The translations under genes were made by a program, and so were the position numbers. Below, one piece after another: positions 1-64,000 of a stretch of 64,000 nt of DNA; the stretch's first letter is position 1; each line of letters begins with the position of its first letter. Source of the stretch: Caballeronia novacaledonica (GTDB lineage: Bacteria; Pseudomonadota; Gammaproteobacteria; Burkholderiales; Burkholderiaceae); contig NZ_OGTP01000001.1 of assembly GCF_900258035.1 (NCBI RefSeq), forward strand, positions 558,001 to 622,000. Direction: 5' to 3'. The notes beneath the pieces were generated by a model that saw only the letters and a list, made by a program, of their open reading frames with translations, had not been told where the DNA came from and searched no databases.

Positions 1-2
1 AC

Positions 3-788
3 GAGGCGCGCGAACAAATCCAGCTCGACGTTTACGGCGCGCTGCTCGATTCGGTCTATCTCTACAACAAGTACGGCGCCGCCATTTCCTACGAAGGCTG
101 GCGGCACGTCACGCGCACGGTCGATTACGTCGTCGAACACTGGCGCGAAGCCGACAACGGCATCTGGGAATTCCGCAACGGCACGCGTGCGCTGCTGCAT
201 TCGCGCCTGATGTGCTGGGTGACGCTGGATCGCGCGCTGCGGCTTGCGGAGAAGCGCTCGCTGCCGGCGCCGCTCGCGAGCTGGTTCCATACGCGCGACG
301 AGATTCATCGCGACATCCACGAACGGTTCTGGAACGACGACATCAAGAGCTTCGTGCAGACGCCGGACTCGGCCACGCTCGACGCCTCCGCGCTGATGAT
401 GCCGCTCGTGCGCTTCATCGGCCCGAAAGATCCGCGCTGGATCGGCACGCTCGATGCGATCGGCCGCGACTTGCGCGTCGATCCGCTGATCTTCCGCTAT
501 ACGCGCGGCTCGACGCTCGACGGTTTGCCCGGCACGGAAGGCGGTTTCTCCGCGTGCTCGTTCTGGTATGCGGAAGCGCTCGCGCGCGCGGGGCGTGTGG
601 ACGAAGGGCGGCTCGTCTTCGAGAAGATGCTGGCGTATGCGAATCATGTCGGGCTGTTCTCGGAGGAAGTGGCGACGAACGGCGAGGCGCTCGGCAATTT
701 TCCGCAGGCGCTGACCCATCTCGCGCTCATCAGCGCGGCGTATCAGCTCGACAGGAATCTCGATCGCGTGCACGTGCCCTGGACCTGA
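3..788 (+). CDS. Glycoside hydrolase family 15 protein, C-terminal part (5' end outside window)
   Basis: The reading frame is open from the first bases of the window, so the N-terminus is missing; about 261 residues remain. The visible part resembles the (alpha/alpha)6-barrel domain of GH15 glucoamylase/trehalase-like enzymes. Cues are the segment YEGWRHVTRTVDYVVEHW, then a WEFR motif soon after (IWEFRNG), and the late motif GTEGGFSACSFW followed by FSEEV, which carries a glutamate typical of GH15 active sites. The family hydrolyses alpha-glucosidic bonds, for example in trehalose or short glucans; which one is used here cannot be told. It ends 70 bases before dhaL on the same strand. The family call is fairly sure, the substrate is not. 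Confidence 0.8.
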   Translation, partial: EAREQIQLDVYGALLDSVYLYNKYGAAISYEGWRHVTRTVDYVVEHWREADNGIWEFRNGTRALLHSRLMCWVTLDRALRLAEKRSLPAPLASWFHTRDEIHRDIHERFWNDDIKSFVQTPDSATLDASALMMPLVRFIGPKDPRWIGTLDAIGRDLRVDPLIFRYTRGSTLDGLPGTEGGFSACSFWYAEALARAGRVDEGRLVFEKMLAYANHVGLFSEEVATNGEALGNFPQALTHLALISAAYQLDRNLDRVHVPWT

Positions 789-858
789 TCAATCTGCATG
801 AGCCATCGCGACGCTGTATTCTTTCTGTTCACGTCAAGCGCGAACCGAGGACGGGCGG

Positions 859-1488
859 ATGAACGGCAAGACGGTCATGGCGTGCATCGACGCGGCACAT
901 GCGGCGCTCGAGGAACACGCCGATGAAATCGCCTCACTCGATCAGGCGATCGGCGACGGCGATCACATCATCAATCTGTTGCGCGGCATGGACGCGCTCG
1001 CCGCCATGCGCGCGCAGATCGAAGCCGAAGCCTTCGCGCCCGCGCTCAAGCTCGCCGCCACGAAAGTGCTGTCGACGGTCGGCGGCTCGTCGGGGCCGCT
1101 CTTCTTTTCGATGATGACGGGCATGGCGAAGACATCGACCGGCGATGACGGCGTCGTCGAATTTGCGCGTGCGTTCGCGGCGGGCGTCGAGGCTGTCGGA
1201 CAGCGCGGCAAGACGGGCACCGGCAGCAAGACGATGATGGACGTGCTCATTCCCGTCGCCGAACACTTCACGGCAATGGCCGATGCGGGCGCTTCGAAGC
1301 AGGAGGTTCTGGAAGCACTGCCGCGCATCGCGCAAGACAACATGCTCGCGACGCGCGACATGCTCGCCACGAAGGGACGCGCTTCGTTTCTCGGCGAGCG
1401 TTCGCGCGGTCATATCGATCCGGGCGCGCGATCGAGCCAGCTCATGATCGAAGCCGTTTGCGCGCGGCTCGCGCAAGGCGATGCGTGA
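859..1488 (+). CDS. dhaL: Dihydroxyacetone kinase subunit DhaL
   Basis: A 209-residue protein, the usual DhaL length. DhaL binds ADP/ATP through Mg2+ and supplies the phosphate that is passed to dihydroxyacetone bound covalently on DhaK. The metal/nucleotide motif is clear near residue 30 (IGDGDHIIN), and the glycine/serine-rich nucleotide loop STVGGSSGPLF follows near residue 75. The GKTGTGSKTMMDVLIP segment is also typical. It lies 20 bases before dhaK on the same strand, so the two are probably co-transcribed. No dhaM phosphotransferase gene is seen nearby. Either DhaM lies elsewhere or this pair uses ATP directly. The reverse gene order (L before K) is worth noting. Confidence 0.9.
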   Translation: MNGKTVMACIDAAHAALEEHADEIASLDQAIGDGDHIINLLRGMDALAAMRAQIEAEAFAPALKLAATKVLSTVGGSSGPLFFSMMTGMAKTSTGDDGVVEFARAFAAGVEAVGQRGKTGTGSKTMMDVLIPVAEHFTAMADAGASKQEVLEALPRIAQDNMLATRDMLATKGRASFLGERSRGHIDPGARSSQLMIEAVCARLAQGDA

Positions 1489-1508
1489 ACACAAAAGGAG
1501 CAGGGGAC

Positions 1509-2498
1509 ATGAAGAAGTTCGTCAATCGCGTCGATGACTATCTGACCGAAAGCCTCGCGGGTTTCGCGGCGGCGCATGCGGATCTCGTGACGGTCAGTTT
1601 CGATCCGCTGTATATCGTGCGCAAGGCGCTGAAGCCGGGCAAGGTCGCGATCATCTCGGGCGGCGGATCGGGGCACGAGCCGTTGCATGGCGGCTTCGTC
1701 GGACACGGCATGCTCGATGCCGCGTGTCCCGGCCAGGTCTTCACGTCGCCGACGCCCGATCAGATGCTGGCCGCCGCGCAGGCAGCGGACACGGGCGCGG
1801 GCGTATTGTTCATCGTGAAAAATTATTCAGGCGACCTGATGAACTTCGAGATGGCGTCCGAGCTGTGCGAGATGCCGAACGCGTCGGTGATCGTCAACGA
1901 CGATGTCGCCGTCGAGAATTCCAGCTTCACGACGGGACGGCGCGGTGTCGCGGGCACGGTGATCGTCGAGAAGCTCGTCGGCAGCTTCGCGGAAACCGGC
2001 GCCGATCTGGAGGCGTGCCGGGCGTTCGGCGAGCGCGTGACGGCACGGATCGCGTCGATGGGCGTGGCGTTTTCGAGCTGCACGGTGCCCGCCGCGGGCA
2101 AGCCGACCTTCACGCTTGGCGACGATGAAATCGAAATCGGCGTGGGCATTCACGGCGAGCCGGGACGCAGGCGGGCGAAGTTCGAGACGGCGAACGCGAT
2201 TGCCGATGAATTGCTCGCGGCGATCGCCGATGACCTGAAGCCCGCGGCGGATGCGCCGTTGCTTCTGCTGGTCAATGGGCTGGGAGGCACGCCGTTGTCG
2301 GAGCTTTATTTGCTCTACAACGCGGCGCGGATCTGGCTCGATGGACGCGGGTTGCGCGTGGCGCGGTCGCAGGTCGGTGCGCTGACGACATCGCTGGAGA
2401 TGGCGGGCGCGTCGATCACACTCTGCGCACTCGATGACGAGATGATGAGGCATTGGGACAGCCCGGTGCATACGGCGGGCTTGCGTTGGGAGATGTGA
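1509..2498 (+). CDS. dhaK: Dihydroxyacetone kinase subunit DhaK
   Basis: A 329-residue protein that starts MKKFVNRVDDYL. An in-frame start 51 bases upstream exists, but the strong AAAGGAG site sits just before this ATG, so this start is chosen. DhaK binds dihydroxyacetone as a hemiaminal on a histidine. The motif GGGSGHEPLHGGFVG near residues 50-65 and the IGVGIHGEPG segment near residue 215, which holds the substrate-binding histidine, identify the family. Together with dhaL it phosphorylates dihydroxyacetone to dihydroxyacetone phosphate for glycolysis. Related kinases act on erythrulose and other ketoses, so the exact sugar is inferred, not shown. Confidence 0.92.
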   Translation: MKKFVNRVDDYLTESLAGFAAAHADLVTVSFDPLYIVRKALKPGKVAIISGGGSGHEPLHGGFVGHGMLDAACPGQVFTSPTPDQMLAAAQAADTGAGVLFIVKNYSGDLMNFEMASELCEMPNASVIVNDDVAVENSSFTTGRRGVAGTVIVEKLVGSFAETGADLEACRAFGERVTARIASMGVAFSSCTVPAAGKPTFTLGDDEIEIGVGIHGEPGRRRAKFETANAIADELLAAIADDLKPAADAPLLLLVNGLGGTPLSELYLLYNAARIWLDGRGLRVARSQVGALTTSLEMAGASITLCALDDEMMRHWDSPVHTAGLRWEM

Positions 2499-2616
2499 GT
2501 TTGGCTGGGTGTGGCGTTGCGGTATCTGGGGTTTGGTTCACGATTTAACTTCGATAATTTATGTTATGTAAACTCTTCAACGCGAGTCCTCTTGAACCAG
2601 AACCGTACATCCAGTC

Positions 2617-2898
2617 CTATCTAGCGATATCCCCAGCCTGAAACCTGCCGCCCGAACTGGACCCATACCCCGACGACTCCGCCTTGGCCGCCTTATGCTC
2701 CGCTAGCCGAAACTTGGCCGCCTGCACTTCGCCGTAGGGAAAATCCGCCCATGCAGTCGGGCTATAACCGGCGTTTTCGGCCTGAATCAGATCTGCGCGA
2801 ACCTGCGCGCGCGTAAGAGACTGCCCGCTGGCCTGAGCGAACGACACGACCGGCACGGCAAGGGACAAGGCTACGACTGCTCCGACGATCGCTTTCAT
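2617..2898 (-). CDS. DUF4148 family small secreted protein
   Basis: A 93-residue protein beginning MKAIVGAVVALSLAVPVVSFAQ, a clean Sec signal peptide with probable cleavage after AQA. The mature part carries the DUF4148-type core: LTRAQVRADLIQAENAGY followed by P and a short polar region. The ATG at 2898 is preferred over one 18 bases upstream because GGAGG stands at good distance before it. DUF4148 proteins are abundant small periplasmic proteins of Burkholderiales without known function. It stands alone between the dha genes and the large catabolic locus, and nothing here ties it to either. Confidence 0.8.
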   Translation of the reverse strand: MKAIVGAVVALSLAVPVVSFAQASGQSLTRAQVRADLIQAENAGYSPTAWADFPYGEVQAAKFRLAEHKAAKAESSGYGSSSGGRFQAGDIAR

Positions 2899-3157
2899 CG
2901 CAACACCTCCCAGCATTGCTTGATAGCGCTACGACACGGCTGTGTGTAGCTGCATCGCTAAGTCTAGCAGCCCCATAAATTCAGGGTTAATACTCATGCC
3001 AGATATGCGATGCAGCATCGGTCGAACGGTGCTTCGAGGCCGAAAATGATCAGATGAACACCATGGCATCAACATGTCCCGGGCCATGATCGAACCGGCG
3101 CGCGCGGCCAGAAACCGCGTCAGCGATGCATTGCGTGAGGGCGTCATATGTGTGACG

Positions 3158-4480
3158 TCACCGCTCGACAGTCATTCGTTGTGCCGTATCGGCCGCGTTG
3201 TCATCGAGTGTGTGCGCGTATGCGATGTCGTTGACGCGTGGCGCCCACTTTCTCCGCAGCAATACGATGGCGCTCGTCGCGCCCAGCAGCAGAAACGCGA
3301 AAATCGCCAGCATCGGCAGCGTATAGCTGTGCCCCACATGCAGCAGCCAGCCGGACAGACTCGCCGAGACGCCACCCGCGAGACTCGTCGCCACTTGCTG
3401 CAAGCCCGTATTCAGGCCGACGGCCTGCTTCGGAATCAACGTGAGCTTGACCAGCGCCAGATTGTTCGCGGTGACGAGGCCGAGCAGAGAAAGCGAGACG
3501 ACATTCCAGAACAACGCCATCTGCGGCGAGCGGCTCAAGGCGCCGAGCAACACCGTCGTGCCGCCGACGAATCCGCCTGCGATGAACGATTTGCGCACCA
3601 GCACGGCGTCGTGTCCACGCGCGATGAGCCGGTCGGCTGCCCATCCCGCCAAGGCCGCGACGATGGCAATTCCCGCGAAGCTGAAGAAGGTGTAGAGGCC
3701 GGACTCCTGCAACGAAAGGCCGCGTTGTTCGACGAGATAAGCCGGCATCCACGTCATGCAGAAGAACGCGAAATAGCTATAGCAGAAGTTGGTGACCAGG
3801 CCGCCCCACACGACCGGGCTCGACAGCAGATTGCCGAGCGGCACCGACGCCGCCCTCCTCCTTGCAACCGCAAGCTCGGCCTTCGACGGGAAATCGTTAT
3901 CGAGAATGAGCAGCCAGGGGATCAGCCAGATCAATCCGGCCAGACCCGTCACGACGAACATGCCCTTCCACGAACCGATCGCGATCAGCCATGCCGCGAT
4001 CGGCGCACCGAGCGCCGGCCCCATCTTCCCGCCAATGGAATAGAGCCCGAGCGCCGTGCCCTTGCACGTTTCATCGAAGTGATTCGCGAGGTACCGATAA
4101 GTCGCCGGAACCACGACGGATTCCGCCGCGCCGATCAGCAAGCGCACGAGGATCAGCGCCGACAGCGTGGTCACGATGCCCGTCACCGCCGCCGCGAGAC
4201 ACCACAACAGGAAACAGATCGCGTACGGCCATTTCACGCCGTAGCGATCGACGAGCCAGCCCATCGGCATTTGAAGCAGCCCGTAGGACCAGAACATCGC
4301 CGAGCCGAGCCAGCCACGTTCGACATGCGTCAGCGCAAATTCGTGCACGAACCGGTGATCCGCGAACGCGGCGGACATGCTCGTGCGATCCACTTGAGCA
4401 ATCATCAGCCCGAGCGCAAGCAACACGAGAATGGCCCAGCGGCGCCCGGGCCGCGCCCGAGTGCGTCGAGTGATCTCCAT
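3158..4480 (-). CDS. MFS transporter, anion:cation symporter type
   Basis: A 440-residue inner-membrane protein with about twelve hydrophobic segments and the ACS-family opening (LALGLMIAQVDRTSMS...), followed by the cytoplasmic loop WLVDRYGVKWPYA between helices 2 and 3. ACS transporters take up organic anions such as aromatic acids, hexuronates or tartrate by proton symport. GGAGA lies eight bases before the ATG. It is the last gene of the minus-strand run that begins at 10866, 51 bases after the decarboxylase-like gene, so it probably imports the substrate or an intermediate of that pathway. The locus also has a TctABC-type system, so two uptake routes serve it. Confidence 0.85.
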   Translation of the reverse strand: MEITRRTRARPGRRWAILVLLALGLMIAQVDRTSMSAAFADHRFVHEFALTHVERGWLGSAMFWSYGLLQMPMGWLVDRYGVKWPYAICFLLWCLAAAVTGIVTTLSALILVRLLIGAAESVVVPATYRYLANHFDETCKGTALGLYSIGGKMGPALGAPIAAWLIAIGSWKGMFVVTGLAGLIWLIPWLLILDNDFPSKAELAVARRRAASVPLGNLLSSPVVWGGLVTNFCYSYFAFFCMTWMPAYLVEQRGLSLQESGLYTFFSFAGIAIVAALAGWAADRLIARGHDAVLVRKSFIAGGFVGGTTVLLGALSRSPQMALFWNVVSLSLLGLVTANNLALVKLTLIPKQAVGLNTGLQQVATSLAGGVSASLSGWLLHVGHSYTLPMLAIFAFLLLGATSAIVLLRRKWAPRVNDIAYAHTLDDNAADTAQRMTVER

Positions 4481-4531
4481 GACTTCGTCTCCGATTTTTT
4501 TATTGTCGAGATCACGCTTCTCGCGAGGCGG

Positions 4532-5425
4532 TTATCCGAGCGAACCGGTTACGTCGTCGAACAGCTCGTCGACGGACAGACGACGCGGAATGATCTTCTG
4601 ATCGAGCGCCCAGTCGACCGCCAGTTGCAGCCCCTTGCGGTTCGCTTCCAGCCCGATCGGCGGAAACACGGCCGGAACGCTTTCGGCGCGCGACCGGCTC
4701 TCGACGACCATGCGATACAGCTCGCGAACGATATCGGGCCGCTCCTTCGACAGCTTCTCGTGCACCACGAACATATGGTTGATCGGCACGACACCGGTGC
4801 GCGCGAACCAGTCCTTCGCGGCGTTTTGCGCATCGGGGACGAGCGTGCGCACGCGCTCGTCCTTGGGCATGTCCTCACCGAGCAGCGCGGCGGCGAGTTC
4901 GCCATCGAGCATCATCTGCGGTATCGACGACCCCGCCGGCAAGCGCTGGCAGTTCTGCGGATCGCTGTACTCGGCGAGATGACCGTCGCCGAGCGTCATC
5001 CACGTGACCTTGTCGAGATCGACACCGTATTCGTGACGCAGGATGCCGCGAATCCACAGCGCCGTGGTCTGCGTGTAGGTGCGCACGCCGACCTTCCTGC
5101 CTTCGATGTCCTTCGGATCGAGCTGGCCGAAGTCGATGTTGTAGCCGGCGCAATGATGCTGGAAGCGCCCCGAGATCGGCGCGGGCAACAGGACATACGG
5201 CTTCCCATACGCCTTCGCCTGCAAAAACGTGACGATCGCGAGCTCACCGGCATCGAATTTGTTTTCGCGCACCATCGCCTTGAAGCCGTTGTGCGCGGGC
5301 GTCGGTCCGCAGAAGTCGAGCGTCACGAGGTCCGAGCTCACGCGCGAGTCGCGCATGGCCTTCGTCACCGCATACTCGGCCAGGTTGACGCGCAAGGTCG
5401 GCGCTTCGGTCTGCGTCGTTGTCAT
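4532..5425 (-). CDS. 4,5-dihydroxyphthalate decarboxylase-like protein (paralogue 2)
   Basis: A 297-residue protein with the periplasmic-binding-protein fold seen in 4,5-dihydroxyphthalate decarboxylase (Pht5 type). There is no signal peptide, which argues for a cytosolic enzyme and against a binding protein. Typical segments are GPTPAHNGFKAMVRE near residue 45, FDAGELAIVTFLQAKAYGKPY, and the hinge DPKDIEGRKVGVRTYTQTTALWIRG. The ATG at 5425 is chosen because AAGGAG stands eight bases before it; a GTG nine bases upstream would overlap that site. A diverged paralogue lies at 9895-10866 in the same run. The decarboxylase assignment rests on family resemblance; the true substrate is unknown. Confidence 0.75.
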   Translation of the reverse strand: MTTTQTEAPTLRVNLAEYAVTKAMRDSRVSSDLVTLDFCGPTPAHNGFKAMVRENKFDAGELAIVTFLQAKAYGKPYVLLPAPISGRFQHHCAGYNIDFGQLDPKDIEGRKVGVRTYTQTTALWIRGILRHEYGVDLDKVTWMTLGDGHLAEYSDPQNCQRLPAGSSIPQMMLDGELAAALLGEDMPKDERVRTLVPDAQNAAKDWFARTGVVPINHMFVVHEKLSKERPDIVRELYRMVVESRSRAESVPAVFPPIGLEANRKGLQLAVDWALDQKIIPRRLSVDELFDDVTGSLG

Positions 5426-5470
5426 GGTTTTCACTCCTTTTGCTTGCTCTTTTCGATTCGGACTACCAAT

Positions 5471-7021
5471 TTAAAGTCTGACTTCGATCAGACACGGCCC
5501 CGGCTCGCGCGTCGAATCGACGAGCGCCTTGTAAAAGCGCTCCGCCGTATCGACCGCGACGGCCGGCACGCCCATGCTCTTCGCCATCGCCAGCCAGTCG
5601 ATGCTTGGCTTGTCGATGTCGATCATCGACAGCGCGCGTTCGCCCGGCGCGCCCGCGCCCATGTTGGCGTACTCGGCCTTGAGGATCGCGTAGCTGTTGT
5701 TCGCGAAGATGATGGTCGTCACGTTCAGCCCTTCGCGCGCCTGCGTCCAGAGCGACTGAATGGTGTACATCGCGCTGCCGTCGCCGACCATGCAGAACAC
5801 GCGCCGGTCCGGACACGCCAGCGCCGCGCCCGTCGCCACGGGTGTCGCGTAACCGATCGAACCGCCCATGTTGTTGATGAGATCGTGCGGAAGCCCGCCC
5901 ATCGTCAGGCTCATGGATTCGCGTCCCGTCGTCAGCGACTCATCCACGACGATGCAATGCTCGGGCAACGCCGCCGCCAGTGCGTGCGCGATGCTCGCCG
6001 GGTTGAGCGCGCCCGTGGGTACCGGCGTCTCGATGCGCGGCTGCAGAACCGGCGCAACGTGGGGTGCGCCGAGCGCCTGCAACAGCATGTCGAACGCGAG
6101 TTCGCTGTCTTCGTCGGCCTCGACGAGCGTATGCACGAGCGTGCCTTCGGCCTTGAGCAGGCTCGGCTTGTCCGGGTACGCGAAGAACGCCACCGGCTCG
6201 CGCGTCTCGACCGTGATGATGTGCCTGAAGTCCTTGAGGAACGCCGTGGCCTGCGCGACCGCATACGGAATGCGCGCGATCGGCACACGCCCCGCGCCGC
6301 GCTCCAGGCGCGCGGTGAAGAATTGCGAGCCCAGCACCGCGCCGGTCGCGGCGGCCACGCGGCCGGCCTTCTCGAGCGCGCCGCCGCGTGTCGCCTTGTT
6401 CGCGAGGACGATCAGCGCCGGCTCGCCCGAGCGCAGCACGCGCACGACATGCTCGATGCGTGCGGCGCCCGGCGCTTTGCGCGCAGCGGTGCGAACCGGC
6501 GGCGCTGCGGGCGTCGCGCTCACGGCCTGCCAGGATGTGTCGCCGGGCAAAATCAGCGTGGCGATCTGTCCCGGATGCTCGCTCGCCTTCGCGACGGCCT
6601 GAGCCGCGTCCCACGCGATCGTGTCCGGCGACTCCGCGCGGCGCACCCAATGGCACAGCGGCCGCGCCAGGCCCTCGATGTCCGAGGTCAGCGGCGGATC
6701 GTACTTCAGGTGCGACACCGAATGCTCGCCGACGACATTCACCATGCCCGACGACGCGCGCTTCGCGTTGTGGATGTTCGCGAGGCCATTGGCGAGACCC
6801 GGACCGAGATGCAGCAGGGTCGAAGCGGGCGTGTCCTTCATGCGATACCAGCCGTCGGCGGCGCCGGTGGCCACGCCCTCGAACAGGCACAGGACGCTGC
6901 GCATCTTCGGGTTGTTGCCGAGCGCGGCGAGAAAATGCATCTCCGACGTGCCCGGATTGGCGAAGCAAATGTCCACGCCCTGCCCGACCAGGGTCGCGAC
7001 GAGACTGTCGGCGCCGTTCAT
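5471..7021 (-). CDS. Thiamine diphosphate-dependent enzyme (acetolactate synthase/benzoylformate decarboxylase family)
   Basis: A 516-residue protein with the three-domain layout of ThDP enzymes. The N-terminal pyrimidine-binding domain has the glutamate that activates the cofactor (CLFEGVATGAADGW, near residue 49). The C-terminal domain has the Mg/ThDP motif GDGSAMYTIQSLWTQ through NNSYAIL near residues 400-435. No FAD-linked acetolactate synthase hallmarks are evident, so a 2-oxoacid decarboxylase or carboligase is as likely as an acetolactate synthase. Its start codon shares one base with the stop of the upstream aldolase gene (TGATG), a sign of translational coupling. An aldolase that releases a 2-oxoacid feeding this enzyme would make sense, but that is inference. 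Confidence 0.8.
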   Translation of the reverse strand: MNGADSLVATLVGQGVDICFANPGTSEMHFLAALGNNPKMRSVLCLFEGVATGAADGWYRMKDTPASTLLHLGPGLANGLANIHNAKRASSGMVNVVGEHSVSHLKYDPPLTSDIEGLARPLCHWVRRAESPDTIAWDAAQAVAKASEHPGQIATLILPGDTSWQAVSATPAAPPVRTAARKAPGAARIEHVVRVLRSGEPALIVLANKATRGGALEKAGRVAAATGAVLGSQFFTARLERGAGRVPIARIPYAVAQATAFLKDFRHIITVETREPVAFFAYPDKPSLLKAEGTLVHTLVEADEDSELAFDMLLQALGAPHVAPVLQPRIETPVPTGALNPASIAHALAAALPEHCIVVDESLTTGRESMSLTMGGLPHDLINNMGGSIGYATPVATGAALACPDRRVFCMVGDGSAMYTIQSLWTQAREGLNVTTIIFANNSYAILKAEYANMGAGAPGERALSMIDIDKPSIDWLAMAKSMGVPAVAVDTAERFYKALVDSTREPGPCLIEVRL

Positions 7022-7878
7022 CAGTAGCCTGCCAGTTCGCGTGCGAGTCCGACCACGCCGTAAGTGCGCGCCGGCGCCGACATCAGGAAGCGATAACCTT
7101 CCTCCTGCAACCGGCGATGGTTCTTGGCCGTGACATGCGGATTACCGACGACGACCTTGTGCTTGCGGCAGGTATCGGCGATCTGCCGCATCGCGGCGAC
7201 GACTTCCGGATGCTCGTACTGACGCGGCAAGCCGAGTTCCTGGCTGAGATCGCCCTCGCCGATCAGAATGAAGCCGATGCCCGGCACATTGGCGAGGATA
7301 TCGTCGAGATTGTCGATGGCCTGCGTGCTCTCGCACATCAGCCCGACGAGGATTTCGCCCTGCGGCGCGAGCGGCCAGACATCGGCTTTCTCGTAGTAGT
7401 CCTGCATCGAGAGGCCCCAATAGCGCGCCGCGTTCGCCGGGCCGTCGCCGCGCACGCCCTTCGGTTCGTAGAGCGGCGCGTGCTTCGGGCGCGCATAGCG
7501 GCAGGACGCGACCGCGTTGTAGGCCTGCTCGACGGTCGCCACGTGCGGCCAGATCACGCCGTACGCGCCGCGATCGAGCACCTGCTTGGCGAAGCTCTGG
7601 TTCATCTCGACGCCGTTCGCGGGAATCCGCGCGATCGGCGTCACCTTGGGCGCCACCGATCCCGATTCGGCAATCTGCTTGCGGCTCAACATGTACTGCA
7701 ATGCATCGCCGAGCGCGCTCACGTCATAGGGGTTGTGCTCCATCTCGAACACGATGCCGTCATAGGGCGAATCGCTCATTTCGATGGCGGTCTGCCTGTC
7801 GAGCTTGGCGAAGGCGGCGTGCGCGGCCTTGCCCGACTCGAAGGCGCGGATGATGCTGTTCAGGCGGATGTTGGACAT
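7021..7878 (-). CDS. HpcH/HpaI family aldolase/citrate lyase
   Basis: A 285-residue class II aldolase of the HpcH/HpaI family, which splits 4-hydroxy-2-oxo dicarboxylates into pyruvate and an aldehyde or oxoacid using a divalent metal. Family cues are FEMEHNPYD near residue 45, the metal-ligand glutamate region LVGLMCESTQAIDNLDDI near residue 185, and the glycine-rich IGEGDLSQELG. The start MSNIRLNSIIRAFE is taken because the long upstream extension in this frame is unlike the family. Next to a LigJ-type hydratase, which makes 4-carboxy-4-hydroxy-2-oxoadipate, it could replace the usual LigK-type aldolase and yield pyruvate plus oxaloacetate; this is inference. Confidence 0.83.
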   Translation of the reverse strand: MSNIRLNSIIRAFESGKAAHAAFAKLDRQTAIEMSDSPYDGIVFEMEHNPYDVSALGDALQYMLSRKQIAESGSVAPKVTPIARIPANGVEMNQSFAKQVLDRGAYGVIWPHVATVEQAYNAVASCRYARPKHAPLYEPKGVRGDGPANAARYWGLSMQDYYEKADVWPLAPQGEILVGLMCESTQAIDNLDDILANVPGIGFILIGEGDLSQELGLPRQYEHPEVVAAMRQIADTCRKHKVVVGNPHVTAKNHRRLQEEGYRFLMSAPARTYGVVGLARELAGY

Positions 7879-7975
7879 GGTGATCTCTCTGTCTCGCGCG
7901 GCCGCAGTCTCGTCGGCGGCATGCGCGGTTGCCAGGATTCGAGTGGATTCGAGTGGATTCGCGATGCTTCGGCGC

Positions 7976-8821
7976 TCAGCGCAAAGCGGGATAGAGCTTC
8001 TGCGCGGTCTTGCCGAAGATCCACGCGCGGTCGTCTTCGTCGAGGCAGGCGAGCCCTTGCTCGGCCGTCGCGAGGATCTCGCCGAGCGTGCCGGGCGATG
8101 TCGGGAAATTCGAACCCCACGCAAGACGCCCGGCGCCGAATGCCTCGACCACGCGCGGGAAAAACGTCCCGGCGCTCGCCTTGTCCTTCTTCACGTCGCC
8201 GAAGATGCGCGGCGTGAGCTTCATGTAGATGTTCGGCAGGTCGCGCAATTCGAACAGGCTGGCGGCGTTCGCATACGGCGGGCCGTCGAGCACGTCGGGA
8301 CGCGCGAGGTGATCGAGGATGATGTTCACCGCCGGAAACCTCTCCGCGAGCATGCGCACTTGCGGCAGGCCGACCGGTCCGGTCTGGATGCACATCGGCA
8401 GCTTCAGTTCCGCGAGCATCTCCCACGCCTTGAACGACTTGGGATTGTCGAGTTCGCTGGGATCGAAGTCTTTCGTCGATCCGCCCGTGAAGATGCGCAG
8501 GCCGGCAAGGCCTTGATCGGCCCAGCCTTTGATGACCGCCGGGACGTCGTCGGCGAGCATGTCCACGGAACCGACGGCGACGAGGCGGTCCTTGTACCGG
8601 TTGCAGCCATCGACGACATAGCGGTTGTCGAAACCGTACGTGGTCGAGGAATGCACGACCGCCGCCTTGGCGACGCCCGCTTCGTCCATGGCCGCGATCA
8701 GCGACTCGACCGTGTTGGGTCTTTCCTGCGACCAGTCCGAGCGCTTGCCGAAGAGCGGCGCGGGCGGATAACGCGTCTCGTCATCCGAGACGATATGAGG
8801 ATGAATGTCGATGATATTCAT
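7976..8821 (-). CDS. Amidohydrolase family protein (paralogue 1)
   Basis: A 281-residue metal-dependent hydrolase of the amidohydrolase-2 group. The start MNIIDIHPHIVSDD holds the first metal-binding HxH. VVHSST, then PMCIQTGPVG and ILDHLARPDV (second histidine), and WGSNFP near the C-terminus follow the family order. Members include 2-pyrone-4,6-dicarboxylate lactonase (LigI), 4-oxalomesaconate hydratase and aromatic amino-acid decarboxylases, so hydrolysis of a lactone, hydration or decarboxylation are all possible. It sits 24 bases after the LigJ-type gene. A close relative is encoded at 14737-15591 in the partner operon, with the same HSSTTYG and KLTPR/KITPR signatures. Confidence 0.8.
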   Translation of the reverse strand: MNIIDIHPHIVSDDETRYPPAPLFGKRSDWSQERPNTVESLIAAMDEAGVAKAAVVHSSTTYGFDNRYVVDGCNRYKDRLVAVGSVDMLADDVPAVIKGWADQGLAGLRIFTGGSTKDFDPSELDNPKSFKAWEMLAELKLPMCIQTGPVGLPQVRMLAERFPAVNIILDHLARPDVLDGPPYANAASLFELRDLPNIYMKLTPRIFGDVKKDKASAGTFFPRVVEAFGAGRLAWGSNFPTSPGTLGEILATAEQGLACLDEDDRAWIFGKTAQKLYPALR

Positions 8822-8845
8822 GGTGTCCGTCCGGCTCTCGCCGTA

Positions 8846-9871
8846 TCACAGTCCTTTGGCCTTGAGGTGCTGGTCCAGCCGCGGATACACGCGCCGCGCA
8901 TTGCCTTCGAAGATGGCATGGCGATCGGCTTCGCTCAGCGCTTCGCATGCATCGATGTAGCGTTTGGTGTCGTCGAAATACTCGCCCGTGTCCGGATCGC
9001 GCCCGCGCACCGCGCCGATCATCTCCGAGCCGAACAGCACGTTGCTCGTCGGCACGACCTTGGTCAGCAGTTCCACGCCCGGATGGTGATAGACGCAGGT
9101 ATCGAAATAGATGTTGTTGAGCAGGCCTTCGAGCGGACGTTTCGCCATCTCCAGCGACATGCCGCGATAACGGCCCCAGTGATACGGCACCGCGCCGCCG
9201 CCGTGCGGAATGACGAGACGCAGCGTCGGGAAGTCCTTGAACAGATCGCCCTGGAGCAGTTGCATGAATACCGACGTATCGGCATTCAGATAGTGCGCGC
9301 CGGTGCCGTGATGACACGGATTGCACGAAGCCGCGACGTGGATCATGGCGGGCACGTCGAGATCGCACAGCGCCTCGTAGAGCGGATACCACTCGCGATC
9401 GGTCATCGGCTTGCCGGTCCAGTAGCCGCCGCTCGGATCGGGATTCAGATTGCAGCCGACGAAGCCCATCTCTTCGACGCAGCGGCGCAGTTCGGCCACC
9501 GAGTTCTTCGGCGGCGCGAGCGGCGACTGCGGCAACTGGCACACGGGCACGAAGTTGTCCGGATACAGGTCGCACACGCGCCGCACGAGATTGTTCGACA
9601 CTTCCGCCCATTCGAGGCTCGTGCGCTCGTTGCCGAGGTGATGACTCATGAGACCGGCGATCGGCGAGAACAGCGTCAGGTCGCCGCCGCGTTCCTGCTG
9701 CAGGCGCAACTGGCCGTTGCCCACGCCTTCGCGGATGTCGTCGTCGCTGACGTGGGCGCCTGTGAGCGGCGGCGCGTTGGCCGGATCGTTGGCCGAGTCG
9801 ATCTGTTTCGCGCGCCAGTCGCGAAACGAAGCGGGAACGGTCGTGAAGTGACCGTGGCAATCGATGATCAT
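8846..9871 (-). CDS. ligJ: 4-oxalomesaconate hydratase (LigJ type)
   Basis: A 341-residue amidohydrolase-fold protein that closely follows LigJ of the protocatechuate 4,5-cleavage pathway as I remember it. It opens MIIDCHGHFTT and has LTLFSPIAGLMSHHLGN, the block NLNPDPSGGYWTGKPMTDR near residue 165, the HVAASCNPCHHGTGAHYLNAD segment in the middle, VIPHGGGAVPYHWGR, and the end EGNARRVYPRLD. LigJ hydrates 4-oxalomesaconate to 4-carboxy-4-hydroxy-2-oxoadipate. AGGAAC precedes the ATG. No protocatechuate 4,5-dioxygenase (ligAB), LigC or gallate dioxygenase is visible in the window, so the upstream steps either lie elsewhere or the hydratase serves a different tricarboxylate. Confidence 0.85.
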   Translation of the reverse strand: MIIDCHGHFTTVPASFRDWRAKQIDSANDPANAPPLTGAHVSDDDIREGVGNGQLRLQQERGGDLTLFSPIAGLMSHHLGNERTSLEWAEVSNNLVRRVCDLYPDNFVPVCQLPQSPLAPPKNSVAELRRCVEEMGFVGCNLNPDPSGGYWTGKPMTDREWYPLYEALCDLDVPAMIHVAASCNPCHHGTGAHYLNADTSVFMQLLQGDLFKDFPTLRLVIPHGGGAVPYHWGRYRGMSLEMAKRPLEGLLNNIYFDTCVYHHPGVELLTKVVPTSNVLFGSEMIGAVRGRDPDTGEYFDDTKRYIDACEALSEADRHAIFEGNARRVYPRLDQHLKAKGL

Positions 9872-9894
9872 GTTCCTGGCTTTCCGTGTGAGAT

Positions 9895-10866
9895 TTAGAC
9901 GCGGGGATCGACGAACAGCTCGCTCATGGACATGCGGCGCGGCGTCAGCCCCTGTTTGAAGGCGGTCGCTTCCAGCGCTTCGATGGTCTTGCGGTTTTCC
10001 TCGATGCCATAGGGCAGCGGATCGTGACCGACGATCTTGCGCAGTTCCAGATACTTCTTGTTCTTCTTGTCGTTCAGTTCGCCCGAGTCGAGCTTCCTGA
10101 GCCAGTCTTGCTTGGCTTTATCGAACGCGTCGTAGATCGACTTCGCCACCCACGGATGCTCGGCCAGCACCGAATCCTTCACGACGATGGTGCCGTGCAT
10201 CGGATATACGCCGGTGCGGGCGTAGTATTCGGCTTCGAGTTCTTCCGCGTTCGGGAACAGATCCGGATAATCCGCTTCGACTTCTTTCCAGCCGCCCGTC
10301 GGCGCGCCGGTGCGGCCGATGCCCGCGTTGCCGTGCATCCCCGCCACCAGTTCGCCCTTCTCCATCATCTCGGCGAGCGAGCTGCCTTCGGGTGCGTGAA
10401 TCACGTTCGGCGGCAGCTCGAGTTGCGTGACGTGTTCTTCGTCATCGACGACCCACGTCACCTTCGACGGATCGAGGCCGAATTCATCCATCAGCACCTG
10501 GCGCGTCCATGCGCCGGTCGTGACCGAGTACGCGCGCACGCCGACCTTCTTGCCTTCGAGGTCCTTGGGCGTCTTGATGCCCGCGTCCGGACGCACCAGC
10601 AAACCCGAGTGGTGAAAGCGGCGCACCACGAAAATGGGCAGCGCGACGAACGGCGCGCCATACGCGCGGGCGATGATGTACGTCGTCGGCGCAAGCTCGC
10701 ACACGTCGAACTCGACGTCGCGAACCATGCGGCGAAACGCGCCGATCTGCGGCTGAACCGTGATGAACTCGGCATCGACGCCTTCGATCGGAATCGAGCC
10801 ATCGCGAATCGCGGCAGTGTGCGGGTGCTCGGCGATGGCGAGCGTGAGGTGAACCTTCTTGGTCAA
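9895..10866 (-). CDS. 4,5-dihydroxyphthalate decarboxylase-like protein (paralogue 1), TTG start
   Basis: A 323-residue protein of the same family as 4532-5425 but more typical: FRRMVRDVEFDVCELAPTTYI, then FVVRRFHHSGLLV, the hinge PKDLEGKKVGVRAYSVTTGAWTRQ near residue 105, and a C-terminus ending SMSELFVDPR. It has no signal peptide. The start codon is TTG, six bases after a strong AAGGAG. Family members decarboxylate 4,5-dihydroxyphthalate to protocatechuate; many relatives are mislabelled as ABC binding proteins. It is the first gene of the run 10866 to 3158 and lies 134 bases from a large palindrome that probably controls the run. The exact substrate is unknown. Confidence 0.8.
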   Translation of the reverse strand: MTKKVHLTLAIAEHPHTAAIRDGSIPIEGVDAEFITVQPQIGAFRRMVRDVEFDVCELAPTTYIIARAYGAPFVALPIFVVRRFHHSGLLVRPDAGIKTPKDLEGKKVGVRAYSVTTGAWTRQVLMDEFGLDPSKVTWVVDDEEHVTQLELPPNVIHAPEGSSLAEMMEKGELVAGMHGNAGIGRTGAPTGGWKEVEADYPDLFPNAEELEAEYYARTGVYPMHGTIVVKDSVLAEHPWVAKSIYDAFDKAKQDWLRKLDSGELNDKKNKKYLELRKIVGHDPLPYGIEENRKTIEALEATAFKQGLTPRRMSMSELFVDPRV

Positions 10867-10999
10867 CTTAGTCTCCTTGGGAAAGTCGCTTGTGCGGCTC
10901 GTGCGGGCTTCGGCGGCGGTTGCCGGGCTCGGGTGATCTCGTTGACAACATGATCTTCCCGTGCCCGTCGGACGTCTATTGAATTAACCCGCGCGTCAC

Positions 11000-11034
11000 T
11001 TAACCATTTGGTAAAGGCATTACCGTTTGGTTAA
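11000..11034. promoter_or_regulatory. 35-bp palindromic LysR-type operator
   Basis: Two 15-base arms, TTAACCATTTGGTAA and TTACCGTTTGGTTAA, face each other across AGGCA. Each arm reads TTACC-N5-GTTAA on one strand. The same motif, or a close variant, is found at 16890, 17916 and 20396 in front of other units of this locus. It lies directly behind the stop codon of the LysR gene 11035-12012 and 134-168 bases before the decarboxylase-like gene. It is therefore a strong candidate operator for the run 10866 to 3158, bound by one or both LysR twins. Confidence 0.75.
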
Positions 11035-12012
11035 CTACTCGGCGCCCAACGGTTGCTGAAGGCGTTTCGACCTCTCGGAACCCGGCTCCAAAAGCCGGGC
11101 CGCTTCTTCGAGACACGCGATCATGAGTTGCGCACTGGGCGACAGCGTCCGGTTGCGATTCCACAGCACGCCCGCCGGCCGCAACAATCGCGGCAGGCTC
11201 AAGGGAAGCGTATGGAGCGGCTGGGAAGTATCGCTGGCGGGCGTGCCGGCCATCACCGCAATGAAGTCCGAGATCTGCAGATGCGCCCGCGCGACGTGCA
11301 CGGAAAGCGTCTCGATGTAATTGCTGGTCAGCGGCACGTCGTGCGCTTCGAGCGCCCGCTCCAGCGGATCGCGCAGGATCGAGCCGGGCGGCGGCAGTAT
11401 CCACGGATAAGGATGCAGGTCCGCCCACGACAGGCTCTTTCTGCGCGCCAGCGGATGATGACGGCCGGTCATCAGCGTGACAGGTTCTTCCAGAAGCTCT
11501 TTTTCTTCGAAGCTGCCGAGCGTATCCGGCGCGGGCAGCCGGCCCACGACGAGATCGAGACGGCCCTGCCACAACTCCGGAAGCAGTGACGCCTTCGTGC
11601 CTTCGATCACCATCACATTGGTGCCGGGCGATCGATGCTTGAGCAGGCTCAGCGCCTGAGGCAGCAGCGCCGACGCCGACGCCGGCAACATGCCGATATG
11701 AACCTTGCCTTCCGTTCCCGAACTGAGCGCTTTAAGCTCGTCGCGCGCCTGATTCAGAATCGTCAGCATCTCGCGTGCGTGGCGAATCAGGCAGTCGCCA
11801 TAAGGTGTGGGCACGAGGCCCTGCGCGGTGCGCGAAAAAAGCGTCAGTCCGATGCCGCGTTCGAGTTCGGCAAGCGACTTCGATACGGCTGGCAAGGTCA
11901 CGTGCGTGACATCGGCCACTTGCGTCAGATTGCGATATGTATCGATCGTCACGAGCAGGCGCAGATGGCGCGCCTTGAGGTTGATCTGCAGATACCAGTC
12001 GAGCCCTGACAC
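11035..12012 (-). CDS. LysR family transcriptional regulator (twin 1)
   Basis: A 325-residue LysR regulator. The winged helix-turn-helix spans about residues 15-75 (HLRLLVTIDTYRNLTQVADVTH, then VSKSLAELERGIGLTLFSRT), followed by a linker and a substrate-binding co-inducer domain. The start is GTG, eight bases after GGGAGG. It is nearly the twin of 16935-17891: the DNA-binding domains differ at only a handful of positions, so both probably bind the same operator. Subtle differences in the ligand domain may give each a different inducer. It sits 43 bases after the carboxymuconolactone decarboxylase-like gene and is probably the last gene of the tctC operon, directly before the palindrome controlling the next operon. 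Confidence 0.88.
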   Translation of the reverse strand: MSGLDWYLQINLKARHLRLLVTIDTYRNLTQVADVTHVTLPAVSKSLAELERGIGLTLFSRTAQGLVPTPYGDCLIRHAREMLTILNQARDELKALSSGTEGKVHIGMLPASASALLPQALSLLKHRSPGTNVMVIEGTKASLLPELWQGRLDLVVGRLPAPDTLGSFEEKELLEEPVTLMTGRHHPLARRKSLSWADLHPYPWILPPPGSILRDPLERALEAHDVPLTSNYIETLSVHVARAHLQISDFIAVMAGTPASDTSQPLHTLPLSLPRLLRPAGVLWNRNRTLSPSAQLMIACLEEAARLLEPGSERSKRLQQPLGAE

Positions 12013-12055
12013 GTCATGTTCCTCCCAAGGTCACGTTTGCCGCAGCACGATGTCG

Positions 12056-12583
12056 TCAGTCCTTGGGTTCGAGCGCGTGCAAGGTCATGCCGAGCGATAT
12101 CGACGTGAAGTAGCCGATCGTGACGAGCAATTCGGCGATCACGGCGCGTCCGAGGCCGGTCTCGTAGCGGGAAAAACGCGCATCGTCGATCGCGCCGCCC
12201 GCGAGGATGTCGGAGACTGCGTCGCAGATCAGACCAAGTCGTCCAACTCCTTCGGGACGCCGCCTGTCGATGATGGCCGTCACCACAGCCTCCGGCACAC
12301 CGGATTTCAGCGCGTGACGGCGATGGTTCGCGATGACGTACGGCGCATTCCAGAAGACCGCCGTCGAGAGAATCGCCACTTCGCTTTCCGCTTCGCTCAA
12401 CACGGGCGATGCGTCGACATGCGTGCCGATGATTTCCATCCCTTCGGCAAGACGCGGATTGTGCAGCCAGATGTTGAACGGCGTCGGGATGCGCCCGCGC
12501 CCTTCGCCCAGTCGCGCGATGACCTTCTTCTGTTCTTCGCTCGCCTGCCCGGCGTCGATATGCGCGAGTCGATTGTCCGCCAT
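12056..12583 (-). CDS. Carboxymuconolactone decarboxylase family protein
   Basis: A 175-residue all-helical protein of the CMD/AhpD-like group. The alignment core is visible: GRIPTPFNIWLHNPRLAEGM near residue 35, SEVAILSTAVFWNAPYVIANHRRHALKSGV near residues 70-100, where many members have E..CH, and a C-terminal ELLVTIGYF. The redox CxxC of AhpD proteins is absent, so a peroxidase role is unlikely. Members decarboxylate 4-carboxymuconolactone or act on other cyclic or lactone acids; the substrate here is unknown. The ATG at 12583 is preferred over one 15 bases upstream because AAGGA stands before it. It lies 33 bases behind tctAB. Confidence 0.72.
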   Translation of the reverse strand: MADNRLAHIDAGQASEEQKKVIARLGEGRGRIPTPFNIWLHNPRLAEGMEIIGTHVDASPVLSEAESEVAILSTAVFWNAPYVIANHRRHALKSGVPEAVVTAIIDRRRPEGVGRLGLICDAVSDILAGGAIDDARFSRYETGLGRAVIAELLVTIGYFTSISLGMTLHALEPKD

Positions 12584-12616
12584 GCTGTTTCCTTCCATTG
12601 AGAGAGACTGAACGGC

Positions 12617-14656
12617 TCAGGCACCGCCGCCCAGGGCGGGAAACCATTGCCCGAGGAAGCTGTCCGGCCACGGAATGTGGATGATCCGATCGAAGACCAG
12701 ATAGAGAAAAACGGTCACGCAAGCCGCGAGAATCAGGCTCAGACGCCACGACTCGCGTCCCTCGATCCGCATGTACGCGACGATCATCAGCGGTACGGTC
12801 GGGATCATCCCGATCACCGACATGCACGCGAGAAACGCAACAAACCACCCGAAGAACCTTGCCGCGCGCGTCAGGGTGACCTTGTTCGACAGCTTTTCGC
12901 CGTGATCGGCGGCCACGTCCATGTGGATGCCGGCGCCCGCGTGCGCCGCGCCTGCCTGCGCCGGAATCATGAAGATCTTGTACGCGAGGCTCACGCTCGC
13001 CGCGATGACCAGAATGCTCGCGACGACCGTCGGCCCGATTCGCGCCATGAGGAGCCAGCCTTGCGCCGTCAACAGCATATAGACGCCGACGACGAGGAAG
13101 AACACATAAACCAGATCCTCGCGCTCGAACGCGATCTTTCCGCTCGGGCGCAGCCGTGCAAAACCGCCTGTGCGCAGCGCATTGAAGAGCGGCTTGAAGA
13201 AGACGAGCGCCGCCAGAATCAGAAGGACCATCACGACGGGGCGCGTGAGCCAGTCGGTCCCGTAGCGCACGAAGGAAATCGACATGTAGCGTTCCATCAG
13301 CACGCCGAGCACGAGACCGAGGATCAGCGGCGGCCGCGCCCACTTCAGGCGTTTCATCGTCCAGCCGATCACCCCGGCGATCAGCAACACGAAAAGGTCG
13401 CCCCAACTGCGCGAGCCCTGAAACGCGCCGACATAGATGACCGGCATGATGACCGGCAAAATGAGCGTGTAGCGCAGCGTCGAAATCTTGGCGAACTGCC
13501 CGCTGAGCAGGAAGCACAAGCCCGCGCCGAAGATGTTGGCCAGCGCGATGGACCACACCATCGAATAGGTGAAGTCGAGATGCTTGGTCAGCATGTCGGG
13601 TCCGGGAATGAAGCCGTGAACCATCATCGCGCCGAGCAGGATGGCCTGCGCGGCGCCGCCCGGCACGCCGAAGGACAACATCGGCACGAGGCTGCCGCCC
13701 TCTCTCGCATTGTTCGCCGCTTCGGGCGCGATCACGCCGCGCACGTCGCCCGTCGTGAAGGTCTGCTTCGCGCCCTTCGCGGTCTGCAGCGCGTGACCGT
13801 AGACGATCCAGTCCGTCACCGCGCCGGTGATGCCCGGAACGGCCCCGAGCACCGCCCCGAGCCCGCCGCAGCGAAGCACGAGAAACCAGTTGCGCAGGCT
13901 GTCGACGACGCCCTGCCGCATCCCCTGGCGCGACGTGAACTGCATGTTTTCCGCGATGGCCGTGCGGCGGATGGCGAGCTCGCACAACTCGGGCAGCGCA
14001 AAGATGCCGAGGATGATCGGCACGAGCGGAATCCCGTCCTGGAGATACAGGATGTCGCCGGTCCAGCGCATCTGGCCCGTCGCGACATTCGTTCCCACCA
14101 TCCCGACGAGGATGCCGAAGCACGCCGCGACCACGCCCCGCAGCGGCGCGTTGCCCGAGAGCGCCGACACCATCGAGACGCCGAAGATCGTCAGCCCCAG
14201 CATTTCCGGTGTGCCGATGGACAGCACGAAAGGCCGCACGAGCGGCAGCGATACGGCGAGGATGACGGCGCCGATCAGCCCGCCCATCAGCGACGACATG
14301 TAGCAAGCGCTCAACGCGCGCGATGCTTCTCCGCGTTTGGTCATCGGCAGGCCGTCGAGCACTGTCGCCTGCGATGCCGCGTGACCCGGCACGCCGAAGA
14401 GCACCGCCGGGATCACGTCCGAAGTCGTGATGACCGACGCCATGCCGAGCAGCATCGCGAATGCGGCATACGGGTCCATCGTGTAGGTGAACGGCACGAG
14501 AAGCGCGAAGCCCGTCAGCCCGCCGATGCCCGGCAGCAGTCCGATCGCCAGCCCGACCACCACGCCGAACACGAGGAAGATCAGGCGGTTGAACTGCAAG
14601 AGCGTCGACAGCGCATGGCCTGCTGCCAACAGCGTTGCATCGTTGAAGAATTCCAT
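12617..14656 (-). CDS. Tripartite tricarboxylate transporter permease, TctA-TctB fusion
   Basis: A 679-residue membrane protein. Residues 1 to about 500 are the large TctA permease, with the two repeated glycine motifs GLLPGIGGLTGFAL near residue 40 and GAVPGITGAVTDW near residue 270, plus the FGVPGGAAQAILLGAMM segment. From about residue 510 to the end there are further membrane helices and a hydrophilic loop with the look of the small TctB subunit, which is normally a separate gene. Together with TctC (15686-16726) it would form a complete proton- or sodium-driven importer for di- or tricarboxylates. AGGA precedes the ATG. The fusion is read directly; the TctB nature of the end is inference. 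Confidence 0.82.
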   Translation of the reverse strand: MEFFNDATLLAAGHALSTLLQFNRLIFLVFGVVVGLAIGLLPGIGGLTGFALLVPFTYTMDPYAAFAMLLGMASVITTSDVIPAVLFGVPGHAASQATVLDGLPMTKRGEASRALSACYMSSLMGGLIGAVILAVSLPLVRPFVLSIGTPEMLGLTIFGVSMVSALSGNAPLRGVVAACFGILVGMVGTNVATGQMRWTGDILYLQDGIPLVPIILGIFALPELCELAIRRTAIAENMQFTSRQGMRQGVVDSLRNWFLVLRCGGLGAVLGAVPGITGAVTDWIVYGHALQTAKGAKQTFTTGDVRGVIAPEAANNAREGGSLVPMLSFGVPGGAAQAILLGAMMVHGFIPGPDMLTKHLDFTYSMVWSIALANIFGAGLCFLLSGQFAKISTLRYTLILPVIMPVIYVGAFQGSRSWGDLFVLLIAGVIGWTMKRLKWARPPLILGLVLGVLMERYMSISFVRYGTDWLTRPVVMVLLILAALVFFKPLFNALRTGGFARLRPSGKIAFEREDLVYVFFLVVGVYMLLTAQGWLLMARIGPTVVASILVIAASVSLAYKIFMIPAQAGAAHAGAGIHMDVAADHGEKLSNKVTLTRAARFFGWFVAFLACMSVIGMIPTVPLMIVAYMRIEGRESWRLSLILAACVTVFLYLVFDRIIHIPWPDSFLGQWFPALGGGA

Positions 14657-14736
14657 GCGTCATCCTGATTAAATGGCAAGCTCGGTAGGCTCACGCTGTA
14701 GTGGGTCCAACACAAATCGAGCGCTTCAAGCCTGAA

Positions 14737-15591
14737 TCAGCCGGCGAGCATCGGATACAGCACCTTCGCCGTGCGGCCCCAGACCCACGCGCGCTCGTCG
14801 TCGCTCAGGCTCGCGAAGCACGCCTGTCCCTGTTCGATCAGCTTCTTCAACGGCCCCGCGGATGCCGGATAGTTCGAACCGAACGCCAGATGATCGGCGC
14901 CGAACACTGTCACCAGTTGCGGGAAAAAAGCATCCGCGCCGCCCGGCGCCGCCTGCGCGAGATCGAACGTACGCGGCGTGATCTTCATGTACACGTTGTC
15001 GTACTTCGACAACTCGAACAACGCCGCGCAGCGCGCATACGGCGGTCCGTCTTCGATGTCGGGGCGGCCGCAGTGATCGAGCGCGATCTTCACGGTGGGA
15101 AAACGTCCGGCGAGTTCCGCGACCATCGGGAGGCCATCGGGTGTCGTCTGCACGGCCATCGTCATGCCGATTTCGGCGCAGCGTTCCCAGACCGGAAAGG
15201 TCGCCGGATCGACGAGCCAGCTTCCGTCGCTCTGATGCGTCGCGCCGCCCGTGAACAGCCGGATGCCGCCCATGCCGTGCGCGAGCCAGTAGTCGAACGT
15301 CTTCAGCGCGTCCGGCGCCAGAAGGTCGAACGAATAGACGCCCGTGAAGCGCTTCGGGTCCTGCGCCACGCTGTCGGCCACGTAGGCGTTGTCGGCGCCG
15401 TAAGTCGTCGACGAATGCACGATCGCGGCCTTCGCGACGCCGGCTTCGTCCATCTCCGCGATCATCTGCTCGAACGTGACGGGACGCGTGGCCGACCACT
15501 TCGAGCGATGTCCGTGTTGCGGCGCAATCGGATAGCGCACCGTGTCCGTCGAGATGATGTGCGGATGAATGTCGATGATTTCAGGCGTCAT
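14737..15591 (-). CDS. Amidohydrolase family protein (paralogue 2)
   Basis: A 284-residue amidohydrolase-2 protein related to 7976-8821. The start MTPEIIDIHPHIISTD carries the metal-binding HxH; AAIVHSSTTYGADN, ALDHCGRPDI, VYMKITPR and FGSNYPASAGPL follow in the same order as in the paralogue. The ATG at 15591 follows GAGG and fits the family start; a 42-codon extension upstream does not. The gene lies between tctC and tctAB, so its product probably acts on the imported acid or an early intermediate. Lactone hydrolysis, hydration or decarboxylation are possible. Having one paralogue per operon suggests two related substrates or two successive steps. Confidence 0.8.
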   Translation of the reverse strand: MTPEIIDIHPHIISTDTVRYPIAPQHGHRSKWSATRPVTFEQMIAEMDEAGVAKAAIVHSSTTYGADNAYVADSVAQDPKRFTGVYSFDLLAPDALKTFDYWLAHGMGGIRLFTGGATHQSDGSWLVDPATFPVWERCAEIGMTMAVQTTPDGLPMVAELAGRFPTVKIALDHCGRPDIEDGPPYARCAALFELSKYDNVYMKITPRTFDLAQAAPGGADAFFPQLVTVFGADHLAFGSNYPASAGPLKKLIEQGQACFASLSDDERAWVWGRTAKVLYPMLAG

Positions 15592-15685
15592 GTGAGGTGA
15601 CCTCTTGGTGATGGGTTCGGACGAGAACCGCCGGGCCGCGCATCGGTGCGACGGCACGCGGATCGTTCGTCGTGTTTCAGCCGGT

Positions 15686-16726
15686 TCAGTGAGAACTGAA
15701 GATGAGCTTTCGCGCATCCGCGAGCTGCGGCTCGGGCGTCGCGTATAGCTTGGTCACGATCTGTTCCACCGCGTTGCCGTCGATGGGATCGATCGGATAG
15801 CCCGATTGCTTCATCGCGTCGATGAAGTCCGGGTCCGCGATGGTCTTCGCGAAAGCATCGCGCAACGCATCCAAGCGGGCTTGCGGCACGCCCTTGGGCA
15901 CCGCGATCGGACGGCCCGCCTGGAACGGCAACAGAAAGAGGTTGAACAGCGCCTTGACGTCGGGATCGGTGATGTAGGCGCTCAGGTTCGGCACGTCGGC
16001 GTAGGCGGCCGGACTCTTCCAGCCGAGATGCAGCAACACCTTCATCTTGCCGTTGGCGAGCATCCGCACGGGTTCGCCCTGCTGCAGGCCGTCGATGGTG
16101 GAAGCCCAGCCATCGACTTCGCCACGCTGCATCGCCAGATAAACTTCGCCGCGTCCGGTGTAGCCGGGCACGATGCTCATCTTCGCGCCGAGATATTCGT
16201 CGAGCAGCGCGGGCAGCGTTCTGTCCTCGTTCGCGAAGCCGGTCGCGCCGATGTACATCTTCTTTCTGGTGAGATCGTCGGCGGAGGTGACGCCCGAGCG
16301 CGTCATCGAAACCAGGCAATATTCGACCTTGTTGAGACTGCCGAGCCATCGGACCTGACGCGGATCGAAGCGGTTCTGACGCTGATCGAGCAGCGGAAGA
16401 TAGAGGTTGTTGCGCTGAAGAAAGCCGATGACCGTGCCATCGCTCGCCTGTCTGGACTGGAGCGACGCGGCCGCGACCATGCCGCCCGCGCCGACCACGT
16501 TCATCACGATGGCTTTCGGATGACCGGGCACGTATTTGACGAAGAAGCGCGAGAACTGACGCGCGATGATATCGGTCGGCGTGCCCGCATCGGCGCTGAC
16601 GACGAGCGTGAGCGCCTTGCCCTTGTAAAACTGCTCCACCGATTGATCGGACGCGGTCCCGGCAAGCGCCGTCGCGGCAAAACTGAACAGCGCCGCGCAA
16701 GCGCAGATTGCGGTCCGGTAGTTCAT
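15686..16726 (-). CDS. Tripartite tricarboxylate transporter substrate-binding protein (TctC/Bug type)
   Basis: A 346-residue periplasmic binding protein starting MNYRTAICACAALFSFAATALAG, a Sec signal peptide. The mature part shows the Bug/TctC pattern: YKGKALTLVVSADAGTPTDIIARQF early on, VVGAGGMVAA near residue 85, the ligand loop around GATGFANED near residue 170, and a late IADPDFIDAMKQSGYP. AGGA lies before the ATG; a longer in-frame reading upstream has no such site. It captures a carboxylate for the TctA-TctB fusion encoded two genes downstream. Its promoter region resembles that of the porin at 19097-20236 over 80 bases, so the outer-membrane and periplasmic steps are probably switched on together. 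Confidence 0.85.
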   Translation of the reverse strand: MNYRTAICACAALFSFAATALAGTASDQSVEQFYKGKALTLVVSADAGTPTDIIARQFSRFFVKYVPGHPKAIVMNVVGAGGMVAAASLQSRQASDGTVIGFLQRNNLYLPLLDQRQNRFDPRQVRWLGSLNKVEYCLVSMTRSGVTSADDLTRKKMYIGATGFANEDRTLPALLDEYLGAKMSIVPGYTGRGEVYLAMQRGEVDGWASTIDGLQQGEPVRMLANGKMKVLLHLGWKSPAAYADVPNLSAYITDPDVKALFNLFLLPFQAGRPIAVPKGVPQARLDALRDAFAKTIADPDFIDAMKQSGYPIDPIDGNAVEQIVTKLYATPEPQLADARKLIFSSH

Positions 16727-16828
16727 GGTCGTCCTGTCTCCGTGTTTTGATTCGCCATCCGTGCTCGAGGCCCGCCGGAGACGCATCTGTCCCCGATGGT
16801 GGATCGCGCTGACGTTCGTATTCGAGTG

Positions 16829-16908
16829 AACGCAGTCAAATTCTGCCAGCGCCGCAAAACGAATCAATTGAGAAAAAACGCCAGCGAGTTGAGCAAACGG
16901 TTAAGCGG
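16829..16908 (-). promoter_or_regulatory. Promoter/operator region of the tctC operon, shared with the porin promoter
   Basis: Eighty bases here match 20335-20414 without a gap at about 62 positions by eye. Reading toward tctC (minus strand), a -35 TTGATT at 16862-16867 and a -10 AGAATT at 16839-16844 are 17 bases apart. The operator variant TGAGC-AAACG-GTTAA at 16890-16904 would be centred near -65, the classic site for a LysR activator. The distance to the tctC start is about 100-180 bases. Confidence 0.65.
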
Positions 16909-16934
16909 AGCGGAACGCGCTCGGCGCGCGGGTG

Positions 16935-17891
16935 TCAGCGCGTGCCCTGTCCTTCTTGCGCGAGACGCTGGGCGGTTTCTTCGAGACAGGCGATCATCAG
17001 GCGGGCGCTCGGCGTCAGGCCGCGCACGCGATTCCAGAGTACGCCCGCTGGCCGCAACAGGCGCGGCAGGCTCAGTGGAAGCGTATGCAGCGGTTGCGGC
17101 TGGGTGGTGTCGTTGGCGGCCGTATCGGCCATCACGGCGATGCAGTCCGAGACCTGCAGATGCGCGCGCACCACGTGGACCGAAAGCGTTTCGATGTAGT
17201 TGTTGGTGAGCGGAACTTCGTGCGCTTCGAGCGCCCGTTCCAGCGGATCGCGAAGAATGGAGCCTACGGGCGGCAGTATCCACGGAAAGGGATGCAGGTC
17301 CGCCCATGTCAGGGTTTTCCTTCGCGCCAGCGGATGATGCCGGCCCGTCACGAGCGTCACGGGCTCTTCGAGAAGTTCCTTTTCTTCGAAGCTTCCGAGC
17401 GTGTCGGGCGGAGGCAGACGACCGACGACCAGATCGAGATGCCCTTGCCAGAGCTCGGGCAGCAGCGATCCCGTCGTGCCTTCGATGACCGTCACGTTCG
17501 TGCCCGGCGAGCGCTGTTTGAGCAGGCTCAGCGCTCGCGTCAGCAGCACCGACGCCGACGCGGGCAACATGCCGATATGAACCTTGCCCTCCGTCCCCGA
17601 ACTCAGCGCCTTCAGTTCGTCGCGGGCCTGATGGAGGATCGTCAGCATCGATTTCGCATGACGCACGAGGCATTCGCCATAGGGCGTGGGCACGAGTCCC
17701 TGCGTGGTGCGCGAAAAGAGCGTGAGCCCGAGCCCTCGTTCGAGTTCGGCCAATGACTTCGACACGGCCGGCACGGTCACGTGCGTGACTTCGGCGACCT
17801 GACTCAGATTGCGATACGTGTCGATGGTGACGAGCAGTCGCAGGTGTCGGGCCTTCAGGTTGATCTGCAGGTACCAATCGAGTTCCGACAC
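16935..17891 (-). CDS. LysR family transcriptional regulator (twin 2)
   Basis: A 318-residue LysR regulator, the close twin of 11035-12012. The N-terminal helix-turn-helix (HLRLLVTIDTYRNLSQVAEVTH, VSKSLAELERGLGLTLFSRT) is almost the same, and the ligand domain is also highly alike (GTEGKVHIGMLPASAS in both). The start is taken as the GTG at 17891, eight bases after GAGG and matching the twin; a GTG three codons earlier touches the ribosome site. It is divergent from the Tat-exported binding protein gene, with the motif TTACC-AACTC-GTTAA between them at 17916-17930, so self-control and control of the neighbour are likely. Confidence 0.88.
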   Translation of the reverse strand: MSELDWYLQINLKARHLRLLVTIDTYRNLSQVAEVTHVTVPAVSKSLAELERGLGLTLFSRTTQGLVPTPYGECLVRHAKSMLTILHQARDELKALSSGTEGKVHIGMLPASASVLLTRALSLLKQRSPGTNVTVIEGTTGSLLPELWQGHLDLVVGRLPPPDTLGSFEEKELLEEPVTLVTGRHHPLARRKTLTWADLHPFPWILPPVGSILRDPLERALEAHEVPLTNNYIETLSVHVVRAHLQVSDCIAVMADTAANDTTQPQPLHTLPLSLPRLLRPAGVLWNRVRGLTPSARLMIACLEETAQRLAQEGQGTR

Positions 17892-17915
17892 GTCGTGCAC
17901 CTCTCCGAAGGGGTT

Positions 17916-17930
17916 TTACCAACTCGTTAA
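17916..17930 (+). promoter_or_regulatory. Candidate LysR operator between divergent genes
   Basis: TTACC-AACTC-GTTAA matches the outer five bases on each side of the palindrome arms at 11000-11034. It lies 25 bases from the start of the LysR gene (twin 2) and 91 bases before the binding-protein gene on the other strand. That position suits repression of the regulator and activation of the divergent gene. Confidence 0.6.
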
Positions 17931-18021
17931 GCTTGCGGCTATTTTACTCAATCGACCGTCGCGCGTTGCGTGGGCAGAATCCGCATGCGCGAAGCGTTCA
18001 AAGAACCCATGGAGACAGTCG

Positions 18022-19038
18022 ATGACACACAGCTTCAACCGCCGACGCTTTCTGCGTGGCGCAGGCGCGCTCGGTTTGAGCGTCGCTGCGGGCGGATTCG
18101 CCGTGCCGTATCGCGCACGTGCGGCCGCAAGCCAGATCCGGATCGTCAGCAACCCGGGACTGGAAAACGCGACACTGAACGCGCTGATGGACGAACTCGG
18201 CTACTTCAAAACATTCGACGTCGATGCGCGGATCGTCGAAATGCCGGGCACGACAGGCCCGTTCGATGCGATTGCGTCGCGTGAAGCGGATGTCTGCATG
18301 GTCTCCGGCTACAACATGGTGCTGGCGCGCATCGCGCAAGGGGCGAGAGTGAAGATCGTCGGTGCGGGAATGAAGAAATGCGCGCTGGCCGTATTTGCAC
18401 GGTCAAACGGAATCGCCACACTCGATGATCTCAAGGGCAAGACGGTCGCGGTCGGGCCGCGCCAGGGTCTTCTGCATACGCTGATGCTGCAATTGATGAA
18501 AGAAAAAAGTATCGACGCTACGCGGATCAATTTCATCGACAAGGGAAGCAATGACCAGTGTTATGAATCGGTCGTCAAGGGCGAAGCCGACGCGTGCTGT
18601 TCGAGCATCTCGCATCTGAACGACGAGCACGGCCTCGTGGTCGTCAGCGAAGGCGACATGTGGCGGTCGCTGCCGCACTGCGTTTTTCAGACGGCCTACG
18701 CGTCCGATTCCGCGATCAGCGAGAAGCACGAAGGCATGGTGGCGGTGATGGCCGCTTATGGCGCGCTCTACGCGTATCTGATGTCGCCGGCATCGCATGA
18801 TGCATTCTTCGAAGCACGCAAGCGCGCACAGAAAAAATTCGACACGGCGTCGGCCCGGGCAATCTGGGACTTCAATCAGACACAGCGGCCCTATTCGAGA
18901 GACCTGTCTTTAACGCGTGCGGACATCGGGTATCAGCAGGACATGTTCATCGGCCTGGGCAGCCTGAAACGGAAGCAGCCGTTCGCCGAAGTCGCCGATA
19001 TGTCAGCGGCGAACATCGCGGCGAAGCTGATCGCCTGA
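18022..19038 (+). CDS. Tat-exported NMT1/THI5-like substrate-binding protein
   Basis: A 338-residue binding protein with a twin-arginine leader (NRRRFLRGAGALGLSVAAGGFA), so it folds before export to the periplasm. The mature part resembles ABC binding proteins of the NMT1/SsuA type: GLENATLNALMDELGYFKTF, EMPGTTGPFDAIASREADV near residue 80, LDDLKGKTVAVGPRQGLLHTL near residue 135. The ATG follows GGAGA; an upstream in-frame reading of 71 codons lacks support. No ABC permease or ATPase gene is nearby. It therefore works with a distant transporter or as a sensor protein. The LysR motif in front of it places it in the catabolic regulon. The ligand is unknown. Confidence 0.82.
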   Translation: MTHSFNRRRFLRGAGALGLSVAAGGFAVPYRARAAASQIRIVSNPGLENATLNALMDELGYFKTFDVDARIVEMPGTTGPFDAIASREADVCMVSGYNMVLARIAQGARVKIVGAGMKKCALAVFARSNGIATLDDLKGKTVAVGPRQGLLHTLMLQLMKEKSIDATRINFIDKGSNDQCYESVVKGEADACCSSISHLNDEHGLVVVSEGDMWRSLPHCVFQTAYASDSAISEKHEGMVAVMAAYGALYAYLMSPASHDAFFEARKRAQKKFDTASARAIWDFNQTQRPYSRDLSLTRADIGYQQDMFIGLGSLKRKQPFAEVADMSAANIAAKLIA

Positions 19039-19052
19039 GCATCCACGCGCAG

Positions 19053-19076
19053 AAAAGCCCCGAAGCCGTTCGGGGC
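19053..19076 (-). terminator. Rho-independent terminator of the porin gene
   Basis: Arms GCCCCGAA (19057-19064) and TTCGGGGC (19069-19076) pair perfectly around a four-base loop. On the minus strand the stem is followed by TTTTCT. It stands 21 bases behind the stop codon of the porin 19097-20236, and convergent to the binding-protein gene ending at 19038. Confidence 0.85.
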
Positions 19077-19096
19077 GTTGACCCATCGCGAGCGAT

Positions 19097-20236
19097 TCAG
19101 AACGTATGCCTGATGCCCGCGATGATGGAGATCTGAGCCCCGCCCGCTGGCGGCGTCGGCACGGGCGAAAGCGTCGTCGCCGCGAAAGCGAGATTGCCGG
19201 AGTTCTGAATGTGCTCGCCGGTCAGATACAGCAGCGTGCGCTTGGACAGCAGATATTCGCCGCGCAATACTTCGATCAGCGCCTTGTTGGGCGAGTGCTC
19301 GTACTTGATTTGCGCGAGCATGCCATCGACGTGGAAGAAAGGCGTGACAGGCACCGTGCCCGTCAGCCAGAACAAATTGCTTCGCGGCGTGGCGATGCCT
19401 TCGTTCACGCGCCTGATCCATCCCACGCCGAACTTCGCTTTATAGATCATGAAATAGCCGCCCAGCGTGAAGCGGCTGTCCGTGAGGTCCGGCGATGTGA
19501 GACCGCCCCACGTCGCGGATGTGCCGCCGTAATTGCGCTCGTAGGACGTGGCCACGCCCCAAGTGTGTCCATCGTATTTGAGCAACGCCGAATACTCCCG
19601 GCACTGATTGGACGGCGAGGTCTGTCCGGGGCAATTCGTCGCGACGGAACTGTTGCCGGCGACGGCATCGCGACCGAAGCTGTAGTTCACGCCTGCTTCG
19701 AAATCGCCGAGGAAATAGCGATAGCTGACCGCGTTATCGGCACGCGCGTTGGCGATGCCGTTGTCCAGTGTCGTGAGACCGTGCGCGCCTGTGCCGAACG
19801 GGTTGATGAACGAGATGCCGAAGAAGCGCATGGTGTATTGCCGACCGAACGTTAGTCGTCCGTACTTTCCATCGATGCCGACATAGGATTGCCGTCCGAA
19901 CAGGCGTCCGCCCTGCCGCGATGCGCCGGTGGTCGGGCTGAAGCCGCCTTGCAGGTCGAAGATGGCCTTGATGCCGCCGCCGAGATCTTCGCTGCCACGA
20001 ATGCCGAAGTACGAAGTCGCGGTGCCGTCGCCGGTGCGCCAGCCGTTCGCGGTGGTGTTCTTGCCGGTGGCCACGTTGTTGACGAACTCGACGCCCTGAT
20101 CGATCAAACCATATAGCGTGACGGCGCTTGCGCCAGCGGGCTTCTCGGGCGGCGTGCCCTCTTCTTCATCCTGCGCCCATGCCGACGCCACGTACATCAA
20201 CGCGACGCAAGCACACATGACGGCCTTGTATTTCAT
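19097..20236 (-). CDS. Gram-negative outer-membrane porin
   Basis: A 379-residue porin with a Sec signal peptide (MKYKAVMCACVALMYVASAWAQ) and the Burkholderiales trimeric-porin pattern: SAVTLYGLIDQGVEF at the mature start, SYFGIRGSEDLGGGIKAIFDLQGGF near residue 75, LFGRQSYVGIDGKYGRLTFGRQY near residue 110, and a C-terminal strand ending IAGIRHTF with the terminal phenylalanine needed for outer-membrane assembly. AAGGAG precedes the ATG. Its promoter region shares 80 bases with that of tctC, so it probably admits the same carboxylate substrate across the outer membrane. Porins are not very selective, so this link rests on regulation, not on structure. Confidence 0.9.
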   Translation of the reverse strand: MKYKAVMCACVALMYVASAWAQDEEEGTPPEKPAGASAVTLYGLIDQGVEFVNNVATGKNTTANGWRTGDGTATSYFGIRGSEDLGGGIKAIFDLQGGFSPTTGASRQGGRLFGRQSYVGIDGKYGRLTFGRQYTMRFFGISFINPFGTGAHGLTTLDNGIANARADNAVSYRYFLGDFEAGVNYSFGRDAVAGNSSVATNCPGQTSPSNQCREYSALLKYDGHTWGVATSYERNYGGTSATWGGLTSPDLTDSRFTLGGYFMIYKAKFGVGWIRRVNEGIATPRSNLFWLTGTVPVTPFFHVDGMLAQIKYEHSPNKALIEVLRGEYLLSKRTLLYLTGEHIQNSGNLAFAATTLSPVPTPPAGGAQISIIAGIRHTF

Positions 20237-20334
20237 GACGTCTCTGTCTCCTTGGCGTGACCCACGATTCGTATCGATGGCAAGTCGAAACCCGCCGTCG
20301 CTTTTATCGTGAACACCCAGCTATGTTTATTTGT

Positions 20335-20414
20335 AACGCAGGCAAATTCTGACAGCGCGGCACCGCAAGTAAATTGAAAAAAGCGGCCTTCGCGTTGAGC
20401 GAATGGTTAAGCGG
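20335..20414 (-). promoter_or_regulatory. Porin promoter/operator, homologous to the tctC promoter
   Basis: This is the partner of 16829-16908. Toward the porin, TTTACT (20368-20373) and AGAATT (20345-20350) are 17 bases apart, and TGAGC-GAATG-GTTAA (20396-20410) lies centred near -65. Conservation is strongest at the operator end and at the -10 end, with the middle more diverged, which fits selection on the protein-binding parts. Confidence 0.65.
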
Positions 20415-20570
20415 CGGGGCGTGGAGACTGGAGAGGCGCGGCAGGCTTCGGTATGGAAAAAAGCGGGGGATCGGTGCGGTCGCGAGTTAAGGAAAAGTGG
20501 CCGAATCGACGCCACGGAACATCGGCCAAAAAATTTCGCCCGAAAACTCCCACAACGCGAAAGTTTCCCC

Positions 20571-20576
20571 TATAAT
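20571..20576 (+). promoter_or_regulatory. -10 box of the tRNA-Val promoter
   Basis: A perfect TATAAT stands 13 bases before the tRNA 5' end, followed by a GC-rich stretch (TCGCGG) like the discriminators of stable-RNA promoters. I see no good -35 box at 16-18 bases upstream, so the promoter call is moderate. Confidence 0.5.
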
Positions 20577-20589
20577 TCGCGGCTTCCGT

Positions 20590-20666
20590 AGGCTCGTAGC
20601 TCAGCTGGTTAGAGCACCACCTTGACATGGTGGGGGTCGTTGGTTCGAGTCCAATCGAGCCTACCA
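20590..20666 (+). tRNA. tRNA-Val, anticodon GAC
   Basis: A full cloverleaf can be drawn by hand. The acceptor arms AGGCTCG and CGAGCCT pair over seven bases; the D-arm is GCTC/GAGC; the anticodon stem CCACC/GGTGG encloses TTGACAT, giving anticodon GAC, which reads GUC and GUU; the T-arm holds TTCGAGT. The encoded 3' end is A-CCA. The gene is 77 bases long including CCA. It separates the catabolic locus on the left from housekeeping-like small genes on the right. No integrase or repeated 3' end is seen, so it is not an evident island attachment site. Confidence 0.97.
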
Positions 20667-20760
20667 ACGACATTCGAACGCACCGCCGCGATTTTTATCG
20701 CCGCGGTGCGTTTTCATTTCCGCACGGCTTTCAGCAAGCCGTCCGCGATCCGGCGGCGCG

Positions 20761-20979
20761 TCAGTCCCAGCAATTCCGGAACGCCACCGCGACGATCACG
20801 GGCACGGTGAGCACGAGCGGAATCGCGAAATACGGGATTTCCAGATGGACGATCCACGTATAGATGAGCCACGCCACGCCGAGCGCCAGCGTGGCGATGC
20901 CGATGAGCGCCGTCAGCACGTTGAGCGTGCGGGGCGACATCCGCTTGCGGGAAGTTTGTTTGCCCGAAGGAGTTTCCAT
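20761..20979 (-). CDS. Small two-helix membrane protein, unknown function
   Basis: A predicted 72-residue protein. After a basic N-terminus (SGKQTSRKRMSPR) come two hydrophobic segments, LTALIGIATLALGVAWLIYTW (about residues 22-42) and YFAIPLVLTVPVIVAVAF (about 50-67), so it should sit in the inner membrane as a hairpin. It lies behind and opposite to the tRNA-Val gene and diverges from the deaminase gene. The ribosome-binding site is weak. I do not recognise the family. It is listed because the membrane-hairpin pattern is coherent and the overlapping frames give no better gene. Confidence 0.5.
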   Translation of the reverse strand: METPSGKQTSRKRMSPRTLNVLTALIGIATLALGVAWLIYTWIVHLEIPYFAIPLVLTVPVIVAVAFRNCWD

Positions 20980-21123
20980 GGCGGCGGGCGCATTCGAGCG
21001 CGAGAGAAGTACAACTGGATTTTATACCGCCCTGCCCGACGCGGTGCATCGTTTCCCGGCTTTGGATCGCTTCAGTTCGTCCGTTAATATCGCGATTGCG
21101 CGGTAATACACGGAGGACACGGC

Positions 21124-21615
21124 ATGATCGACGATATCGACAAGAAGCAACTGCTCCGCTGCATCGCACTGGCGCAGGAAGCGCTCGACGACGGCGACGA
21201 GCCATTCGGCTCGCTGCTCGTCGCGAAGGACGGGCGCGTGCTTTTCGAAGATCGCAATCGCGTGAGCGGCGGCGATCACACGCGGCATCCGGAATTCGCT
21301 ATTGCGAAATGGGCGGCGCAGAATGTGCCCGAAGCCGAACGCCGGGACGCGGTCGTGTACACGTCGGGCGAGCATTGTCCGATGTGTGCGGCGGCGCATG
21401 CGTGGGTCGGGCTGGGGCGCATCGTTTATGCGGCGTCGGCGGAGCAGTTCACGCGTTGGCGTGCCGAACTCGGCGCGAAACCCGGGCGTGTCCGCGCGTT
21501 GGCGATACAGGAAGTCATCGACGACACTTTGATCGAAGGCCCCGTCGACGAGTTCGCCGAACGCATCAAGGCGCTTCACGTGGCGCACTATCGCAAGGCC
21601 GGCGCTCAGCAGTAG
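21124..21615 (+). CDS. Nucleoside/cytidine deaminase family protein
   Basis: A 163-residue zinc-dependent deaminase. The catalytic HxE motif is HPEFA near residue 59, with histidine as zinc ligand and glutamate as proton carrier. The other two zinc ligands are in the motif HCPMCAAAH near residue 84. The early part EALDDGDEPFGSLLV matches guanine deaminase and nucleoside deaminase relatives. It probably deaminates a free base or nucleoside in the cytoplasm; the exact base cannot be told. It is not TadA, which has different surroundings. Its 3' end overlaps the convergent DUF429 gene by ten bases. GGAGGA lies close before the ATG. Confidence 0.85.
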   Translation: MIDDIDKKQLLRCIALAQEALDDGDEPFGSLLVAKDGRVLFEDRNRVSGGDHTRHPEFAIAKWAAQNVPEAERRDAVVYTSGEHCPMCAAAHAWVGLGRIVYAASAEQFTRWRAELGAKPGRVRALAIQEVIDDTLIEGPVDEFAERIKALHVAHYRKAGAQQ

Positions 21616-22346
21616 ATCGTCATGGGAACGCCCGCCGCATCGGTTTCGACCGGTTCGGGTAAGCAAAATGCTTTTCCCGATGCGATGCGGCGCGCGCTCC
21701 ACAGCACGGCGAAGGCGTCGAGCACGTCGTCTCGCGAAGCTTGCGCGGGTTTGCGCGCAGCGAGCGCCGCGTCGATTGCGCTGCCGAAGCATTGCACGAG
21801 CAACGCATGACGCAACGCGAATCCCGGCGCATGTGCCTTGCTTTCACGCAAGCCGTGCGCTGGTCCGCCCTGTTCCATTCGAAGCTGCATGAAGCTCAAC
21901 TCGGGATGCACTTCGAACACGCGCGTCGCCGCACCCGCGCGCGTGCGCACCACTTCATCGACTTCGGCGATCTTGTTGCGAATGTGGAAGGCCTGAACGG
22001 AAATTCTTTTTCCCGACACCGCGTGATTGAGCGCGCACGCCTCTTCATAGCTCGATGTGGCCAGTGCCGCACGCGTCGGCGGCGAAAATACCGAGCTTGC
22101 GCGCGGACGCCCTAACAGCTTGCGGGCGAGCGTGTCGCACGTGCGCGTGCCATCCGCAGCCAAGCCGATCGGAATATCGACGGCCACGATGGCATGTGCC
22201 CGCTCCCAATCGAGCAGGTTTTCGAAACGGCTGATCACGCTTGTCGTGATCTTTCCGCTACGTCCGCATTGCCTCACGACGAACCAGCCCGCTTTGCAAC
22301 CATCGATGCCGAACAGATCGGTATTTACAGCGCGCTTGTTGTTCAT
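21606..22346 (-). CDS. DUF429 domain protein
   Basis: A 246-residue protein with the DUF429 signature: FGIDGCKAGWFVV at the start, AHAIVAVDIPIGLAADGTRTCDTLARKLLG near residues 60-90, SVFSPPTRAAL, and the later EVHPELSF and DVLDAFAVLWSA. The pattern of conserved acidic residues suggests an RNase H-like fold, perhaps a nuclease; that is family-level knowledge and the role is unknown. The ATG at 22346 matches the family start; an upstream start adds 17 residues without support. It is convergent with the deaminase and overlaps it by ten bases. Confidence 0.8.
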   Translation of the reverse strand: MNNKRAVNTDLFGIDGCKAGWFVVRQCGRSGKITTSVISRFENLLDWERAHAIVAVDIPIGLAADGTRTCDTLARKLLGRPRASSVFSPPTRAALATSSYEEACALNHAVSGKRISVQAFHIRNKIAEVDEVVRTRAGAATRVFEVHPELSFMQLRMEQGGPAHGLRESKAHAPGFALRHALLVQCFGSAIDAALAARKPAQASRDDVLDAFAVLWSARRIASGKAFCLPEPVETDAAGVPMTIYC

Positions 22347-22400
22347 GCTGCAATCGTAGCAACGATCGCGGATGCGCTGTGAAGACTGAACACGCAAGCA

Positions 22401-22433
22401 GAAAAGACCCGGCGGGAATCATCCCGGCCGGGT
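22401..22433 (-). terminator. Terminator of the aromatic amine operon
   Basis: ACCCGGC (22407-22413) pairs with GCCGGGT (22427-22433), with an inner GGGA/TCCC pairing. On the minus strand the stem is followed by CTTTTC. It stands 23 bases behind the stop of the porin 22456-23670, the last gene of the run that starts at 29046. Confidence 0.8.
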
Positions 22434-22455
22434 GAATGCACGCCCTCGGAAATGC

Positions 22456-23670
22456 TTAGAAGTTATGCCGTATGCCGAGCGTCACGGACAGTTGACGATC
22501 GCTGTTCGAATTGGGCAGATTGGGAATCTGCGCATAGTTCGCCGGGCCGCCCGTCGCGGGATCGATTCCGAGTCCCGCGCCCACCGCCTTCTGCATGATC
22601 GCGACGCCATACAACGCGGTGCGCTTCGAAAGCGCGTAGTTCGCGCCGAGGTTCACCTGATGAAAGCGCGTCGATGAACTGCCATCGGGTTTCGCGTTGT
22701 TATAGATGTAGGCGAGACCCAGTTGCAAAAACGGCGTGGCCGCATAAGTCAGATTCACTTCGCCAATATCGAACGCGATGTTGCGGCCCTGCGGATTGGC
22801 GCTATCGGCGAAATACTGGCTATGCTCCAGGCGGCTATGCGTATAAGTCAGCGCGATCGTCGCCGGTCCGATTGCATACGATGCGCCCGCGCCATACGCC
22901 TTCAACGCTTCCGCATTCTGCAACTGGCAATAGAGCGCCGACGGATTCGAGCAGGCGAAATCGCCGATATAACCGTTAGCGCCGCCCAATGCCGCATCGA
23001 GCGGATTGTGCAGGTTCAGATAACCCGCGCTGATCGACACCGGCAAGCGCGTATAAGCTGCCGCGATCGAATAGCCGCGACGTTGCCCGAAATCACCGGC
23101 CACGCCGCCGAGGCTATATGTGCCGCCTACCGAGAAGCCATTCCAGTCGGGGCTCGTGTACTTGATCGAGTTATTGAAGTTGAACGCTTCGTTCAGGTTA
23201 TCCACGTCGCCGATGTGCGAGCCATAAAGCGTCGCCCATGAATTGCTCGATACATATAGGCCGAGGAAGTCGGAATACGAATCGTATTGACGCCCGAGCG
23301 ACAACGTGCCGAATTGCTCATGCGCCAGCCCAACCCAGGCCTGACGATTGAATTGCGCCCCACCCTGAACAAAGCCTCCCGTTCCCGTATAGAAGCTGTT
23401 CTCCAGATTGAACTTCGCTTGCAGGCCGCCGCCCAGATCTTCCACGCCGAGCAAGCCGAAGCGCGAAGGCACGAGATTGCCGCCCGAAAAAGCGAAGTTA
23501 TGCCCCGAGCCGACGCTGCCGTCGGCGTTGGTGACTTGCTGATTGGTCGTGTAGGTCAGCCCGGCATCGACGGTGCCGTACAGCGTCACCGTGCTTTGCG
23601 CCGATGCGCTCGCGCACACGGCGAGCGCCGCCGTCGAAACGAGTTGCCGCGCGATTGTTTTAGTTGTCAT
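22456..23670 (-). CDS. Gram-negative outer-membrane porin, end of the amine dehydrogenase operon
   Basis: A 404-residue porin with signal peptide MTTKTIARQLVSTAALAVCASASAQ, then STVTLYGTVDAGLTYTTN, FGLLGVEDLGGGLQAKFNLENSF near residue 75, the AWVGLAHEQFGTLSLGRQYDSY segment, and a C-terminus VTLGIRHNF. These are the marks of the general Burkholderiales porin family. The ATG is ten bases behind the stop of the aldehyde dehydrogenase gene, and a terminator follows the porin, so it is the last gene of the amine dehydrogenase operon. It probably lets aromatic amines reach the periplasmic dehydrogenase; this is inferred from position. Confidence 0.9.
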   Translation of the reverse strand: MTTKTIARQLVSTAALAVCASASAQSTVTLYGTVDAGLTYTTNQQVTNADGSVGSGHNFAFSGGNLVPSRFGLLGVEDLGGGLQAKFNLENSFYTGTGGFVQGGAQFNRQAWVGLAHEQFGTLSLGRQYDSYSDFLGLYVSSNSWATLYGSHIGDVDNLNEAFNFNNSIKYTSPDWNGFSVGGTYSLGGVAGDFGQRRGYSIAAAYTRLPVSISAGYLNLHNPLDAALGGANGYIGDFACSNPSALYCQLQNAEALKAYGAGASYAIGPATIALTYTHSRLEHSQYFADSANPQGRNIAFDIGEVNLTYAATPFLQLGLAYIYNNAKPDGSSSTRFHQVNLGANYALSKRTALYGVAIMQKAVGAGLGIDPATGGPANYAQIPNLPNSNSDRQLSVTLGIRHNF

Positions 23671-23680
23671 GCGAGCGTCC

Positions 23681-25186
23681 TCACGCGTAATTGATCAGCA
23701 CCGACTTGGTTTCGGTGTACATGTCGATCACCGCGCGTCCGAGTTCGCGGCCGAAACCCGATTGCTTGAAGCCGCCGAAGGGCATCGCGTTGTCGAGCAG
23801 CGAATGGCAATTGACCCACACGGTGCCCGCCTTGATGCGCGGCACGAGCTTGTGAATCGCCGAGAGGTTATTCGACCAGATGCTCGCGCCGAGTCCGTAC
23901 GGCGTATCGTTGGCTTTTGCGACCACGCTGTCGATATCGTTGAACGGCATCGCGACGAGCACCGGTCCGAAGATCTCTTCGCGCACCACCTTCATCGAGT
24001 GATCCGTATCGACGAGGACGGTCGGCTTCACGAAGAAGCCCGCACCTTCCTTGCGCACACCGCCCGCGATCGCACGCGCGCCTTCATCGCGTCCCGCTTC
24101 GATATAACCCAGCACGCGATCCATCTGCCGCGCCGACACGAGCGGACCGATCTGCGTCGATGCGTCGAGGCCCGGTCCCATCGGCAAGGATTGAGCGATC
24201 GCCGCGACGCGCTCCATCACGCGATCGAATACCTTATCGTGTACATAGACGCGTGAACCCGCGGTGCATACTTGTCCCGAGTTGAAGAAGATTGCATTGG
24301 CGACGCCTTCCGCTGCCTTGTCGATATCGACATCAGGCAGCACGATCACCGGCGACTTGCCGCCGAGTTCGAGCGACATGCGCGTCATGTTATCGAGCGC
24401 CGCATGGCCGATAGCCTTGCCGGTCGGCGTCGAACCCGTGAATGCGATCTTGTCGATACCGGGATGACGCGCGAGCGCCGCGCCCGCCGTGCGGCCAAGA
24501 CCCGTGACGACATTCACGACGCCTTTCTCGATGCCCGCCTCTTCGATCAGCATCGCCAGGCGCAAAGCGGAAAGCGGCGTATCTTCCGCAGGCTTCAGCA
24601 CGACGGTGCAACCCGTTGCGAGCGCGGGCGCCAGTTTCCACGAGGCCATCAGCAACGGAAAATTCCACGGAATGATCGCGCCGACGACACCCACGGCTTC
24701 CTTGCGCGTATAGCCGAAGAAGTCATTCGACGGGCTATACGGAATCGATGCTTCGACCGTGCTGCCTTCGATCTTCGTCGCCCAGCCGGCCATATAGCGG
24801 AAGCATTGCGCGGCCATCGACACATCGAGACCTTGCGCGACCGTCACCGGTTTGCCGTTGTCGAGCGCTTCGATTTCTGCGAGCTCGCGTGCGTTGGCTT
24901 CGATCAGATCGGCAACGCGCAACAACAGGCGTTCGCGATCGGTCGGCTTCATGCGCGACCACGCGGAGTCGTCGAATGCGCGGCGCGCGGCAAGCACCGC
25001 GCGATCCACATCGGCTTCGTCGGCGCTCGGTACGCGGGCGAGCAGTTCGCCATCGGCGGGATTGATCACGTCGAGTGTCGCGCCGCTCGCACTTTCGACC
25101 CATGCGCCGTCGATCAACATTCTCTTCGCCGACGCGATGAATGCGCGCGTCGAATCGAGCATCGCGGGATGCTGGTTATTATTCAT
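23681..25186 (-). CDS. NAD(P)-dependent aldehyde dehydrogenase
   Basis: A 501-residue aldehyde dehydrogenase. Marks in order: IIPWNFPLLMASWKLAPALATGCTVV (cofactor region, about residues 160-185), IAFTGSTPTGKAIG, the catalytic glutamate in LELGGKSP near residue 270, the catalytic cysteine in FNSGQVCTAGSR near residue 305, and EEIFGPV later. The ATG follows AGGAG; the much longer reading upstream overlaps the cytochrome gene and is discarded. In this operon it should oxidise the aldehyde released by the amine dehydrogenase, for example phenylacetaldehyde or 4-hydroxyphenylacetaldehyde, to the acid. That role is inferred from context; the enzyme type is sure. Confidence 0.92.
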   Translation of the reverse strand: MNNNQHPAMLDSTRAFIASAKRMLIDGAWVESASGATLDVINPADGELLARVPSADEADVDRAVLAARRAFDDSAWSRMKPTDRERLLLRVADLIEANARELAEIEALDNGKPVTVAQGLDVSMAAQCFRYMAGWATKIEGSTVEASIPYSPSNDFFGYTRKEAVGVVGAIIPWNFPLLMASWKLAPALATGCTVVLKPAEDTPLSALRLAMLIEEAGIEKGVVNVVTGLGRTAGAALARHPGIDKIAFTGSTPTGKAIGHAALDNMTRMSLELGGKSPVIVLPDVDIDKAAEGVANAIFFNSGQVCTAGSRVYVHDKVFDRVMERVAAIAQSLPMGPGLDASTQIGPLVSARQMDRVLGYIEAGRDEGARAIAGGVRKEGAGFFVKPTVLVDTDHSMKVVREEIFGPVLVAMPFNDIDSVVAKANDTPYGLGASIWSNNLSAIHKLVPRIKAGTVWVNCHSLLDNAMPFGGFKQSGFGRELGRAVIDMYTETKSVLINYA

Positions 25187-25197
25187 CAAGGTGTCTC

Positions 25198-25641
25198 CTA
25201 GTAATGTTCGGGGACGGCGTTCACGCCGTTCTCCTGCAATTCCTTCACGAGCTTCATGCGTGTGCGCGCAACATCGGTGAGCGCGGGACGGCGATGCGCC
25301 GCGATCTCTTCCGCCGTGTACGGCTTGAACGATGTGGGCCGCGAATGCTCGTTCATCGTTGCGAGCAGCCAGTTCAGGACGTTCGCGAGTTCGGCATCGC
25401 TGAGTGCCGAGTTCGACGCGCCGGGCACGCTCATCACGAAGCGGCGCCCATCCGGAAGCGAAACGAAATGGCCGAGCGATTCGCGCAAGGCCGGGACTTT
25501 GCCGGGAATGCCCGAACCATCGGCGGTATGGCATCCCATGCAATTGAGCACCCAGTCCTGACGCGCGCGCGCCTCGTCGTATGCCTGTGCCTGCGACGCG
25601 GCCACCAGAGCGAATGCGGCAAGCACAGCGCGCGGCTTCAT
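25198..25641 (-). CDS. Periplasmic c-type cytochrome, monohaem (second in operon)
   Basis: A 147-residue protein with signal peptide MKPRAVLAAFALVAASQAQA and one haem-binding motif, CMGCH, near residue 34 of the precursor. A methionine ligand candidate lies in RFVMSVPGASNS near residue 68. The C-terminal third is polar and charged. It probably carries electrons away from the quinone cofactor of the amine dehydrogenase, alone or with the neighbouring cytochrome. Its start overlaps the stop of the upstream cytochrome gene by four bases (ATGA). Alcaligenes uses azurin for this task; no azurin-like gene is present here. Confidence 0.85.
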   Translation of the reverse strand: MKPRAVLAAFALVAASQAQAYDEARARQDWVLNCMGCHTADGSGIPGKVPALRESLGHFVSLPDGRRFVMSVPGASNSALSDAELANVLNWLLATMNEHSRPTSFKPYTAEEIAAHRRPALTDVARTRMKLVKELQENGVNAVPEHY

Positions 25642-26123
25642 AGCCCGAGACCCTTCAATACCGCTTCACGATGCTGATGCACGGCGGTCTGATCGAGCGG
25701 CCCCGCGCGCCATGCCTTGACCTCGGCGACGTCGAAAGGCTTCGCGGAACCATGCTGCGCATTCAGATCGAACACGACATAGTTCAGCACGTCGGCAATC
25801 TCTTCATCGGAAAGCGATGCGAAGCTCGGCATCTTGAAGTTGTAATTCTTCTCCTTGACCTTGATCGGACCGAACATGCCATAGAGCACGGTATGCCCTA
25901 ATTGCGCGCGGCCATCGGGCGAGCCCGCATATTTGCCCGGATACTCGACGAGCGGCGGCGCGAGTCCATCCATGCCCTTGCCGCCGGCCTGATGGCAGAC
26001 GGCGCACTTGCCGTCGAACGTCGACTTGCCGCCGGGATAATGCACCGTCTGTGCGTACGCCTGAGGCGCAAGACTCATCGCGCAAGCGGCGAGCGCCGCC
26101 ATCAAAACACGTGCCGTCTTCAT
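25638..26123 (-). CDS. Periplasmic c-type cytochrome, monohaem (first in operon)
   Basis: A 161-residue protein with signal peptide MKTARVLMAALAACAMSLAPQAYA and a single haem motif CAVCH near residue 38, followed by QAGGKGMDGLAPPLV. The axial methionine is probably in the FKMPSFASLSDEEIADVLNYV segment near residue 100, a standard class I cytochrome c C-terminal pattern. Its ATG overlaps the stop of the amine dehydrogenase small-subunit gene by four bases, so the two are translated together. It is the best candidate for the direct electron acceptor of the dehydrogenase. The longer in-frame start 66 bases upstream would lie inside the previous gene and is rejected. Confidence 0.86.
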   Translation of the reverse strand: MKTARVLMAALAACAMSLAPQAYAQTVHYPGGKSTFDGKCAVCHQAGGKGMDGLAPPLVEYPGKYAGSPDGRAQLGHTVLYGMFGPIKVKEKNYNFKMPSFASLSDEEIADVLNYVVFDLNAQHGSAKPFDVAEVKAWRAGPLDQTAVHQHREAVLKGLGL

Positions 26124-26641
26124 TGCGTTGCCGCTCCCAACAGAACCGATACCGAGCAGTGGTAATTCGAATTGCCGTTCGCCATGCACCAGTTGATGTC
26201 GTTGTTCAGCGACAGCTTGTAGAGCGGCTTCTCGCGTTCATTGCGATTGCAGAAGCAACGTCCGCAACTCGTCTTGCCGCAGCAATCGTTGTACGACACG
26301 ATGTAGTCCGAACCATCGTGCGGATTGCGGCATGTGCCGATCCACGTGATCGGCGAAGGCGTCGTGCCCGGGGGGCAACTGCTCGACGTGCCGCCGCAGC
26401 AACTGCAAAGCCAGCCGTCGATCGCGCAATACTTCCAGTAGTCGCAGCTCGTCGGATCGTCGCTCGCGGATGCGCCCGGCTTCTTCGGCTCCTGTGCATA
26501 CGCCGTGCGATCCACCGGCAACAACGGCACCATCGCCGAGCCGACCAGCACCTTGCCGAGTTTCGCCATCGCACTGCGTCGCGAACTGCGTTGGGCGACG
26601 CCGCGCGCCTTATGTTCGAAGAATGAATCCAGCCATTTCAT
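26120..26641 (-). CDS. aauA: Aromatic amine dehydrogenase small subunit (TTQ-bearing beta chain)
   Basis: A 173-residue precursor of the quinone-bearing small subunit. The leader has a twin arginine (SSRRSAMAKLGKVLVG), as in relatives exported by Tat. The mature part is very cysteine-rich: CDYWKYC, CSCCGG near residue 80, CCGKTSCGRCFC near residues 120-131. The two tryptophans that are cross-linked into tryptophan tryptophylquinone are expected at W100 (ITWIGTC) and W151 (INWCMAN). Dense matches to the Alcaligenes aromatic amine dehydrogenase, such as the run NPHDG and DCCGK, favour aromatic amines over methylamine. It converts primary amines to aldehydes and ammonia in the periplasm. Confidence 0.88.
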   Translation of the reverse strand: MKWLDSFFEHKARGVAQRSSRRSAMAKLGKVLVGSAMVPLLPVDRTAYAQEPKKPGASASDDPTSCDYWKYCAIDGWLCSCCGGTSSSCPPGTTPSPITWIGTCRNPHDGSDYIVSYNDCCGKTSCGRCFCNRNEREKPLYKLSLNNDINWCMANGNSNYHCSVSVLLGAATQ

Positions 26642-26680
26642 GGACGCTCACCTGTAGGAATGAATGATTTATTGGCGTCT

Positions 26681-27325
26681 TCAGGCGTGCTGCCCGACTT
26701 GGCCCTGGTGTTCGTGATGCGCGTGGTCGTCGTGCTTGCCGTGCACGAATTCCTGCAGCGAAGCGACACCGCGTTCCTTCGCTTCGAACAGGCTTTCCAG
26801 ATGCTCACGCGTATTCACGAGACCTTTCGCACGAACCTTGCCTTCTTCGTCGAGCAAGACGGCATAAGGCAGCTTGCCGATCTGATAAGAGAGACCGAGT
26901 TCCTGCGACAGCACATACGGATATTGCGAAAGACCAGTCTTGCGATAAAAAGCGGAGTGCTCATCGAATTCGCCATCGCTTGCGAGCACGATGTCGACCG
27001 CGCCTTCGCGCGCCTGAATCGACGGCAGCAAGGGCAAGAGCTTCTTGCACACGGGGCACGTAGGCGAGAGGAAGAACACCAGCGTGTTGCGCTTCGAGTT
27101 CGACAAGCCGCCGACCTTCACCGCGCGGCCCGCGATATCGCCGAGTTCGAATACGGGTGCAATGGCGCCGACTGCCGGGCCCTTGTCGATCATGAGCGCG
27201 CCCGCCGGCATCATGCGTTCATAGAGAATGCCGACTTGGCGAACGAGTGCGAGACAGATCGCGCCGAGCGCGAGCAAAGCGGCCCACGACAGTGCGGCCG
27301 AAATCATCAGGGCGGTTTGCATCAT
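26681..27325 (-). CDS. aauD: MauD/AauD-type thiol-disulfide protein for small-subunit maturation
   Basis: A 214-residue protein with one N-terminal membrane anchor (SAALSWAALLALGAICLALV), then a periplasmic thioredoxin-like domain with the active-site motif CPVC near residue 91 (FLSPTCPVCKKLLPLLP). MauD proteins help form the six disulfides of the amine dehydrogenase small subunit. The C-terminus is histidine-rich (HDDHAHHEH), which could bind metal or be an accident of composition. Its ATG overlaps the stop of the aauE gene by four bases. The start MMQTALM is chosen on this overlap and on the GAGG site before it. Confidence 0.87.
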   Translation of the reverse strand: MMQTALMISAALSWAALLALGAICLALVRQVGILYERMMPAGALMIDKGPAVGAIAPVFELGDIAGRAVKVGGLSNSKRNTLVFFLSPTCPVCKKLLPLLPSIQAREGAVDIVLASDGEFDEHSAFYRKTGLSQYPYVLSQELGLSYQIGKLPYAVLLDEEGKVRAKGLVNTREHLESLFEAKERGVASLQEFVHGKHDDHAHHEHQGQVGQHA

Positions 27326-27879
27326 GAATTCCTCAGAGAATCGAGCTTCGGGAGATTGATCAGCAGCACGTCGAGCGTGAACCACGCGGCGACGGCAAAA
27401 AGCGTGCATGCGCCGGCGCTCAGATAGTCGAACGCCATGAGCGCGCGGGCGGTGGCGGGGACGAGCGCAGCGGCGGCGAGCGCGGCCAGCATCAGGGCGC
27501 GCGCAACGTGCCACCAGCCGATCGACTTCGGCGCGCGTTCCGTTGTGCGCGCGGCGATGAAGCCCGAGCAGCCGCAATCGATATCGGTATGGCCGCGCAA
27601 TACGTTGATCGCGAGCGCCGCGCCGAAGAGCGTGAACAAGGCGATCAACACGATGGCGCTGACCGTGCGCGTATCGGCGAACAACAAGCCGATTGCGCCG
27701 GCCGCTTCCATCGCGGGAAACGCGAACGACAAAGGCGTCAGTGCGAACGACGGCAGCAAAGCGAACGCTTCGAGCGACGCGCGAAAGCGCGCCGGCTCGC
27801 GCCACTTCGGCGCGGCGCTCGCGAGTGTGATGATCGTCGCGGACGCGATGCACACCATGAGAATGACGGGATCGATCAT
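27322..27879 (-). CDS. aauE: MauE/AauE-type membrane protein
   Basis: A 185-residue membrane protein with about four to five hydrophobic helices. The motif DIDCGCSGF near residue 100 is the MauE mark: a cysteine pair in a loop, thought to reoxidise MauD or to take part in disulfide formation in the dehydrogenase small subunit. The family resembles the DoxX/DsbB-like redox membrane proteins. It begins nine bases after the large-subunit gene and overlaps aauD by four bases. The B-E-D-A order is the same as in known mau and aau clusters, which makes the identification safe even though the sequence is only moderately conserved. Confidence 0.86.
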   Translation of the reverse strand: MIDPVILMVCIASATIITLASAAPKWREPARFRASLEAFALLPSFALTPLSFAFPAMEAAGAIGLLFADTRTVSAIVLIALFTLFGAALAINVLRGHTDIDCGCSGFIAARTTERAPKSIGWWHVARALMLAALAAAALVPATARALMAFDYLSAGACTLFAVAAWFTLDVLLINLPKLDSLRNS

Positions 27880-27888
27880 CGCGTCACC

Positions 27889-29046
27889 TCACGGATTGAG
27901 CAGCAGCGTCGACGTCGTGCCGAGTTGCTTTTCGACATGCTGGCGCTTGCCGGTCGTCGCATCCATCACCACGAGATCGGACGTCGGCGTGAGGCCGTAG
28001 AAGAGCGGCTTGTCATCGGTGCTGACCTGGATCGCAAGCAGCGGATCGATCTTCTGCTTCGCGAGGTCCCAGCGCGCCACGCGCTTCTTGCTCCCGGTGT
28101 CGTAGACCCAGATTTCCGTGCCGGGGTCCTTGTGCGAACCGTCCGCGCCCTTGTGCATGGCGACGTAAAGGCGATGACTCGCGGTGCTCAGCGCGGTCTG
28201 CTGCAAACCGCCCGGACGCCAGCCCGCCTTGCGCTCCTGATCGCTCAGCAAGGACCACGATGCGCCGAACACGGGCGCGTCGCCCGAGAAGTCGGCCGTG
28301 CGCACATTGCCGTGGAAAGTCGTGAACACGTACTTGTTGCCGTCGCGCACGGCGTTGACGAACGCGGGATCGTGATCGACGTCGATGAACGCATCGGAGA
28401 GCTTGCGGCTCGCTTCCTTGCCGGTGGCATCGAGCTTGACGGTGAGCGCCTTGCCGCTTTCGCACAGCGACGAGAAGCGGTCGTTGCCGCTCGGATACGC
28501 GAGCACGCAGCCATCGGTATCGATCTCGCCGAGCACCTTCTTTGCGGCCGTATCGATCACGGTCACCGACGTCGACGGCGTGATGTTCGACACGTACAAG
28601 CGACTGCCGTCTTCCGAAAGAATCGTGCTGTAGGGCGTCGGCACGGTCTGGCCGTGTTTGGACGGGATCACGATTTCGCCGGTCACGTCGAGTGTCGTGT
28701 TATCGATGATCTCGACCACGTCCGTGCGCGCGCCGTGGCTGCCGCGCGCGAAGTATGTCGTCGCGACATAGCTCGTCTTGTGATCGGGCGAGATCGTGAA
28801 GCCCGGCGCAAAGCCGGCATCGATCTCGCCGACGAAGCGTTTCGTGTCGCCATCGAATACATGAACACGCGCATCGGTCATGCTCGCGAACGAGACATCC
28901 GTTACGAACACGCGATGCGGGCTATACGGGGGCACCTTCGCCACCGTCAGTTCTTCCGGCTTCTCCGCCGCACTCGCATGCAACTGACACGCAAGCAGTC
29001 CATAGAACAAGGCCCCCATGGCGGTGGCCAGCCGTCTCAGCTTCAT
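27889..29046 (-). CDS. aauB: Aromatic amine dehydrogenase large subunit (alpha chain)
   Basis: A 385-residue precursor with a Sec leader (MKLRRLATAMGALFYGLLACQLHASAAE), giving a seven-bladed beta-propeller. Similarity to the Alcaligenes alpha subunit is visible in DARVHVFDGDTKRFVGEI near residue 60, the segment ARTDVVEIIDNTTLDV near residue 105, TADFSGDAPVFGASWSLLSD near residue 255, WRPGGLQQTAL, and HKGADGSHKDPGTEIWVYD near residue 310. The alpha2-beta2 enzyme oxidises phenylethylamines such as tyramine, dopamine or tryptamine. The operon starts here; AraC protein 29270-30238 lies upstream on the same strand and probably controls it. Confidence 0.9.
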   Translation of the reverse strand: MKLRRLATAMGALFYGLLACQLHASAAEKPEELTVAKVPPYSPHRVFVTDVSFASMTDARVHVFDGDTKRFVGEIDAGFAPGFTISPDHKTSYVATTYFARGSHGARTDVVEIIDNTTLDVTGEIVIPSKHGQTVPTPYSTILSEDGSRLYVSNITPSTSVTVIDTAAKKVLGEIDTDGCVLAYPSGNDRFSSLCESGKALTVKLDATGKEASRKLSDAFIDVDHDPAFVNAVRDGNKYVFTTFHGNVRTADFSGDAPVFGASWSLLSDQERKAGWRPGGLQQTALSTASHRLYVAMHKGADGSHKDPGTEIWVYDTGSKKRVARWDLAKQKIDPLLAIQVSTDDKPLFYGLTPTSDLVVMDATTGKRQHVEKQLGTTSTLLLNP

Positions 29047-29196
29047 CTGCGCTCCTCCTTGTTTATCGTCGAATTGACTCTAAAGACGACAATAAAAAAG
29101 AGCACTTCGGAACCGGCAGCGCGTGCGTGCCGAAATGGAGCATTCGAAAGGGAGCCGACAGAGACGCGCTCACACCGCTTGCGAAGTCAGCGTCGA

Positions 29197-29247
29197 AGAA
29201 AAGCAAACGCCGATTGAAAACTGCGGCAATGCAGTTTTCAATCGGCG
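29197..29247 (-). terminator. Perfect 17-bp stem terminator behind the AraC gene
   Basis: The arm at 29208-29224 (CGCCGATTGAAAACTGC) pairs perfectly with 29231-29247, with loop GGCAAT. On the minus strand the stem is followed by TTTGCTTTTC, a usable T-rich tail. It stands 23 bases behind the stop of the AraC gene and 162 bases before aauB, so it separates regulator and structural operon. A protein-binding role for the perfect palindrome cannot be excluded. Confidence 0.75.
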
Positions 29248-29269
29248 TGAGGGAATTGCTACGCCTCGA

Positions 29270-30238
29270 TCAACGGGCGCGCAGCGTTTGAGAAGGAAGT
29301 TCGCCGAACAGGCTTTTGTAGTCGCTCGCGAAGTGGCCGAGATTGGAGAATCCCCAGCGCATCGCGGCTTCGCGTACCGGTATTTCGCCGGGCAATGTCG
29401 TTGTCAGGAGCCGTCTGACTTGCGCAAGACGCACGGCTCGCAGATAACTCACCGGATTCATTTGCGTGACTGATTGAAAGCTGTTTTGAATCGTGCGCCG
29501 GCTCACGCGCAGTTTCTCGCACAGGTCCAGCACTGAAATCGGCTGCTCGGGACGTGCGAGCACCAGATCGTGAGCGCGTCGCACGACATCGGCACGGCAT
29601 GCATAAGTGAGCCGGTCCTCGCGCGTCGGTACATGAAAGGTCAGCAGATCCAGAATGCTTTCTGTCACCGTATGTGTGAAACGATGCGCGGCGTCGCCCG
29701 AAGAAAACGGATTCGAGTCCGCGAGCACCGCCTCGACCGCCGCGATGATGCGCTTTCCCGCGCGCGCGCCGGCCGCGCCGGGAATGCTCAACACGTGCCG
29801 GTTGAGAATCTCGTCCTGGACATCGACGCCCGCAACATCCGCCGCCGATTCGAGCAGTTTCGTATCGACGGCGACGCCGAGCATCGACATGTCGGGTGGC
29901 GAATGCAGCAGGAATTCCTTATTGCCCGGCGCGACGACGAGCGCGTTTTCATCGACCCGCACGCCCTGAAACGAGAACGGTGCGCCGCCGCCGAGCACGA
30001 GTCCGAACGTGACGAATCCCGCCGGCAGATGCCCGCGCTGAACGATACGAACGTTCGCTGATTCCTGAAAGACCTGCACGCCGGCCACCGAAACCTGCTT
30101 CACCGTGCTTCGAAACGCGCCCTCGCCCACCTGGTCGTAGCACTGTTCCCAGCCTGTCAGCGCATGCGCGTGCTGATCGGCGTCCTCGAAGATTTCATAG
30201 TTGGCGTACATCCCTCCTCCGGCTACTTGCGTCGACAT
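29270..30238 (-). CDS. AraC family transcriptional regulator
   Basis: A 322-residue regulator with a C-terminal AraC DNA-binding domain of two helix-turn-helices: DLCEKLRVSRRTIQNSFQSVTQMNPVSYLRAVRL (about residues 240-275) and REAAMRWGFSNLGHFASDYKSLFGELPSQTL near the end. The N-terminal half is a sensing domain of the FeaR/EutR-like group. FeaR controls tyramine and phenylethylamine oxidation, which fits the aromatic amine operon immediately downstream. An internal ATG at 30211 has GGAGG just before it and may be the real start. The aromatic amine or its aldehyde is the likely inducer; that is inference. Confidence 0.86.
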   Translation of the reverse strand: MSTQVAGGGMYANYEIFEDADQHAHALTGWEQCYDQVGEGAFRSTVKQVSVAGVQVFQESANVRIVQRGHLPAGFVTFGLVLGGGAPFSFQGVRVDENALVVAPGNKEFLLHSPPDMSMLGVAVDTKLLESAADVAGVDVQDEILNRHVLSIPGAAGARAGKRIIAAVEAVLADSNPFSSGDAAHRFTHTVTESILDLLTFHVPTREDRLTYACRADVVRRAHDLVLARPEQPISVLDLCEKLRVSRRTIQNSFQSVTQMNPVSYLRAVRLAQVRRLLTTTLPGEIPVREAAMRWGFSNLGHFASDYKSLFGELPSQTLRAR

Positions 30239-30545
30239 CGATGCGACTGCTTATAGGTTTTCGATTTTTTGGCGTCAAGCTTTTCAATTCTTCTCGTGTT
30301 TCGCTTGTTGCGCAATTCTAGGAATGCACGATTGAAAAACCGGCGCGCGCATGCGTAGGCGATCGCGCTTGAACTTCAGACATTACTTTAGAAGCTGTGC
30401 CGCGCGCCAATTCGGACGGGGCTGTGATGTTTTCATATTTGCCGCACTGATAGCGGACTCCCTTTTCGGCGAATTTGACGCGCATATCTGCCGCACCGAC
30501 ACTGCCTGCCACGCGAAGCCTTTCAAAAGTCATCGGAGACACACG
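30239..30545. other. Divergent intergenic region between AraC and MFS genes
   Basis: About 307 bases without a convincing gene, AT-richer than its surroundings in the part near the AraC start (for example TTTTCGATTTTTTGG). It must hold the promoters of the AraC gene and of the MFS gene. I see no clear operator or small RNA in it. Confidence 0.5.
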
Positions 30546-31955
30546 ATGCATTCCCCAAATACCATGAAGCCAGGAAACAAACGCCATACCTACGAATGGT
30601 ATGTCGTCGTGATCTGCATACTGGCGTATGTTTTCTCGTTCATCGACCGCCAGGTGCTCGCGCTCATGATCGAGCCGATCAAGCGCGATCTGCATCTCAC
30701 CGACACGCAATTCAGCCTCTTGCATGGATTCGCGTTCTCGCTCTTCTACGCGGTGATGGGCATGCCGATCGCGTATCTCGCCGACCGTTTCGCGCGTCCG
30801 CGCATCATCGCGGCGGGCATTGCGCTGTGGAGCGTCGCGACGGCGGCATGCGGCCTCAGTCAGAGCTTCACGCATATGTTCGCTTCGCGCATGAGTGTGG
30901 GCGTGGGCGAAGCCGCGCTTTCACCGGGCACTTATTCGATGATCGCGGATTACTTTCCCAAGGAAAAGATAGGCCGCGCGATCGGCATTTATTCGCTCGG
31001 CTCGTTCATTGGCGGCGGCATTGCGTTTCTCGTCGGCGGTTATGTGATTGCGCTGCTCAAGCACGCGAGCGTGTTCACGTTGCCGCTCATCGGCGAATTG
31101 CGTGCGTGGCAGTTGACGTTCTTCATCGTCGGATTGCCGGGTCTTCTCGTCGCGCTCGTGTTCGTGCTGACAGTGCGTGATCCTGCGCGCAAAGGACTCG
31201 CGCAAGACGGAGCGGGAAACGTGAAACGCGTCGCAATGAGCGATGCGCTGCGTTTTATCGCAAGCCATCGCAAGACGTTCTTTTGCCACTACATCGGCTT
31301 CTCGTTCTATGCGATGGGTCTCTATTGCCTGATGGGCTGGACGCCCGCGTTCTATATGCGCCGCTTCGGCCTCACGCCTGTCGAAACGGGTTATATGCTC
31401 GGCATCGTGATGCTCGTCGCCAACACGACCGGCGTATTCTGCGGCGGCTGGCTCAACGACTGGCTGCTGCGTCGCGGCCGCAGCGATGCGCCCATGCGCG
31501 CCGCATGGATCGGCGCGGCATGCATGTTCGTTCCGGCTATCGCGTTCACGCAGACCGTGAGCCTCGGCGCATCGCTCGCCTGGCTCGTCGCAGCCATGTT
31601 CTTCGCATCTTTTCCGCTGCCGACGTCCGCCGCCGCCATGCAGGCGCTCGCGCCCAATCAGATGCGCGCGCAGATTTCAGCGATGTTCCTGCTCGTGTCG
31701 AATCTGATCGGACTGGGTCTCGGCACGACGCTCGTCGCGCTCGTCACCGACAAGGTGTTCGGCTCGCCACTCGCGGTCGGCCATTCGATGGCGATCATCA
31801 ACGCTGTCGCGATCGTGCTGGCAGCCGTGCTGCTCTACATCGGATGCAGCAAGTATCGGGCGAGTCTCGAGCGTGAAGCTCGTGAAGCCCGCGTCACGCT
31901 CGACACGCCGATCGCAACCGGGGCCATGCCATCCGGCGCCACGACAACGGCTTGA
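30546..31955 (+). CDS. MFS transporter, spinster-like
   Basis: A 469-residue inner-membrane carrier with twelve predicted helices. VFSFIDRQVLALMIEPIKRDLHLTDTQFSLLHGFAFSLFYAVMGMPIAYLADR at the start is typical of spinster-type MFS carriers used for aromatic acids and lipids-like anions. The ATG follows GGAGA at eight bases; a longer reading upstream overlaps the promoter region. It stands 111 bases before the iacF-like reductase on the same strand, so it could import indole-3-acetate or a related aromatic acid. Its link to the AraC gene, which diverges from it, is also possible. Confidence 0.85.
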   Translation: MHSPNTMKPGNKRHTYEWYVVVICILAYVFSFIDRQVLALMIEPIKRDLHLTDTQFSLLHGFAFSLFYAVMGMPIAYLADRFARPRIIAAGIALWSVATAACGLSQSFTHMFASRMSVGVGEAALSPGTYSMIADYFPKEKIGRAIGIYSLGSFIGGGIAFLVGGYVIALLKHASVFTLPLIGELRAWQLTFFIVGLPGLLVALVFVLTVRDPARKGLAQDGAGNVKRVAMSDALRFIASHRKTFFCHYIGFSFYAMGLYCLMGWTPAFYMRRFGLTPVETGYMLGIVMLVANTTGVFCGGWLNDWLLRRGRSDAPMRAAWIGAACMFVPAIAFTQTVSLGASLAWLVAAMFFASFPLPTSAAAMQALAPNQMRAQISAMFLLVSNLIGLGLGTTLVALVTDKVFGSPLAVGHSMAIINAVAIVLAAVLLYIGCSKYRASLEREAREARVTLDTPIATGAMPSGATTTA

Positions 31956-32066
31956 AGATATCCGTCAAATTGATGTGACTCGCGCTTTTTAATCTATTTT
32001 GCTTATCCGACAAGGGGCGCTACGCTCGATGCACCGTCCCCTTGAACACATTGGAAAGGCAGCATC

Positions 32067-33035
32067 ATGCAAGCTCAAACCTTCAAAGTTCGCGTCCACG
32101 CATTGCGCGAAGAAGCTCACGGCGTGCGCTCGTTCAGCGTCTCGCGTCTCGACGGCCTGCCCTTCGACGCCTACGAGCCCGGCGCGCATATCGACGTGAC
32201 GAGTCCGTCCGGCATCACGCGCCAGTACTCGCTGTGCGGCGATCCGGCTTGCCGCGACTCGCATGTCTTCGCGGTGAAAAAAGAAGAGCAATCGCGCGGC
32301 GGCTCGCGTTCGCTGCATGACGAAGTCGGCGTGGGCAGCGAGTTGTCGATTGGCGCGCCGCGCAATCTGTTTCGCCTCGAAGAAAGCGCGAGCGAGCATA
32401 TCCTGATCGGCGCTGGCATTGGCATTACGCCTTTGCTTTCGATGGCTTATCGTCTCGTCGCGATCGATGCGTCCTTCACGCTGCATTATTTCGCGCGCAG
32501 CGACACGCATGCGGCGTTTTTGCCACTCCTTGCGCGCGCGCCGTTCGACCGTCACGTCAGGCTGCATTTCGGCGTGGAACGCGACGCGCTGGCGAATGAA
32601 CTCGATGCCTGTCTTCGCGATGCGGACAGGCACGCGCACGTCTACACCTGCGGCCCCGCTCCGTTCATGGACGTCGTGATCGATACCGCACGAAAGCGCC
32701 TGCCCGCCGATGCCGTTCATCTCGAACGTTTCAAGGCCGAGCCGCAAGCCCTGACCGATTCATCACTCGATAGCTTCGACGTTCAGCTCGCGAGCACCGG
32801 ACAGACCGTGCGTGTCGATGCCTCTACGTCCATCGTCGATGCGCTTGCATCGATCGGCATCGAAGTCGATACGTCATGCGGAGAAGGCGTCTGCGGCACC
32901 TGCATGGTCGATGTCGTGAGCGGCGAGCCCGAACATCGCGATCATTGTCTGAGCAAGGCCGAACGCGCGAGCAACAGCGTCATCTGCTGCTGCGTGTCGC
33001 GTTCGCGTTCGCCCGTGCTCGTGCTCGACCTCTGA
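32067..33035 (+). CDS. iacF: PDR/VanB-type ferredoxin reductase, IacF-like
   Basis: A 322-residue oxidoreductase with FMN/FAD- and NAD-binding domains followed by a C-terminal plant-type [2Fe-2S] domain. YEPGAHIDVTSPSGITRQYSLCG (flavin binding, about residues 35-58), LIGAGIGITPLLSMAYRL near residue 112, CGPAPFM near residue 195, and the cluster ligands CGEGVCGTC near residue 272 plus a later cysteine are visible. It passes electrons from NAD(P)H to a Rieske oxygenase. In iac clusters this is IacF, partner of IacC/IacD, whose genes follow behind a LysR gene. The reductase family is sure; the iac name rests on context. Confidence 0.85.
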   Translation: MQAQTFKVRVHALREEAHGVRSFSVSRLDGLPFDAYEPGAHIDVTSPSGITRQYSLCGDPACRDSHVFAVKKEEQSRGGSRSLHDEVGVGSELSIGAPRNLFRLEESASEHILIGAGIGITPLLSMAYRLVAIDASFTLHYFARSDTHAAFLPLLARAPFDRHVRLHFGVERDALANELDACLRDADRHAHVYTCGPAPFMDVVIDTARKRLPADAVHLERFKAEPQALTDSSLDSFDVQLASTGQTVRVDASTSIVDALASIGIEVDTSCGEGVCGTCMVDVVSGEPEHRDHCLSKAERASNSVICCCVSRSRSPVLVLDL

Positions 33036-33037
33036 AC

Positions 33038-33958
33038 TCATAGCTTGTCGAAACCCGCGAGGATGTCGGTCATCAACCCGCGCATCCACGCGATGCCTTC
33101 GTCCTCGTGAAAGTGCTCGTGCCAGTGCATCGTCACGGCGGCCTTGGGCAATTGAACCGGCAACGCATAAATCCTGAACGCATCGTTGCGATTGAGGATA
33201 TGCGCGAGCCGTTCGGGCAATGTCGCGAACAGATCGGTCACCGCGAGCACGCCGGGAACGGCCACGAAATGCGGCAGCGCAAGCGCGATGTTGCGCCCGA
33301 CACCTTGCGCCCGCAATGCGTCGTCGAGCGCGTGATGACTATGTTCGAGCGATCGCACCTGTACATGCGAAGCCGAAAGAAACTCCTCGAGATTCAGCGT
33401 TTCCCCTGCGGGCAAGTCAATGCGCTTCCTCGTCATGCATACATAGTCTTCCTCGAAAAGCAGTGCGTGCCGCGTGCGTGATAACAGCGAAGGCAGATTG
33501 CCGATCGCGAAATCGAGCCGGCTCGAACGCAACGCTTCCTCTATTTCTTCGACCGGCAAGGGTTCGACCAGCAACTTCACGCGCGGCGCCGCTTCATGCA
33601 ATGCCTGGCAGATCGCGGGCAAATACGCCATTTCTCCCGCATCCGAAAGAGACAGACGAAACGTGCGATTGCTCGTCGATGCATCGAAACGCTCGGCGAA
33701 GCGCAACGCTTCGCGCACGGTGTCGAGCGCGCGTCCGACGATCTCGGCGAGTTCCAGCGCGACCGGCGTCGGCTGCATGCCCGCGCGCGTGCGGATGAAG
33801 AGCGTGTCATCGAATAGCGTGCGCAGACGGCCCAGCGAATAGCTCACCGCGGGCTGAGAGAGCGCGAGCCGTTCGCCGGCTTTGGTGAGGCTGCGCTCCT
33901 CCACGATCGCCTGAAAGACACGCAACAGATTGAGATCGACGTGGTCGAGGGAATTCAT
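33038..33958 (-). CDS. LysR family regulator in the iac region
   Basis: A 306-residue LysR regulator of the NahR/NodD-like branch. It opens LDHVDLNLLRVFQAIVEERSLTKAGERLALSQPAVSYSLGRLRTLFDDTLFIRT, the helix-turn-helix. The C-terminal co-inducer domain ends with a tryptophan-rich segment (VTMHWHEHFHEDEGIAWMRG), common in this branch. It is convergent with iacF (two bases apart) and diverges from iacC across 159 bases. It probably activates the oxygenase genes in response to an aromatic acid. Paraburkholderia iac clusters are known to have a LysR regulator; whether this is its orthologue I cannot prove. Confidence 0.85.
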   Translation of the reverse strand: MNSLDHVDLNLLRVFQAIVEERSLTKAGERLALSQPAVSYSLGRLRTLFDDTLFIRTRAGMQPTPVALELAEIVGRALDTVREALRFAERFDASTSNRTFRLSLSDAGEMAYLPAICQALHEAAPRVKLLVEPLPVEEIEEALRSSRLDFAIGNLPSLLSRTRHALLFEEDYVCMTRKRIDLPAGETLNLEEFLSASHVQVRSLEHSHHALDDALRAQGVGRNIALALPHFVAVPGVLAVTDLFATLPERLAHILNRNDAFRIYALPVQLPKAAVTMHWHEHFHEDEGIAWMRGLMTDILAGFDKL

Positions 33959-34117
33959 TGGAGGCTCTCGAGATATCGGCCGGATTTATCCAGCACCCGT
34001 TTTTTAATCGATTTGACGCATGATCTTCGCAAAGCGAGACTGATGTCAACGAGAGGATGTGCCGATCTTCATCGCCGTCCTCGTGTTAGCCGATCAACTT
34101 CACCCCACATCGAACCG

Positions 34118-35401
34118 ATGAGTACGCCGACTACCCAAATCATCGACACGAGCGCGCTCGGCCGCCGCGCGCAAGCCGACCGCATCGCGCCTTCGCTCTA
34201 CTACGATCCCGATCTTTTCGAGGCGGAACTCGAACGCATTTTCTATAAGACGTGGATCTGGGTCGCGCATGAAAGCGAATTGCCGAAACCCGGCGATTTC
34301 GTCACGACGACCATCGGCCGCCAGCCGGTCATCGTCGTGCGCGATAAGACCGGCGCGGTGCATGTGTTGCAAAACCGCTGCCGTCATCGTGGCGCGACCG
34401 TCTGCGAAGAACATAAGGGCAACGCGAAGGGCTTCACGTGCCCATATCACAGTTGGTCTTATGCGCTCGACGGCACGCTGCGTGCCCTGCCTTATGGCGA
34501 CGGTTATGAAGGCGTCTGCGAAAAAGGCGATCTGCCGCTGAAGAAATTGCGCGTCGGGATTTATCAGGGCTTGATCTTCGCGAGCTTCAATGAAGCGATC
34601 GAACCGCTCGAAGACTTTCTCGGCGGCGCGAAGCCGTGGATCGATCTCTTCATGAAGCAAGGCGCGGGTTATCCGATCAAGGCCAACGGCGAGCATAAGT
34701 TCAAGTTCAAAGGGAACTGGAAAATCCAGCTCGAAAACACGACCGATCTTTATCACTTTCCCGTCGTGCATAAATCGTGGATGAAATCGATCGACGAAGA
34801 AACGGCCGCGGCCATCACGAGTTTCATGACGAGCGAGGACGCGTTCTGCCGCTCGCTCGGCAATGGTCATAGCCTTGCCGTGCTGGTGCCTGAAATCGTC
34901 GATCTCGACAAGGATGACGGTGCGCCCTTGCCCGAACGCTTCAACGATCTGGCGGCCAAGCTGGCCGAGAAACATGCGCCCGAGGAAGTGCGCCGTATCG
35001 TGCGCTCGCTGATGGGCGTCGGCTTCAATCTGAATCTGTTTCCGAACCTCGCGCTGTCGATGGCGTTCTTTCGCGTGCTGCGGCCCATTTCCGCCGAGGA
35101 AACGGAAATTCGCCACGTCGCGCTCGCAATGGACGGCGGCCCGGAAGAAGCGAATCGCGTGCGCCTGCGGATTCACGAACACTTCCAGGGCCCGTTCGGT
35201 TTCGGCAGCCCCGACGACGCCGAAGCGTGGGAACGCGTGCAGCGCGGCTCGCACGCGGGCCCCGACGTGCCGATTCTCGTCAATCGCGGCCTGAATCGCG
35301 AAACGACCGCACCGAATGGAGAAAAAACCGCGCACGCAACGGACGAAACCGGCATGCGCGAAGCCTACAAACAATGGCGCGCAATGATGGAGCAGGCATG
35401 A
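34118..35401 (+). CDS. iacC: Rieske aromatic-ring dioxygenase large subunit, IacC-like
   Basis: A 427-residue oxygenase alpha subunit. Rieske ligands are C88, H90, C108 and H111 in CRHRGATVCEEH...TCPYHSW; the mononuclear iron is held by D210, H213 and H218 in TTDLYHFPVVH with a further acidic residue later. In the iac pathway IacC/IacD carry out ring oxygenation of an indole-acetate product on the way to catechol. The start at 34118 is chosen by alignment to the usual start of the fold; no strong ribosome site is visible and an in-frame ATG at 34043 is an alternative. It overlaps iacD by ATGA. Confidence 0.87.
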   Translation: MSTPTTQIIDTSALGRRAQADRIAPSLYYDPDLFEAELERIFYKTWIWVAHESELPKPGDFVTTTIGRQPVIVVRDKTGAVHVLQNRCRHRGATVCEEHKGNAKGFTCPYHSWSYALDGTLRALPYGDGYEGVCEKGDLPLKKLRVGIYQGLIFASFNEAIEPLEDFLGGAKPWIDLFMKQGAGYPIKANGEHKFKFKGNWKIQLENTTDLYHFPVVHKSWMKSIDEETAAAITSFMTSEDAFCRSLGNGHSLAVLVPEIVDLDKDDGAPLPERFNDLAAKLAEKHAPEEVRRIVRSLMGVGFNLNLFPNLALSMAFFRVLRPISAEETEIRHVALAMDGGPEEANRVRLRIHEHFQGPFGFGSPDDAEAWERVQRGSHAGPDVPILVNRGLNRETTAPNGEKTAHATDETGMREAYKQWRAMMEQA

Positions 35402-35898
35402 TGGACGATCGCAACGCACTCTTCTCTCAACAGACATTCGCGCGCGCGATCGAATTTATCTGGCGTGAAGCCGACATGCTGGATCGGCGCGACTATCGCG
35501 CGTGGCTCGATCTGTGGGATCCGCAAGGCTTCTATGTGGTGCCGATCGATCCGAACGCGACCGACTTTGCCGCCACCCTCAACTACGCTTACGACGATCA
35601 GCACATGCGCGAATTGCGCGTGCAACGCATGACGTCAGGCTATTCGGCGTCCGCGTCCGATGCGGCTCGAACGGTCCGCACCGTTTCGCGCTTCACGCTG
35701 TCGAGCGATAGCGCCGATATCGTCGAAGTGAAATCGTCGCAAGTCATCGTCGCGTATAAGCGCGGTGTATCGACGATCTTCGCCGCCGATCTCACGCACA
35801 AGATCAGCATGGCGAGCGGCGAGCCGAAGCTGCTCGAGAAAGTTATTCGTCTGATCGATTCGACCGAAGCGCTGAGCGCAATCGGCTTCCTGCTTTGA
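35398..35898 (+). CDS. iacD: Aromatic-ring dioxygenase small subunit, IacD-like
   Basis: A 166-residue beta subunit of a ring-hydroxylating dioxygenase with a cone-shaped NTF2-like fold. AIEFIWREADMLDRRDYRAWLDLWDPQGFYVVPIDP at the start and MRELRVQRMTSGYSASASDAARTVRTVSRF in the middle are the usual signs. It has no cofactor and stabilises the alpha3-beta3 enzyme. The start overlaps the stop of iacC by four bases, so the two chains are made together. It is convergent with the kinase gene 22 bases beyond. Confidence 0.86.
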   Translation: MMDDRNALFSQQTFARAIEFIWREADMLDRRDYRAWLDLWDPQGFYVVPIDPNATDFAATLNYAYDDQHMRELRVQRMTSGYSASASDAARTVRTVSRFTLSSDSADIVEVKSSQVIVAYKRGVSTIFAADLTHKISMASGEPKLLEKVIRLIDSTEALSAIGFLL

Positions 35899-35920
35899 GC
35901 GTGGCGCACGCATCGATCTC

Positions 35921-37426
35921 TCAATCCCGATGAGACAGGGGCAACGCGACGCGGCATTCGAGACCGCCGCTCGCTGCGCGTTGCGCCCGGATGCGTCCTT
36001 CGTGTCGCGACACGATGCTCTTGCACAACGACAAGCCGATGCCGTTGCCGCCTGCTTTCGACGACGAGAAGCCGTCGAACAGGCGTTCGAGCGCATCGTC
36101 GGGCACGCCTGGTCCGTTGTCGATCACATGAAGTTCGGCGACGTCACCGTTCATCGTCGTGGCGAGCGTGACGGTTGGCATCGACGATTGCGCGCCGCTC
36201 AATGCTTCAATGGCATTGAAAGCCAGATTGAGGATCACCTGACCGATGAGCACGCGTTCGCAGCGGACAGGCAACGGCGCGCTCCATTGCTCGATCTTGA
36301 GCGTCACGCCCTCTTCTTGCGCGCGCCATTGGATGAAGTAAGCGACATCCGCGAGCACCTCACGAAGGTCCGCCTCCGCTTCGACAGGCTCGCGCTTCAC
36401 GATGAACTCGCGCACGCTCTTGATGATCTGCGCCGCGTGCTCGGCCTGGCGATCCGCTGCGCGCAGACCCCAGATCGCGCTATCGATGGAATTCGGCTGA
36501 GCAAGCCGTTGAATCGCGCCTTCGATGAAATTGCGCACGGCGGCGAGCGGCTGGCTCAGTTCATGCGCGATCGCTGTCGCCATCTCGCCCATTGCGTTGT
36601 TGCGCCCTGCATGTTCGAGCATACGCGCTTCGTTGCGGCGCGCTTCTTCGATCGCGACTTCATCGCTGATATCGCGGAAATGAACCAGCGTGCCATCTTC
36701 AACATCGATTCGCCTGCACGTAATGCGCAGCCATCGTTTCGCGCCATCGCGACGCGTGATCGCATAGCGTTGCGCGGGCGTCGATTGCTGCCGCGTCGCG
36801 CTGCGCACCTGCGCGATCAGCCGGTCGCGATCTTCTTTCGTGCAGTAGTCGAGCGCGACACCCAGCGTCGCATCGCTCGCGATGCCCAACACGCGCCGTC
36901 CCGATTCGCTGATGAAGCTCACTTTGCCGCGCGGCGTGAGCACCGCGACGCCCTCGCCCAAATCCTGCATGTACTCGCGCAGACGCGTTTCATAGCGACG
37001 CAGCTTCTCGCGCATCGCCTGTTCCGCGCTGATATCGCGGAACTGCACCATCACCACTGCGTGCCCGGAAAGCGGCACATAAGTCGCGATTGCCTCGGAC
37101 AGCATGTCGACACCCGCGCGCGAGCGATAACACCATTCATAGCTTTGCGGGCCTTCCAGAATGGAGCGGTCCATCGCATCCACAGCGATTTCGCGGCGGT
37201 ATTTGACGTCGTCGCGCGTCATGTCGTGCGCCTTGAGCGGCAGCAATTCCTCGACCGAAAAGCCGAGCGCGACGCAAGCCGCGCGATTCGCCCAGACAAT
37301 GGCCTTCGTTTGCGCGTCGTGAAGGAGCACACAGTGCGTCAATGCATCGAGCAGCCGGTGGAAATCGTCTTCGGCGGGAAAGTTCATGTCCAGATGCGAG
37401 GCAGAAATAGTTGCAACGCTAACCAT
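35921..37426 (-). CDS. PAS-domain sensor histidine kinase, IacS-like
   Basis: A 501-residue kinase without membrane helices, so a cytoplasmic sensor. Two PAS domains cover about residues 20-140 and 145-265 (CTKEDRDRLIAQVRSATRQQSTPAQRYAITRRDGAKRWLRI in the second). The phosphorylated histidine is in TAIAHELSQPLAAVRNFIEG near residue 295; the ATP-binding part has N (LNLAFNAIEAL), DNGPGVP and FDGFSSSKAGGNGIGLSLCKSIV. It is of the FixL/TodS-StyS type. The natural partner is the FixJ-like regulator 4 kb away at 41585-42217. Together they flank iacABIHE. The start could also be the ATG at 37387. Confidence 0.85.
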   Translation of the reverse strand: MVSVATISASHLDMNFPAEDDFHRLLDALTHCVLLHDAQTKAIVWANRAACVALGFSVEELLPLKAHDMTRDDVKYRREIAVDAMDRSILEGPQSYEWCYRSRAGVDMLSEAIATYVPLSGHAVVMVQFRDISAEQAMREKLRRYETRLREYMQDLGEGVAVLTPRGKVSFISESGRRVLGIASDATLGVALDYCTKEDRDRLIAQVRSATRQQSTPAQRYAITRRDGAKRWLRITCRRIDVEDGTLVHFRDISDEVAIEEARRNEARMLEHAGRNNAMGEMATAIAHELSQPLAAVRNFIEGAIQRLAQPNSIDSAIWGLRAADRQAEHAAQIIKSVREFIVKREPVEAEADLREVLADVAYFIQWRAQEEGVTLKIEQWSAPLPVRCERVLIGQVILNLAFNAIEALSGAQSSMPTVTLATTMNGDVAELHVIDNGPGVPDDALERLFDGFSSSKAGGNGIGLSLCKSIVSRHEGRIRAQRAASGGLECRVALPLSHRD

Positions 37427-37574
37427 AGCATCGGCGCGTGCAGCGCGTCGCTAAAGATTTCTTTAGAAGACCGGGATGCTTCACTGAATCGCGCACTCGC
37501 CTTCCCAATTGTCTCGGTCTTTTTGCGTTTCTAGACTGGCATCAACGACATACGAACGAAAAGGAGACGTACCC

Positions 37575-38750
37575 ATGTCAGCTTCCGCGACTGCCCTCGC
37601 TATCCAGGACGAGCCGTCCAATCAAACCGATGCCGTCACACTCGACGATGTGATTGCCGAAATCGCCCGGCGCCGCGATGAATTCGACCGGCTGTCACAC
37701 GTACCGCGCGATGTCATCGAACAGCTCAAGCGCGTGGGCATCTATCGTGCGGCGACCCCGAAGCGCTTCGGCGGCGATGCACGCGCGCCCGGCGAATTCC
37801 TGGCGATGATCGAGCGCATTGCCGTCGCCGACGGCTCGGCTGCGTGGGTCGCGAGCTTCGGTTCCGCGAATCTCTATCTCGCGGCGCTGCCAGTCGCGAC
37901 GCAAGCGGCGATCTATGCGGATGGGCCCGATCAGGTGTTCGCAGGCGGGCTTTTTCCGGTGCAGAACGCACAACCTGCGCCGGGCGGCTATCGCGTGAAC
38001 GGCACGTGGAAGTTCGCGAGCGGCTGCAAGGGCGCGGACTGGCTTGGTGTCGGCATCGGCACCGGCAAGCCGGGCGAAGCGCCGGGCAAGCCGCGCACCG
38101 CCGTGTTTCGTCCCGCGCAAGTAGAGATCGTCGAGAACTGGAACGTCGTCGGCATGCAGGGTACGGGCAGTCACGACTTGCGCGTGACCGACCAGTTCGT
38201 CGCGGAAGACTGGACCTTCGTGCGCGGTGGTGCATCGACGATCGATGAACCGCTCTATCGCTATCCGACCATCGCGTATGCGGCGCAAGTGCTCGCCGTC
38301 GTGAATCTGGGTCTTGCGCGCGCCGCGCTCGATGTCGCGAATCAGATGGCCGGTGGACGCAAGACGACGACCGGCGCACCGCAACTCGCCGATCGCGCTT
38401 ATTACCGTATCGAGCTTGCGAAAGCCGAAGCGCAATTGCGCTCCGCGCGCGCGTTCTTTTACGAATCGACGGACAGCGTATGGCAGGCGATTCTCGCCGG
38501 CAATGAAGTCGCGCCGGAGCAAGTCAGCCTGTTGCGCCTCGCCGCAACCCAGATTGCGCGCGAAGGCGCGGACGTCGTGAATCGTGCTTATCGCCTCGGC
38601 GGCACGATGGCGATTTATCGCACGCACCCGTTGCAACGCCTGATGCGCGATGCGATGGTCGTCACGCAACACGCGTTTCTTGGCGAAGGCAATTACGACG
38701 GCGCGGGCGCGGTATTCGTCGGCGTACCGCCGATTCCTGGCTATCTCTGA
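37575..38750 (+). CDS. iacA: Flavin-dependent monooxygenase of the acyl-CoA dehydrogenase fold, IacA-like
   Basis: A 391-residue protein of the acyl-CoA dehydrogenase superfamily, of the type that uses reduced flavin as a co-substrate to hydroxylate aromatics. YRAATPKRFGGDARAPGEFLAMIERIAVADGSAAWVASFGS near residue 60, the block GYRVNGTWKFASGCKGADW near residue 140, and the C-terminal LGGTMAIYRTHPLQRLMRDAMVVTQHAFLGEG fit. IacA starts indole-3-acetate breakdown by oxidising the indole ring, with flavin from IacG (42509-43045). A strong AAGGAG precedes the ATG. It heads the run iacA-B-I-H-E. Confidence 0.87.
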   Translation: MSASATALAIQDEPSNQTDAVTLDDVIAEIARRRDEFDRLSHVPRDVIEQLKRVGIYRAATPKRFGGDARAPGEFLAMIERIAVADGSAAWVASFGSANLYLAALPVATQAAIYADGPDQVFAGGLFPVQNAQPAPGGYRVNGTWKFASGCKGADWLGVGIGTGKPGEAPGKPRTAVFRPAQVEIVENWNVVGMQGTGSHDLRVTDQFVAEDWTFVRGGASTIDEPLYRYPTIAYAAQVLAVVNLGLARAALDVANQMAGGRKTTTGAPQLADRAYYRIELAKAEAQLRSARAFFYESTDSVWQAILAGNEVAPEQVSLLRLAATQIAREGADVVNRAYRLGGTMAIYRTHPLQRLMRDAMVVTQHAFLGEGNYDGAGAVFVGVPPIPGYL

Positions 38751-38786
38751 TCCATTTCTATCGCATAACAACAGGAGTAACGCTTC

Positions 38787-39164
38787 ATGACCGATAACCG
38801 AAATCTGCCTTTGCGCGTGCTGTTCTGCTGTGGCGTCACCCAAAACTTCTTCGACTTGCCGCGCGAGAAGATCGGCGAAGTATGGCAAGCCTACGGCAAG
38901 ATGCTCGCCGCCATCGAAGCGATGGAGAACGTGCGCGTGCTCGGCGTGATGGATGACGACCGCCTCGTCGTCGGACAATCCGACGGCGCGCCGTGGACGT
39001 TCTACATCATGGCCGATGTCGCCGACTTCGATGCAGCCGTCGCCGTGTGCAATCTTTATCGCACGACGCCTGTCGGCGAATACAACCTGTGGCGTTATGG
39101 AAAGATCGAGGCGCGCGTCGGACGTGCATTGACGGTCCCGCCCGCCGCGGCCAATAACGCATGA
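38787..39164 (+). CDS. iacB: IacB-like small protein of unknown function
   Basis: A 125-residue cytoplasmic protein in the position of iacB, directly behind iacA. Features are LPLRVLFCCGVTQNFFDLPREKIGEVWQAYG at the start, DGAPWTFYIMADVADFDAAVAVCN in the middle, and YNLWRYGKIEARVGRAL near the end. The regular alternation of strand- and helix-like segments and the length suggest a small ferredoxin-like fold as in EthD/dimeric alpha-beta barrel proteins; that is a guess. IacB is present in most iac clusters. The ATG follows AGGAG at good distance. Confidence 0.8.
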   Translation: MTDNRNLPLRVLFCCGVTQNFFDLPREKIGEVWQAYGKMLAAIEAMENVRVLGVMDDDRLVVGQSDGAPWTFYIMADVADFDAAVAVCNLYRTTPVGEYNLWRYGKIEARVGRALTVPPAAANNA

Positions 39165-39168
39165 CGCC

Positions 39169-39687
39169 ATGACGCAAACCAACATCGACGCATTGCTCAC
39201 TCGCGTTGCCGCGCTGGAAGCGCAGAACGAAGTGCGCAAGACCATCGCGCGTTATATGGCGCTATGCGATGTGCCTTGTGCGCCGCTCGATGGCGAATCG
39301 CTCGCCGCACTGTTCACCGATGACGCCGTGTGGGAAGGCATCGGCCCGCACTATGCGCGGAAGTTCGGGCGTCTGCAAGGACGAGCGGCGATCGTCGAGA
39401 TGCTGCAACGTTATCTTCCGCCCACGCCGCATTTCGCCAGCAACGTGCATTTTCTGACGTCCGAGCATATCGAGGTTATGGGCGATGTCGCCAAAGGCCG
39501 GTGGATCATGCTGCAAGCGTCAGGTTATGTCGATACAAAGGCCGAGCTCATCGCTGCGCGGCTGGAAATAGATTTCGCACCCTCTCCACACGATGAAAAC
39601 AATGCGTGGCTGATTCGACATTTCCGCACAGAGCGTCTCTTCGACGCGCCCTGGCATGTGAATCCTCGCAAGGAGGCGCACGCATGA
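39169..39687 (+). CDS. iacI: SnoaL/NTF2-like protein, IacI-like
   Basis: A 172-residue protein with the NTF2-like cone fold: VAALEAQNEVRKTIARYMALCDVP near the start, LAALFTDDAVWEGIGPHYARKFGRLQGRAAIVEMLQRYL near residues 45-85, then FLTSEHIEVMGDVAKGRWIMLQASGY. IacI has been described as needed for, or helping in, indole-acetate turnover in other species; here its position between iacB and iacH is conserved. It starts four bases after the iacB stop and overlaps iacH by ATGA. The catalytic role, perhaps an isomerase or hydratase, is unknown. Confidence 0.82.
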   Translation: MTQTNIDALLTRVAALEAQNEVRKTIARYMALCDVPCAPLDGESLAALFTDDAVWEGIGPHYARKFGRLQGRAAIVEMLQRYLPPTPHFASNVHFLTSEHIEVMGDVAKGRWIMLQASGYVDTKAELIAARLEIDFAPSPHDENNAWLIRHFRTERLFDAPWHVNPRKEAHA

Positions 39688-41576
39688 GCGCATTCATCCG
39701 CGAATTCGATCTGCACGCACAAGATGCTATTGAAGGCCCGACCATCGCGATCAAGGACAGCATCGATATCGCAGGTTATCCGACCACGGCGGCAAGCCGC
39801 GCGCTCGCCGATGCGCCCGCCGCCGTCGAACATGCCGAGGTCGTGCAGCGTCTGCTCGACGCGGGCTGGCGCATCAAGGGCAAGGCCAACATGCACGAGC
39901 TGGCTTTCGGCATGACCGGGATCAACGACTTCACGGGCACGCCGCAGAATCCCCAGGACGCGACGCGCATTCCCGGCGGGTCGTCGAGCGGTTCGGCCTC
40001 GGCTGTCGGACTCGGCCTCGTCGATGCCGCGCTCGGCACTGACACGGGCGGCTCGGTGCGTGGTCCCGCGGCATGCTGCGGCGTGATCGGATTGAAGCCG
40101 ACTTTCGGTCGCGTGTCGCGTCGCGGCGTGGCGCCGACTGACACTACGCTCGATTGCGTAGGCCCTTTCGCGCGCGACATGCGCATGCTGATCGATGCGA
40201 TGGCCGCCATCGATCCTTCGTTCGATGCAGGCATCGCGCGACGGGAGGCATCGAAGACGCGTGTGGGCATCGTCGCCGTCGATGCGGATGCGAGTATCCG
40301 CATAGCGGTCGATCATGCCGCGCACCACGCGGGATTCGCATCACGCAAGATCGAACTGACGTCGATGGCCGATGCCTTCTGCGCCGGTCTCGCGATCATC
40401 AACGCGGAGACGTGGCATGCATTCGGTCATTTCGTCGAAACGGGCAAGCTCGGCGCGGATCTCGACGCGCGCCTGCGTATTGCGTCGAATACCACGGCCG
40501 CCGATCTCGAAGCAGCGGAGAACGTGCGGCGCGTCTTCACAGCGGCAGTGGATCGCGCGCTCGAAGATATCGACGTACTCCTGCTTCCCACTCTGCCCGC
40601 GTTTCCGATCACGCTCGAAGCCGCGCGTACAGGAACGTCGGTGATTGCGATGTCGTCGTTGATCAGGCCGTTCAATCTGAGCGGACATCCGGCGTTGAGT
40701 CTTCCTCTTCCAATCGAAGGTTCATCGATCAAGGCGGGCTTGCAGATCGTCGGCCGCAAAGGCGCGGACGAAAAGCTATGCGCGGTCGCCGCGCATGTCG
40801 AAGCCGCGCTCGCTCAACAAAGGAACTCGAACATGTCGAACAGAATCGCGCTCATCACGGGCGCAGCGCGCGGACTCGGTGCTGCGGTCGCGCGCCGTTT
40901 TCATGCTGCAGGCTACAAGGTCGCATTGGCCGATATCGCTATCGAGGCAACTCAATCGCTCGCGCGAGAGTTAAGCGAAGATCTGGACAGCGCTTTCGCA
41001 CTCAAGCTCGATGTCACATCGAAAGCAGACTTCGAGCATGCGCGCGACGCCGTGCACGAACGCTGGGGCCGTATCGATGTACTCGTGAACAACGCGGGCG
41101 CATCGAAGGTCGTGCCGGTCATGCAGATCACCGCCGAGCAGTTCAACCAGGTCATCGACGTGAATCTGCGCAGCGTGCTCTTCGGCTGTCAGGTGCTGGG
41201 CCGCTATTTCGCGGATCGCGGCGCGGGACGCATCGTCAATATCGCATCGCTCGCGGGTCAAAACGGCGGCTCGGCGACCGGCGCGCACTATGCTTCCGCG
41301 AAAGGCGGCGCGATCACACTGACCAAGGTTTTCGCGCGCGACCTCGCCGCGTATGGCGTGACCGTCAATGCGATATCGCCCGGCCCGCTCGATCTGGCCA
41401 TCGTGCATGAGAGCGTGGCCGCCGACAAGCTCGACAAGGTTATCGCGGGCATTCCGGTGGGACGTCTGGGCTCGGCCGATTACATTGCCGATGTTGCCGT
41501 GCTGCTTGCATCACCCGATGCGTATTTCGCCAACGGCGCATGCTGGGACGTGAACGGCGGCTTGTACATGCGTTAG
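39684..41576 (+). CDS. Fused amidase (IacH-like) and short-chain dehydrogenase (IacE-like)
   Basis: One open frame of 630 residues. Residues 1-383 are an amidase-signature hydrolase with the Ser-cisSer-Lys triad: K24 (IAIKDS), the GGSSSGSAS loop near 100, and S124 (TGGSVRGPA). Residues 384-630 are a complete short-chain dehydrogenase: ITGAARGLGAA, VLVNNAGASK, and the catalytic S...YASAK. The proteins are separate in other iac clusters. A ribosome site and ATG are still present at the join (AAGGA, ATG at 40833). Changing the CAA at 40818 to TAA would restore a separate amidase, so a single-base stop loss, real or a sequencing error, explains the fusion. SD AAGGAGG precedes the start. Confidence 0.78.
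   Translation: MSAFIREFDLHAQDAIEGPTIAIKDSIDIAGYPTTAASRALADAPAAVEHAEVVQRLLDAGWRIKGKANMHELAFGMTGINDFTGTPQNPQDATRIPGGSSSGSASAVGLGLVDAALGTDTGGSVRGPAACCGVIGLKPTFGRVSRRGVAPTDTTLDCVGPFARDMRMLIDAMAAIDPSFDAGIARREASKTRVGIVAVDADASIRIAVDHAAHHAGFASRKIELTSMADAFCAGLAIINAETWHAFGHFVETGKLGADLDARLRIASNTTAADLEAAENVRRVFTAAVDRALEDIDVLLLPTLPAFPITLEAARTGTSVIAMSSLIRPFNLSGHPALSLPLPIEGSSIKAGLQIVGRKGADEKLCAVAAHVEAALAQQRNSNMSNRIALITGAARGLGAAVARRFHAAGYKVALADIAIEATQSLARELSEDLDSAFALKLDVTSKADFEHARDAVHERWGRIDVLVNNAGASKVVPVMQITAEQFNQVIDVNLRSVLFGCQVLGRYFADRGAGRIVNIASLAGQNGGSATGAHYASAKGGAITLTKVFARDLAAYGVTVNAISPGPLDLAIVHESVAADKLDKVIAGIPVGRLGSADYIADVAVLLASPDAYFANGACWDVNGGLYMR
40833..41576 (+). CDS. iacE: Short-chain dehydrogenase/reductase, IacE-like, probable internal start
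   Basis: The 247-residue dehydrogenase portion of the fused frame, listed apart because it keeps its own start signals: AAAGGA nine bases before the ATG. NAD(P)-binding motif TGAARGLGAAVAR (about residue 10), NNAG near residue 88, catalytic serine around NIASLAGQNGG near residue 140, YASAK about residue 155, and the C-terminal ANGACWDVNGG. SDRs of this kind oxidise or reduce a cyclic alcohol or ketone; in the iac pathway IacE is thought to act on an oxindole-type intermediate. If the amidase stop is really lost, both fused and free forms may be made. Confidence 0.6.
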   Translation: MSNRIALITGAARGLGAAVARRFHAAGYKVALADIAIEATQSLARELSEDLDSAFALKLDVTSKADFEHARDAVHERWGRIDVLVNNAGASKVVPVMQITAEQFNQVIDVNLRSVLFGCQVLGRYFADRGAGRIVNIASLAGQNGGSATGAHYASAKGGAITLTKVFARDLAAYGVTVNAISPGPLDLAIVHESVAADKLDKVIAGIPVGRLGSADYIADVAVLLASPDAYFANGACWDVNGGLYMR

Positions 41577-41584
41577 CGTGCGCG

Positions 41585-42217
41585 TCATGCGCGCTCGTCG
41601 TCGGGCGGACTCCATACTTCGAGCACGTCACGCACGAGCGTGGCGATGGATGCCGCGCCCAACTTGTCCTTGATGCTTGCACGATGCACGTCGACGGTCT
41701 TTACGCTGATCGACAAATCGGCGGCAATGCGTTTGCTCGCCTTGCCTTCGATCACGCCGCGCAAGACCTCTTTCTCGCGCGCGGTCAGCGATTCGACGCG
41801 CTCGCGCAATTCGCGCTGCCGCTGGTCCTTTGCGTGGCGCTGCGTCGCGAGCTTCATGGCGCGCTGCACGCGATCGAGCATCTGTTGCGAGTTATAGGGC
41901 TTCTCGACGAAATCGATCGCGCCATGTTGAAGCGCGCGCACCGACATCGGGATATCGCCATGACCGCTCACGAAGATGATCGGCAAGGTGGCGCCGCGAC
42001 GGTTGAGCTCGGCCTGCACGTCGAAGCCGCTCGTCTCGGGCATGCGCACATCGAGCACGAGGCACGCGGGACGGTTCACGTCGAAAGCACGCAGAAACTC
42101 CGCGGCATTGGCGAATCCTTCCGACTTCACGCCGACGGAATCGAGCAGCCACGCGAGCGAGGTGCGCATGCCGTTGTCGTCGTCGACGATATACACCACG
42201 GGAGCGGGAGATTTCAT
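41585..42217 (-). CDS. FixJ/LuxR-type response regulator, IacR2-like
   Basis: A 210-residue response regulator. The receiver domain has the acidic pocket VYIVDDDNG, the phosphorylation aspartate in CLVLDVRMPETSGFD near residue 55 and the lysine in DFVEKPYN near residue 105. The output is a LuxR-type helix-turn-helix (LTAREKEVLRGVIEGKASKRIAADLSISVKTVDVHR). FixJ/StyR/TodT relatives control aromatic catabolism with PAS kinases; the likely kinase is 35921-37426. It is convergent with iacE and divergent to iacG, whose promoter lies in the 291 bases between. Paraburkholderia iac clusters are known to use such a two-component pair. Confidence 0.86.
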   Translation of the reverse strand: MKSPAPVVYIVDDDNGMRTSLAWLLDSVGVKSEGFANAAEFLRAFDVNRPACLVLDVRMPETSGFDVQAELNRRGATLPIIFVSGHGDIPMSVRALQHGAIDFVEKPYNSQQMLDRVQRAMKLATQRHAKDQRQRELRERVESLTAREKEVLRGVIEGKASKRIAADLSISVKTVDVHRASIKDKLGAASIATLVRDVLEVWSPPDDERA

Positions 42218-42508
42218 TGCGATCGTTCTTTCGATGCGGGCTTCGGGGACCGTGCGCGCCGGGGAATTCGGCGGTCTCGTCGCAAGGTCTCGTTTTTCGG
42301 AGCGTCAATGATAACCAGCCGAAATTCGCCGCGAAAGTCCCTTCTTTACCTCGATTGTGCGAGATAGGTAAAAGCTTTAGTGCGTTCGGTAACCACGCCG
42401 GGCATGTCGGCCGATCGTGCCGATGTTCTTTGTGCGGTTCAGCGCGTACGCTTGATTCACGGTTTGCTATATACAACCTTAAACATGAAACGAACTGGAG
42501 ACGCTCCT

Positions 42509-43045
42509 ATGTCCGCGCTGCCACGCCCCGACTTTGCCGATATCGATCAGGTGCGCAAGCAGTTCCGTCAGGCCATGGCCCATCTCGGCGCCGCGGTGAA
42601 CGTCATCACGACGACGGGCACGCATGGCCGCTGCGGCATCACTGCGAGCGCCGTGTGCTCGGTCACGGATGCGCCGCCGACGCTGCTCGTCTGCATCAAC
42701 CGGTCGAGCGCGATGCATGCCGCGTTCGTGAATAATCGCAATGTGTGCGTGAACGTGTTGCCCGGTCATCTCGAACAGATCGCGCGCCACTTCGCCGGCC
42801 TCACGCAACTCTCGATGGAAGAGCGCTTCTCGTTGCCCGTGTGGGACGAGGGCGTGAACGGTGTGCCGGTCTTGCGCGATGCGCTGGCGAGCCTGCAAGG
42901 CACCATCGTCGAGGCGAAGGAAGTGGGATCGCATTCGGTGATGTTCGTCGAAACGACTGCGATCCGCGTGCGCGACGATGGCGACAGCCTGATTTATTTC
43001 GATCGCAACTTTCATCGCGTGCCGCGAGTGTGCGCCACGCAGTGA
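42509..43045 (+). CDS. iacG: Flavin reductase, IacG-like
   Basis: A 178-residue NAD(P)H:flavin oxidoreductase of the HpaC type. KQFRQAMAHLGAAVNVITTTGTHGRCGITASAVCSVTDAPPTLLVCINRSSAMHAAF is the FMN-binding core; FDRNFHRV near the end is also typical. It supplies reduced flavin to the monooxygenase IacA. The start MSALPRPDF is chosen because GGAG stands eight bases before it; a start 24 bases upstream lacks a site. It is the right-hand end of the iac set, divergent from the response regulator. Confidence 0.86.
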   Translation: MSALPRPDFADIDQVRKQFRQAMAHLGAAVNVITTTGTHGRCGITASAVCSVTDAPPTLLVCINRSSAMHAAFVNNRNVCVNVLPGHLEQIARHFAGLTQLSMEERFSLPVWDEGVNGVPVLRDALASLQGTIVEAKEVGSHSVMFVETTAIRVRDDGDSLIYFDRNFHRVPRVCATQ

Positions 43046-43049
43046 GAAG

Positions 43050-43577
43050 TTATAGAGAAAGCGCGCCGAGACGCGCATTCAGCCGCGCCCGCGTGATCGA
43101 CGCGATCTGCGCCAATGCCTCATCCAGCTCCTGCGGCGTGCTGCGCCCGATACGCCGCTCCAGCGCGCTGAAGATGCCCTCGCGTGTGTAGTGCCGCACG
43201 CAGATGATGAACGGAAAGCCGTGCCGTTCGAGATACGCGGCATTCAGTCGGTCGAGCGATGCTTCCTGCTCGGCCGACATCGCATCGAGGCCAGCGCTTT
43301 TTTGCTCCGCATCCGAATCCGCGGTCATCGTTCCCGAACGAATGTTCGCGCCTGACAACAGCGGATGCAGGTTCAGGAACGCACGCTGATTCTCGTCGTC
43401 AAGACTGCGGATGATATCCATCATCGCGTCGTGCAATGCCGTGGCGGACGCGAATGGACGCACAGTCCACGCACCCTCCGCAGCCTGCGGGAAATGTTCG
43501 AACACGCTCGCGAAGGCGCCGACGAAGGTTGTGTGATCGAAGGCATTGACTTGTTCGAGATTGATCGACTGTGACAT
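43050..43577 (-). CDS. uraD: OHCU decarboxylase (urate breakdown)
   Basis: A 175-residue all-helical enzyme, 2-oxo-4-hydroxy-4-carboxy-5-ureidoimidazoline decarboxylase. It converts OHCU, the product of hydroxyisourate hydrolase, to (S)-allantoin. Family pattern: LEQVNAFDHTTFVGAFASVFEHFPQAAEGAW at the start with the catalytic histidine region, LLSGANIRSGTMTADSDAEQKSAGLD near residue 80, then FPFIICVRHYTREGIFSALERRIGRSTPQELDEALAQI. The ATG at 43577 fits this pattern; the longer frame upstream does not. Two hydroxyisourate hydrolase genes lie 3 kb away. It is convergent with iacG at five bases. Confidence 0.87.
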   Translation of the reverse strand: MSQSINLEQVNAFDHTTFVGAFASVFEHFPQAAEGAWTVRPFASATALHDAMMDIIRSLDDENQRAFLNLHPLLSGANIRSGTMTADSDAEQKSAGLDAMSAEQEASLDRLNAAYLERHGFPFIICVRHYTREGIFSALERRIGRSTPQELDEALAQIASITRARLNARLGALSL

Positions 43578-43686
43578 GACGGCTCTCCTATAAGGCATCG
43601 ATAACGATTCGTGCCGAGTATAGAAAGCGCGCGATCGGGCGGCGAGACACCCGATCCTATTGGCCACATAACAAATTGCGAAAGCG

Positions 43687-44634
43687 CTAATTTCGATGCA
43701 TGTCGCGCAGCGCGCGCAACTCCTGCGCGGCGGCCGTCAACATGCCGCGCAACCAGACGTGCGAAGCCGAACGATGCCGCGACGGATGCCACAATTGATA
43801 AAACCGCATGAAAGGAAATTCGATTGGCGGATCGAGCACCGCAAGCGGCAGATGTTGCGCGTGATAATTGGCGAAATGCCGTCCTGTCGTGAGAATGAGA
43901 TCGGTGCCGGGAATCAGGCTCGGCGCGAGATTGAAGTACGGGCAACTCACGCGATTGTCGCGATGTACACGCATGGTGCTGAGCCCCGTATCGACGACGC
44001 CGCGCTGATCGCGCGAATACGGCGTCGGCACGATATGCGACGCGCTCAGATAGTCCTGGGCATCGAACTTGCCTGATTGCGCGTATACGCTGTCGCGAGC
44101 GACGACGCATACGACATCGTCCTCGAGCAACACCGACAAATGCAGATGCTCGGGCGGATTGGGCCAGTTGCCGATCACGATATCCGGCGATCCTTCCGAG
44201 AGCCCTTGTTCATAGTTGAATGCAGCCGAGAGCGGCACGGCGACGATGCGCGCATGCGGTGCAGCGCGCCTGAATTCGCGCACGACATGCGCGAAAAAGG
44301 GCGGCGCCAGATAGTCGGGCATGCCCACGGTAAAGCTTTGCTCGGTGGTCGCGGGATCAAAATGATCGTCCGATACGAGCAGGTTATCGAGCGCGCTCAA
44401 TGCGGCCTGCGCGCTCTGCGCCAATTGAATGGCGCGCTCGGTCGGGACCATCGCATTCTTTTCGCGCGTGAGCAACGGATCGTTGAAGATCGCGCGCAGC
44501 CGCTTGAGCGCAGAACTGATAGCCGGTTGCGACTGGTTCATACGAATGGCCGTGCGCGACACGCTGCGCTCGCCGATCAGCGTGCATAGCACGCGCAGCA
44601 AATAGGTATCGAATGGATCGTCGGTGCGATTCAT
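43687..44634 (-). CDS. LysR family transcriptional regulator near urate genes
   Basis: A 315-residue LysR regulator. The helix-turn-helix is in LLRVLCTLIGERSVSRTAIRMNQSQPAISSALKRLRAIFNDPLLTRE (about residues 12-60). The ligand domain includes FTVGMPDYLAPPFFAHVVREFRRAAPHARI. It diverges from the MFS gene 44923-46263 across 288 bases and points to uraD, which follows it 109 bases further on the same strand. It is the likely regulator of the urate/allantoin genes on both sides. The inducer could be urate or allantoin; unproven. Confidence 0.85.
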   Translation of the reverse strand: MNRTDDPFDTYLLRVLCTLIGERSVSRTAIRMNQSQPAISSALKRLRAIFNDPLLTREKNAMVPTERAIQLAQSAQAALSALDNLLVSDDHFDPATTEQSFTVGMPDYLAPPFFAHVVREFRRAAPHARIVAVPLSAAFNYEQGLSEGSPDIVIGNWPNPPEHLHLSVLLEDDVVCVVARDSVYAQSGKFDAQDYLSASHIVPTPYSRDQRGVVDTGLSTMRVHRDNRVSCPYFNLAPSLIPGTDLILTTGRHFANYHAQHLPLAVLDPPIEFPFMRFYQLWHPSRHRSASHVWLRGMLTAAAQELRALRDMHRN

Positions 44635-44922
44635 GGTGCATTCCGTGATTCTATGGTTCGCGTGGCCGCGCCGCTATTTTGCCAGCCGGCATCGCCGGAA
44701 CCGCTTGATACAAGGCGCGCTAGGGTAATCCATAGGTTCGGGAAAGCGCCGGTCGAAAAGGCGGTGAGCCGCGCCGGATAAGGATTTGCAACCCATATAC
44801 GCGTTGCTATGGGGCTTATTGGCCCGTCCCCCGTTCCCGATTTTTTGGCCGTTTCTATACTTGCTTCCAACCGAACGCACGAGCGCAGTCGTGCGACGCA
44901 AACCGACTGGAAAGGAGAAACC

Positions 44923-46263
44923 ATGTCGCTCATCAAACAGGAGATGCCGGTTTTCGCGAGCGAGGCCGAAAGCGCCGAAGCGAGCGTCTATCGCAAGGTC
45001 TCGTGGCGCTTGCTGCCGTTTCTCGGCGTGCTTTGGGTGCTTGCGTGGCTGGATCGCGTGAATATCGGCTTCGCCAAGTTGCAGATGCTGGACTCGCTGC
45101 ATTTCAGCGAAGCGGTCTATGGACTCGGCGCCGGAATCTTCTTCCTTGGCTATTTCCTGTTCGAAGTGCCGTCGAACATGCTGCTGCAAAAGATCGGCGC
45201 CAAAAAGACGATCATGCGCATCACGATCTGCTGGGGCATCATCTGCATGCTGCAAACGCATGTCTCCACGCCCACGCAGTTCTATATCCTGCGTTTCCTG
45301 CTCGGCGCTTTCGAAGCGGGCTTTTATCCGGGCGTCATTCTCTATCTCACCTACTGGTATCCGTCGCAGCGGCGCGCTCGGGCCTTCGGCACGTTCATGT
45401 CGGCATCGGCGATCGCGGGCGTGCTCGGCGGCCCGCTCGCCGGCTGGATCATGACGTCGATGGGCGGCGTGCATGGCATGCACGGCTGGCAATGGCTCTT
45501 CATCATCGAAGGTATTCCGTCAGTGCTCGCCGGTGTGTTCGCTTATTTCTACATGACCGACAAGCCCGAGCAGGCACGCTGGCTCAACGACGATGAAAAG
45601 CGCGTTGTGCTCGATGCCCTGCAACGCGATAACGCCGCGATGGGCGAACGTGGCCACGACTGGCGCTCGCTCTTCACGAATCGCAAAGTGTGGCTGTTGA
45701 TTGCGATCTTCTTCTGCCTGCTGTGCGCGAACTCGACACTGACCTTCTGGATTCCGACCGTCATCAGGGATGTAGGCGTGAGCACGCCGATGGCCGTCGG
45801 CTGGATCGCGGCAATCGCGTATCTGTGCGGCGCGGCCGGCATGATCATCAACGGTGCGCACTCGGACCGCAGCAACGAAGTGCGCTGGCACTTCAGCGGC
45901 GCGGCGATCGTCGGCGGTGTTTCCATGGCGGCGCTCGCCGTGCTGATGGGCTTAGACAAGATTTCGCCGGTCATTGCGCTGCTGGCCATGACGGCATCGC
46001 TGATCGGCACGATGAGCGCGATCCCCGTGTTCTGGCAATTGCCCAACCGCTATCTCGCGGGCAGCGCCGCGGCGATCGGCGTGGCGCTGATCAACTCAGT
46101 CTCCAATCTCGCGGGTTTCGGCGCGCCGTATGTGATGGGACTCGTCAAGAACGCGACGGGCAAGTTGACGGCCGGTCTCTATCTCGTCGCCGTCATCGAG
46201 ATCGTGGCTGCGGTGCTCGTCATCATCGGCATTCGCAAGCTCGGCAACCAACAAGAGGCCTGA
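44923..46263 (+). CDS. MFS transporter, anion:cation symporter type
   Basis: A 446-residue carrier with twelve helices and the ACS signature (WLDRVNIGFAKLQMLDSLHFSEAVYGLGAGIFFLGYFLFEVPSNMLLQKIGAKK). AAAGGAG precedes the ATG. It ends one base before the Tat-exported hydroxyisourate hydrolase gene, so the two are translated in sequence. Import of a purine breakdown product such as urate, hydroxyisourate or allantoin is likely; ACS carriers transport organic anions, and 5-hydroxyisourate and OHCU are anions. The substrate is an inference from neighbours. It resembles 56185-57498 strongly in the first 100 residues. Confidence 0.86.
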   Translation: MSLIKQEMPVFASEAESAEASVYRKVSWRLLPFLGVLWVLAWLDRVNIGFAKLQMLDSLHFSEAVYGLGAGIFFLGYFLFEVPSNMLLQKIGAKKTIMRITICWGIICMLQTHVSTPTQFYILRFLLGAFEAGFYPGVILYLTYWYPSQRRARAFGTFMSASAIAGVLGGPLAGWIMTSMGGVHGMHGWQWLFIIEGIPSVLAGVFAYFYMTDKPEQARWLNDDEKRVVLDALQRDNAAMGERGHDWRSLFTNRKVWLLIAIFFCLLCANSTLTFWIPTVIRDVGVSTPMAVGWIAAIAYLCGAAGMIINGAHSDRSNEVRWHFSGAAIVGGVSMAALAVLMGLDKISPVIALLAMTASLIGTMSAIPVFWQLPNRYLAGSAAAIGVALINSVSNLAGFGAPYVMGLVKNATGKLTAGLYLVAVIEIVAAVLVIIGIRKLGNQQEA

Positions 46264-46264
46264 C

Positions 46265-46783
46265 ATGCGCGACAAAGATACCTCCCCGGCTTTCGATGTG
46301 AACCGCCGCCGATTCGCCCTGCAATCGGTCGCGTTGGGCACAAGCATGCTGATCGCGAAGACGGCCTTGGCCGCCGATGCACCGACGTCGCCGAACCAGA
46401 CAACCGGTCCGGTGCAACAAGACGGCCTGAGCCCGCGCCTCACGATGCACGGCCTCGACACATGGCACGGCACGCCCGCTGCGGGCATGCGCGTGGATTT
46501 GTTCGCGATCGAAGACGGACGCTCGAAGCTCCTGCAAACGACCACCCTCGCAGCGAGTGGCCGCAGCGAGCCGCCGCTGCTGATCGGCGATACCTATCGC
46601 GCGGGCACGTATGAGCTTTTGCTGCATGCGGACGAATACTTCGCCGCGCGGAAAGCGAATCTGCCGCAGCCGTTGTTTCTTTCGAAGATCCCGCTGCGCT
46701 TTCGCATCATCGACGTCAATCAGCGCATTCACTTGCCGGTGTTATTCGGGCCGTGGAGCTATAACTACTATCGCGGCAGTTGA
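46265..46783 (+). CDS. Tat-exported hydroxyisourate hydrolase (transthyretin-like)
   Basis: A 172-residue protein with a twin-arginine leader (VNRRRFALQSVALGTSMLIAKTALA) and a transthyretin-like domain ending in the family C-terminal tetrapeptide YRGS. It hydrolyses 5-hydroxyisourate to OHCU. MHGLDTWHGTPAAGMRVDLF near residue 60 matches the usual H-LD-GxPA start; the second histidine region reads RIHLPVLFGPWSY rather than HYHVPLL, so one of the paired histidines is replaced by arginine. Being exported, it would act in the periplasm. Whether it is active with this change is an open point. It is followed after 38 bases by a cytoplasmic paralogue. Confidence 0.85.
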   Translation: MRDKDTSPAFDVNRRRFALQSVALGTSMLIAKTALAADAPTSPNQTTGPVQQDGLSPRLTMHGLDTWHGTPAAGMRVDLFAIEDGRSKLLQTTTLAASGRSEPPLLIGDTYRAGTYELLLHADEYFAARKANLPQPLFLSKIPLRFRIIDVNQRIHLPVLFGPWSYNYYRGS

Positions 46784-46821
46784 GCGATACGCAAACAAAA
46801 CGCGAGATCAGGAGACATATC

Positions 46822-47160
46822 ATGGCCGCAGGCATCACCACGCATGTACTCGACGTCGCGCTCGGCAAACCCGCTGCCGGCATGCAGATCGAATTGTTCG
46901 ACGTCGGCACCCAACCGCCGACGCTGCTTGCGCGCACGCGCACCAATCGCGATGGACGCACGGATTCACCCATCCTGCCGGCCGCACAAGCGCGCGCAGG
47001 CGATTTCGAATTGCGTTTCTGGGTTGCGGATTACTTCAAGACACCGGATGTATTTGCTGATGTCGTCCCGGTGCGCTTCACGCTCGCCGACGCGACGCAG
47101 CACTATCATGTGCCGCTGCTTTGCTCGCCCTGGAGTTTCGGGACTTATCGCGGAAGCTGA
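46822..47160 (+). CDS. uraH: Cytoplasmic 5-hydroxyisourate hydrolase
   Basis: A 112-residue transthyretin-related protein, the normal size of bacterial UraH. GITTHVLDVALGKPAAGMQIELFD at the start, TNRDGRTDSPIL near residue 47 with the active-site arginine, HYHVPLLCSPWSFGTYRGS at the end: all catalytic parts are intact. It hydrolyses 5-hydroxyisourate to OHCU, which UraD (43050-43577) decarboxylates to allantoin. AGGAG precedes the ATG; a start 42 bases earlier overlaps the preceding gene's stop region. No urate oxidase gene is visible in the window, so hydroxyisourate must come from a distant enzyme or from outside. Confidence 0.92.
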   Translation: MAAGITTHVLDVALGKPAAGMQIELFDVGTQPPTLLARTRTNRDGRTDSPILPAAQARAGDFELRFWVADYFKTPDVFADVVPVRFTLADATQHYHVPLLCSPWSFGTYRGS

Positions 47161-47411
47161 ATCGTCGTGAGCGGGATTGCGCTACACACGCGGACGGAAC
47201 TCGGACAGGCGAGCGTTTTAAAGAAAATTTGAAAGCAACTTTGAGTTTTCTTGACGAGACAGCAATAAAGTCCGCAATGTGTGTCACACCGCTTATCTCC
47301 TTAAAAGCGCTTTTTTCTGAATCTCTTTTGCGATGTATTGACACGAATTTCCTCTAGCGTCTTGCGCATGTACGTGGCATAGTGCAAGCGACAATCTAAT
47401 AGAGGTAAGTC

Positions 47412-47915
47412 ATGTCGACGCTAGAAAGTATTCAGGCACGTATCGAAGCACTTCAAGCGAAAGCCGATGCGCTCATCGCCAGGAAATCTGAAAGCGTGCT
47501 GCAGAAGATTCATGAATTGATGTCGAGCCATGGATTGACCATCTCGGACATCGAACAATATTCGGGTACGCGCAAGAAAGCAGGCAAATCGACCGCTGCA
47601 AAGAAGCAAGGCACGGTCGCTTATCAGGATCCGAAAACCGGCGCTACCTGGAGCGGGCGCGGTCGCGCACCCGGCTGGATCGCCAATGCGAAAGACCGCA
47701 GCAAGTTCGCGGTCGGCGCAAGTGCGCCGGCAACCAAGGCTAAAGGAAAGGCCGGTGCCGCAGTCAAGGGCAATGGAAAGCGAAAAGGCCAACCGCGCGG
47801 TCCGCAACCCGCGCTCTATCGAGATCCGCAATCGGGCGCAACGTGGAGCGGTCGCGGTCGTGCACCGGCGTGGCTCGCATCCGTCGAAGATCGCACGCCA
47901 TTCCTGATCGCCTGA
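47412..47915 (+). CDS. H-NS family protein with two C-terminal DNA-binding motifs
   Basis: A 167-residue nucleoid protein. The N-terminal part (LESIQARIEALQAKADALIARKSESVLQKIHELMSSHGLTISDIEQY) is a coiled-coil oligomerisation region. Two copies of the DNA-binding motif follow: YQDPKTGATWSGRGRAPGWIA near residue 75 and YRDPQSGATWSGRGRAPAWLA near residue 140, joined by a lysine/alanine-rich linker. Most H-NS proteins of this group have one. The doubled motif could raise affinity or let one subunit bridge two sites. It probably silences AT-rich or foreign DNA. A terminator follows at 47928-47966. Confidence 0.88.
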   Translation: MSTLESIQARIEALQAKADALIARKSESVLQKIHELMSSHGLTISDIEQYSGTRKKAGKSTAAKKQGTVAYQDPKTGATWSGRGRAPGWIANAKDRSKFAVGASAPATKAKGKAGAAVKGNGKRKGQPRGPQPALYRDPQSGATWSGRGRAPAWLASVEDRTPFLIA

Positions 47916-47927
47916 CACCAGATTCTT

Positions 47928-47966
47928 AAACGGCGGAGTTCATTGACAACTTCGCCGTTTCTTTTC
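47928..47966 (+). terminator. Terminator of the H-NS gene
   Basis: AAACGGCGGAGTT (47928-47940) pairs with AACTTCGCCGTTT (47948-47960) with one G-U pair and a seven-base loop; CTTTTC follows. It stands 13 bases behind the stop of the H-NS gene. The convergent VOC gene ends 14 bases further on and may share it. Confidence 0.85.
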
Positions 47967-47979
47967 GGCCGCGTTTGGT

Positions 47980-48381
47980 CTAAACGCGAGGATCGAAATC
48001 GAATTCGATCCGAATGCCGCCCGGTTCATAAATCATCATATGGCGCTTCGGCCCCGCACCTAGCGTTTCCGGCGCGAATTCGACCGTCACGCCGGGCCAT
48101 GCCGACACGCGTTCGAGAATCGTCGCGAGCGCGGCTTCATCCGTCGCACGCAACGCGAGATGATGCAGCCCGATATTCTTTCGCCGGTCGAATGCAATTG
48201 GCGCTGATTCGTCTTTCACCTGCCATAGCGTAACCAGCAGCTTTCCATCCGATACGAACACGGCCGGATATTCGGGCCGCTCGCCGGCGATCTGCCAACC
48301 AAGACATTGGACGAAAAACTCTCGCGTCGCGTCAAGATTGCGTACTGTGAGTCCCACGTGATCGATTCCAGATGTCAGCAT
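47980..48381 (-). CDS. VOC (glyoxalase/bleomycin resistance) family protein
   Basis: A 133-residue protein with the two-repeat VOC fold. IDHVGLTVRNLDATREFFVQCLGWQI at the start has the first metal histidine; NIGLHHLALRATDEAALATILERV near residue 70 has the next histidine; the last ligand is in the C-terminal MIYEPGGIRIEF (glutamate). This is the layout of metal-dependent lyases, isomerases and extradiol-type enzymes as well as some metal-free resistance proteins. The substrate is unknown. It diverges from the aldehyde dehydrogenase at 48540-49976 across 158 bases. Confidence 0.82.
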   Translation of the reverse strand: MLTSGIDHVGLTVRNLDATREFFVQCLGWQIAGERPEYPAVFVSDGKLLVTLWQVKDESAPIAFDRRKNIGLHHLALRATDEAALATILERVSAWPGVTVEFAPETLGAGPKRHMMIYEPGGIRIEFDFDPRV

Positions 48382-48539
48382 CGTTTCCTCCGAATGTCGG
48401 GCATGTGAAGCGTGACCGCACGCTTCGTTCGTTTCCGTTCGAATGCTATCTCATTCCGCGGTTCGTGCTCTCCTGCACGTGCTGCATTTAAGCGGTAATC
48501 TGGCTGACATCGACAACGCGTCCCGACAGGAGAGCGTTC

Positions 48540-49976
48540 ATGCTGAAGCCAACTTACCCGTATTACCTCGCCAACGAGCCGATTTCCGCCAATACCGATC
48601 TGGAAGTGACTGACAAGTTCAGCGGCGAAGTCGCGACACGCGTCGCGCTCGCCGATGCCCAAGCCATCGACAAGGCGATCGGCCTCGCGGTTGCCGCGAT
48701 GCCTGAAATGCGCGCATTTCCTCCGTTCAAACGCCAGGCCGTACTCGAACATTGCGTGAAGCGCTTTCGCGAACGCGCAGATGAAATGGCGATGGCCTTG
48801 TGCATCGAAGCCGGCAAGCCGATCAACGATTCGCGCGGCGAAGTCACGCGTCTTATCGACACATTCAAGGTCGCGGCCGAAGAGTCGGTTCGCATCGACG
48901 GCGAAATACTGAATCTGGAAATCTCGCCGCGCGCCAAGGGTTATCACGGCTATGTGAAACGCGTGCCGATTGGTCCCTGTTCCTTCATTTCGCCTTTCAA
49001 TTTTCCTTTGAACCTTGCTGCGCACAAGGTCGCGCCGGCGATCGCCGCCGGCGTGCCGTTCGTCATGAAACCCGCGAGCCGCACGCCGATCGGCGCGTTG
49101 ATCATCGGTGAAGTGCTTGCGGAAACGGATCTGCCCAAAGGTGCGTTTTCGATACTGCCAGCGCACCGCGACGGCGCCGATCTGTTCACGACCGACGAGC
49201 GGTTCAAGCTCCTCTCCTTCACCGGTTCGCCCGCTGTCGGCTGGGATTTGAAGGCTAAAGCGGGCAAGAAGAAGGTGATTCTGGAACTGGGCGGAAACGC
49301 CGCTGCAATCGTCGATAGCGATCAGCGCGAAAAGCTCGATTATGTCGTCGACAGGCTCGCGTTCGGCGCGTTCTATCAGTCCGGGCAAAGCTGCATCGGC
49401 GTGCAGCGAATTCTCGTGCACGCGTCGCTTTACGATGCCTTGCGTGAAAAGCTCATCGAGAAAACGAAGTCGCTCAAAATGGGCGATCCGAAGGACGAGA
49501 AGACCTTCGTCGGCCCCATGATCTCCGAGTCGGAATCTAAACGTCTCGCAGACTGGATGGAAAACGCCGTGAAGGAAGGCGCGAAGATCATCGCGGGCGG
49601 CAAGGTGGATGGCGCGATGTTCGAAGCGACGCTGCTGGAAAACGTCGGACGAGATTCGGATCTTTATCGGAAGGAAGCGTTCGGGCCTGTCGCGATCCTC
49701 GAAAAGTTCGATGATTTCAAGGAAGCACTGAACACCGTGAATGACAGCGATTTTGGCTTGCAGGCGGGCATTTTCACGGATTCGCTCGCGCATGCGCACG
49801 AGGCGTGGGACTCGCTCGAAGTCGGCGGCGTCGTGATCAACGACGTGCCCTCGTTCCGCGTCGATAACATGCCTTATGGCGGCGTGAAGGATTCGGGACT
49901 CGGCCGGGAAGGCATTCGCTATGCGATCGAGGACATGACCGAAGCGCGCCTGATGGTGATGCGCCAAACATGGTGA
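48540..49976 (+). CDS. Aldehyde dehydrogenase family protein
   Basis: A 478-residue NAD(P)-dependent aldehyde dehydrogenase. PIGPCSFISPFNFPLNLAAHKVAPAIAAGVPFVMKPA near residue 145, LLSFTGSPAVGWDLKAKA, catalytic glutamate in LELGGNAAAI near residue 250, cysteine in SGQSCIGVQR near residue 280, and the end MPYGGVKDSGLGREGIRYAIEDMTE. The short N-terminus and LELGGNA motif point to the lactaldehyde/phosphonoacetaldehyde/glyceraldehyde-3-phosphate (non-phosphorylating) branch rather than betaine aldehyde type. AGGAG precedes the ATG. It stands alone; its substrate is unknown. Confidence 0.88.
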   Translation: MLKPTYPYYLANEPISANTDLEVTDKFSGEVATRVALADAQAIDKAIGLAVAAMPEMRAFPPFKRQAVLEHCVKRFRERADEMAMALCIEAGKPINDSRGEVTRLIDTFKVAAEESVRIDGEILNLEISPRAKGYHGYVKRVPIGPCSFISPFNFPLNLAAHKVAPAIAAGVPFVMKPASRTPIGALIIGEVLAETDLPKGAFSILPAHRDGADLFTTDERFKLLSFTGSPAVGWDLKAKAGKKKVILELGGNAAAIVDSDQREKLDYVVDRLAFGAFYQSGQSCIGVQRILVHASLYDALREKLIEKTKSLKMGDPKDEKTFVGPMISESESKRLADWMENAVKEGAKIIAGGKVDGAMFEATLLENVGRDSDLYRKEAFGPVAILEKFDDFKEALNTVNDSDFGLQAGIFTDSLAHAHEAWDSLEVGGVVINDVPSFRVDNMPYGGVKDSGLGREGIRYAIEDMTEARLMVMRQTW

Positions 49977-49980
49977 TCGA

Positions 49981-50014
49981 CGTTCGAGCGTCCGTTCAAA
50001 CGAACGCTCGAACG
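49981..50014. repeat. Inverted repeat between convergent genes
   Basis: The 11-base arms CGTTCGAGCGT (49981-49991) and ACGCTCGAACG (50004-50014) are perfect, and the loop itself contains CGTTC...GAACG. There is no T-tract on either strand. It lies between the convergent stops of the aldehyde dehydrogenase and Ohr genes. It may work as a bidirectional terminator or an RNA-stabilising hairpin. Confidence 0.55.
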
Positions 50015-50024
50015 TTCGACATTC

Positions 50025-50450
50025 CTATGCCAGCGTCAATTTGACGTCGATATTATTGCGCGTCGCATTGGAATAAGGGCACACGATGTGCGCCTTGTCG
50101 ACCAATGCCTGCGCCTCGCCGCGATCCATGCCCGGCAGCGATATCTTCAGTTCGACTTCGATGCCGAAGCCGTTCGGGATTTGTCCAATCCCTACGTTGC
50201 CATCGACCGCGACATCTTTCGGCAGCGTGATCTTGTCGCGCGCGGCCACGAACTTGATCGCGCCGATGAAGCATGCGCTATAACCTGCCGCGAAGAGTTG
50301 CTCGGGATTCGTGCCATCGCCGCCACCGCCGCCGAGTTCTTTCGGCGTCGTCAGCTTAAGATCGAGATTGCTTTCGGGCACGGTCGCACGGCCATCGCGC
50401 CCGCCGGTGACATGAGCATGCGCACGGTATAGAACCTTTTCAATCGACAT
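50025..50450 (-). CDS. Organic hydroperoxide resistance protein (Ohr/OsmC family)
   Basis: A 141-residue peroxidase of the Ohr group. [36 protein letters not shown] at the start, the peroxidatic cysteine in [17 protein letters not shown] near residue 60, and the resolving cysteine in [12 protein letters not shown] near residue 125 are all present. It reduces organic peroxides with lipoylated proteins as donors. AGGAG is eight bases before the chosen ATG. The usual partner regulator OhrR is not seen nearby. Confidence 0.9.
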
Positions 50451-50614
50451 CGCCAGACTCCTGTGCATTGTGTTGAGCGGCCTTCGCGACGCGAGCGCGC
50501 CGTTCGAACGCCGCTGTCATGGATTCCCGATGGGACACTGCCCGCGAAGGGACGTGTTCCCATGTCGAAGGATACCCAAGACACGGCGAGCTCGCTGACA
50601 CACCGTATTGCGTT

Positions 50615-52357
50615 TCACAACACGACAGGTTCCTCATGCGGAAACGCCGAATCCGCGATGGGCGCATGCACTTCCTTGGCGATACGCTCGCACAGCGCGA
50701 CGACGTGCGCCGCACCGGCCGGCATGAAGAGCGCATGATCGAGATCCGGATAGATCATCAGGCGCACGGATGCAAAGCGCGACAGTCGCGCGCCGTGCTT
50801 GCCGAAATGCGCGGCGATCAGGTCCATGCCCGCATCATACGCGCCATAAATCAGCACTGTTTTCACGCCTTTTGCATCGAGTGCGCGAATGATCGGAGCG
50901 GGTTCGGTCGCGAGTTCAGGCGGCGTCGGGTTCAGTCGATCGAGCTTCAGCATATTGACAATACGTGAACGTGCGCGCGTCATCGCATAGCCGAGCACGA
51001 AGCGCAATACGCGCATCAAATGCTTTTCGCCCCGCAGGATAGCCTTCCATTTCTGCGGATCGAGCATCGAGAATGCGTAGCCCGCCATGGAATTGCGCGT
51101 CGATTGACGCAAGCCATCGGGCGCGACGTCCGCCGGCCGCTTGAACGTCGGCAAATTCACCGTGACGACGCCATTAATCGCTTTTTCGACGACCGCCGCC
51201 TTCAGCGCATGATAAGCGCCGGAGCAAACGCCGAACGCGAATATCGACTTATAACCTTGCCGCGCGAGCCAGCGTGCGGCGGCTGCGGTATCTTCCGTGG
51301 CGATCTGATTGTAGATGCGGCCGAATGCCGTGTCCGATTGCACCTTGCCGGGCGCCGCCGGACTGTCGCCGCGACCGCGCGCATCGAAACGCAGCGATGC
51401 CACGCCACGTCGCGCGAGCTCACGCGCAACGCGCACCGATAACCTGCTATCGCCAACACGCGAGCTCGCCGAAGTATTCGCGATCAGATACACCGGCCCG
51501 CGCCTCGATCCCGTGCGCGGCTCGCACAAGATGCCGAAGAGCCCTTCATCGCCGATGCGCACCGGACGCTCGATCGCCTCGGGCGTTTCGATTTGCAGCG
51601 CGGGCCAATGATCGGCATCGACCATAGACGTGACGCGTGTCACCGGCGAAGCATCGCCCGCAATCCACGCGACGACCTCGGCGAATGCGGCGCGCGGCAA
51701 TACATTGAAGGCGGTTTCCTGAATGAAGCCCGTCAGATCTTCGAATGGACGCGACTCCGCTTCGACGCCTTTGTCAGCAAGAGCGTCGCGTAACGGGTCC
51801 GTTCCGCCTGCCTTGACGTTCATGATCAACGCGCGTCGTGCGGGCGCCAATGTTGCGCCGTTCACGCTCGCGACAAGGTCGATTGCCTGCAGCGAGTCCC
51901 TGAATTCGTCGCTATAAACCTGGCCGAGCACGTTGAGCCTAACATCGTCCTGCTGCATTTCGCGCAAAGGCGGCGCAAGCAGTTCGAGCCATGTTTTGCG
52001 CACGATACTCAATTCGCGCATGTACACGCGGCCGCTCGCGACGGGCGCGAGCAGCACGAGTTCGTCCACCGGATGACGCAGTGCCGCAGCAAGCGCGAAC
52101 GCCGCTCCGACGCGAAAACCGCACAACGTGACATGTTCGATGCCAGCGGATGCTTTGAAATATTCGACGGCCGCGTTGATATCTTCGACCGACGATTCGA
52201 ATTGATCAGGTGCGAGATCGGCGCCTGTCGAGTCGCCCGTGCCGCGATAGTCGAAGCGCAGCACCCAGATGCCGCGCGCGGATAACGCATCCGCGAGATG
52301 GCGCATGCCGCTATAGGTCCACACATATTCGTGGCCATACGTGTTGCACAGCACCAC
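50615..52357 (-). CDS. Double alpha/beta-hydrolase domain protein, 5' end uncertain
   Basis: At least 580 residues with two alpha/beta-hydrolase domains: residues about 1-260 (YGHEYVWTYSGMRHLADALSARGIWVLRFDYRGTGDS) and about 280-580 (RRGVASLRFDARGRGDSPA). The nucleophile elbows are unusual: CGFRVGA in the first domain lacks the serine; FGVCSGA in the second could use cysteine. The only start in frame is GTG at 52357, but the frame continues upstream for 23 codons with a sensible peptide (RPVVFGNRFGWLHAG) to a TGA at 52426-52428. An ATG one base out of frame overlaps that TGA, which suggests a frameshift at the very start. A TATAAT lies at 52454-52459. Confidence 0.72.
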   Translation of the reverse strand: MVLCNTYGHEYVWTYSGMRHLADALSARGIWVLRFDYRGTGDSTGADLAPDQFESSVEDINAAVEYFKASAGIEHVTLCGFRVGAAFALAAALRHPVDELVLLAPVASGRVYMRELSIVRKTWLELLAPPLREMQQDDVRLNVLGQVYSDEFRDSLQAIDLVASVNGATLAPARRALIMNVKAGGTDPLRDALADKGVEAESRPFEDLTGFIQETAFNVLPRAAFAEVVAWIAGDASPVTRVTSMVDADHWPALQIETPEAIERPVRIGDEGLFGILCEPRTGSRRGPVYLIANTSASSRVGDSRLSVRVARELARRGVASLRFDARGRGDSPAAPGKVQSDTAFGRIYNQIATEDTAAAARWLARQGYKSIFAFGVCSGAYHALKAAVVEKAINGVVTVNLPTFKRPADVAPDGLRQSTRNSMAGYAFSMLDPQKWKAILRGEKHLMRVLRFVLGYAMTRARSRIVNMLKLDRLNPTPPELATEPAPIIRALDAKGVKTVLIYGAYDAGMDLIAAHFGKHGARLSRFASVRLMIYPDLDHALFMPAGAAHVVALCERIAKEVHAPIADSAFPHEEPVVL

Positions 52358-52609
52358 GCCGCGCGTGCCGTTTCCCGCGTGCAGCCATCCGAAGCGATTC
52401 CCGAATACGACCGGTCTCGTGCGATCTCATCCTCGTGTCGAGGTATTGAGATGATTATATTAAGCAGGCCCTCCGTAACGCGGCTCCCATAAGCGAACAG
52501 GTGCAAACAAGCTATCTATTGGCGCATGAGGCAAGGCTTGTGTTGGCTGCCGCTCATTTCCTTTTGGAAGATTCGTCGGCATGACGTCAGGTTCGCCGGC
52601 TTCCGTTGG

Positions 52610-53608
52610 TCAAAGGTCAAGAACGAGTACGCTGCTCGTCGCACGCGATACACATGCGGTGAGATATTCCGTCTTCTCTTCGTCGCTCATGATGCAGTCG
52701 TTATGCTCGACCTCGCCTTGCAGATAGCGCACCTTGCATGTTCCGCACAGGCCTGCGCAACACGACGTCTCCAGCGCCACGCCCGCCCCGGCGAGTGCTT
52801 CAGCGATACTTTCATCCTTCGTGACTTCGATCTCCTGTCCCGTGCTCGCGATTCGCACGATGAAGCTGTCACTTGCATCGTTGGCGGCCTGTTCGCCGGG
52901 GCTGCGTTCGGGCGCCTTGAAGTGCTCGAAATGCACGGTGCCCGTCGGCCAATGCTGCGCCGCGTCCGCGCATGCTTTCATGAAACCGCCTGGGCCGCAG
53001 TAATAAACGTGCTCGCCTTCGCGCGGCGTGTTCAATAAATCGCGGATATCCAGGCCCGCCGATGGATCGCCGCCATCGAAATGAAAATGCAGACGCCCAC
53101 TCGCGCGCATCGGCTCGAATTCCTCGGCAAACGCGGCGCTGCGCGCATCTTTCGCGCAGTAATGCATTTCGTAGTCGATGCCCGCGTCGTCGAGTTCATG
53201 CGCCATCGCCTTCAATGGCGTAACGCCGATGCCGCCCGCTATCAATAGCACGCGACGCGCGCCCTCGACGAGATGGAAGTTATTGCGCGGCCGGCTCACG
53301 CGCACGATATCCTGCACGCGCAATTGCTCGTGAAGCGCTTTCGACCCGCCGCGTCCGCGTTCGTCGCGCAATACCGCGATCACATAGCGGTGTCGTTCGC
53401 GCGGCGCATTGCTGATCGAATACTGGCGCACGACGCCGTCCGCGAGATGAATGTCGATATGCGCGCCTGCCGTGAATGGCGGCAATTGCGCGCCATCGGG
53501 ATCGACGAGTTCATATGAATTGATGCCCCGGCCTTCGAACCGGACCTGACGCACGAGCAGTTTCAGCGTCTGCTCGTGTGCTTCGGTTGAGATGGGTTGT
53601 GTCGACAT
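52610..53608 (-). CDS. PDR/VanB-type ferredoxin reductase of a Rieske oxygenase
   Basis: A 332-residue reductase: flavin domain (FTAGAHIDIHLADGVVRQYSISNAPRE near residue 50), NAD domain (LLIAGGIGVTPLKAMAHEL near residue 120, YCGPGGFM), and a C-terminal [2Fe-2S] domain with ligands in SCCAGLCGTC near residue 280 plus a later cysteine (HNDC). It hands electrons from NAD(P)H to the Rieske oxygenase whose gene ends 67 bases upstream (53676-55217). GAGGAG precedes the ATG. It resembles iacF (32067-33035) and reductases of phthalate, vanillate and 3-chlorobenzoate oxygenases. Confidence 0.88.
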   Translation of the reverse strand: MSTQPISTEAHEQTLKLLVRQVRFEGRGINSYELVDPDGAQLPPFTAGAHIDIHLADGVVRQYSISNAPRERHRYVIAVLRDERGRGGSKALHEQLRVQDIVRVSRPRNNFHLVEGARRVLLIAGGIGVTPLKAMAHELDDAGIDYEMHYCAKDARSAAFAEEFEPMRASGRLHFHFDGGDPSAGLDIRDLLNTPREGEHVYYCGPGGFMKACADAAQHWPTGTVHFEHFKAPERSPGEQAANDASDSFIVRIASTGQEIEVTKDESIAEALAGAGVALETSCCAGLCGTCKVRYLQGEVEHNDCIMSDEEKTEYLTACVSRATSSVLVLDL

Positions 53609-53675
53609 GTCGTGCTCCTCGAATCGATGATCCGGCATCGCGAGCGCAAAGCGCGCCCGCGCGTTGCCTGCGTTA

Positions 53676-55217
53676 TTACTTCATCGATTGCTCGAGTTCT
53701 TCGAAGCGCTCGCGCACGAATGCGGCGCGCGCCTCGCCCTTGTACTGCTCGCTTTCCGCGAGAATCGCGACGATCTGCTTCGTCACCTTGCGGCGGCGCA
53801 CCACTTCGTCCTCGACGGTTTCGCCTTCCGGAATCTCGAACACGTTGCCGGAGCAAAAGCTGTTCGGCGCGCCCGCGTTCTCGCGGAACCATTCCGCAAA
53901 GTTATGCGCGGAGGCAGCCGGGTTCGAACCACGCAATGCATCGCGCAGCATCTTGCGAAACAGAAACAGACCGGCGTCGAACTTCGTCGGATTTTCAAGC
54001 GAATGCACCGCGATAGGCCGCTGACTGATGATCGCTTCATAGTCGCCGGGTGCGTATTGCGCCTGCTTGTAGTTCGCGCGTTCGCGATGATTCGGCGGAA
54101 TCGGCACGATGTCGTCGATCGTGTAATCGCCGAAGCGCTCGGGTCGACGCATTGCAACCTGACCGTCGAGAAAGTCGATCGATTCGTATCCCACCAGTTC
54201 TTTCTTTCCGATGCCGCGCGTATCGATGCCCGGGCCCATCACACGCCAGCCGATCATCTTGCTGTTTTGATCGTCGACGGGAACCGTCCAGCGAATGATA
54301 TGGAAGCGGCTGAAGAGCTTTTTCTTCGAGCCATCTTCCGATGTATAAGCATGCAGGCTCAGATTCGGCAGCACCTGATGTTGAACGCGAATGAACAGAC
54401 GATCCTTGTTGACGCGGCGCGCACCCGCGCACGCGAGGCTGCGGCCTTGCTGAACCGGCTGGAAGTGCATGTCGGGCGCGACTTCCATCGACGCCGCGCC
54501 GACTTCATCGAACGTCGTGCCCTGGAATTGCCCCTTCACCACGTTCTTTGCGGCGTGCAACGCGGTCGGATGAAAGTTATCGGCGGCGTTGTCCTGCACC
54601 TGCAGCCAGTTGCAATGCTGGAAGTTGCTATAGGGCACGAGCTCGTCGCCGGGCATCACCGTGTAATCGCCTTCCCACTCGGGGAACGGCGGCTCGTTCT
54701 CAGGCGGCCCCATATAGGCGAAGACGAGACCATGGCGCTCGACCGCCTTATACGCGCCCTGACGAATCGAACAGCCGTACTTTTCCGCTTCCTTTTCTTC
54801 GCCCTTCGGAAAAGGCACGTGCAGGCACGCGCCGTCCACGTCGAACACCATGCCGTGATAGCAGCACATGATGCCGCGCTCCTGAATCGCGCCGTATTCG
54901 AGCGACGCGCCGCGATGCGCGCAATGTGCATGCAACAAGCCGACGCGCCCGCTGCCGTCGCGGAACGCCACCAGTTCCTCGTTGAGGATCTTGAGAAAGC
55001 GCGGCGTATCGGTCAGCTCGATCGACATGCAGACCGGATGCCAGAACGCGCGCATGTATTCGCCCATGGGCGTGCCCGGTCCGGTTTCCGTCAGTTCAGG
55101 ATCGTGGCCCGGCACCTTGTTCACGTAGTAACCGCCATACGGCACGAGCTTCTTGACTGTCGCGGCCGCGCCGCCGCTGCTCTTTTGTCCTTCCAGCTTG
55201 TCCGATTTGATGGTCAT
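53676..55217 (-). CDS. Rieske-type aromatic oxygenase, phthalate-dioxygenase-like
   Basis: A 513-residue oxygenase of the class without a beta subunit. Rieske ligands: C99, H101, C118 and H121 (HCAHRGASLEYG...CCYHGM). Mononuclear iron: the segment NAADNFHPTALHA near residue 215. This spacing and the absence of a small subunit are as in phthalate 4,5-dioxygenase, vanillate and 3-chlorobenzoate oxygenases, but the protein is some 70 residues longer than most, with a long C-terminal extension (FRENAGAPNSFCSGNVFEIPEGE). Substrate unknown. It diverges from a GntR gene. A link with the dihydroxyphthalate decarboxylase-like genes is tempting but unproven. Confidence 0.86.
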   Translation of the reverse strand: MTIKSDKLEGQKSSGGAAATVKKLVPYGGYYVNKVPGHDPELTETGPGTPMGEYMRAFWHPVCMSIELTDTPRFLKILNEELVAFRDGSGRVGLLHAHCAHRGASLEYGAIQERGIMCCYHGMVFDVDGACLHVPFPKGEEKEAEKYGCSIRQGAYKAVERHGLVFAYMGPPENEPPFPEWEGDYTVMPGDELVPYSNFQHCNWLQVQDNAADNFHPTALHAAKNVVKGQFQGTTFDEVGAASMEVAPDMHFQPVQQGRSLACAGARRVNKDRLFIRVQHQVLPNLSLHAYTSEDGSKKKLFSRFHIIRWTVPVDDQNSKMIGWRVMGPGIDTRGIGKKELVGYESIDFLDGQVAMRRPERFGDYTIDDIVPIPPNHRERANYKQAQYAPGDYEAIISQRPIAVHSLENPTKFDAGLFLFRKMLRDALRGSNPAASAHNFAEWFRENAGAPNSFCSGNVFEIPEGETVEDEVVRRRKVTKQIVAILAESEQYKGEARAAFVRERFEELEQSMK

Positions 55218-55290
55218 GAGAAATCCTGTTTCGAGTGGGGGTGAATGGATTGATGCCGAGACCTGAATTCCGGTTACCGAACTCCGAACT

Positions 55291-55423
55291 CTGTATACAA
55301 AGATTATCGACGCGAAACCGCTTTGTCTCTATGGGTAAACATGGATGCAACCTGGCATGTCGCCGACGCGCGTTGACGCGTCGCACCGGCGCGCTGTAAC
55401 CTTGCCGTATTCTGTATCCAGAA
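55291..55423. promoter_or_regulatory. Candidate GntR operators between Rieske and GntR genes
   Basis: Two related sites lie in the divergent region: CTGTATACA at 55291-55299, containing the palindrome TGTATACA, and CTGTATCCA at 55412-55420, inside the dyad TTCTG...CAGAA. Both share CTGTAT-CA. Positions suit control of the Rieske operon and self-control of the GntR gene. This rests on pattern only. Confidence 0.4.
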
Positions 55424-55438
55424 ACTACCGTCGATATC

Positions 55439-56131
55439 ATGCCCGCCAAACTTCTCAAGCTTCAGGCCCGCACCGATTACGTGGACGAGGTCTACAAGGT
55501 GCTGCTCGACGCCATCAGTTCCGGCTCGCTCGCGCCCGGCACGCGCATCACGCAGGAAGAGATCGCCGAGCAGCTCGCCGTTTCGCGTTCGCCCGTTCTT
55601 CAGGCACTGCGTCTTCTGAAGAAAGACGGCCTCGTGGTCGATGCGCCCGGACGCGGCCTGCTCGTGACGCCGCTCGATCCCGCGTGGATCAGCCATCTCT
55701 ATGAGATTCGCGGCGCGCTCGATTCGCTCGCCGCGCGCCTTGCCGCCGAGCGCGGCGCGAAGATCGACAAAGCGGTCATCGTCAACGGACGGCGTGCCTC
55801 GAAGAGCGACGACGTGAAAGCGATGATCGACGCCGACATGGCCTTCCATCAGGCAATCTATACGGCATCGGGCAATCCCCTGATCGCCGAGACTGCGCAG
55901 ACGCACTGGGTCCATTTGCGCCGCGTGATGGGCGCCGTGCTGCAGGCATCGGGGCAACGCAAATCGATCTGGGACGAGCATGCGGCAATCGCGGCAGCCA
56001 TCTCCGAGGGCGACGGACAGCGCGCCGCCGAGCTCACCGATCTGCACACCGCGAATGCGCGCAAGAATCTCGTCGAGCGGCTCGGCCTCGTGTTGAGCGA
56101 ACAGCGCGACCGCGAAGCGGGCGCCACGTGA
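55439..56131 (+). CDS. GntR family transcriptional regulator (FCD type)
   Basis: A 230-residue regulator. The N-terminal winged helix is typical: AISSGSLAPGTRITQEEIAEQLAVSRSPVLQALRLLKKDGLVVDAPGRGLLVTPL. The all-helical FCD ligand domain follows (YEIRGALDSLAARLAAERGA, then MAFHQAIYTASGNPLIAETAQTHWVHLRRVM with metal-binding histidines). It diverges from the Rieske oxygenase gene and is convergent with the MFS gene. It is probably the local repressor, released by the aromatic substrate. Confidence 0.88.
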   Translation: MPAKLLKLQARTDYVDEVYKVLLDAISSGSLAPGTRITQEEIAEQLAVSRSPVLQALRLLKKDGLVVDAPGRGLLVTPLDPAWISHLYEIRGALDSLAARLAAERGAKIDKAVIVNGRRASKSDDVKAMIDADMAFHQAIYTASGNPLIAETAQTHWVHLRRVMGAVLQASGQRKSIWDEHAAIAAAISEGDGQRAAELTDLHTANARKNLVERLGLVLSEQRDREAGAT

Positions 56132-56184
56132 TAACGCATCAACGGCCCCGCCTTCACGGAGCCGTCTCTCTTCACTCGGGTTCG

Positions 56185-57498
56185 TCAATCGTTGCGGCGT
56201 CGGCTGTTCACGAGCGCGGCGGGCACCGTGAACACGAGCAGGCTGCCGATCACGCAACTCGCCGCGAGACCCAGCACGCCGCTGCCGGTCGAGCCCGAAT
56301 GCGTCTGGATCACGCCGATGATCCACGGACTCACGACACCCGAGATGCTGCCGACCGAATTCGCGAGCGCAAGGCCCGCAGCCGCCGCGCCGCCGCTGAG
56401 TATCGCGGGCGGCAGAACCCAGAACTGCGAGATGGTGGTGACGACGCCCATCGTCGCGAGCGTGAGGCCGATCATGCCGAAGAACGTCGAGTGCGCATAG
56501 ACCACGCTCAGATAAAGCCCGATCGCGCCGACGAAGCCCGCGCCCGCCAGATGCCAGCGGCGCTCGCCATGTTTGTCGGAGCTATGGCCGACCGCGAGCA
56601 TCGCAATCGCGCCCGCTCCATAAGGAATCGCCGCGAGCAGGCCGATATGCAGCGGATCGGTGACGCCGCTCGCCTTCACGAGCGTCGGCAGCCAGAAGCT
56701 CACGCCGTAGAGGCCCATCGTGAAGAAGAAGTACGTCACGGAGAGCAAGAGAACTTTGGGATGCAGCAGGCCGTCTCTCACGGAATGCAGCGCATGCGTG
56801 GGCTTTTCATCGCGCAGATTCGCTTCGAGCATGGCCTTTTGCGAATCGCTGAGCCACTTCGCATCGGCGACTTTATCGTCGAGATAGAAGTATGCGACCA
56901 CGCCGAAGATCGCCGTCGGAATGCCTTCGAGCAGGAAGAGCCATTGCCACCCCGCTACGCCGTGCGCGCCGCTCATGTGCGTCATGATCCAGCCCGAAAG
57001 CGGACCGCCGACCACGCCCGACATCGGAATGCCTGTCATGAAGAGCGCCGTGACCTTGCTCCGTCGCGACGCGGGAAACCAGTACGTGAGATAAAGCAGG
57101 ATCGCGGGAATGAAACCGGCCTCGGCCACGCCGAGAAGAAAACGCATGATGTAGAAACTCGTTGGCGTGGTGACGAACATCATCGCTGCGGAGATGATGC
57201 CCCACGTCACCATGATGCGCGCGATCCAGCGCCGCGCGCCCACACGCAACAGAATCAGATTACTTGGCACTTCGAACAACAGATAACCGACGAAGAACAC
57301 GCCCGCGCCCGCGCCATAGACGGCTTCGCTGAAATGCAGGTCATTGAGCATCTGCAGCTTGGCGAAGCTCACGTTGATGCGATCGAGATACGCGCAGAGG
57401 TAACACACGAAGAGAAATGGCAGCAGACGCCATGTCACCTTCGCATAGGTGGACGATTCATCGCTCGTCAGATACGCAACCGGACTGTGGGAACTCAT
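56185..57498 (-). CDS. MFS transporter, anion:cation symporter type
   Basis: A 437-residue carrier with twelve helices. CAYLDRINVSFAKLQMLNDLHFSEAVYGAGAGVFFVGYLLFEVPSNLILLRVGARRW at the start is the ACS signature. Between the GntR gene (convergent) and a LysR gene (divergent), it probably imports the substrate of the oxygenase system or of a pathway controlled by the LysR protein. Similar carriers in Burkholderiales move phthalate, hydroxybenzoates or tartrate. The substrate is unknown. Confidence 0.86.
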   Translation of the reverse strand: MSSHSPVAYLTSDESSTYAKVTWRLLPFLFVCYLCAYLDRINVSFAKLQMLNDLHFSEAVYGAGAGVFFVGYLLFEVPSNLILLRVGARRWIARIMVTWGIISAAMMFVTTPTSFYIMRFLLGVAEAGFIPAILLYLTYWFPASRRSKVTALFMTGIPMSGVVGGPLSGWIMTHMSGAHGVAGWQWLFLLEGIPTAIFGVVAYFYLDDKVADAKWLSDSQKAMLEANLRDEKPTHALHSVRDGLLHPKVLLLSVTYFFFTMGLYGVSFWLPTLVKASGVTDPLHIGLLAAIPYGAGAIAMLAVGHSSDKHGERRWHLAGAGFVGAIGLYLSVVYAHSTFFGMIGLTLATMGVVTTISQFWVLPPAILSGGAAAAGLALANSVGSISGVVSPWIIGVIQTHSGSTGSGVLGLAASCVIGSLLVFTVPAALVNSRRRND

Positions 57499-57618
57499 CT
57501 TCTGTCTCCTGGATATGTGATGCGTCTTGTTCGCTCACATGTTCGTCACACCAAGCGCGAAAGGCAAACGATGCCTGTTCATAGAAACATGACAGACGCT
57601 CATGCATAGGGTGATTCC

Positions 57619-58530
57619 ATGAGGCGCATCCCGAACTTCGTCCTTCTGCGCGCGTTCGAAGCCGCCGCGCGGCTGGAGAGCTTCACGCTTGCCGCGAGCG
57701 AGCTTCATCTCACGCAATCGGCGATCAGCCATCAGGTGAAGGAACTCGAACAGTATTTCGGCAGGCCGCTTTTTCATCGGCGCAACCGGCGTGTGGAGAC
57801 GACATCAGAAGGACGCCGCCTGCATGAGAGCCTCGGACGCGTGTTCGATGTCATCGAAGCCGCATGCGCCGAGGTGACGCTCGATCCGCTCGCGCAAGTG
57901 CTCGCCGTTCATTGCGCGCCGAGTTTCGCGGTGAAATGGCTCGGGCCGCGTCTGCCCGAATTCATGCAGACGCATCCGAACGTGACGATCCGTTTGTCAT
58001 CGGACGCGGAGCCCGCCGATCTTGCGCGCGCGCGTGAAGTCGATGTCGCGATTTCATACGGCTTCGCGCATGATCGGCCGGGCGTCGTCTCGCGCGCGTT
58101 GGGCACGGAGCGCATCATCCCGATGTGCTCGCCTGCGTTATGGAAGGACGGTGTGCCGGCTGCGGAGCAGATCGCCAAGATGACCTTGATCGACTCGCAA
58201 CTGAGCCGCGTGACATGGCCCGGCTGGTTCGCGCTCAACGGCCTCGAGATGCCGCGCGGGCCGCGCCCTTCGTTCGACCGTGCGGCGCTCGCCATATCGG
58301 CGGCGGTGGATGGCATGGGCGTCGCGCTGGAAACGACGCGCCTCGCCGAGCGCGAGCTTGCGCGCGGCGATCTGATCGAGCTGGGCGCGGGAGCGTTCGC
58401 GCCGCTCGCAAGGGAGACGCACTTTCTTTCTTATCGCGTCAATGAACGCAATGTCGAAAAAGTGAAATGCTTTTGCGACTGGGTGCTGGCGAAGGCCGGC
58501 CTCGAAGCAACAGACGAGGCCGAAGCCTGA
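57619..58530 (+). CDS. LysR family transcriptional regulator, GcvA-like
   Basis: A 303-residue LysR regulator of the GcvA/AmpR-like branch: IPNFVLLRAFEAAARLESFTLAASELHLTQSAISHQVKELEQYFGRPLFHRRNRRVETTSEG is the DNA-binding half. The ligand domain (SFAVKWLGPRLPEFMQTHPNVTIRLSSD) follows. It diverges from the MFS gene over 120 bases, in which its operator should lie. It may control the MFS gene. The C-terminus (NERNVEKVKCFCDWVLAKAG) is typical of the branch. Confidence 0.87.
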   Translation: MRRIPNFVLLRAFEAAARLESFTLAASELHLTQSAISHQVKELEQYFGRPLFHRRNRRVETTSEGRRLHESLGRVFDVIEAACAEVTLDPLAQVLAVHCAPSFAVKWLGPRLPEFMQTHPNVTIRLSSDAEPADLARAREVDVAISYGFAHDRPGVVSRALGTERIIPMCSPALWKDGVPAAEQIAKMTLIDSQLSRVTWPGWFALNGLEMPRGPRPSFDRAALAISAAVDGMGVALETTRLAERELARGDLIELGAGAFAPLARETHFLSYRVNERNVEKVKCFCDWVLAKAGLEATDEAEA

Positions 58531-58537
58531 ATCCGGC

Positions 58538-58933
58538 TCACGCCGCCTGTCTCGCCCTTTCCTCTTCAATCACGCGTGCATGCGCATACACGCGATCGCG
58601 TTCGCGCGCGACAAGCGTGCGCTTGCGCGCGAGCGTCTGCCGATGATATTTCGGATCGCCCATCTGCAATACATATTCGCCATGACGATAACGCAGATAG
58701 CGCTGGAAGAATTCCGCGCCCGGCAAGCCATTGTCGAGCGCCATGAGCACGCCGTAGTCGATCACGCTGACATCGGCGAGGGTCTTGATCGCAGATTCCA
58801 AAGCGGCATAGCGCTGCGGCAGCGGCACGCCCTTGTCGCATTGCGCATGAAATCGCTGATAGGTCAGCACCTGCCCATGCGACGCACAACGCCATAACAC
58901 TTTCGCAAGCCGTTGACTGAGTTCCGTTTCCAC
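58538..58933 (-). CDS. Conserved-looking small protein of unknown function, GTG start
   Basis: A 131-residue protein, charged and probably soluble. The start is GTG with a very good GGGAGG before it, which supports a real gene. It looks mostly helical: LSQRLAKVLWRCASHGQVLTYQRFHAQCDKG, then AALESAIKTLADVSVIDYGVLMALDNGLPGAEFFQRYLRYRHGEYV, and a basic C-terminus RKRTLVARERDRVYAHARVIEEERARQ. I do not recognise a family. It is convergent with the LysR gene at eight bases. Confidence 0.68.
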   Translation of the reverse strand: METELSQRLAKVLWRCASHGQVLTYQRFHAQCDKGVPLPQRYAALESAIKTLADVSVIDYGVLMALDNGLPGAEFFQRYLRYRHGEYVLQMGDPKYHRQTLARKRTLVARERDRVYAHARVIEEERARQAA

Positions 58934-59883
58934 GTTTCCTCCCGCATGATGCGCGGATCGTATGCGTGCGACATTCCACCGTCATGGAAAATCGATGACG
59001 GTAACCGGTTGCCTGGAAATCACCTGCCATGCCAAGAGATAGGCGCGACGCCCGCCACCGGGCCACGTCGCTTCGTGTACATCGCTGGAAACGCGCTGCG
59101 CAAAACAGCTACGTTGGAGCACACTGTCTTCGAAAATTCTGTTAAATACGTTTTATGAAAGCGGCGTGATCTTTATTTCTCGCGCCGAAAGACCAAGCGA
59201 AAGCAATGAAGAACGCGAAATGCAATAAACGTCGATGCTTATCAGGTCTTGCGTTATGCACTGCGACGCCGCGCACGAGCCACGCGGCCGCATGTGCGGC
59301 GGTGAGCTTGCGAAACACATCCGACACGGACAACACAACGCAAAGCGCCTGCCGTGAGCGCTTCGCTTATTATCAGCCTCGATGGGCTCTATTGAAGTTC
59401 ACGCCACAGCGCCGCACCTTCTGGGCGAAAGATCAGGCGGTAGCTGCGATCCGATTACATGCTAGCAAACATATCGCGGGAAACCAAGAAGAGTTTCCGC
59501 ATCAAGGAACACCGCGTTTATTCACGCGGGTGTCATTCGGCATATTTTTCAGCGTCGCATATTCACGATGCTGCAAGAAGCCTACGCTAAAGAAACGATT
59601 AACCGGCTTTAGCCAACGCGCTAAAGCGAATGCACCGAGATTCGACCGTCCTGCTTCGATCGCGACGCACGCCACCGCAACCGGCTTAGTCCTTAAGATT
59701 GGTTTAAGCCTGAACGACTAAAACATGTCACATGACGCAGGCAGGATCGCGGTTCGATACCGCTTCCTTGCAGTCCACTGCGAATCGGCTTTCACTCGAA
59801 CGTCCACGCGGATGGTCAGACCGGGCAACGCCGCACACGCCTTCCAACGGCGTAAGCTGGCGCAGGCGATGACCATCCCATTC
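58934..59883. other. Gene-poor region with possible non-coding transcript
   Basis: About 950 bases without a convincing protein gene. A plus-strand frame at 59206-59721 has a weak ribosome site and an amino-acid mix unlike its neighbours. The left part is AT-richer. A plus-strand terminator closes the region at 59884-59912 although no plus-strand gene precedes it, so a non-coding RNA, or a small unrecognised gene, may end there. Confidence 0.45.
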
Positions 59884-59912
59884 AGCCCGGCAGGAATGTC
59901 GGGCTTTTTTTT
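59884..59912 (+). terminator. Plus-strand Rho-independent terminator
   Basis: AGCCCG (59884-59889) pairs with CGGGCT (59900-59905), loop of ten bases, then a run of eight T from the last stem base on. The T-tract is on the plus strand only, so it stops transcription coming from the left. It overlaps the stop codon of the minus-strand kinase gene by two bases. Confidence 0.75.
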
Positions 59913-61446
59913 ATTCGTGCCATCCGCGTGCGTGCGATGCACCGTCGCCGGTCTGCGCGACGGCGGCCGGCAAGTCGAAGCGAAACGTCGTGCCCGCGCC
60001 TTCCTTGTCGATCATGCGAATCTGGCTGCCGTGCAATTGCAGCATGCGCTGCACGATGAGCAAGCCAAGCCCCCCGCGATGCGCGCCGCCCGATGCGAAC
60101 GGACGCTGAAACAGCGCTTCCCGCATCGCGGGCGGAATGCCCGTCCCTGTGTCGCTGACCGTGACCTCGACGCGCCCGGCATGTTCTGGCGCATGCGCAA
60201 GCGTCACCTCCACCGTGCCTTGTGCGGGCGTATGACGGATCGCGTTGTCGAGCAGATTCGTGAGCACGCGCTCGATCATGCCGAGATCCGCCATGACGCT
60301 CGGCAAGCGCGGCGCGATCTGCGCATTCAGGCGCACGCCTCTGGACTGCGCGGGCAGCTCGAACTTCTCGAATACGTCCTGCACGAGATCGGTCAGCGAG
60401 AACGGTTCGGCTTCCGGCGCGACCATGCCATGTTCGAGCTTCGCGAGTTCGAACAGCGATTGCGCGAGATGGCCCACCTTAGCGCTCTGCGCAAGCGCGA
60501 TCGACAGATAACGGCGCCGGTCGGTATCGGGCAGCGTATCGGACTTGAGCGACAGCGTTTCCAGATAACCATGCAGCGACGACAGCGGCGTGCGCAGATC
60601 GTGCGAGATATTCGCGACCATCTCGCGGCGCTCGCGATCCTGCCGGCCGAGCGCGCGCCACTGCTCGCCGATGCGCTCGGCCATCTGCGCGAACGCGCTT
60701 TCGAGCACCACGATCTCGTCGCGTTCGTTCTCGCGTACATCGGATGCGCTCGCTTTCTGCATCGAAGGCAAAGGCGGCTCGGCGGGCACGCCGCGCGCGT
60801 CGAACTTGCGCATCGCTTCGGTGAGCCGGCGCAGCGGTCGCGTGACAAGGCCGAACGCGACCACACCCGCGACGAGCCCGAGCAAGGTGACGAGGCCCAT
60901 CGACGCGAGCGTGGTGCGCAACACCGCGCTCGCCGATGCCTTCGCCGCCAGTGCGTCGTGCTCCTCGCCGAGCAGCACCACATAGACATAGCCGAAGGGC
61001 GGCTTGCCGGGCGCGGCGAGCGGCGCGGCGCTGAACACCTTGCGCTTGTCGTCGCTGCGCGGATCGTCGCCGAGGATCGGCAAGGGAACGCCATCGAGGA
61101 ACTGGCGCACCGGCGCGAGATCGACGCGATTGCGCTTCACATGTCCGGGCGGGGCATCGTCGGCGCGCACGCGGCCTGTATCGTCGAGCAGATACACCTC
61201 GACGCTCGGATTCACCACCATCAACTGGCTGAAGAGACGGCGCACGGCGGGCGCGTCGAAATCGTTGACATCGGCGAGCGCGCCGTCATGTGCGATATGC
61301 GCCGCGAGCCCGCGCGACAGGCTTTGAATGACCTCCTTCTCGCGCAGATCGCTTGCGCGGATCTGCAGCCACGCCGACGCGCCGCAGCACGCGAGCAGCA
61401 GCACGCAAAACACCGCGAAAAGCCGTTGCGAGAGCGTGAGTTTCAC
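59911..61446 (-). CDS. Sensor histidine kinase with periplasmic domain
   Basis: A 511-residue inner-membrane kinase. One helix near residues 8-28 (LFAVFCVLLLACCGASAW), a periplasmic sensing part to about residue 175, a second helix (LASMGLVTLLGLVAGVVAFGLV near 185), a HAMP domain, and the histidine box ANISHDLRTPLSSLHGYLETLS near residue 290. ATP-binding motifs are N (LTNLLDNAIRHTP), DTGTGIP and GGLGLLIVQRML. It overlaps the response regulator gene by four bases. The signal is unknown; the MsrB gene on the other side suggests an oxidative or envelope-stress input. Confidence 0.88.
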   Translation of the reverse strand: MKLTLSQRLFAVFCVLLLACCGASAWLQIRASDLREKEVIQSLSRGLAAHIAHDGALADVNDFDAPAVRRLFSQLMVVNPSVEVYLLDDTGRVRADDAPPGHVKRNRVDLAPVRQFLDGVPLPILGDDPRSDDKRKVFSAAPLAAPGKPPFGYVYVVLLGEEHDALAAKASASAVLRTTLASMGLVTLLGLVAGVVAFGLVTRPLRRLTEAMRKFDARGVPAEPPLPSMQKASASDVRENERDEIVVLESAFAQMAERIGEQWRALGRQDRERREMVANISHDLRTPLSSLHGYLETLSLKSDTLPDTDRRRYLSIALAQSAKVGHLAQSLFELAKLEHGMVAPEAEPFSLTDLVQDVFEKFELPAQSRGVRLNAQIAPRLPSVMADLGMIERVLTNLLDNAIRHTPAQGTVEVTLAHAPEHAGRVEVTVSDTGTGIPPAMREALFQRPFASGGAHRGGLGLLIVQRMLQLHGSQIRMIDKEGAGTTFRFDLPAAVAQTGDGASHARGWHE

Positions 61447-62174
61447 GGCGCGATGTCCTTGCCGTCGGGCGCTTGCGCCGCGAGCTTATAGCCGTGGCCC
61501 CATACCGTGAGAATGCGTTTTGGATCGGCGGCGTCCTTCTCCACTTTCGCGCGCAGCCGGTTGATATGCGTGTTGACGGTGTGCTCATAGCCTTCATGCC
61601 GATAGCCCCACACCGCGTTGAGCAGATCCATGCGCGAGAACACCTTGCCCGGATGACGCGCGAAGTGATAAAGCAGATCGAATTCGCGTGGCGTGAGCTC
61701 GATGCGCGCGCCATCGACCCATGCCTCGCGCGCGAGCGGATCGATCGCGATGCCGGCAACCTCGATGCGCCCCGTGTCGAGCCGCGAGTCCTTCGCGACC
61801 GCATCGACGCGGCGCAGCAAGGCCTTCACGCGTGCGACGAGTTCGAGCACCGAGAACGGCTTCGCGAGATAGTCGTCCGCGCCGAGTTCGAGGCCGAGTA
61901 TGCGATGCACCTCGCTGGAACGCGCGCTCGTGATGATGATCGGCGTATAGCGCGTCATGGCCCGCGCGCGGCGGCAGATTTCGAGGCCATCGACGCCGGG
62001 CAGCATGAGATCGAGAATCAGCGCGTCCCAGCCACCCTGCTCCAGCAAGCGCAGCCCTTCGGCGCCATCGGCGCTATGCACGACTTCGTAGCGCTCGTCG
62101 CGCAGATTGAGACTCAGCACATCGGCGATATGCATGTCGTCTTCGACGATCAGAATGCGTTTCGGATGATCCAT
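61443..62174 (-). CDS. OmpR-type response regulator
   Basis: A 243-residue response regulator. The receiver has ILIVEDDMHIADVL, phosphorylated aspartate in ALILDLMLPGVDGLE near residue 54 and lysine in LAKPFSVLELVARV near residue 105. The C-terminal winged helix is of the OmpR type (IELTPREFDLLYHFARHPGKVFSRMDLLNAVWGYRHEGYEHTVNTHINRLRAKVE). It is co-translated with the kinase. It diverges from msrB across 174 bases, so it may switch on msrB and the dipZ-like gene. Confidence 0.9.
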   Translation of the reverse strand: MDHPKRILIVEDDMHIADVLSLNLRDERYEVVHSADGAEGLRLLEQGGWDALILDLMLPGVDGLEICRRARAMTRYTPIIITSARSSEVHRILGLELGADDYLAKPFSVLELVARVKALLRRVDAVAKDSRLDTGRIEVAGIAIDPLAREAWVDGARIELTPREFDLLYHFARHPGKVFSRMDLLNAVWGYRHEGYEHTVNTHINRLRAKVEKDAADPKRILTVWGHGYKLAAQAPDGKDIAP

Positions 62175-62348
62175 GAGCGAATATCGAATGATGCGCGCCC
62201 TTTCCGCAGAGGAAATCGACGCGCGTCTGTGCCATTGTGCAGAAAAGCGCGCGCCGAAGTATCACATTTAATTTAACTTTCGGTGAGGACTCGGGGATAC
62301 GCGCGCGACTACGATGCGTCCATCCCACTCGAAAACGAGGAACGCATC

Positions 62349-62864
62349 ATGCCAACCCGCCGCCGCTTTCTCCTGACGGGCACCGCTGCCGCAGCCGCCG
62401 CGTTCGCTTTGGGCGGACGTCTGCGCGCGTTCGCGGCCGGCGCCGAACCGCAAGCGATGTCGCCAGAACGCTTCGAAATCGTCCATACCGATGACGAATG
62501 GCGCCGCCTGCTGAATCCCGTGCAATTCGACGTGCTGCGGCGCGAAGGCACCGAGCGCCCATTTACGAGCCCGCTCAACGACGAGCATCGCACGGGCACG
62601 TTCAGTTGCGCGGGCTGCAAGCTGGCGGCGTTCTCGTCGCGCACCAAGTTCGACAGTCACACGGGCTGGCCGAGTTTCTGGGCGCCGCTCGATCATGCGG
62701 TCGCGACGCGTATCGACGGCTCGTTCGGCATCGAGCGCACCGAAGTGCATTGCCGTCGCTGCGGCGGGCATCTGGGCCATGTGTTCGACGACGGACCGAA
62801 ACCAACGGGACTGCGCTACTGCATGAACGGCGTCGCGATGACCTTTACGCCTGGCGCAGCCTGA
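62349..62864 (+). CDS. msrB: Tat-exported methionine-R-sulfoxide reductase (MsrB)
   Basis: A 171-residue protein with a twin-arginine leader (PTRRRFLLTGTAAAAAAFALGGRLRAFA), which is unusual for MsrB. The enzyme part is complete: zinc cysteines in CAGCKLAAFSS near residue 88 and CRRCGGHLGHVFDDG near residue 135, FDSHTGWPSFWAPL between them, and the catalytic cysteine in LRYCMNGVAM near residue 160. It repairs oxidised methionine in periplasmic proteins. Reducing power could come from the DipZ-like protein encoded 40 bases downstream. GAGG precedes the ATG. Confidence 0.9.
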   Translation: MPTRRRFLLTGTAAAAAAFALGGRLRAFAAGAEPQAMSPERFEIVHTDDEWRRLLNPVQFDVLRREGTERPFTSPLNDEHRTGTFSCAGCKLAAFSSRTKFDSHTGWPSFWAPLDHAVATRIDGSFGIERTEVHCRRCGGHLGHVFDDGPKPTGLRYCMNGVAMTFTPGAA

Positions 62865-62904
62865 ACCGCGTTCACACCACGATCAACCTCGACCCGACAC
62901 CATC

Positions 62905-64000
62905 ATGTTGCTTATCGTCCTTGCCTATCTCGGCGGCGCGCTGACGATTCTCAGTCCGTGCATCCTGCCGGTGCTTCCTTTCGTGTTCTCGCGCGCGGAT
63001 CAGCCGTTCGTGAAGAGCGGCCTGCCTCTGCTCGCGGGCATGGGCCTGACGTTCGCCGTCGTCGCGACGCTCGCGGCCGTGGGCGGAGGATGGGTCACGC
63101 AGGCCAATCAATACGGCCGCTGGGCCGCTATCGTGCTGCTCGCGGTCTTCGGCCTCACGTTGCTTCTGCCGAGCGTTGCAGAGCGCGTGATGCATCCGCT
63201 CGTCAGCGCGGGCAATCGTCTCACCGCGTTCGCGCAGCGCGGCGACGGCAAGCCGAGCTTCGGCGGATCGTTCGTGCTCGGCATCGCGACGGGGCTTCTC
63301 TGGGCGCCGTGCGCGGGCCCGATCCTCGGCCTCGTGCTGACGGGTGCGGCGCTCAACGGCGCGAGCGTCGGCACCACGCTGCTGCTGCTCGCCTATGCGG
63401 CCGGCGCGGCGACATCGCTCGCGATTGCGCTGCTGATCGGCGGACGCGTGTTCACCGCGATGAAGCGCTCGCTCGGCGCGGGCGAATGGGTGCGGCGCGG
63501 CATCGGCGCGGCGATGCTGCTCGGCGTCGTCGCGATCGCGCTCGGGCTCGACACCGGCGTGCTCGCTCGCGTATCGACGGTGGCGACCTCCGGCATCGAA
63601 CAGCAGCTTGTCGACAAGCTCTCGAATAAGAACAACGGCGCGATGATGATGTCCGCGAACGCGGGCAACAATAAGCCCGCGATGATGCGCGCGAGCACCT
63701 CGTCGCTGCCCGTGGAAGGCACGCTTCCGCCGCTCGACGGCGCGGTGCAATGGCTCAACTCGCCGCCGCTCACGAAGGAAGCGCTGCGCGGCAAGGTCGT
63801 GCTCGTCGATGTGTGGACGTACTCGTGCATCAACTGCCTGCGCACGCTGCCGTATGTGAAGACCTGGGCGCAGAAGTACCGCGATCAAGGGCTCGTCGTG
63901 ATCGGCGTGCATGCGCCGGAGTTTGCGTTCGAGCGCAACGTCGACAACGTGAAGCAGGCGATTCACGATCTCGGTATCGATTACCCTGTCGCCATCGACA
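62905..64000 (+). CDS. DipZ-like fusion of CcdA membrane part and thioredoxin domain (3' end outside window)
   Basis: Open to the window end, 365 residues visible. The first part is a CcdA/DsbD-like membrane domain with six helices; the cysteine pair that carries electrons is in ILSPCILPVLPF near residue 18 and LLWAPCAGPILG near residue 135. A periplasmic thioredoxin-like domain follows with the CINC active site near residue 311 (VDVWTYSCINCLRTLPYVKTW). Such DipZ proteins move electrons from cytoplasmic thioredoxin to the periplasm. Next to an exported MsrB, feeding that enzyme is its likely role. The end is cut, so an extra domain may follow. Confidence 0.87.
   Translation, partial: MLLIVLAYLGGALTILSPCILPVLPFVFSRADQPFVKSGLPLLAGMGLTFAVVATLAAVGGGWVTQANQYGRWAAIVLLAVFGLTLLLPSVAERVMHPLVSAGNRLTAFAQRGDGKPSFGGSFVLGIATGLLWAPCAGPILGLVLTGAALNGASVGTTLLLLAYAAGAATSLAIALLIGGRVFTAMKRSLGAGEWVRRGIGAAMLLGVVAIALGLDTGVLARVSTVATSGIEQQLVDKLSNKNNGAMMMSANAGNNKPAMMRASTSSLPVEGTLPPLDGAVQWLNSPPLTKEALRGKVVLVDVWTYSCINCLRTLPYVKTWAQKYRDQGLVVIGVHAPEFAFERNVDNVKQAIHDLGIDYPVAID

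Follow-up and report, generated by a model that had tools for sequence, protein, structure and literature searches.

A conserved candidate catabolic gene cluster with exchangeable front ends in Caballeronia novacaledonica

Genes of the locus

The window, that is, the whole 64,000-nucleotide stretch of DNA that was analysed, comes from Caballeronia novacaledonica. Thirteen genes, all co-directional, lie at window positions 3158-17900, and the first-pass annotation of a catabolic gene array in this interval had listed them correctly. They are given here with two flanking genes.

3158..4480, minus: MFS transporter (PF07690, 162 bits; nearest NCBIfam model TIGR00893, under its cut-off)
4532..5434, minus: DHPD2, DHP-decarboxylase-like protein (visual inspection showed no signal peptide)
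5471..7021, minus: ThDP enzyme, benzoylformate-decarboxylase-like (PF02775/PF02776, NF005760, BFD alignment)
7021..7878, minus: HpcH/HpaI class II aldolase (PF03328)
7976..8821, minus: AH1, amidohydrolase with distant likeness to the PDC lactonase LigI (PF04909; matches to PDC hydrolases in the PDB)
8846..9871, minus: LigJ/GalB-type hydratase with FSPIAG motif (487 bits to 2gwg)
9895..10866, minus: DHPD1, 4,5-dihydroxyphthalate-decarboxylase-like protein (9jp7, 1.4e-45)
11035..12012, minus: LysR1 regulator, PcaQ-like (PF00126/PF03466; TIGR02424 208 bits, under the 303.8 cut-off)
12056..12598, minus: CMD-like protein, under the family cut-off (PF02627, 15.1 bits, E 0.024)
12617..14656, minus: TctA-TctB fusion, membrane component (PF01970, 399 bits; PF07331)
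14737..15591, minus: AH2, amidohydrolase, AH1 paralogue (PF04909; 52% to AH1)
15686..16726, minus: TctC periplasmic binding protein (PF03401)
16935..17900, minus: LysR2, twin of LysR1 (86% identical)
18022..19038, plus: NMT1-like binding protein, divergent, with TAT-like signal (PF09084; TAT_signal under cut-off)
19097..20236, minus: porin (PF13609), a recurrent neighbour of Tct-type clusters

The HpcH start codon was chosen from the codon score and the protein length in relatives. The NMT1-like binding protein also recurs beside Tct-type clusters. A CMD-family protein had been reported; a CMD-like gene is present, but its PF02627 score stays under the cut-off of 23 bits and does not place it in the CMD / AhpD family. 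The claim that no ring-cleaving enzyme is present holds within 3158-17900, whereas a LigB-type homologue, here called c8, is encoded elsewhere in the genome and, in 45 of 71 operons, within the operon itself. The set of gallate dioxygenase, GalB and GalC is not in the window. The same genome carries a separate gallate cluster on contig 42 (GalA, MFS, GalB, GalC), in which GalA is a full-length gallate dioxygenase; gallate is therefore an unlikely substrate of the locus and was rejected as the main reading.

Core enzymes and altered residues

The LigJ protein matched 2gwg over its whole length (487 bits over 340 aa), which places it with the LigJ/GalB hydratases, and it shares 58% identity with this genome's GalB. 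In the alignment of relatives, His178 and Glu283 were present in 71/71 rows, and His6 and His8 in all 65 ungapped rows, with six further rows gapped there; we take these four to be metal residues. The canonical FSPRAS motif, present in PDB entries 2gwg and 6dxq, in the genome's own GalB and in the LigK-linked LigJs of loci L060 and L068, is replaced by FSPIAG, which contains Ile71. Since the canonical Arg is Ile in 71/71 rows, it is doubtful that LigJ acts on 4-oxalomesaconate itself.

HpcH belongs to the class II aldolase family (PF03328, 79.5 bits) and keeps Arg84, Glu183 and Asp210, presumably catalytic, in 76/76 rows. A pathway ending in LigJ and this aldolase, as first proposed, is supported. 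The ThDP enzyme aligned with benzoylformate decarboxylase, with Glu48 and His71 kept in 63/63 rows; we assume these to be the ThDP Glu and the active-site His. By its sequence the enzyme looks like a 2-oxoacid decarboxylase, in line with the suggested ThDP step on a 2-oxoacid. It is absent from 12 of 79 loci. Five of these carry a different ThDP-like gene, as judged by eye; in four of the five, which are close kin, that gene directly adjoins an aldehyde dehydrogenase gene. At the other seven, no substitute was found in the stretch read. DHPD1 and DHPD2 resemble the 4,5-dihydroxyphthalate decarboxylase 9jp7 in both sequence and fold.

AH1 matched PDC hydrolases in the PDB with E values of 8e-6 to 6e-5. 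At the position of a LigI Asp, which we take to be the active-site Asp248, an Asn was found in 101/101 AH1 and 12/12 AH2 sequences (duplicates of some genomes counted), so that lactonase activity of AH1 and AH2 is not assured; the PDB structures have D (4d8l) and N (4dia) there. Ten more distant AH proteins likewise have Asn, and some of them adjoin an FSPRAS LigJ and LigK. Asn alone is therefore no mark of a new substrate, and the use of this change as a marker of the cluster's substrate was weakened.

Operon conservation and the two front ends

The order DHPD1-LigJ-AH1-MFS-c8-HpcH-ThDP-DHPD2 is conserved across beta- and alphaproteobacteria, with c8 inside the operon in most relatives. Many bacteria of soil and plants share the core, and the operon was found in Burkholderiaceae, Oxalobacteraceae, Comamonadaceae, Sphingomonadaceae and others. 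The conserved core has no ring-hydroxylating oxygenase, and no consistent peripheral oxygenase was seen by eye among the 194 flank genes listed for 79 loci (short stretches).

The front ends of the 71 operons were c8 in 45, the Tct/AH2 module in 18, neither in eight and both in none. They switched at least seven times on supported branches. For the mutual exclusion of c8 and Tct, only three independent pairs are informative (p 0.25 by sign test), and c8 also lies downstream in four Tct-type loci (L093, L098, L102 and L138). Two front ends on one core amount to something like the parallel branches previously proposed.

c8 is a class III (LigB-type) extradiol-dioxygenase homologue (PF02900, 46.1 bits against a cut-off of 26.3), and the copy on another contig of this genome (93% identity) also exceeds the cut-off. 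Class III extradiol dioxygenases bind their metal through two His and one carboxylate. In c8, the first His is present in 48/48 ungapped rows and the base His and the Glu in 53/53 ungapped rows, whereas the second metal His, kept in LigB and GalA, is Gln in 54/54 rows; dioxygenase activity is therefore not assured. A poor predicted model (mean pLDDT 50) gave DesB and LigB as first structural matches, which is weak support.

Twenty-three of 24 family genomes with DHPD2 at 74% identity or more carry c8 at 86% or more, and none of 22 hand-chosen genomes without such a DHPD2 has a c8 match above 43%. However, c8 is absent from nine of the 17 searched genomes whose operon is c8-less, three of these nine being metagenome bins, where absence is weak, and two having rearranged cores, L160 with no DHPD1 seen and L162 with an AH that is only distantly related. 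Among the eight c8-positive genomes of this group, the L097 operon is truncated by a contig end. These absences make c8 an optional entrance rather than an obligatory part. In our genome, c8 adjoins paralogues of AH1 (75%) and of the MFS transporter (65%), and the 19.9 kb read there contain no further copy of LigJ, HpcH or DHPD; the window locus and the c8 locus thus look complementary.

Proposed route, alternatives and known systems

On the sequence evidence, we consider it somewhat better than even (about 0.55) that the locus is a catabolic cluster in which a conserved core is joined to an exchangeable front end. It is best read as a variant form of the lower pathway for gallate/protocatechuate-4,5 that has two such front ends, and the acid degraded is probably plant-derived. 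The core comprises DHPD1, LigJ, AH1, HpcH, ThDP and DHPD2 and would receive an unsaturated, carboxylated 2-oxo acid of ring-fission type. The gene content, the synteny, the family assignments, the front-end exchange and the altered residues are observed in the sequences. We infer the reaction order and the role of each decarboxylase as follows: DHPD1/2 would probably remove carboxyl groups, LigJ would hydrate, HpcH would release pyruvate or oxaloacetate and a partner by retro-aldol cleavage, and the ThDP enzyme would decarboxylate a 2-oxo acid to an aldehyde, then oxidised by an aldehyde dehydrogenase. Through the window's front end (TctC-AH2-TctAB-CMD with the twin LysR regulators), a carboxylate or lactone may be imported and then opened or modified. 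The alternative front end of the relatives, found here on another contig, pairs an MFS permease with c8 and may supply the core with material from a catechol- or gallol-type acid; an aromatic origin of the substrate is likewise inferred.

An entirely non-aromatic reading is a less probable alternative. The substrate would then be an imported acid or lactone, such as a pyrone or tricarboxylate, and c8 would belong to a separate pathway that shares core genes by chance. In its favour, Tct systems are carboxylate importers, the Tct-type front end replaces c8 within the operon, and nine of the 17 genomes with a c8-less operon lack c8 altogether; the 23 of 24 genomes with a close DHPD2 copy and c8 speak against it, as does this genome's c8 locus, where AH1 and MFS have paralogues but, in the part read, LigJ, HpcH and the DHPDs do not. 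An ordinary second copy of a gallate or protocatechuate 4,5-cleavage pathway would account for the resemblance of LigJ to the own GalB, the LigB-type c8 and the LigI-like amidohydrolases. It is improbable, given the gallate cluster already on contig 42, the altered conserved positions of LigJ and c8, and family searches that found no core gene of LigK, LigC or LigU/GalD type.

Equally improbable is a gallol bearing a side group R, for example from ellagic or hexahydroxydiphenic acid. Here c8 would open the ring to give an R-oxalomesaconate, LigJ would hydrate it, HpcH would cleave it to oxaloacetate and R-pyruvate, and the ThDP enzyme would decarboxylate the latter, which would account for the benzoylformate-decarboxylase-like enzyme and the lost LigJ arginine. 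In Acidovorax sp. DW039, the operon has a copy on a plasmid that also encodes a subtype B tannase, some 13 kb away, and a separate gallate dioxygenase. However, tannase was absent from 45 of 46 genomes, this one included, with the single match at noise level, and no result of the analysis shows a biaryl substrate; the tannin link did not extend beyond the one plasmid copy and survives as a rival only. The resemblance of the DHPD proteins to 9jp7 suggests a pathway of phthalate type, with dihydroxyphthalates as their decarboxylation substrates. This is very improbable, since the conserved core has no ring-hydroxylating oxygenase and the DHPD homologue accompanied by Rieske-type genes (judged by eye) on contig 59 of this genome shares no more than 27-29% identity with DHPD2 and DHPD1.

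The preferred core-and-front-end reading can be extended, speculatively, to a widespread, undescribed route of plant-associated proteobacteria, in which a six-enzyme core would serve a ring-fission-type acid other than oxalomesaconate, entered via an atypical, Gln-site LigB-type dioxygenase or, O2-free, via Tct import and an amidohydrolase of the Asn type. It might possibly be an aerobic route for tannin-derived gallols (ellagic, hexahydroxydiphenic acid).

In agreement with the earlier reading as an unassigned catabolic pathway, no description of the cluster was found in the open-access literature, with most matches judged from listings. The ifc and fde flavonoid clusters are also plant-compound clusters of soil Burkholderiales, and their gene set, as far as the accessible text of PMC11069340 goes (FAD monooxygenase, putative glyoxalase, alpha/beta hydrolase and cupins, with some ifc enzymes likened to fde), differs from that of the window; because ifc is made of other enzymes there, identity with a flavonoid cluster was rejected. 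The available portions of three further papers give background on fde (PMC11303751), an amidohydrolase-type decarboxylase in phthalate use with a gene set unlike ours (PMC6362003) and a syringate route using Gal enzymes (PMC12314914). The terms sought were not present in PMC4440368.

The operon is conserved across several families, and public records label its products as phosphate or ABC binding proteins, acetolactate synthase, protocatechuate 3,4-dioxygenase and hypothetical proteins. Solving it would name many of the genes and could reveal how common phenolic acids or tannins of plants are degraded in soil, and the residue changes offer direct, testable predictions of altered chemistry.

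With the lig-type pathway (LigABCIUJK / Pmd), the cluster has in common a LigJ/GalB hydratase, a LigI-like amidohydrolase, a LigB-type protein and a retro-aldol ending. It differs in HpcH in place of LigK, a core without a LigU/GalD or LigC gene, the addition of two DHP-decarboxylase-like proteins and a ThDP enzyme, FSPIAG instead of FSPRAS in LigJ, Gln for His in c8 and Asn for Asp in the amidohydrolases. The homoprotocatechuate meta pathway (HpaD-HpaI) runs through ring opening, decarboxylation, hydration and an HpcH/HpaI aldolase, the same functional sequence as proposed for the cluster, whose decarboxylase and hydratase come from unrelated families and whose core has no semialdehyde dehydrogenase. 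The 4,5-dihydroxyphthalate decarboxylase of the phthalate pathway (PDB 9jp7) shares fold and family with DHPD1 and DHPD2, whereas the cluster core is without a phthalate oxygenase and carries two divergent DHPD copies within a LigJ operon.

Conservation and gene order of the core operon

The 13-gene cluster is real, conserved and catabolic, and no description of its gene set was found in the open-access literature searched, such absence being no proof. A search for DHPD2, one of its two DHP-decarboxylase-like proteins, covered 299 Burkholderiaceae genomes; 102 gave a match at 1e-3, and 24 carried a copy at no less than 74% identity. The compared neighbourhoods, including 79 named loci, share a single core order, DHPD1-LigJ-AH1-[x]-HpcH-(ThDP)-DHPD2, where AH1 is an amidohydrolase and ThDP a benzoylformate-decarboxylase-like protein. 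Slot [x] contains c8, a LigB-type (class III) extradiol-dioxygenase homologue encoded outside the window, in 45 of 71 operons. Among the 79 loci, some truncated at contig ends, DHPD2 was present in 79, HpcH in 75, AH1 in 74, LigJ in 70, DHPD1 in 68, ThDP in 67, and c8 in 52.

The host genera are Caballeronia, Paraburkholderia, Burkholderia, Trinickia, Cupriavidus, Massilia, Duganella, Janthinobacterium, Herbaspirillum, Acidovorax, Rhodoferax, Pseudomonas, Sphingobium, Novosphingobium, Caulobacter, Nitrospirillum, Acetobacter, and others. In the tree of 71 operons, Caballeronia pedi was the closest kin of the window operon (96% across three proteins). Plasmid-borne copies occur in Acidovorax sp. 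DW039 and Diaphorobacter sp. HDW4B.

Related clusters were also observed. Five loci (L059, L062, L063, L065, and L066) combine DHPD1- and DHPD2-like proteins, HpcH, and a LigJ with the motif FSPIAG with a glyoxalase-type extradiol dioxygenase homologue, SDR, and FAH-family genes. In a smaller cluster (L060, L061, L064, and L067-L070), an AH-like amidohydrolase is accompanied by a DHPD2-like protein and by a carrier resembling DctA by eye; L060 and L068 also encode a LigK-type aldolase and a LigJ with FSPRAS.

c8 and the Tct front end

The first-pass annotation had reported no ring-cleaving enzyme, which holds within the cluster but not for the genome, as the dioxygenase homologue c8 is encoded on contig 59 (93% identical to the L050 query). 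c8 has 328 residues, and its representative scored over the PF02900 (LigB family) cut-off. Its neighbours are:

Contig 59: AH1 paralogue (75%) and MFS paralogue (65%)
Contig 59, by eye: aldehyde-dehydrogenase-like protein, two exported proteins, AraC-type regulator, lactonase-like propeller protein

Gene calling in the 19.9 kb around c8 gave no LigJ, HpcH, or DHPD, and, as c8 stands there with the AH1 and MFS paralogues, this locus and the window cluster look complementary. c8 was found at 86% identity or more in 23 of the 24 genomes with a close DHPD2, and a match above 43% in none of 22 hand-chosen genomes without one.

Seventeen genomes with a c8-less operon were searched, with two extra genomes as positive controls. 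Eight encode c8 elsewhere, including L097, whose operon is truncated, and nine, three of them metagenome bins, gave no c8; c8 would thus be optional to the core operon. In the tree of 71 operons, c8 adjoins HpcH in 45 and the locus includes a Tct or AH2 gene in 18; 8 show neither (some ending at contig ends) and none shows both. The c8 state switches at least seven times on supported branches. In four Tct-type loci (L093, L098, L102, and L138), c8 is also present farther downstream, and for L109, a locus with neither, Tct genes lie on a different contig of apparently the same species' genome. The exclusion gave a Fisher p of 5e-11 on raw counts, which ignore relatedness, and a p of 0.25 when kinship was considered, where only 3 independent pairs were informative. 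In our reading, a single core can be entered through either of two interchangeable front ends, c8 or Tct; the exchangeable front end, together with c8 elsewhere in the genome, explains the lack of a ring-cleaving enzyme in the cluster.

The LysR genes at 11035-12012 and 16935-17900 are 86% identical and bracket the CMD-TctAB-AH2-TctC block, suggesting that they were recently duplicated or underwent gene conversion.

Gallate route and other window genes

Gallate is served by its own route in this genome, given the following cluster, whose dioxygenase is 72% identical to an annotated Acidovorax enzyme:

Contig 42: gallate dioxygenase, permease, GalB, GalC

The single PrpF-family gene, a family we take to be of the GalD/LigU type, lies on contig 64 and adjoins neither the gallate nor the window cluster. 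For this reason, a ModA-like small binding protein directly after GalC (L077:13906-14595, contig 42), with no signal peptide evident by eye, is a candidate cytosolic tautomerase.

Other genes of the window are:

859-2498, plus strand: two dihydroxyacetone kinase subunit-like genes, DhaL and DhaK, by eye from translation
22456-29046, minus strand: methylamine-dehydrogenase heavy chain (PF06433), two small cytochrome c proteins, aldehyde dehydrogenase, porin; resembles an amine dehydrogenase system
39684-41576, plus strand: single 630-residue frame, amidase domain then short-chain dehydrogenase domain; looks like a fusion
53676-55217, minus strand: Rieske-domain protein, 513 residues (PF00355)

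Proposed pathway and key residues

In the reaction order that we infer, the entrance would be either c8 acting on an acid of the catechol or gallol kind, or uptake through Tct together with AH2; AH1, DHPD1/2, LigJ, and HpcH would follow in turn, and ThDP and an aldehyde dehydrogenase would act on a 2-oxo acid product. Five of the 12 loci without the core ThDP hold another ThDP-like gene (L104, L107, L110, L118, and L170), directly adjoining an aldehyde dehydrogenase gene in four, which form one close clade; a functional tie between the two enzymes has modest support. In a purely hypothetical version with a substituted gallol, the aldolase would yield oxaloacetate and a substituted pyruvate, which would account for the ThDP step.

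HpcH, ThDP, and LigJ retain their presumed catalytic residues. Three proteins (LigJ, c8, and AH1/AH2) differ from characterised relatives at key residues, which calls for caution on each single predicted activity. At the wild-type LigI Asp position, Asn occupies 101 of 101 AH1 rows and 12 of 12 AH2 rows, as it does in PDB entry 4dia; it also occurs in ten more distant AH proteins, some adjoining an FSPRAS LigJ, so a broader group shares the change. c8 has Gln at the second metal His position of LigB/GalA (54/54 rows), with the other expected residues retained. The LigJ motif is FSPIAG, with Ile in all 71 rows, and recurs in five more distant LigJs neighbouring HpcH, DHPD proteins, and a glyoxalase-type dioxygenase homologue. 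In contrast, FSPRAS is found in two solved oxalomesaconate hydratases, in the genome's own GalB, and in the LigK-linked LigJs of L060 (LigK assigned by TIGR02798) and L068. Of the three changes, those in LigJ and c8 favour a substrate akin to oxalomesaconate yet distinct from it.
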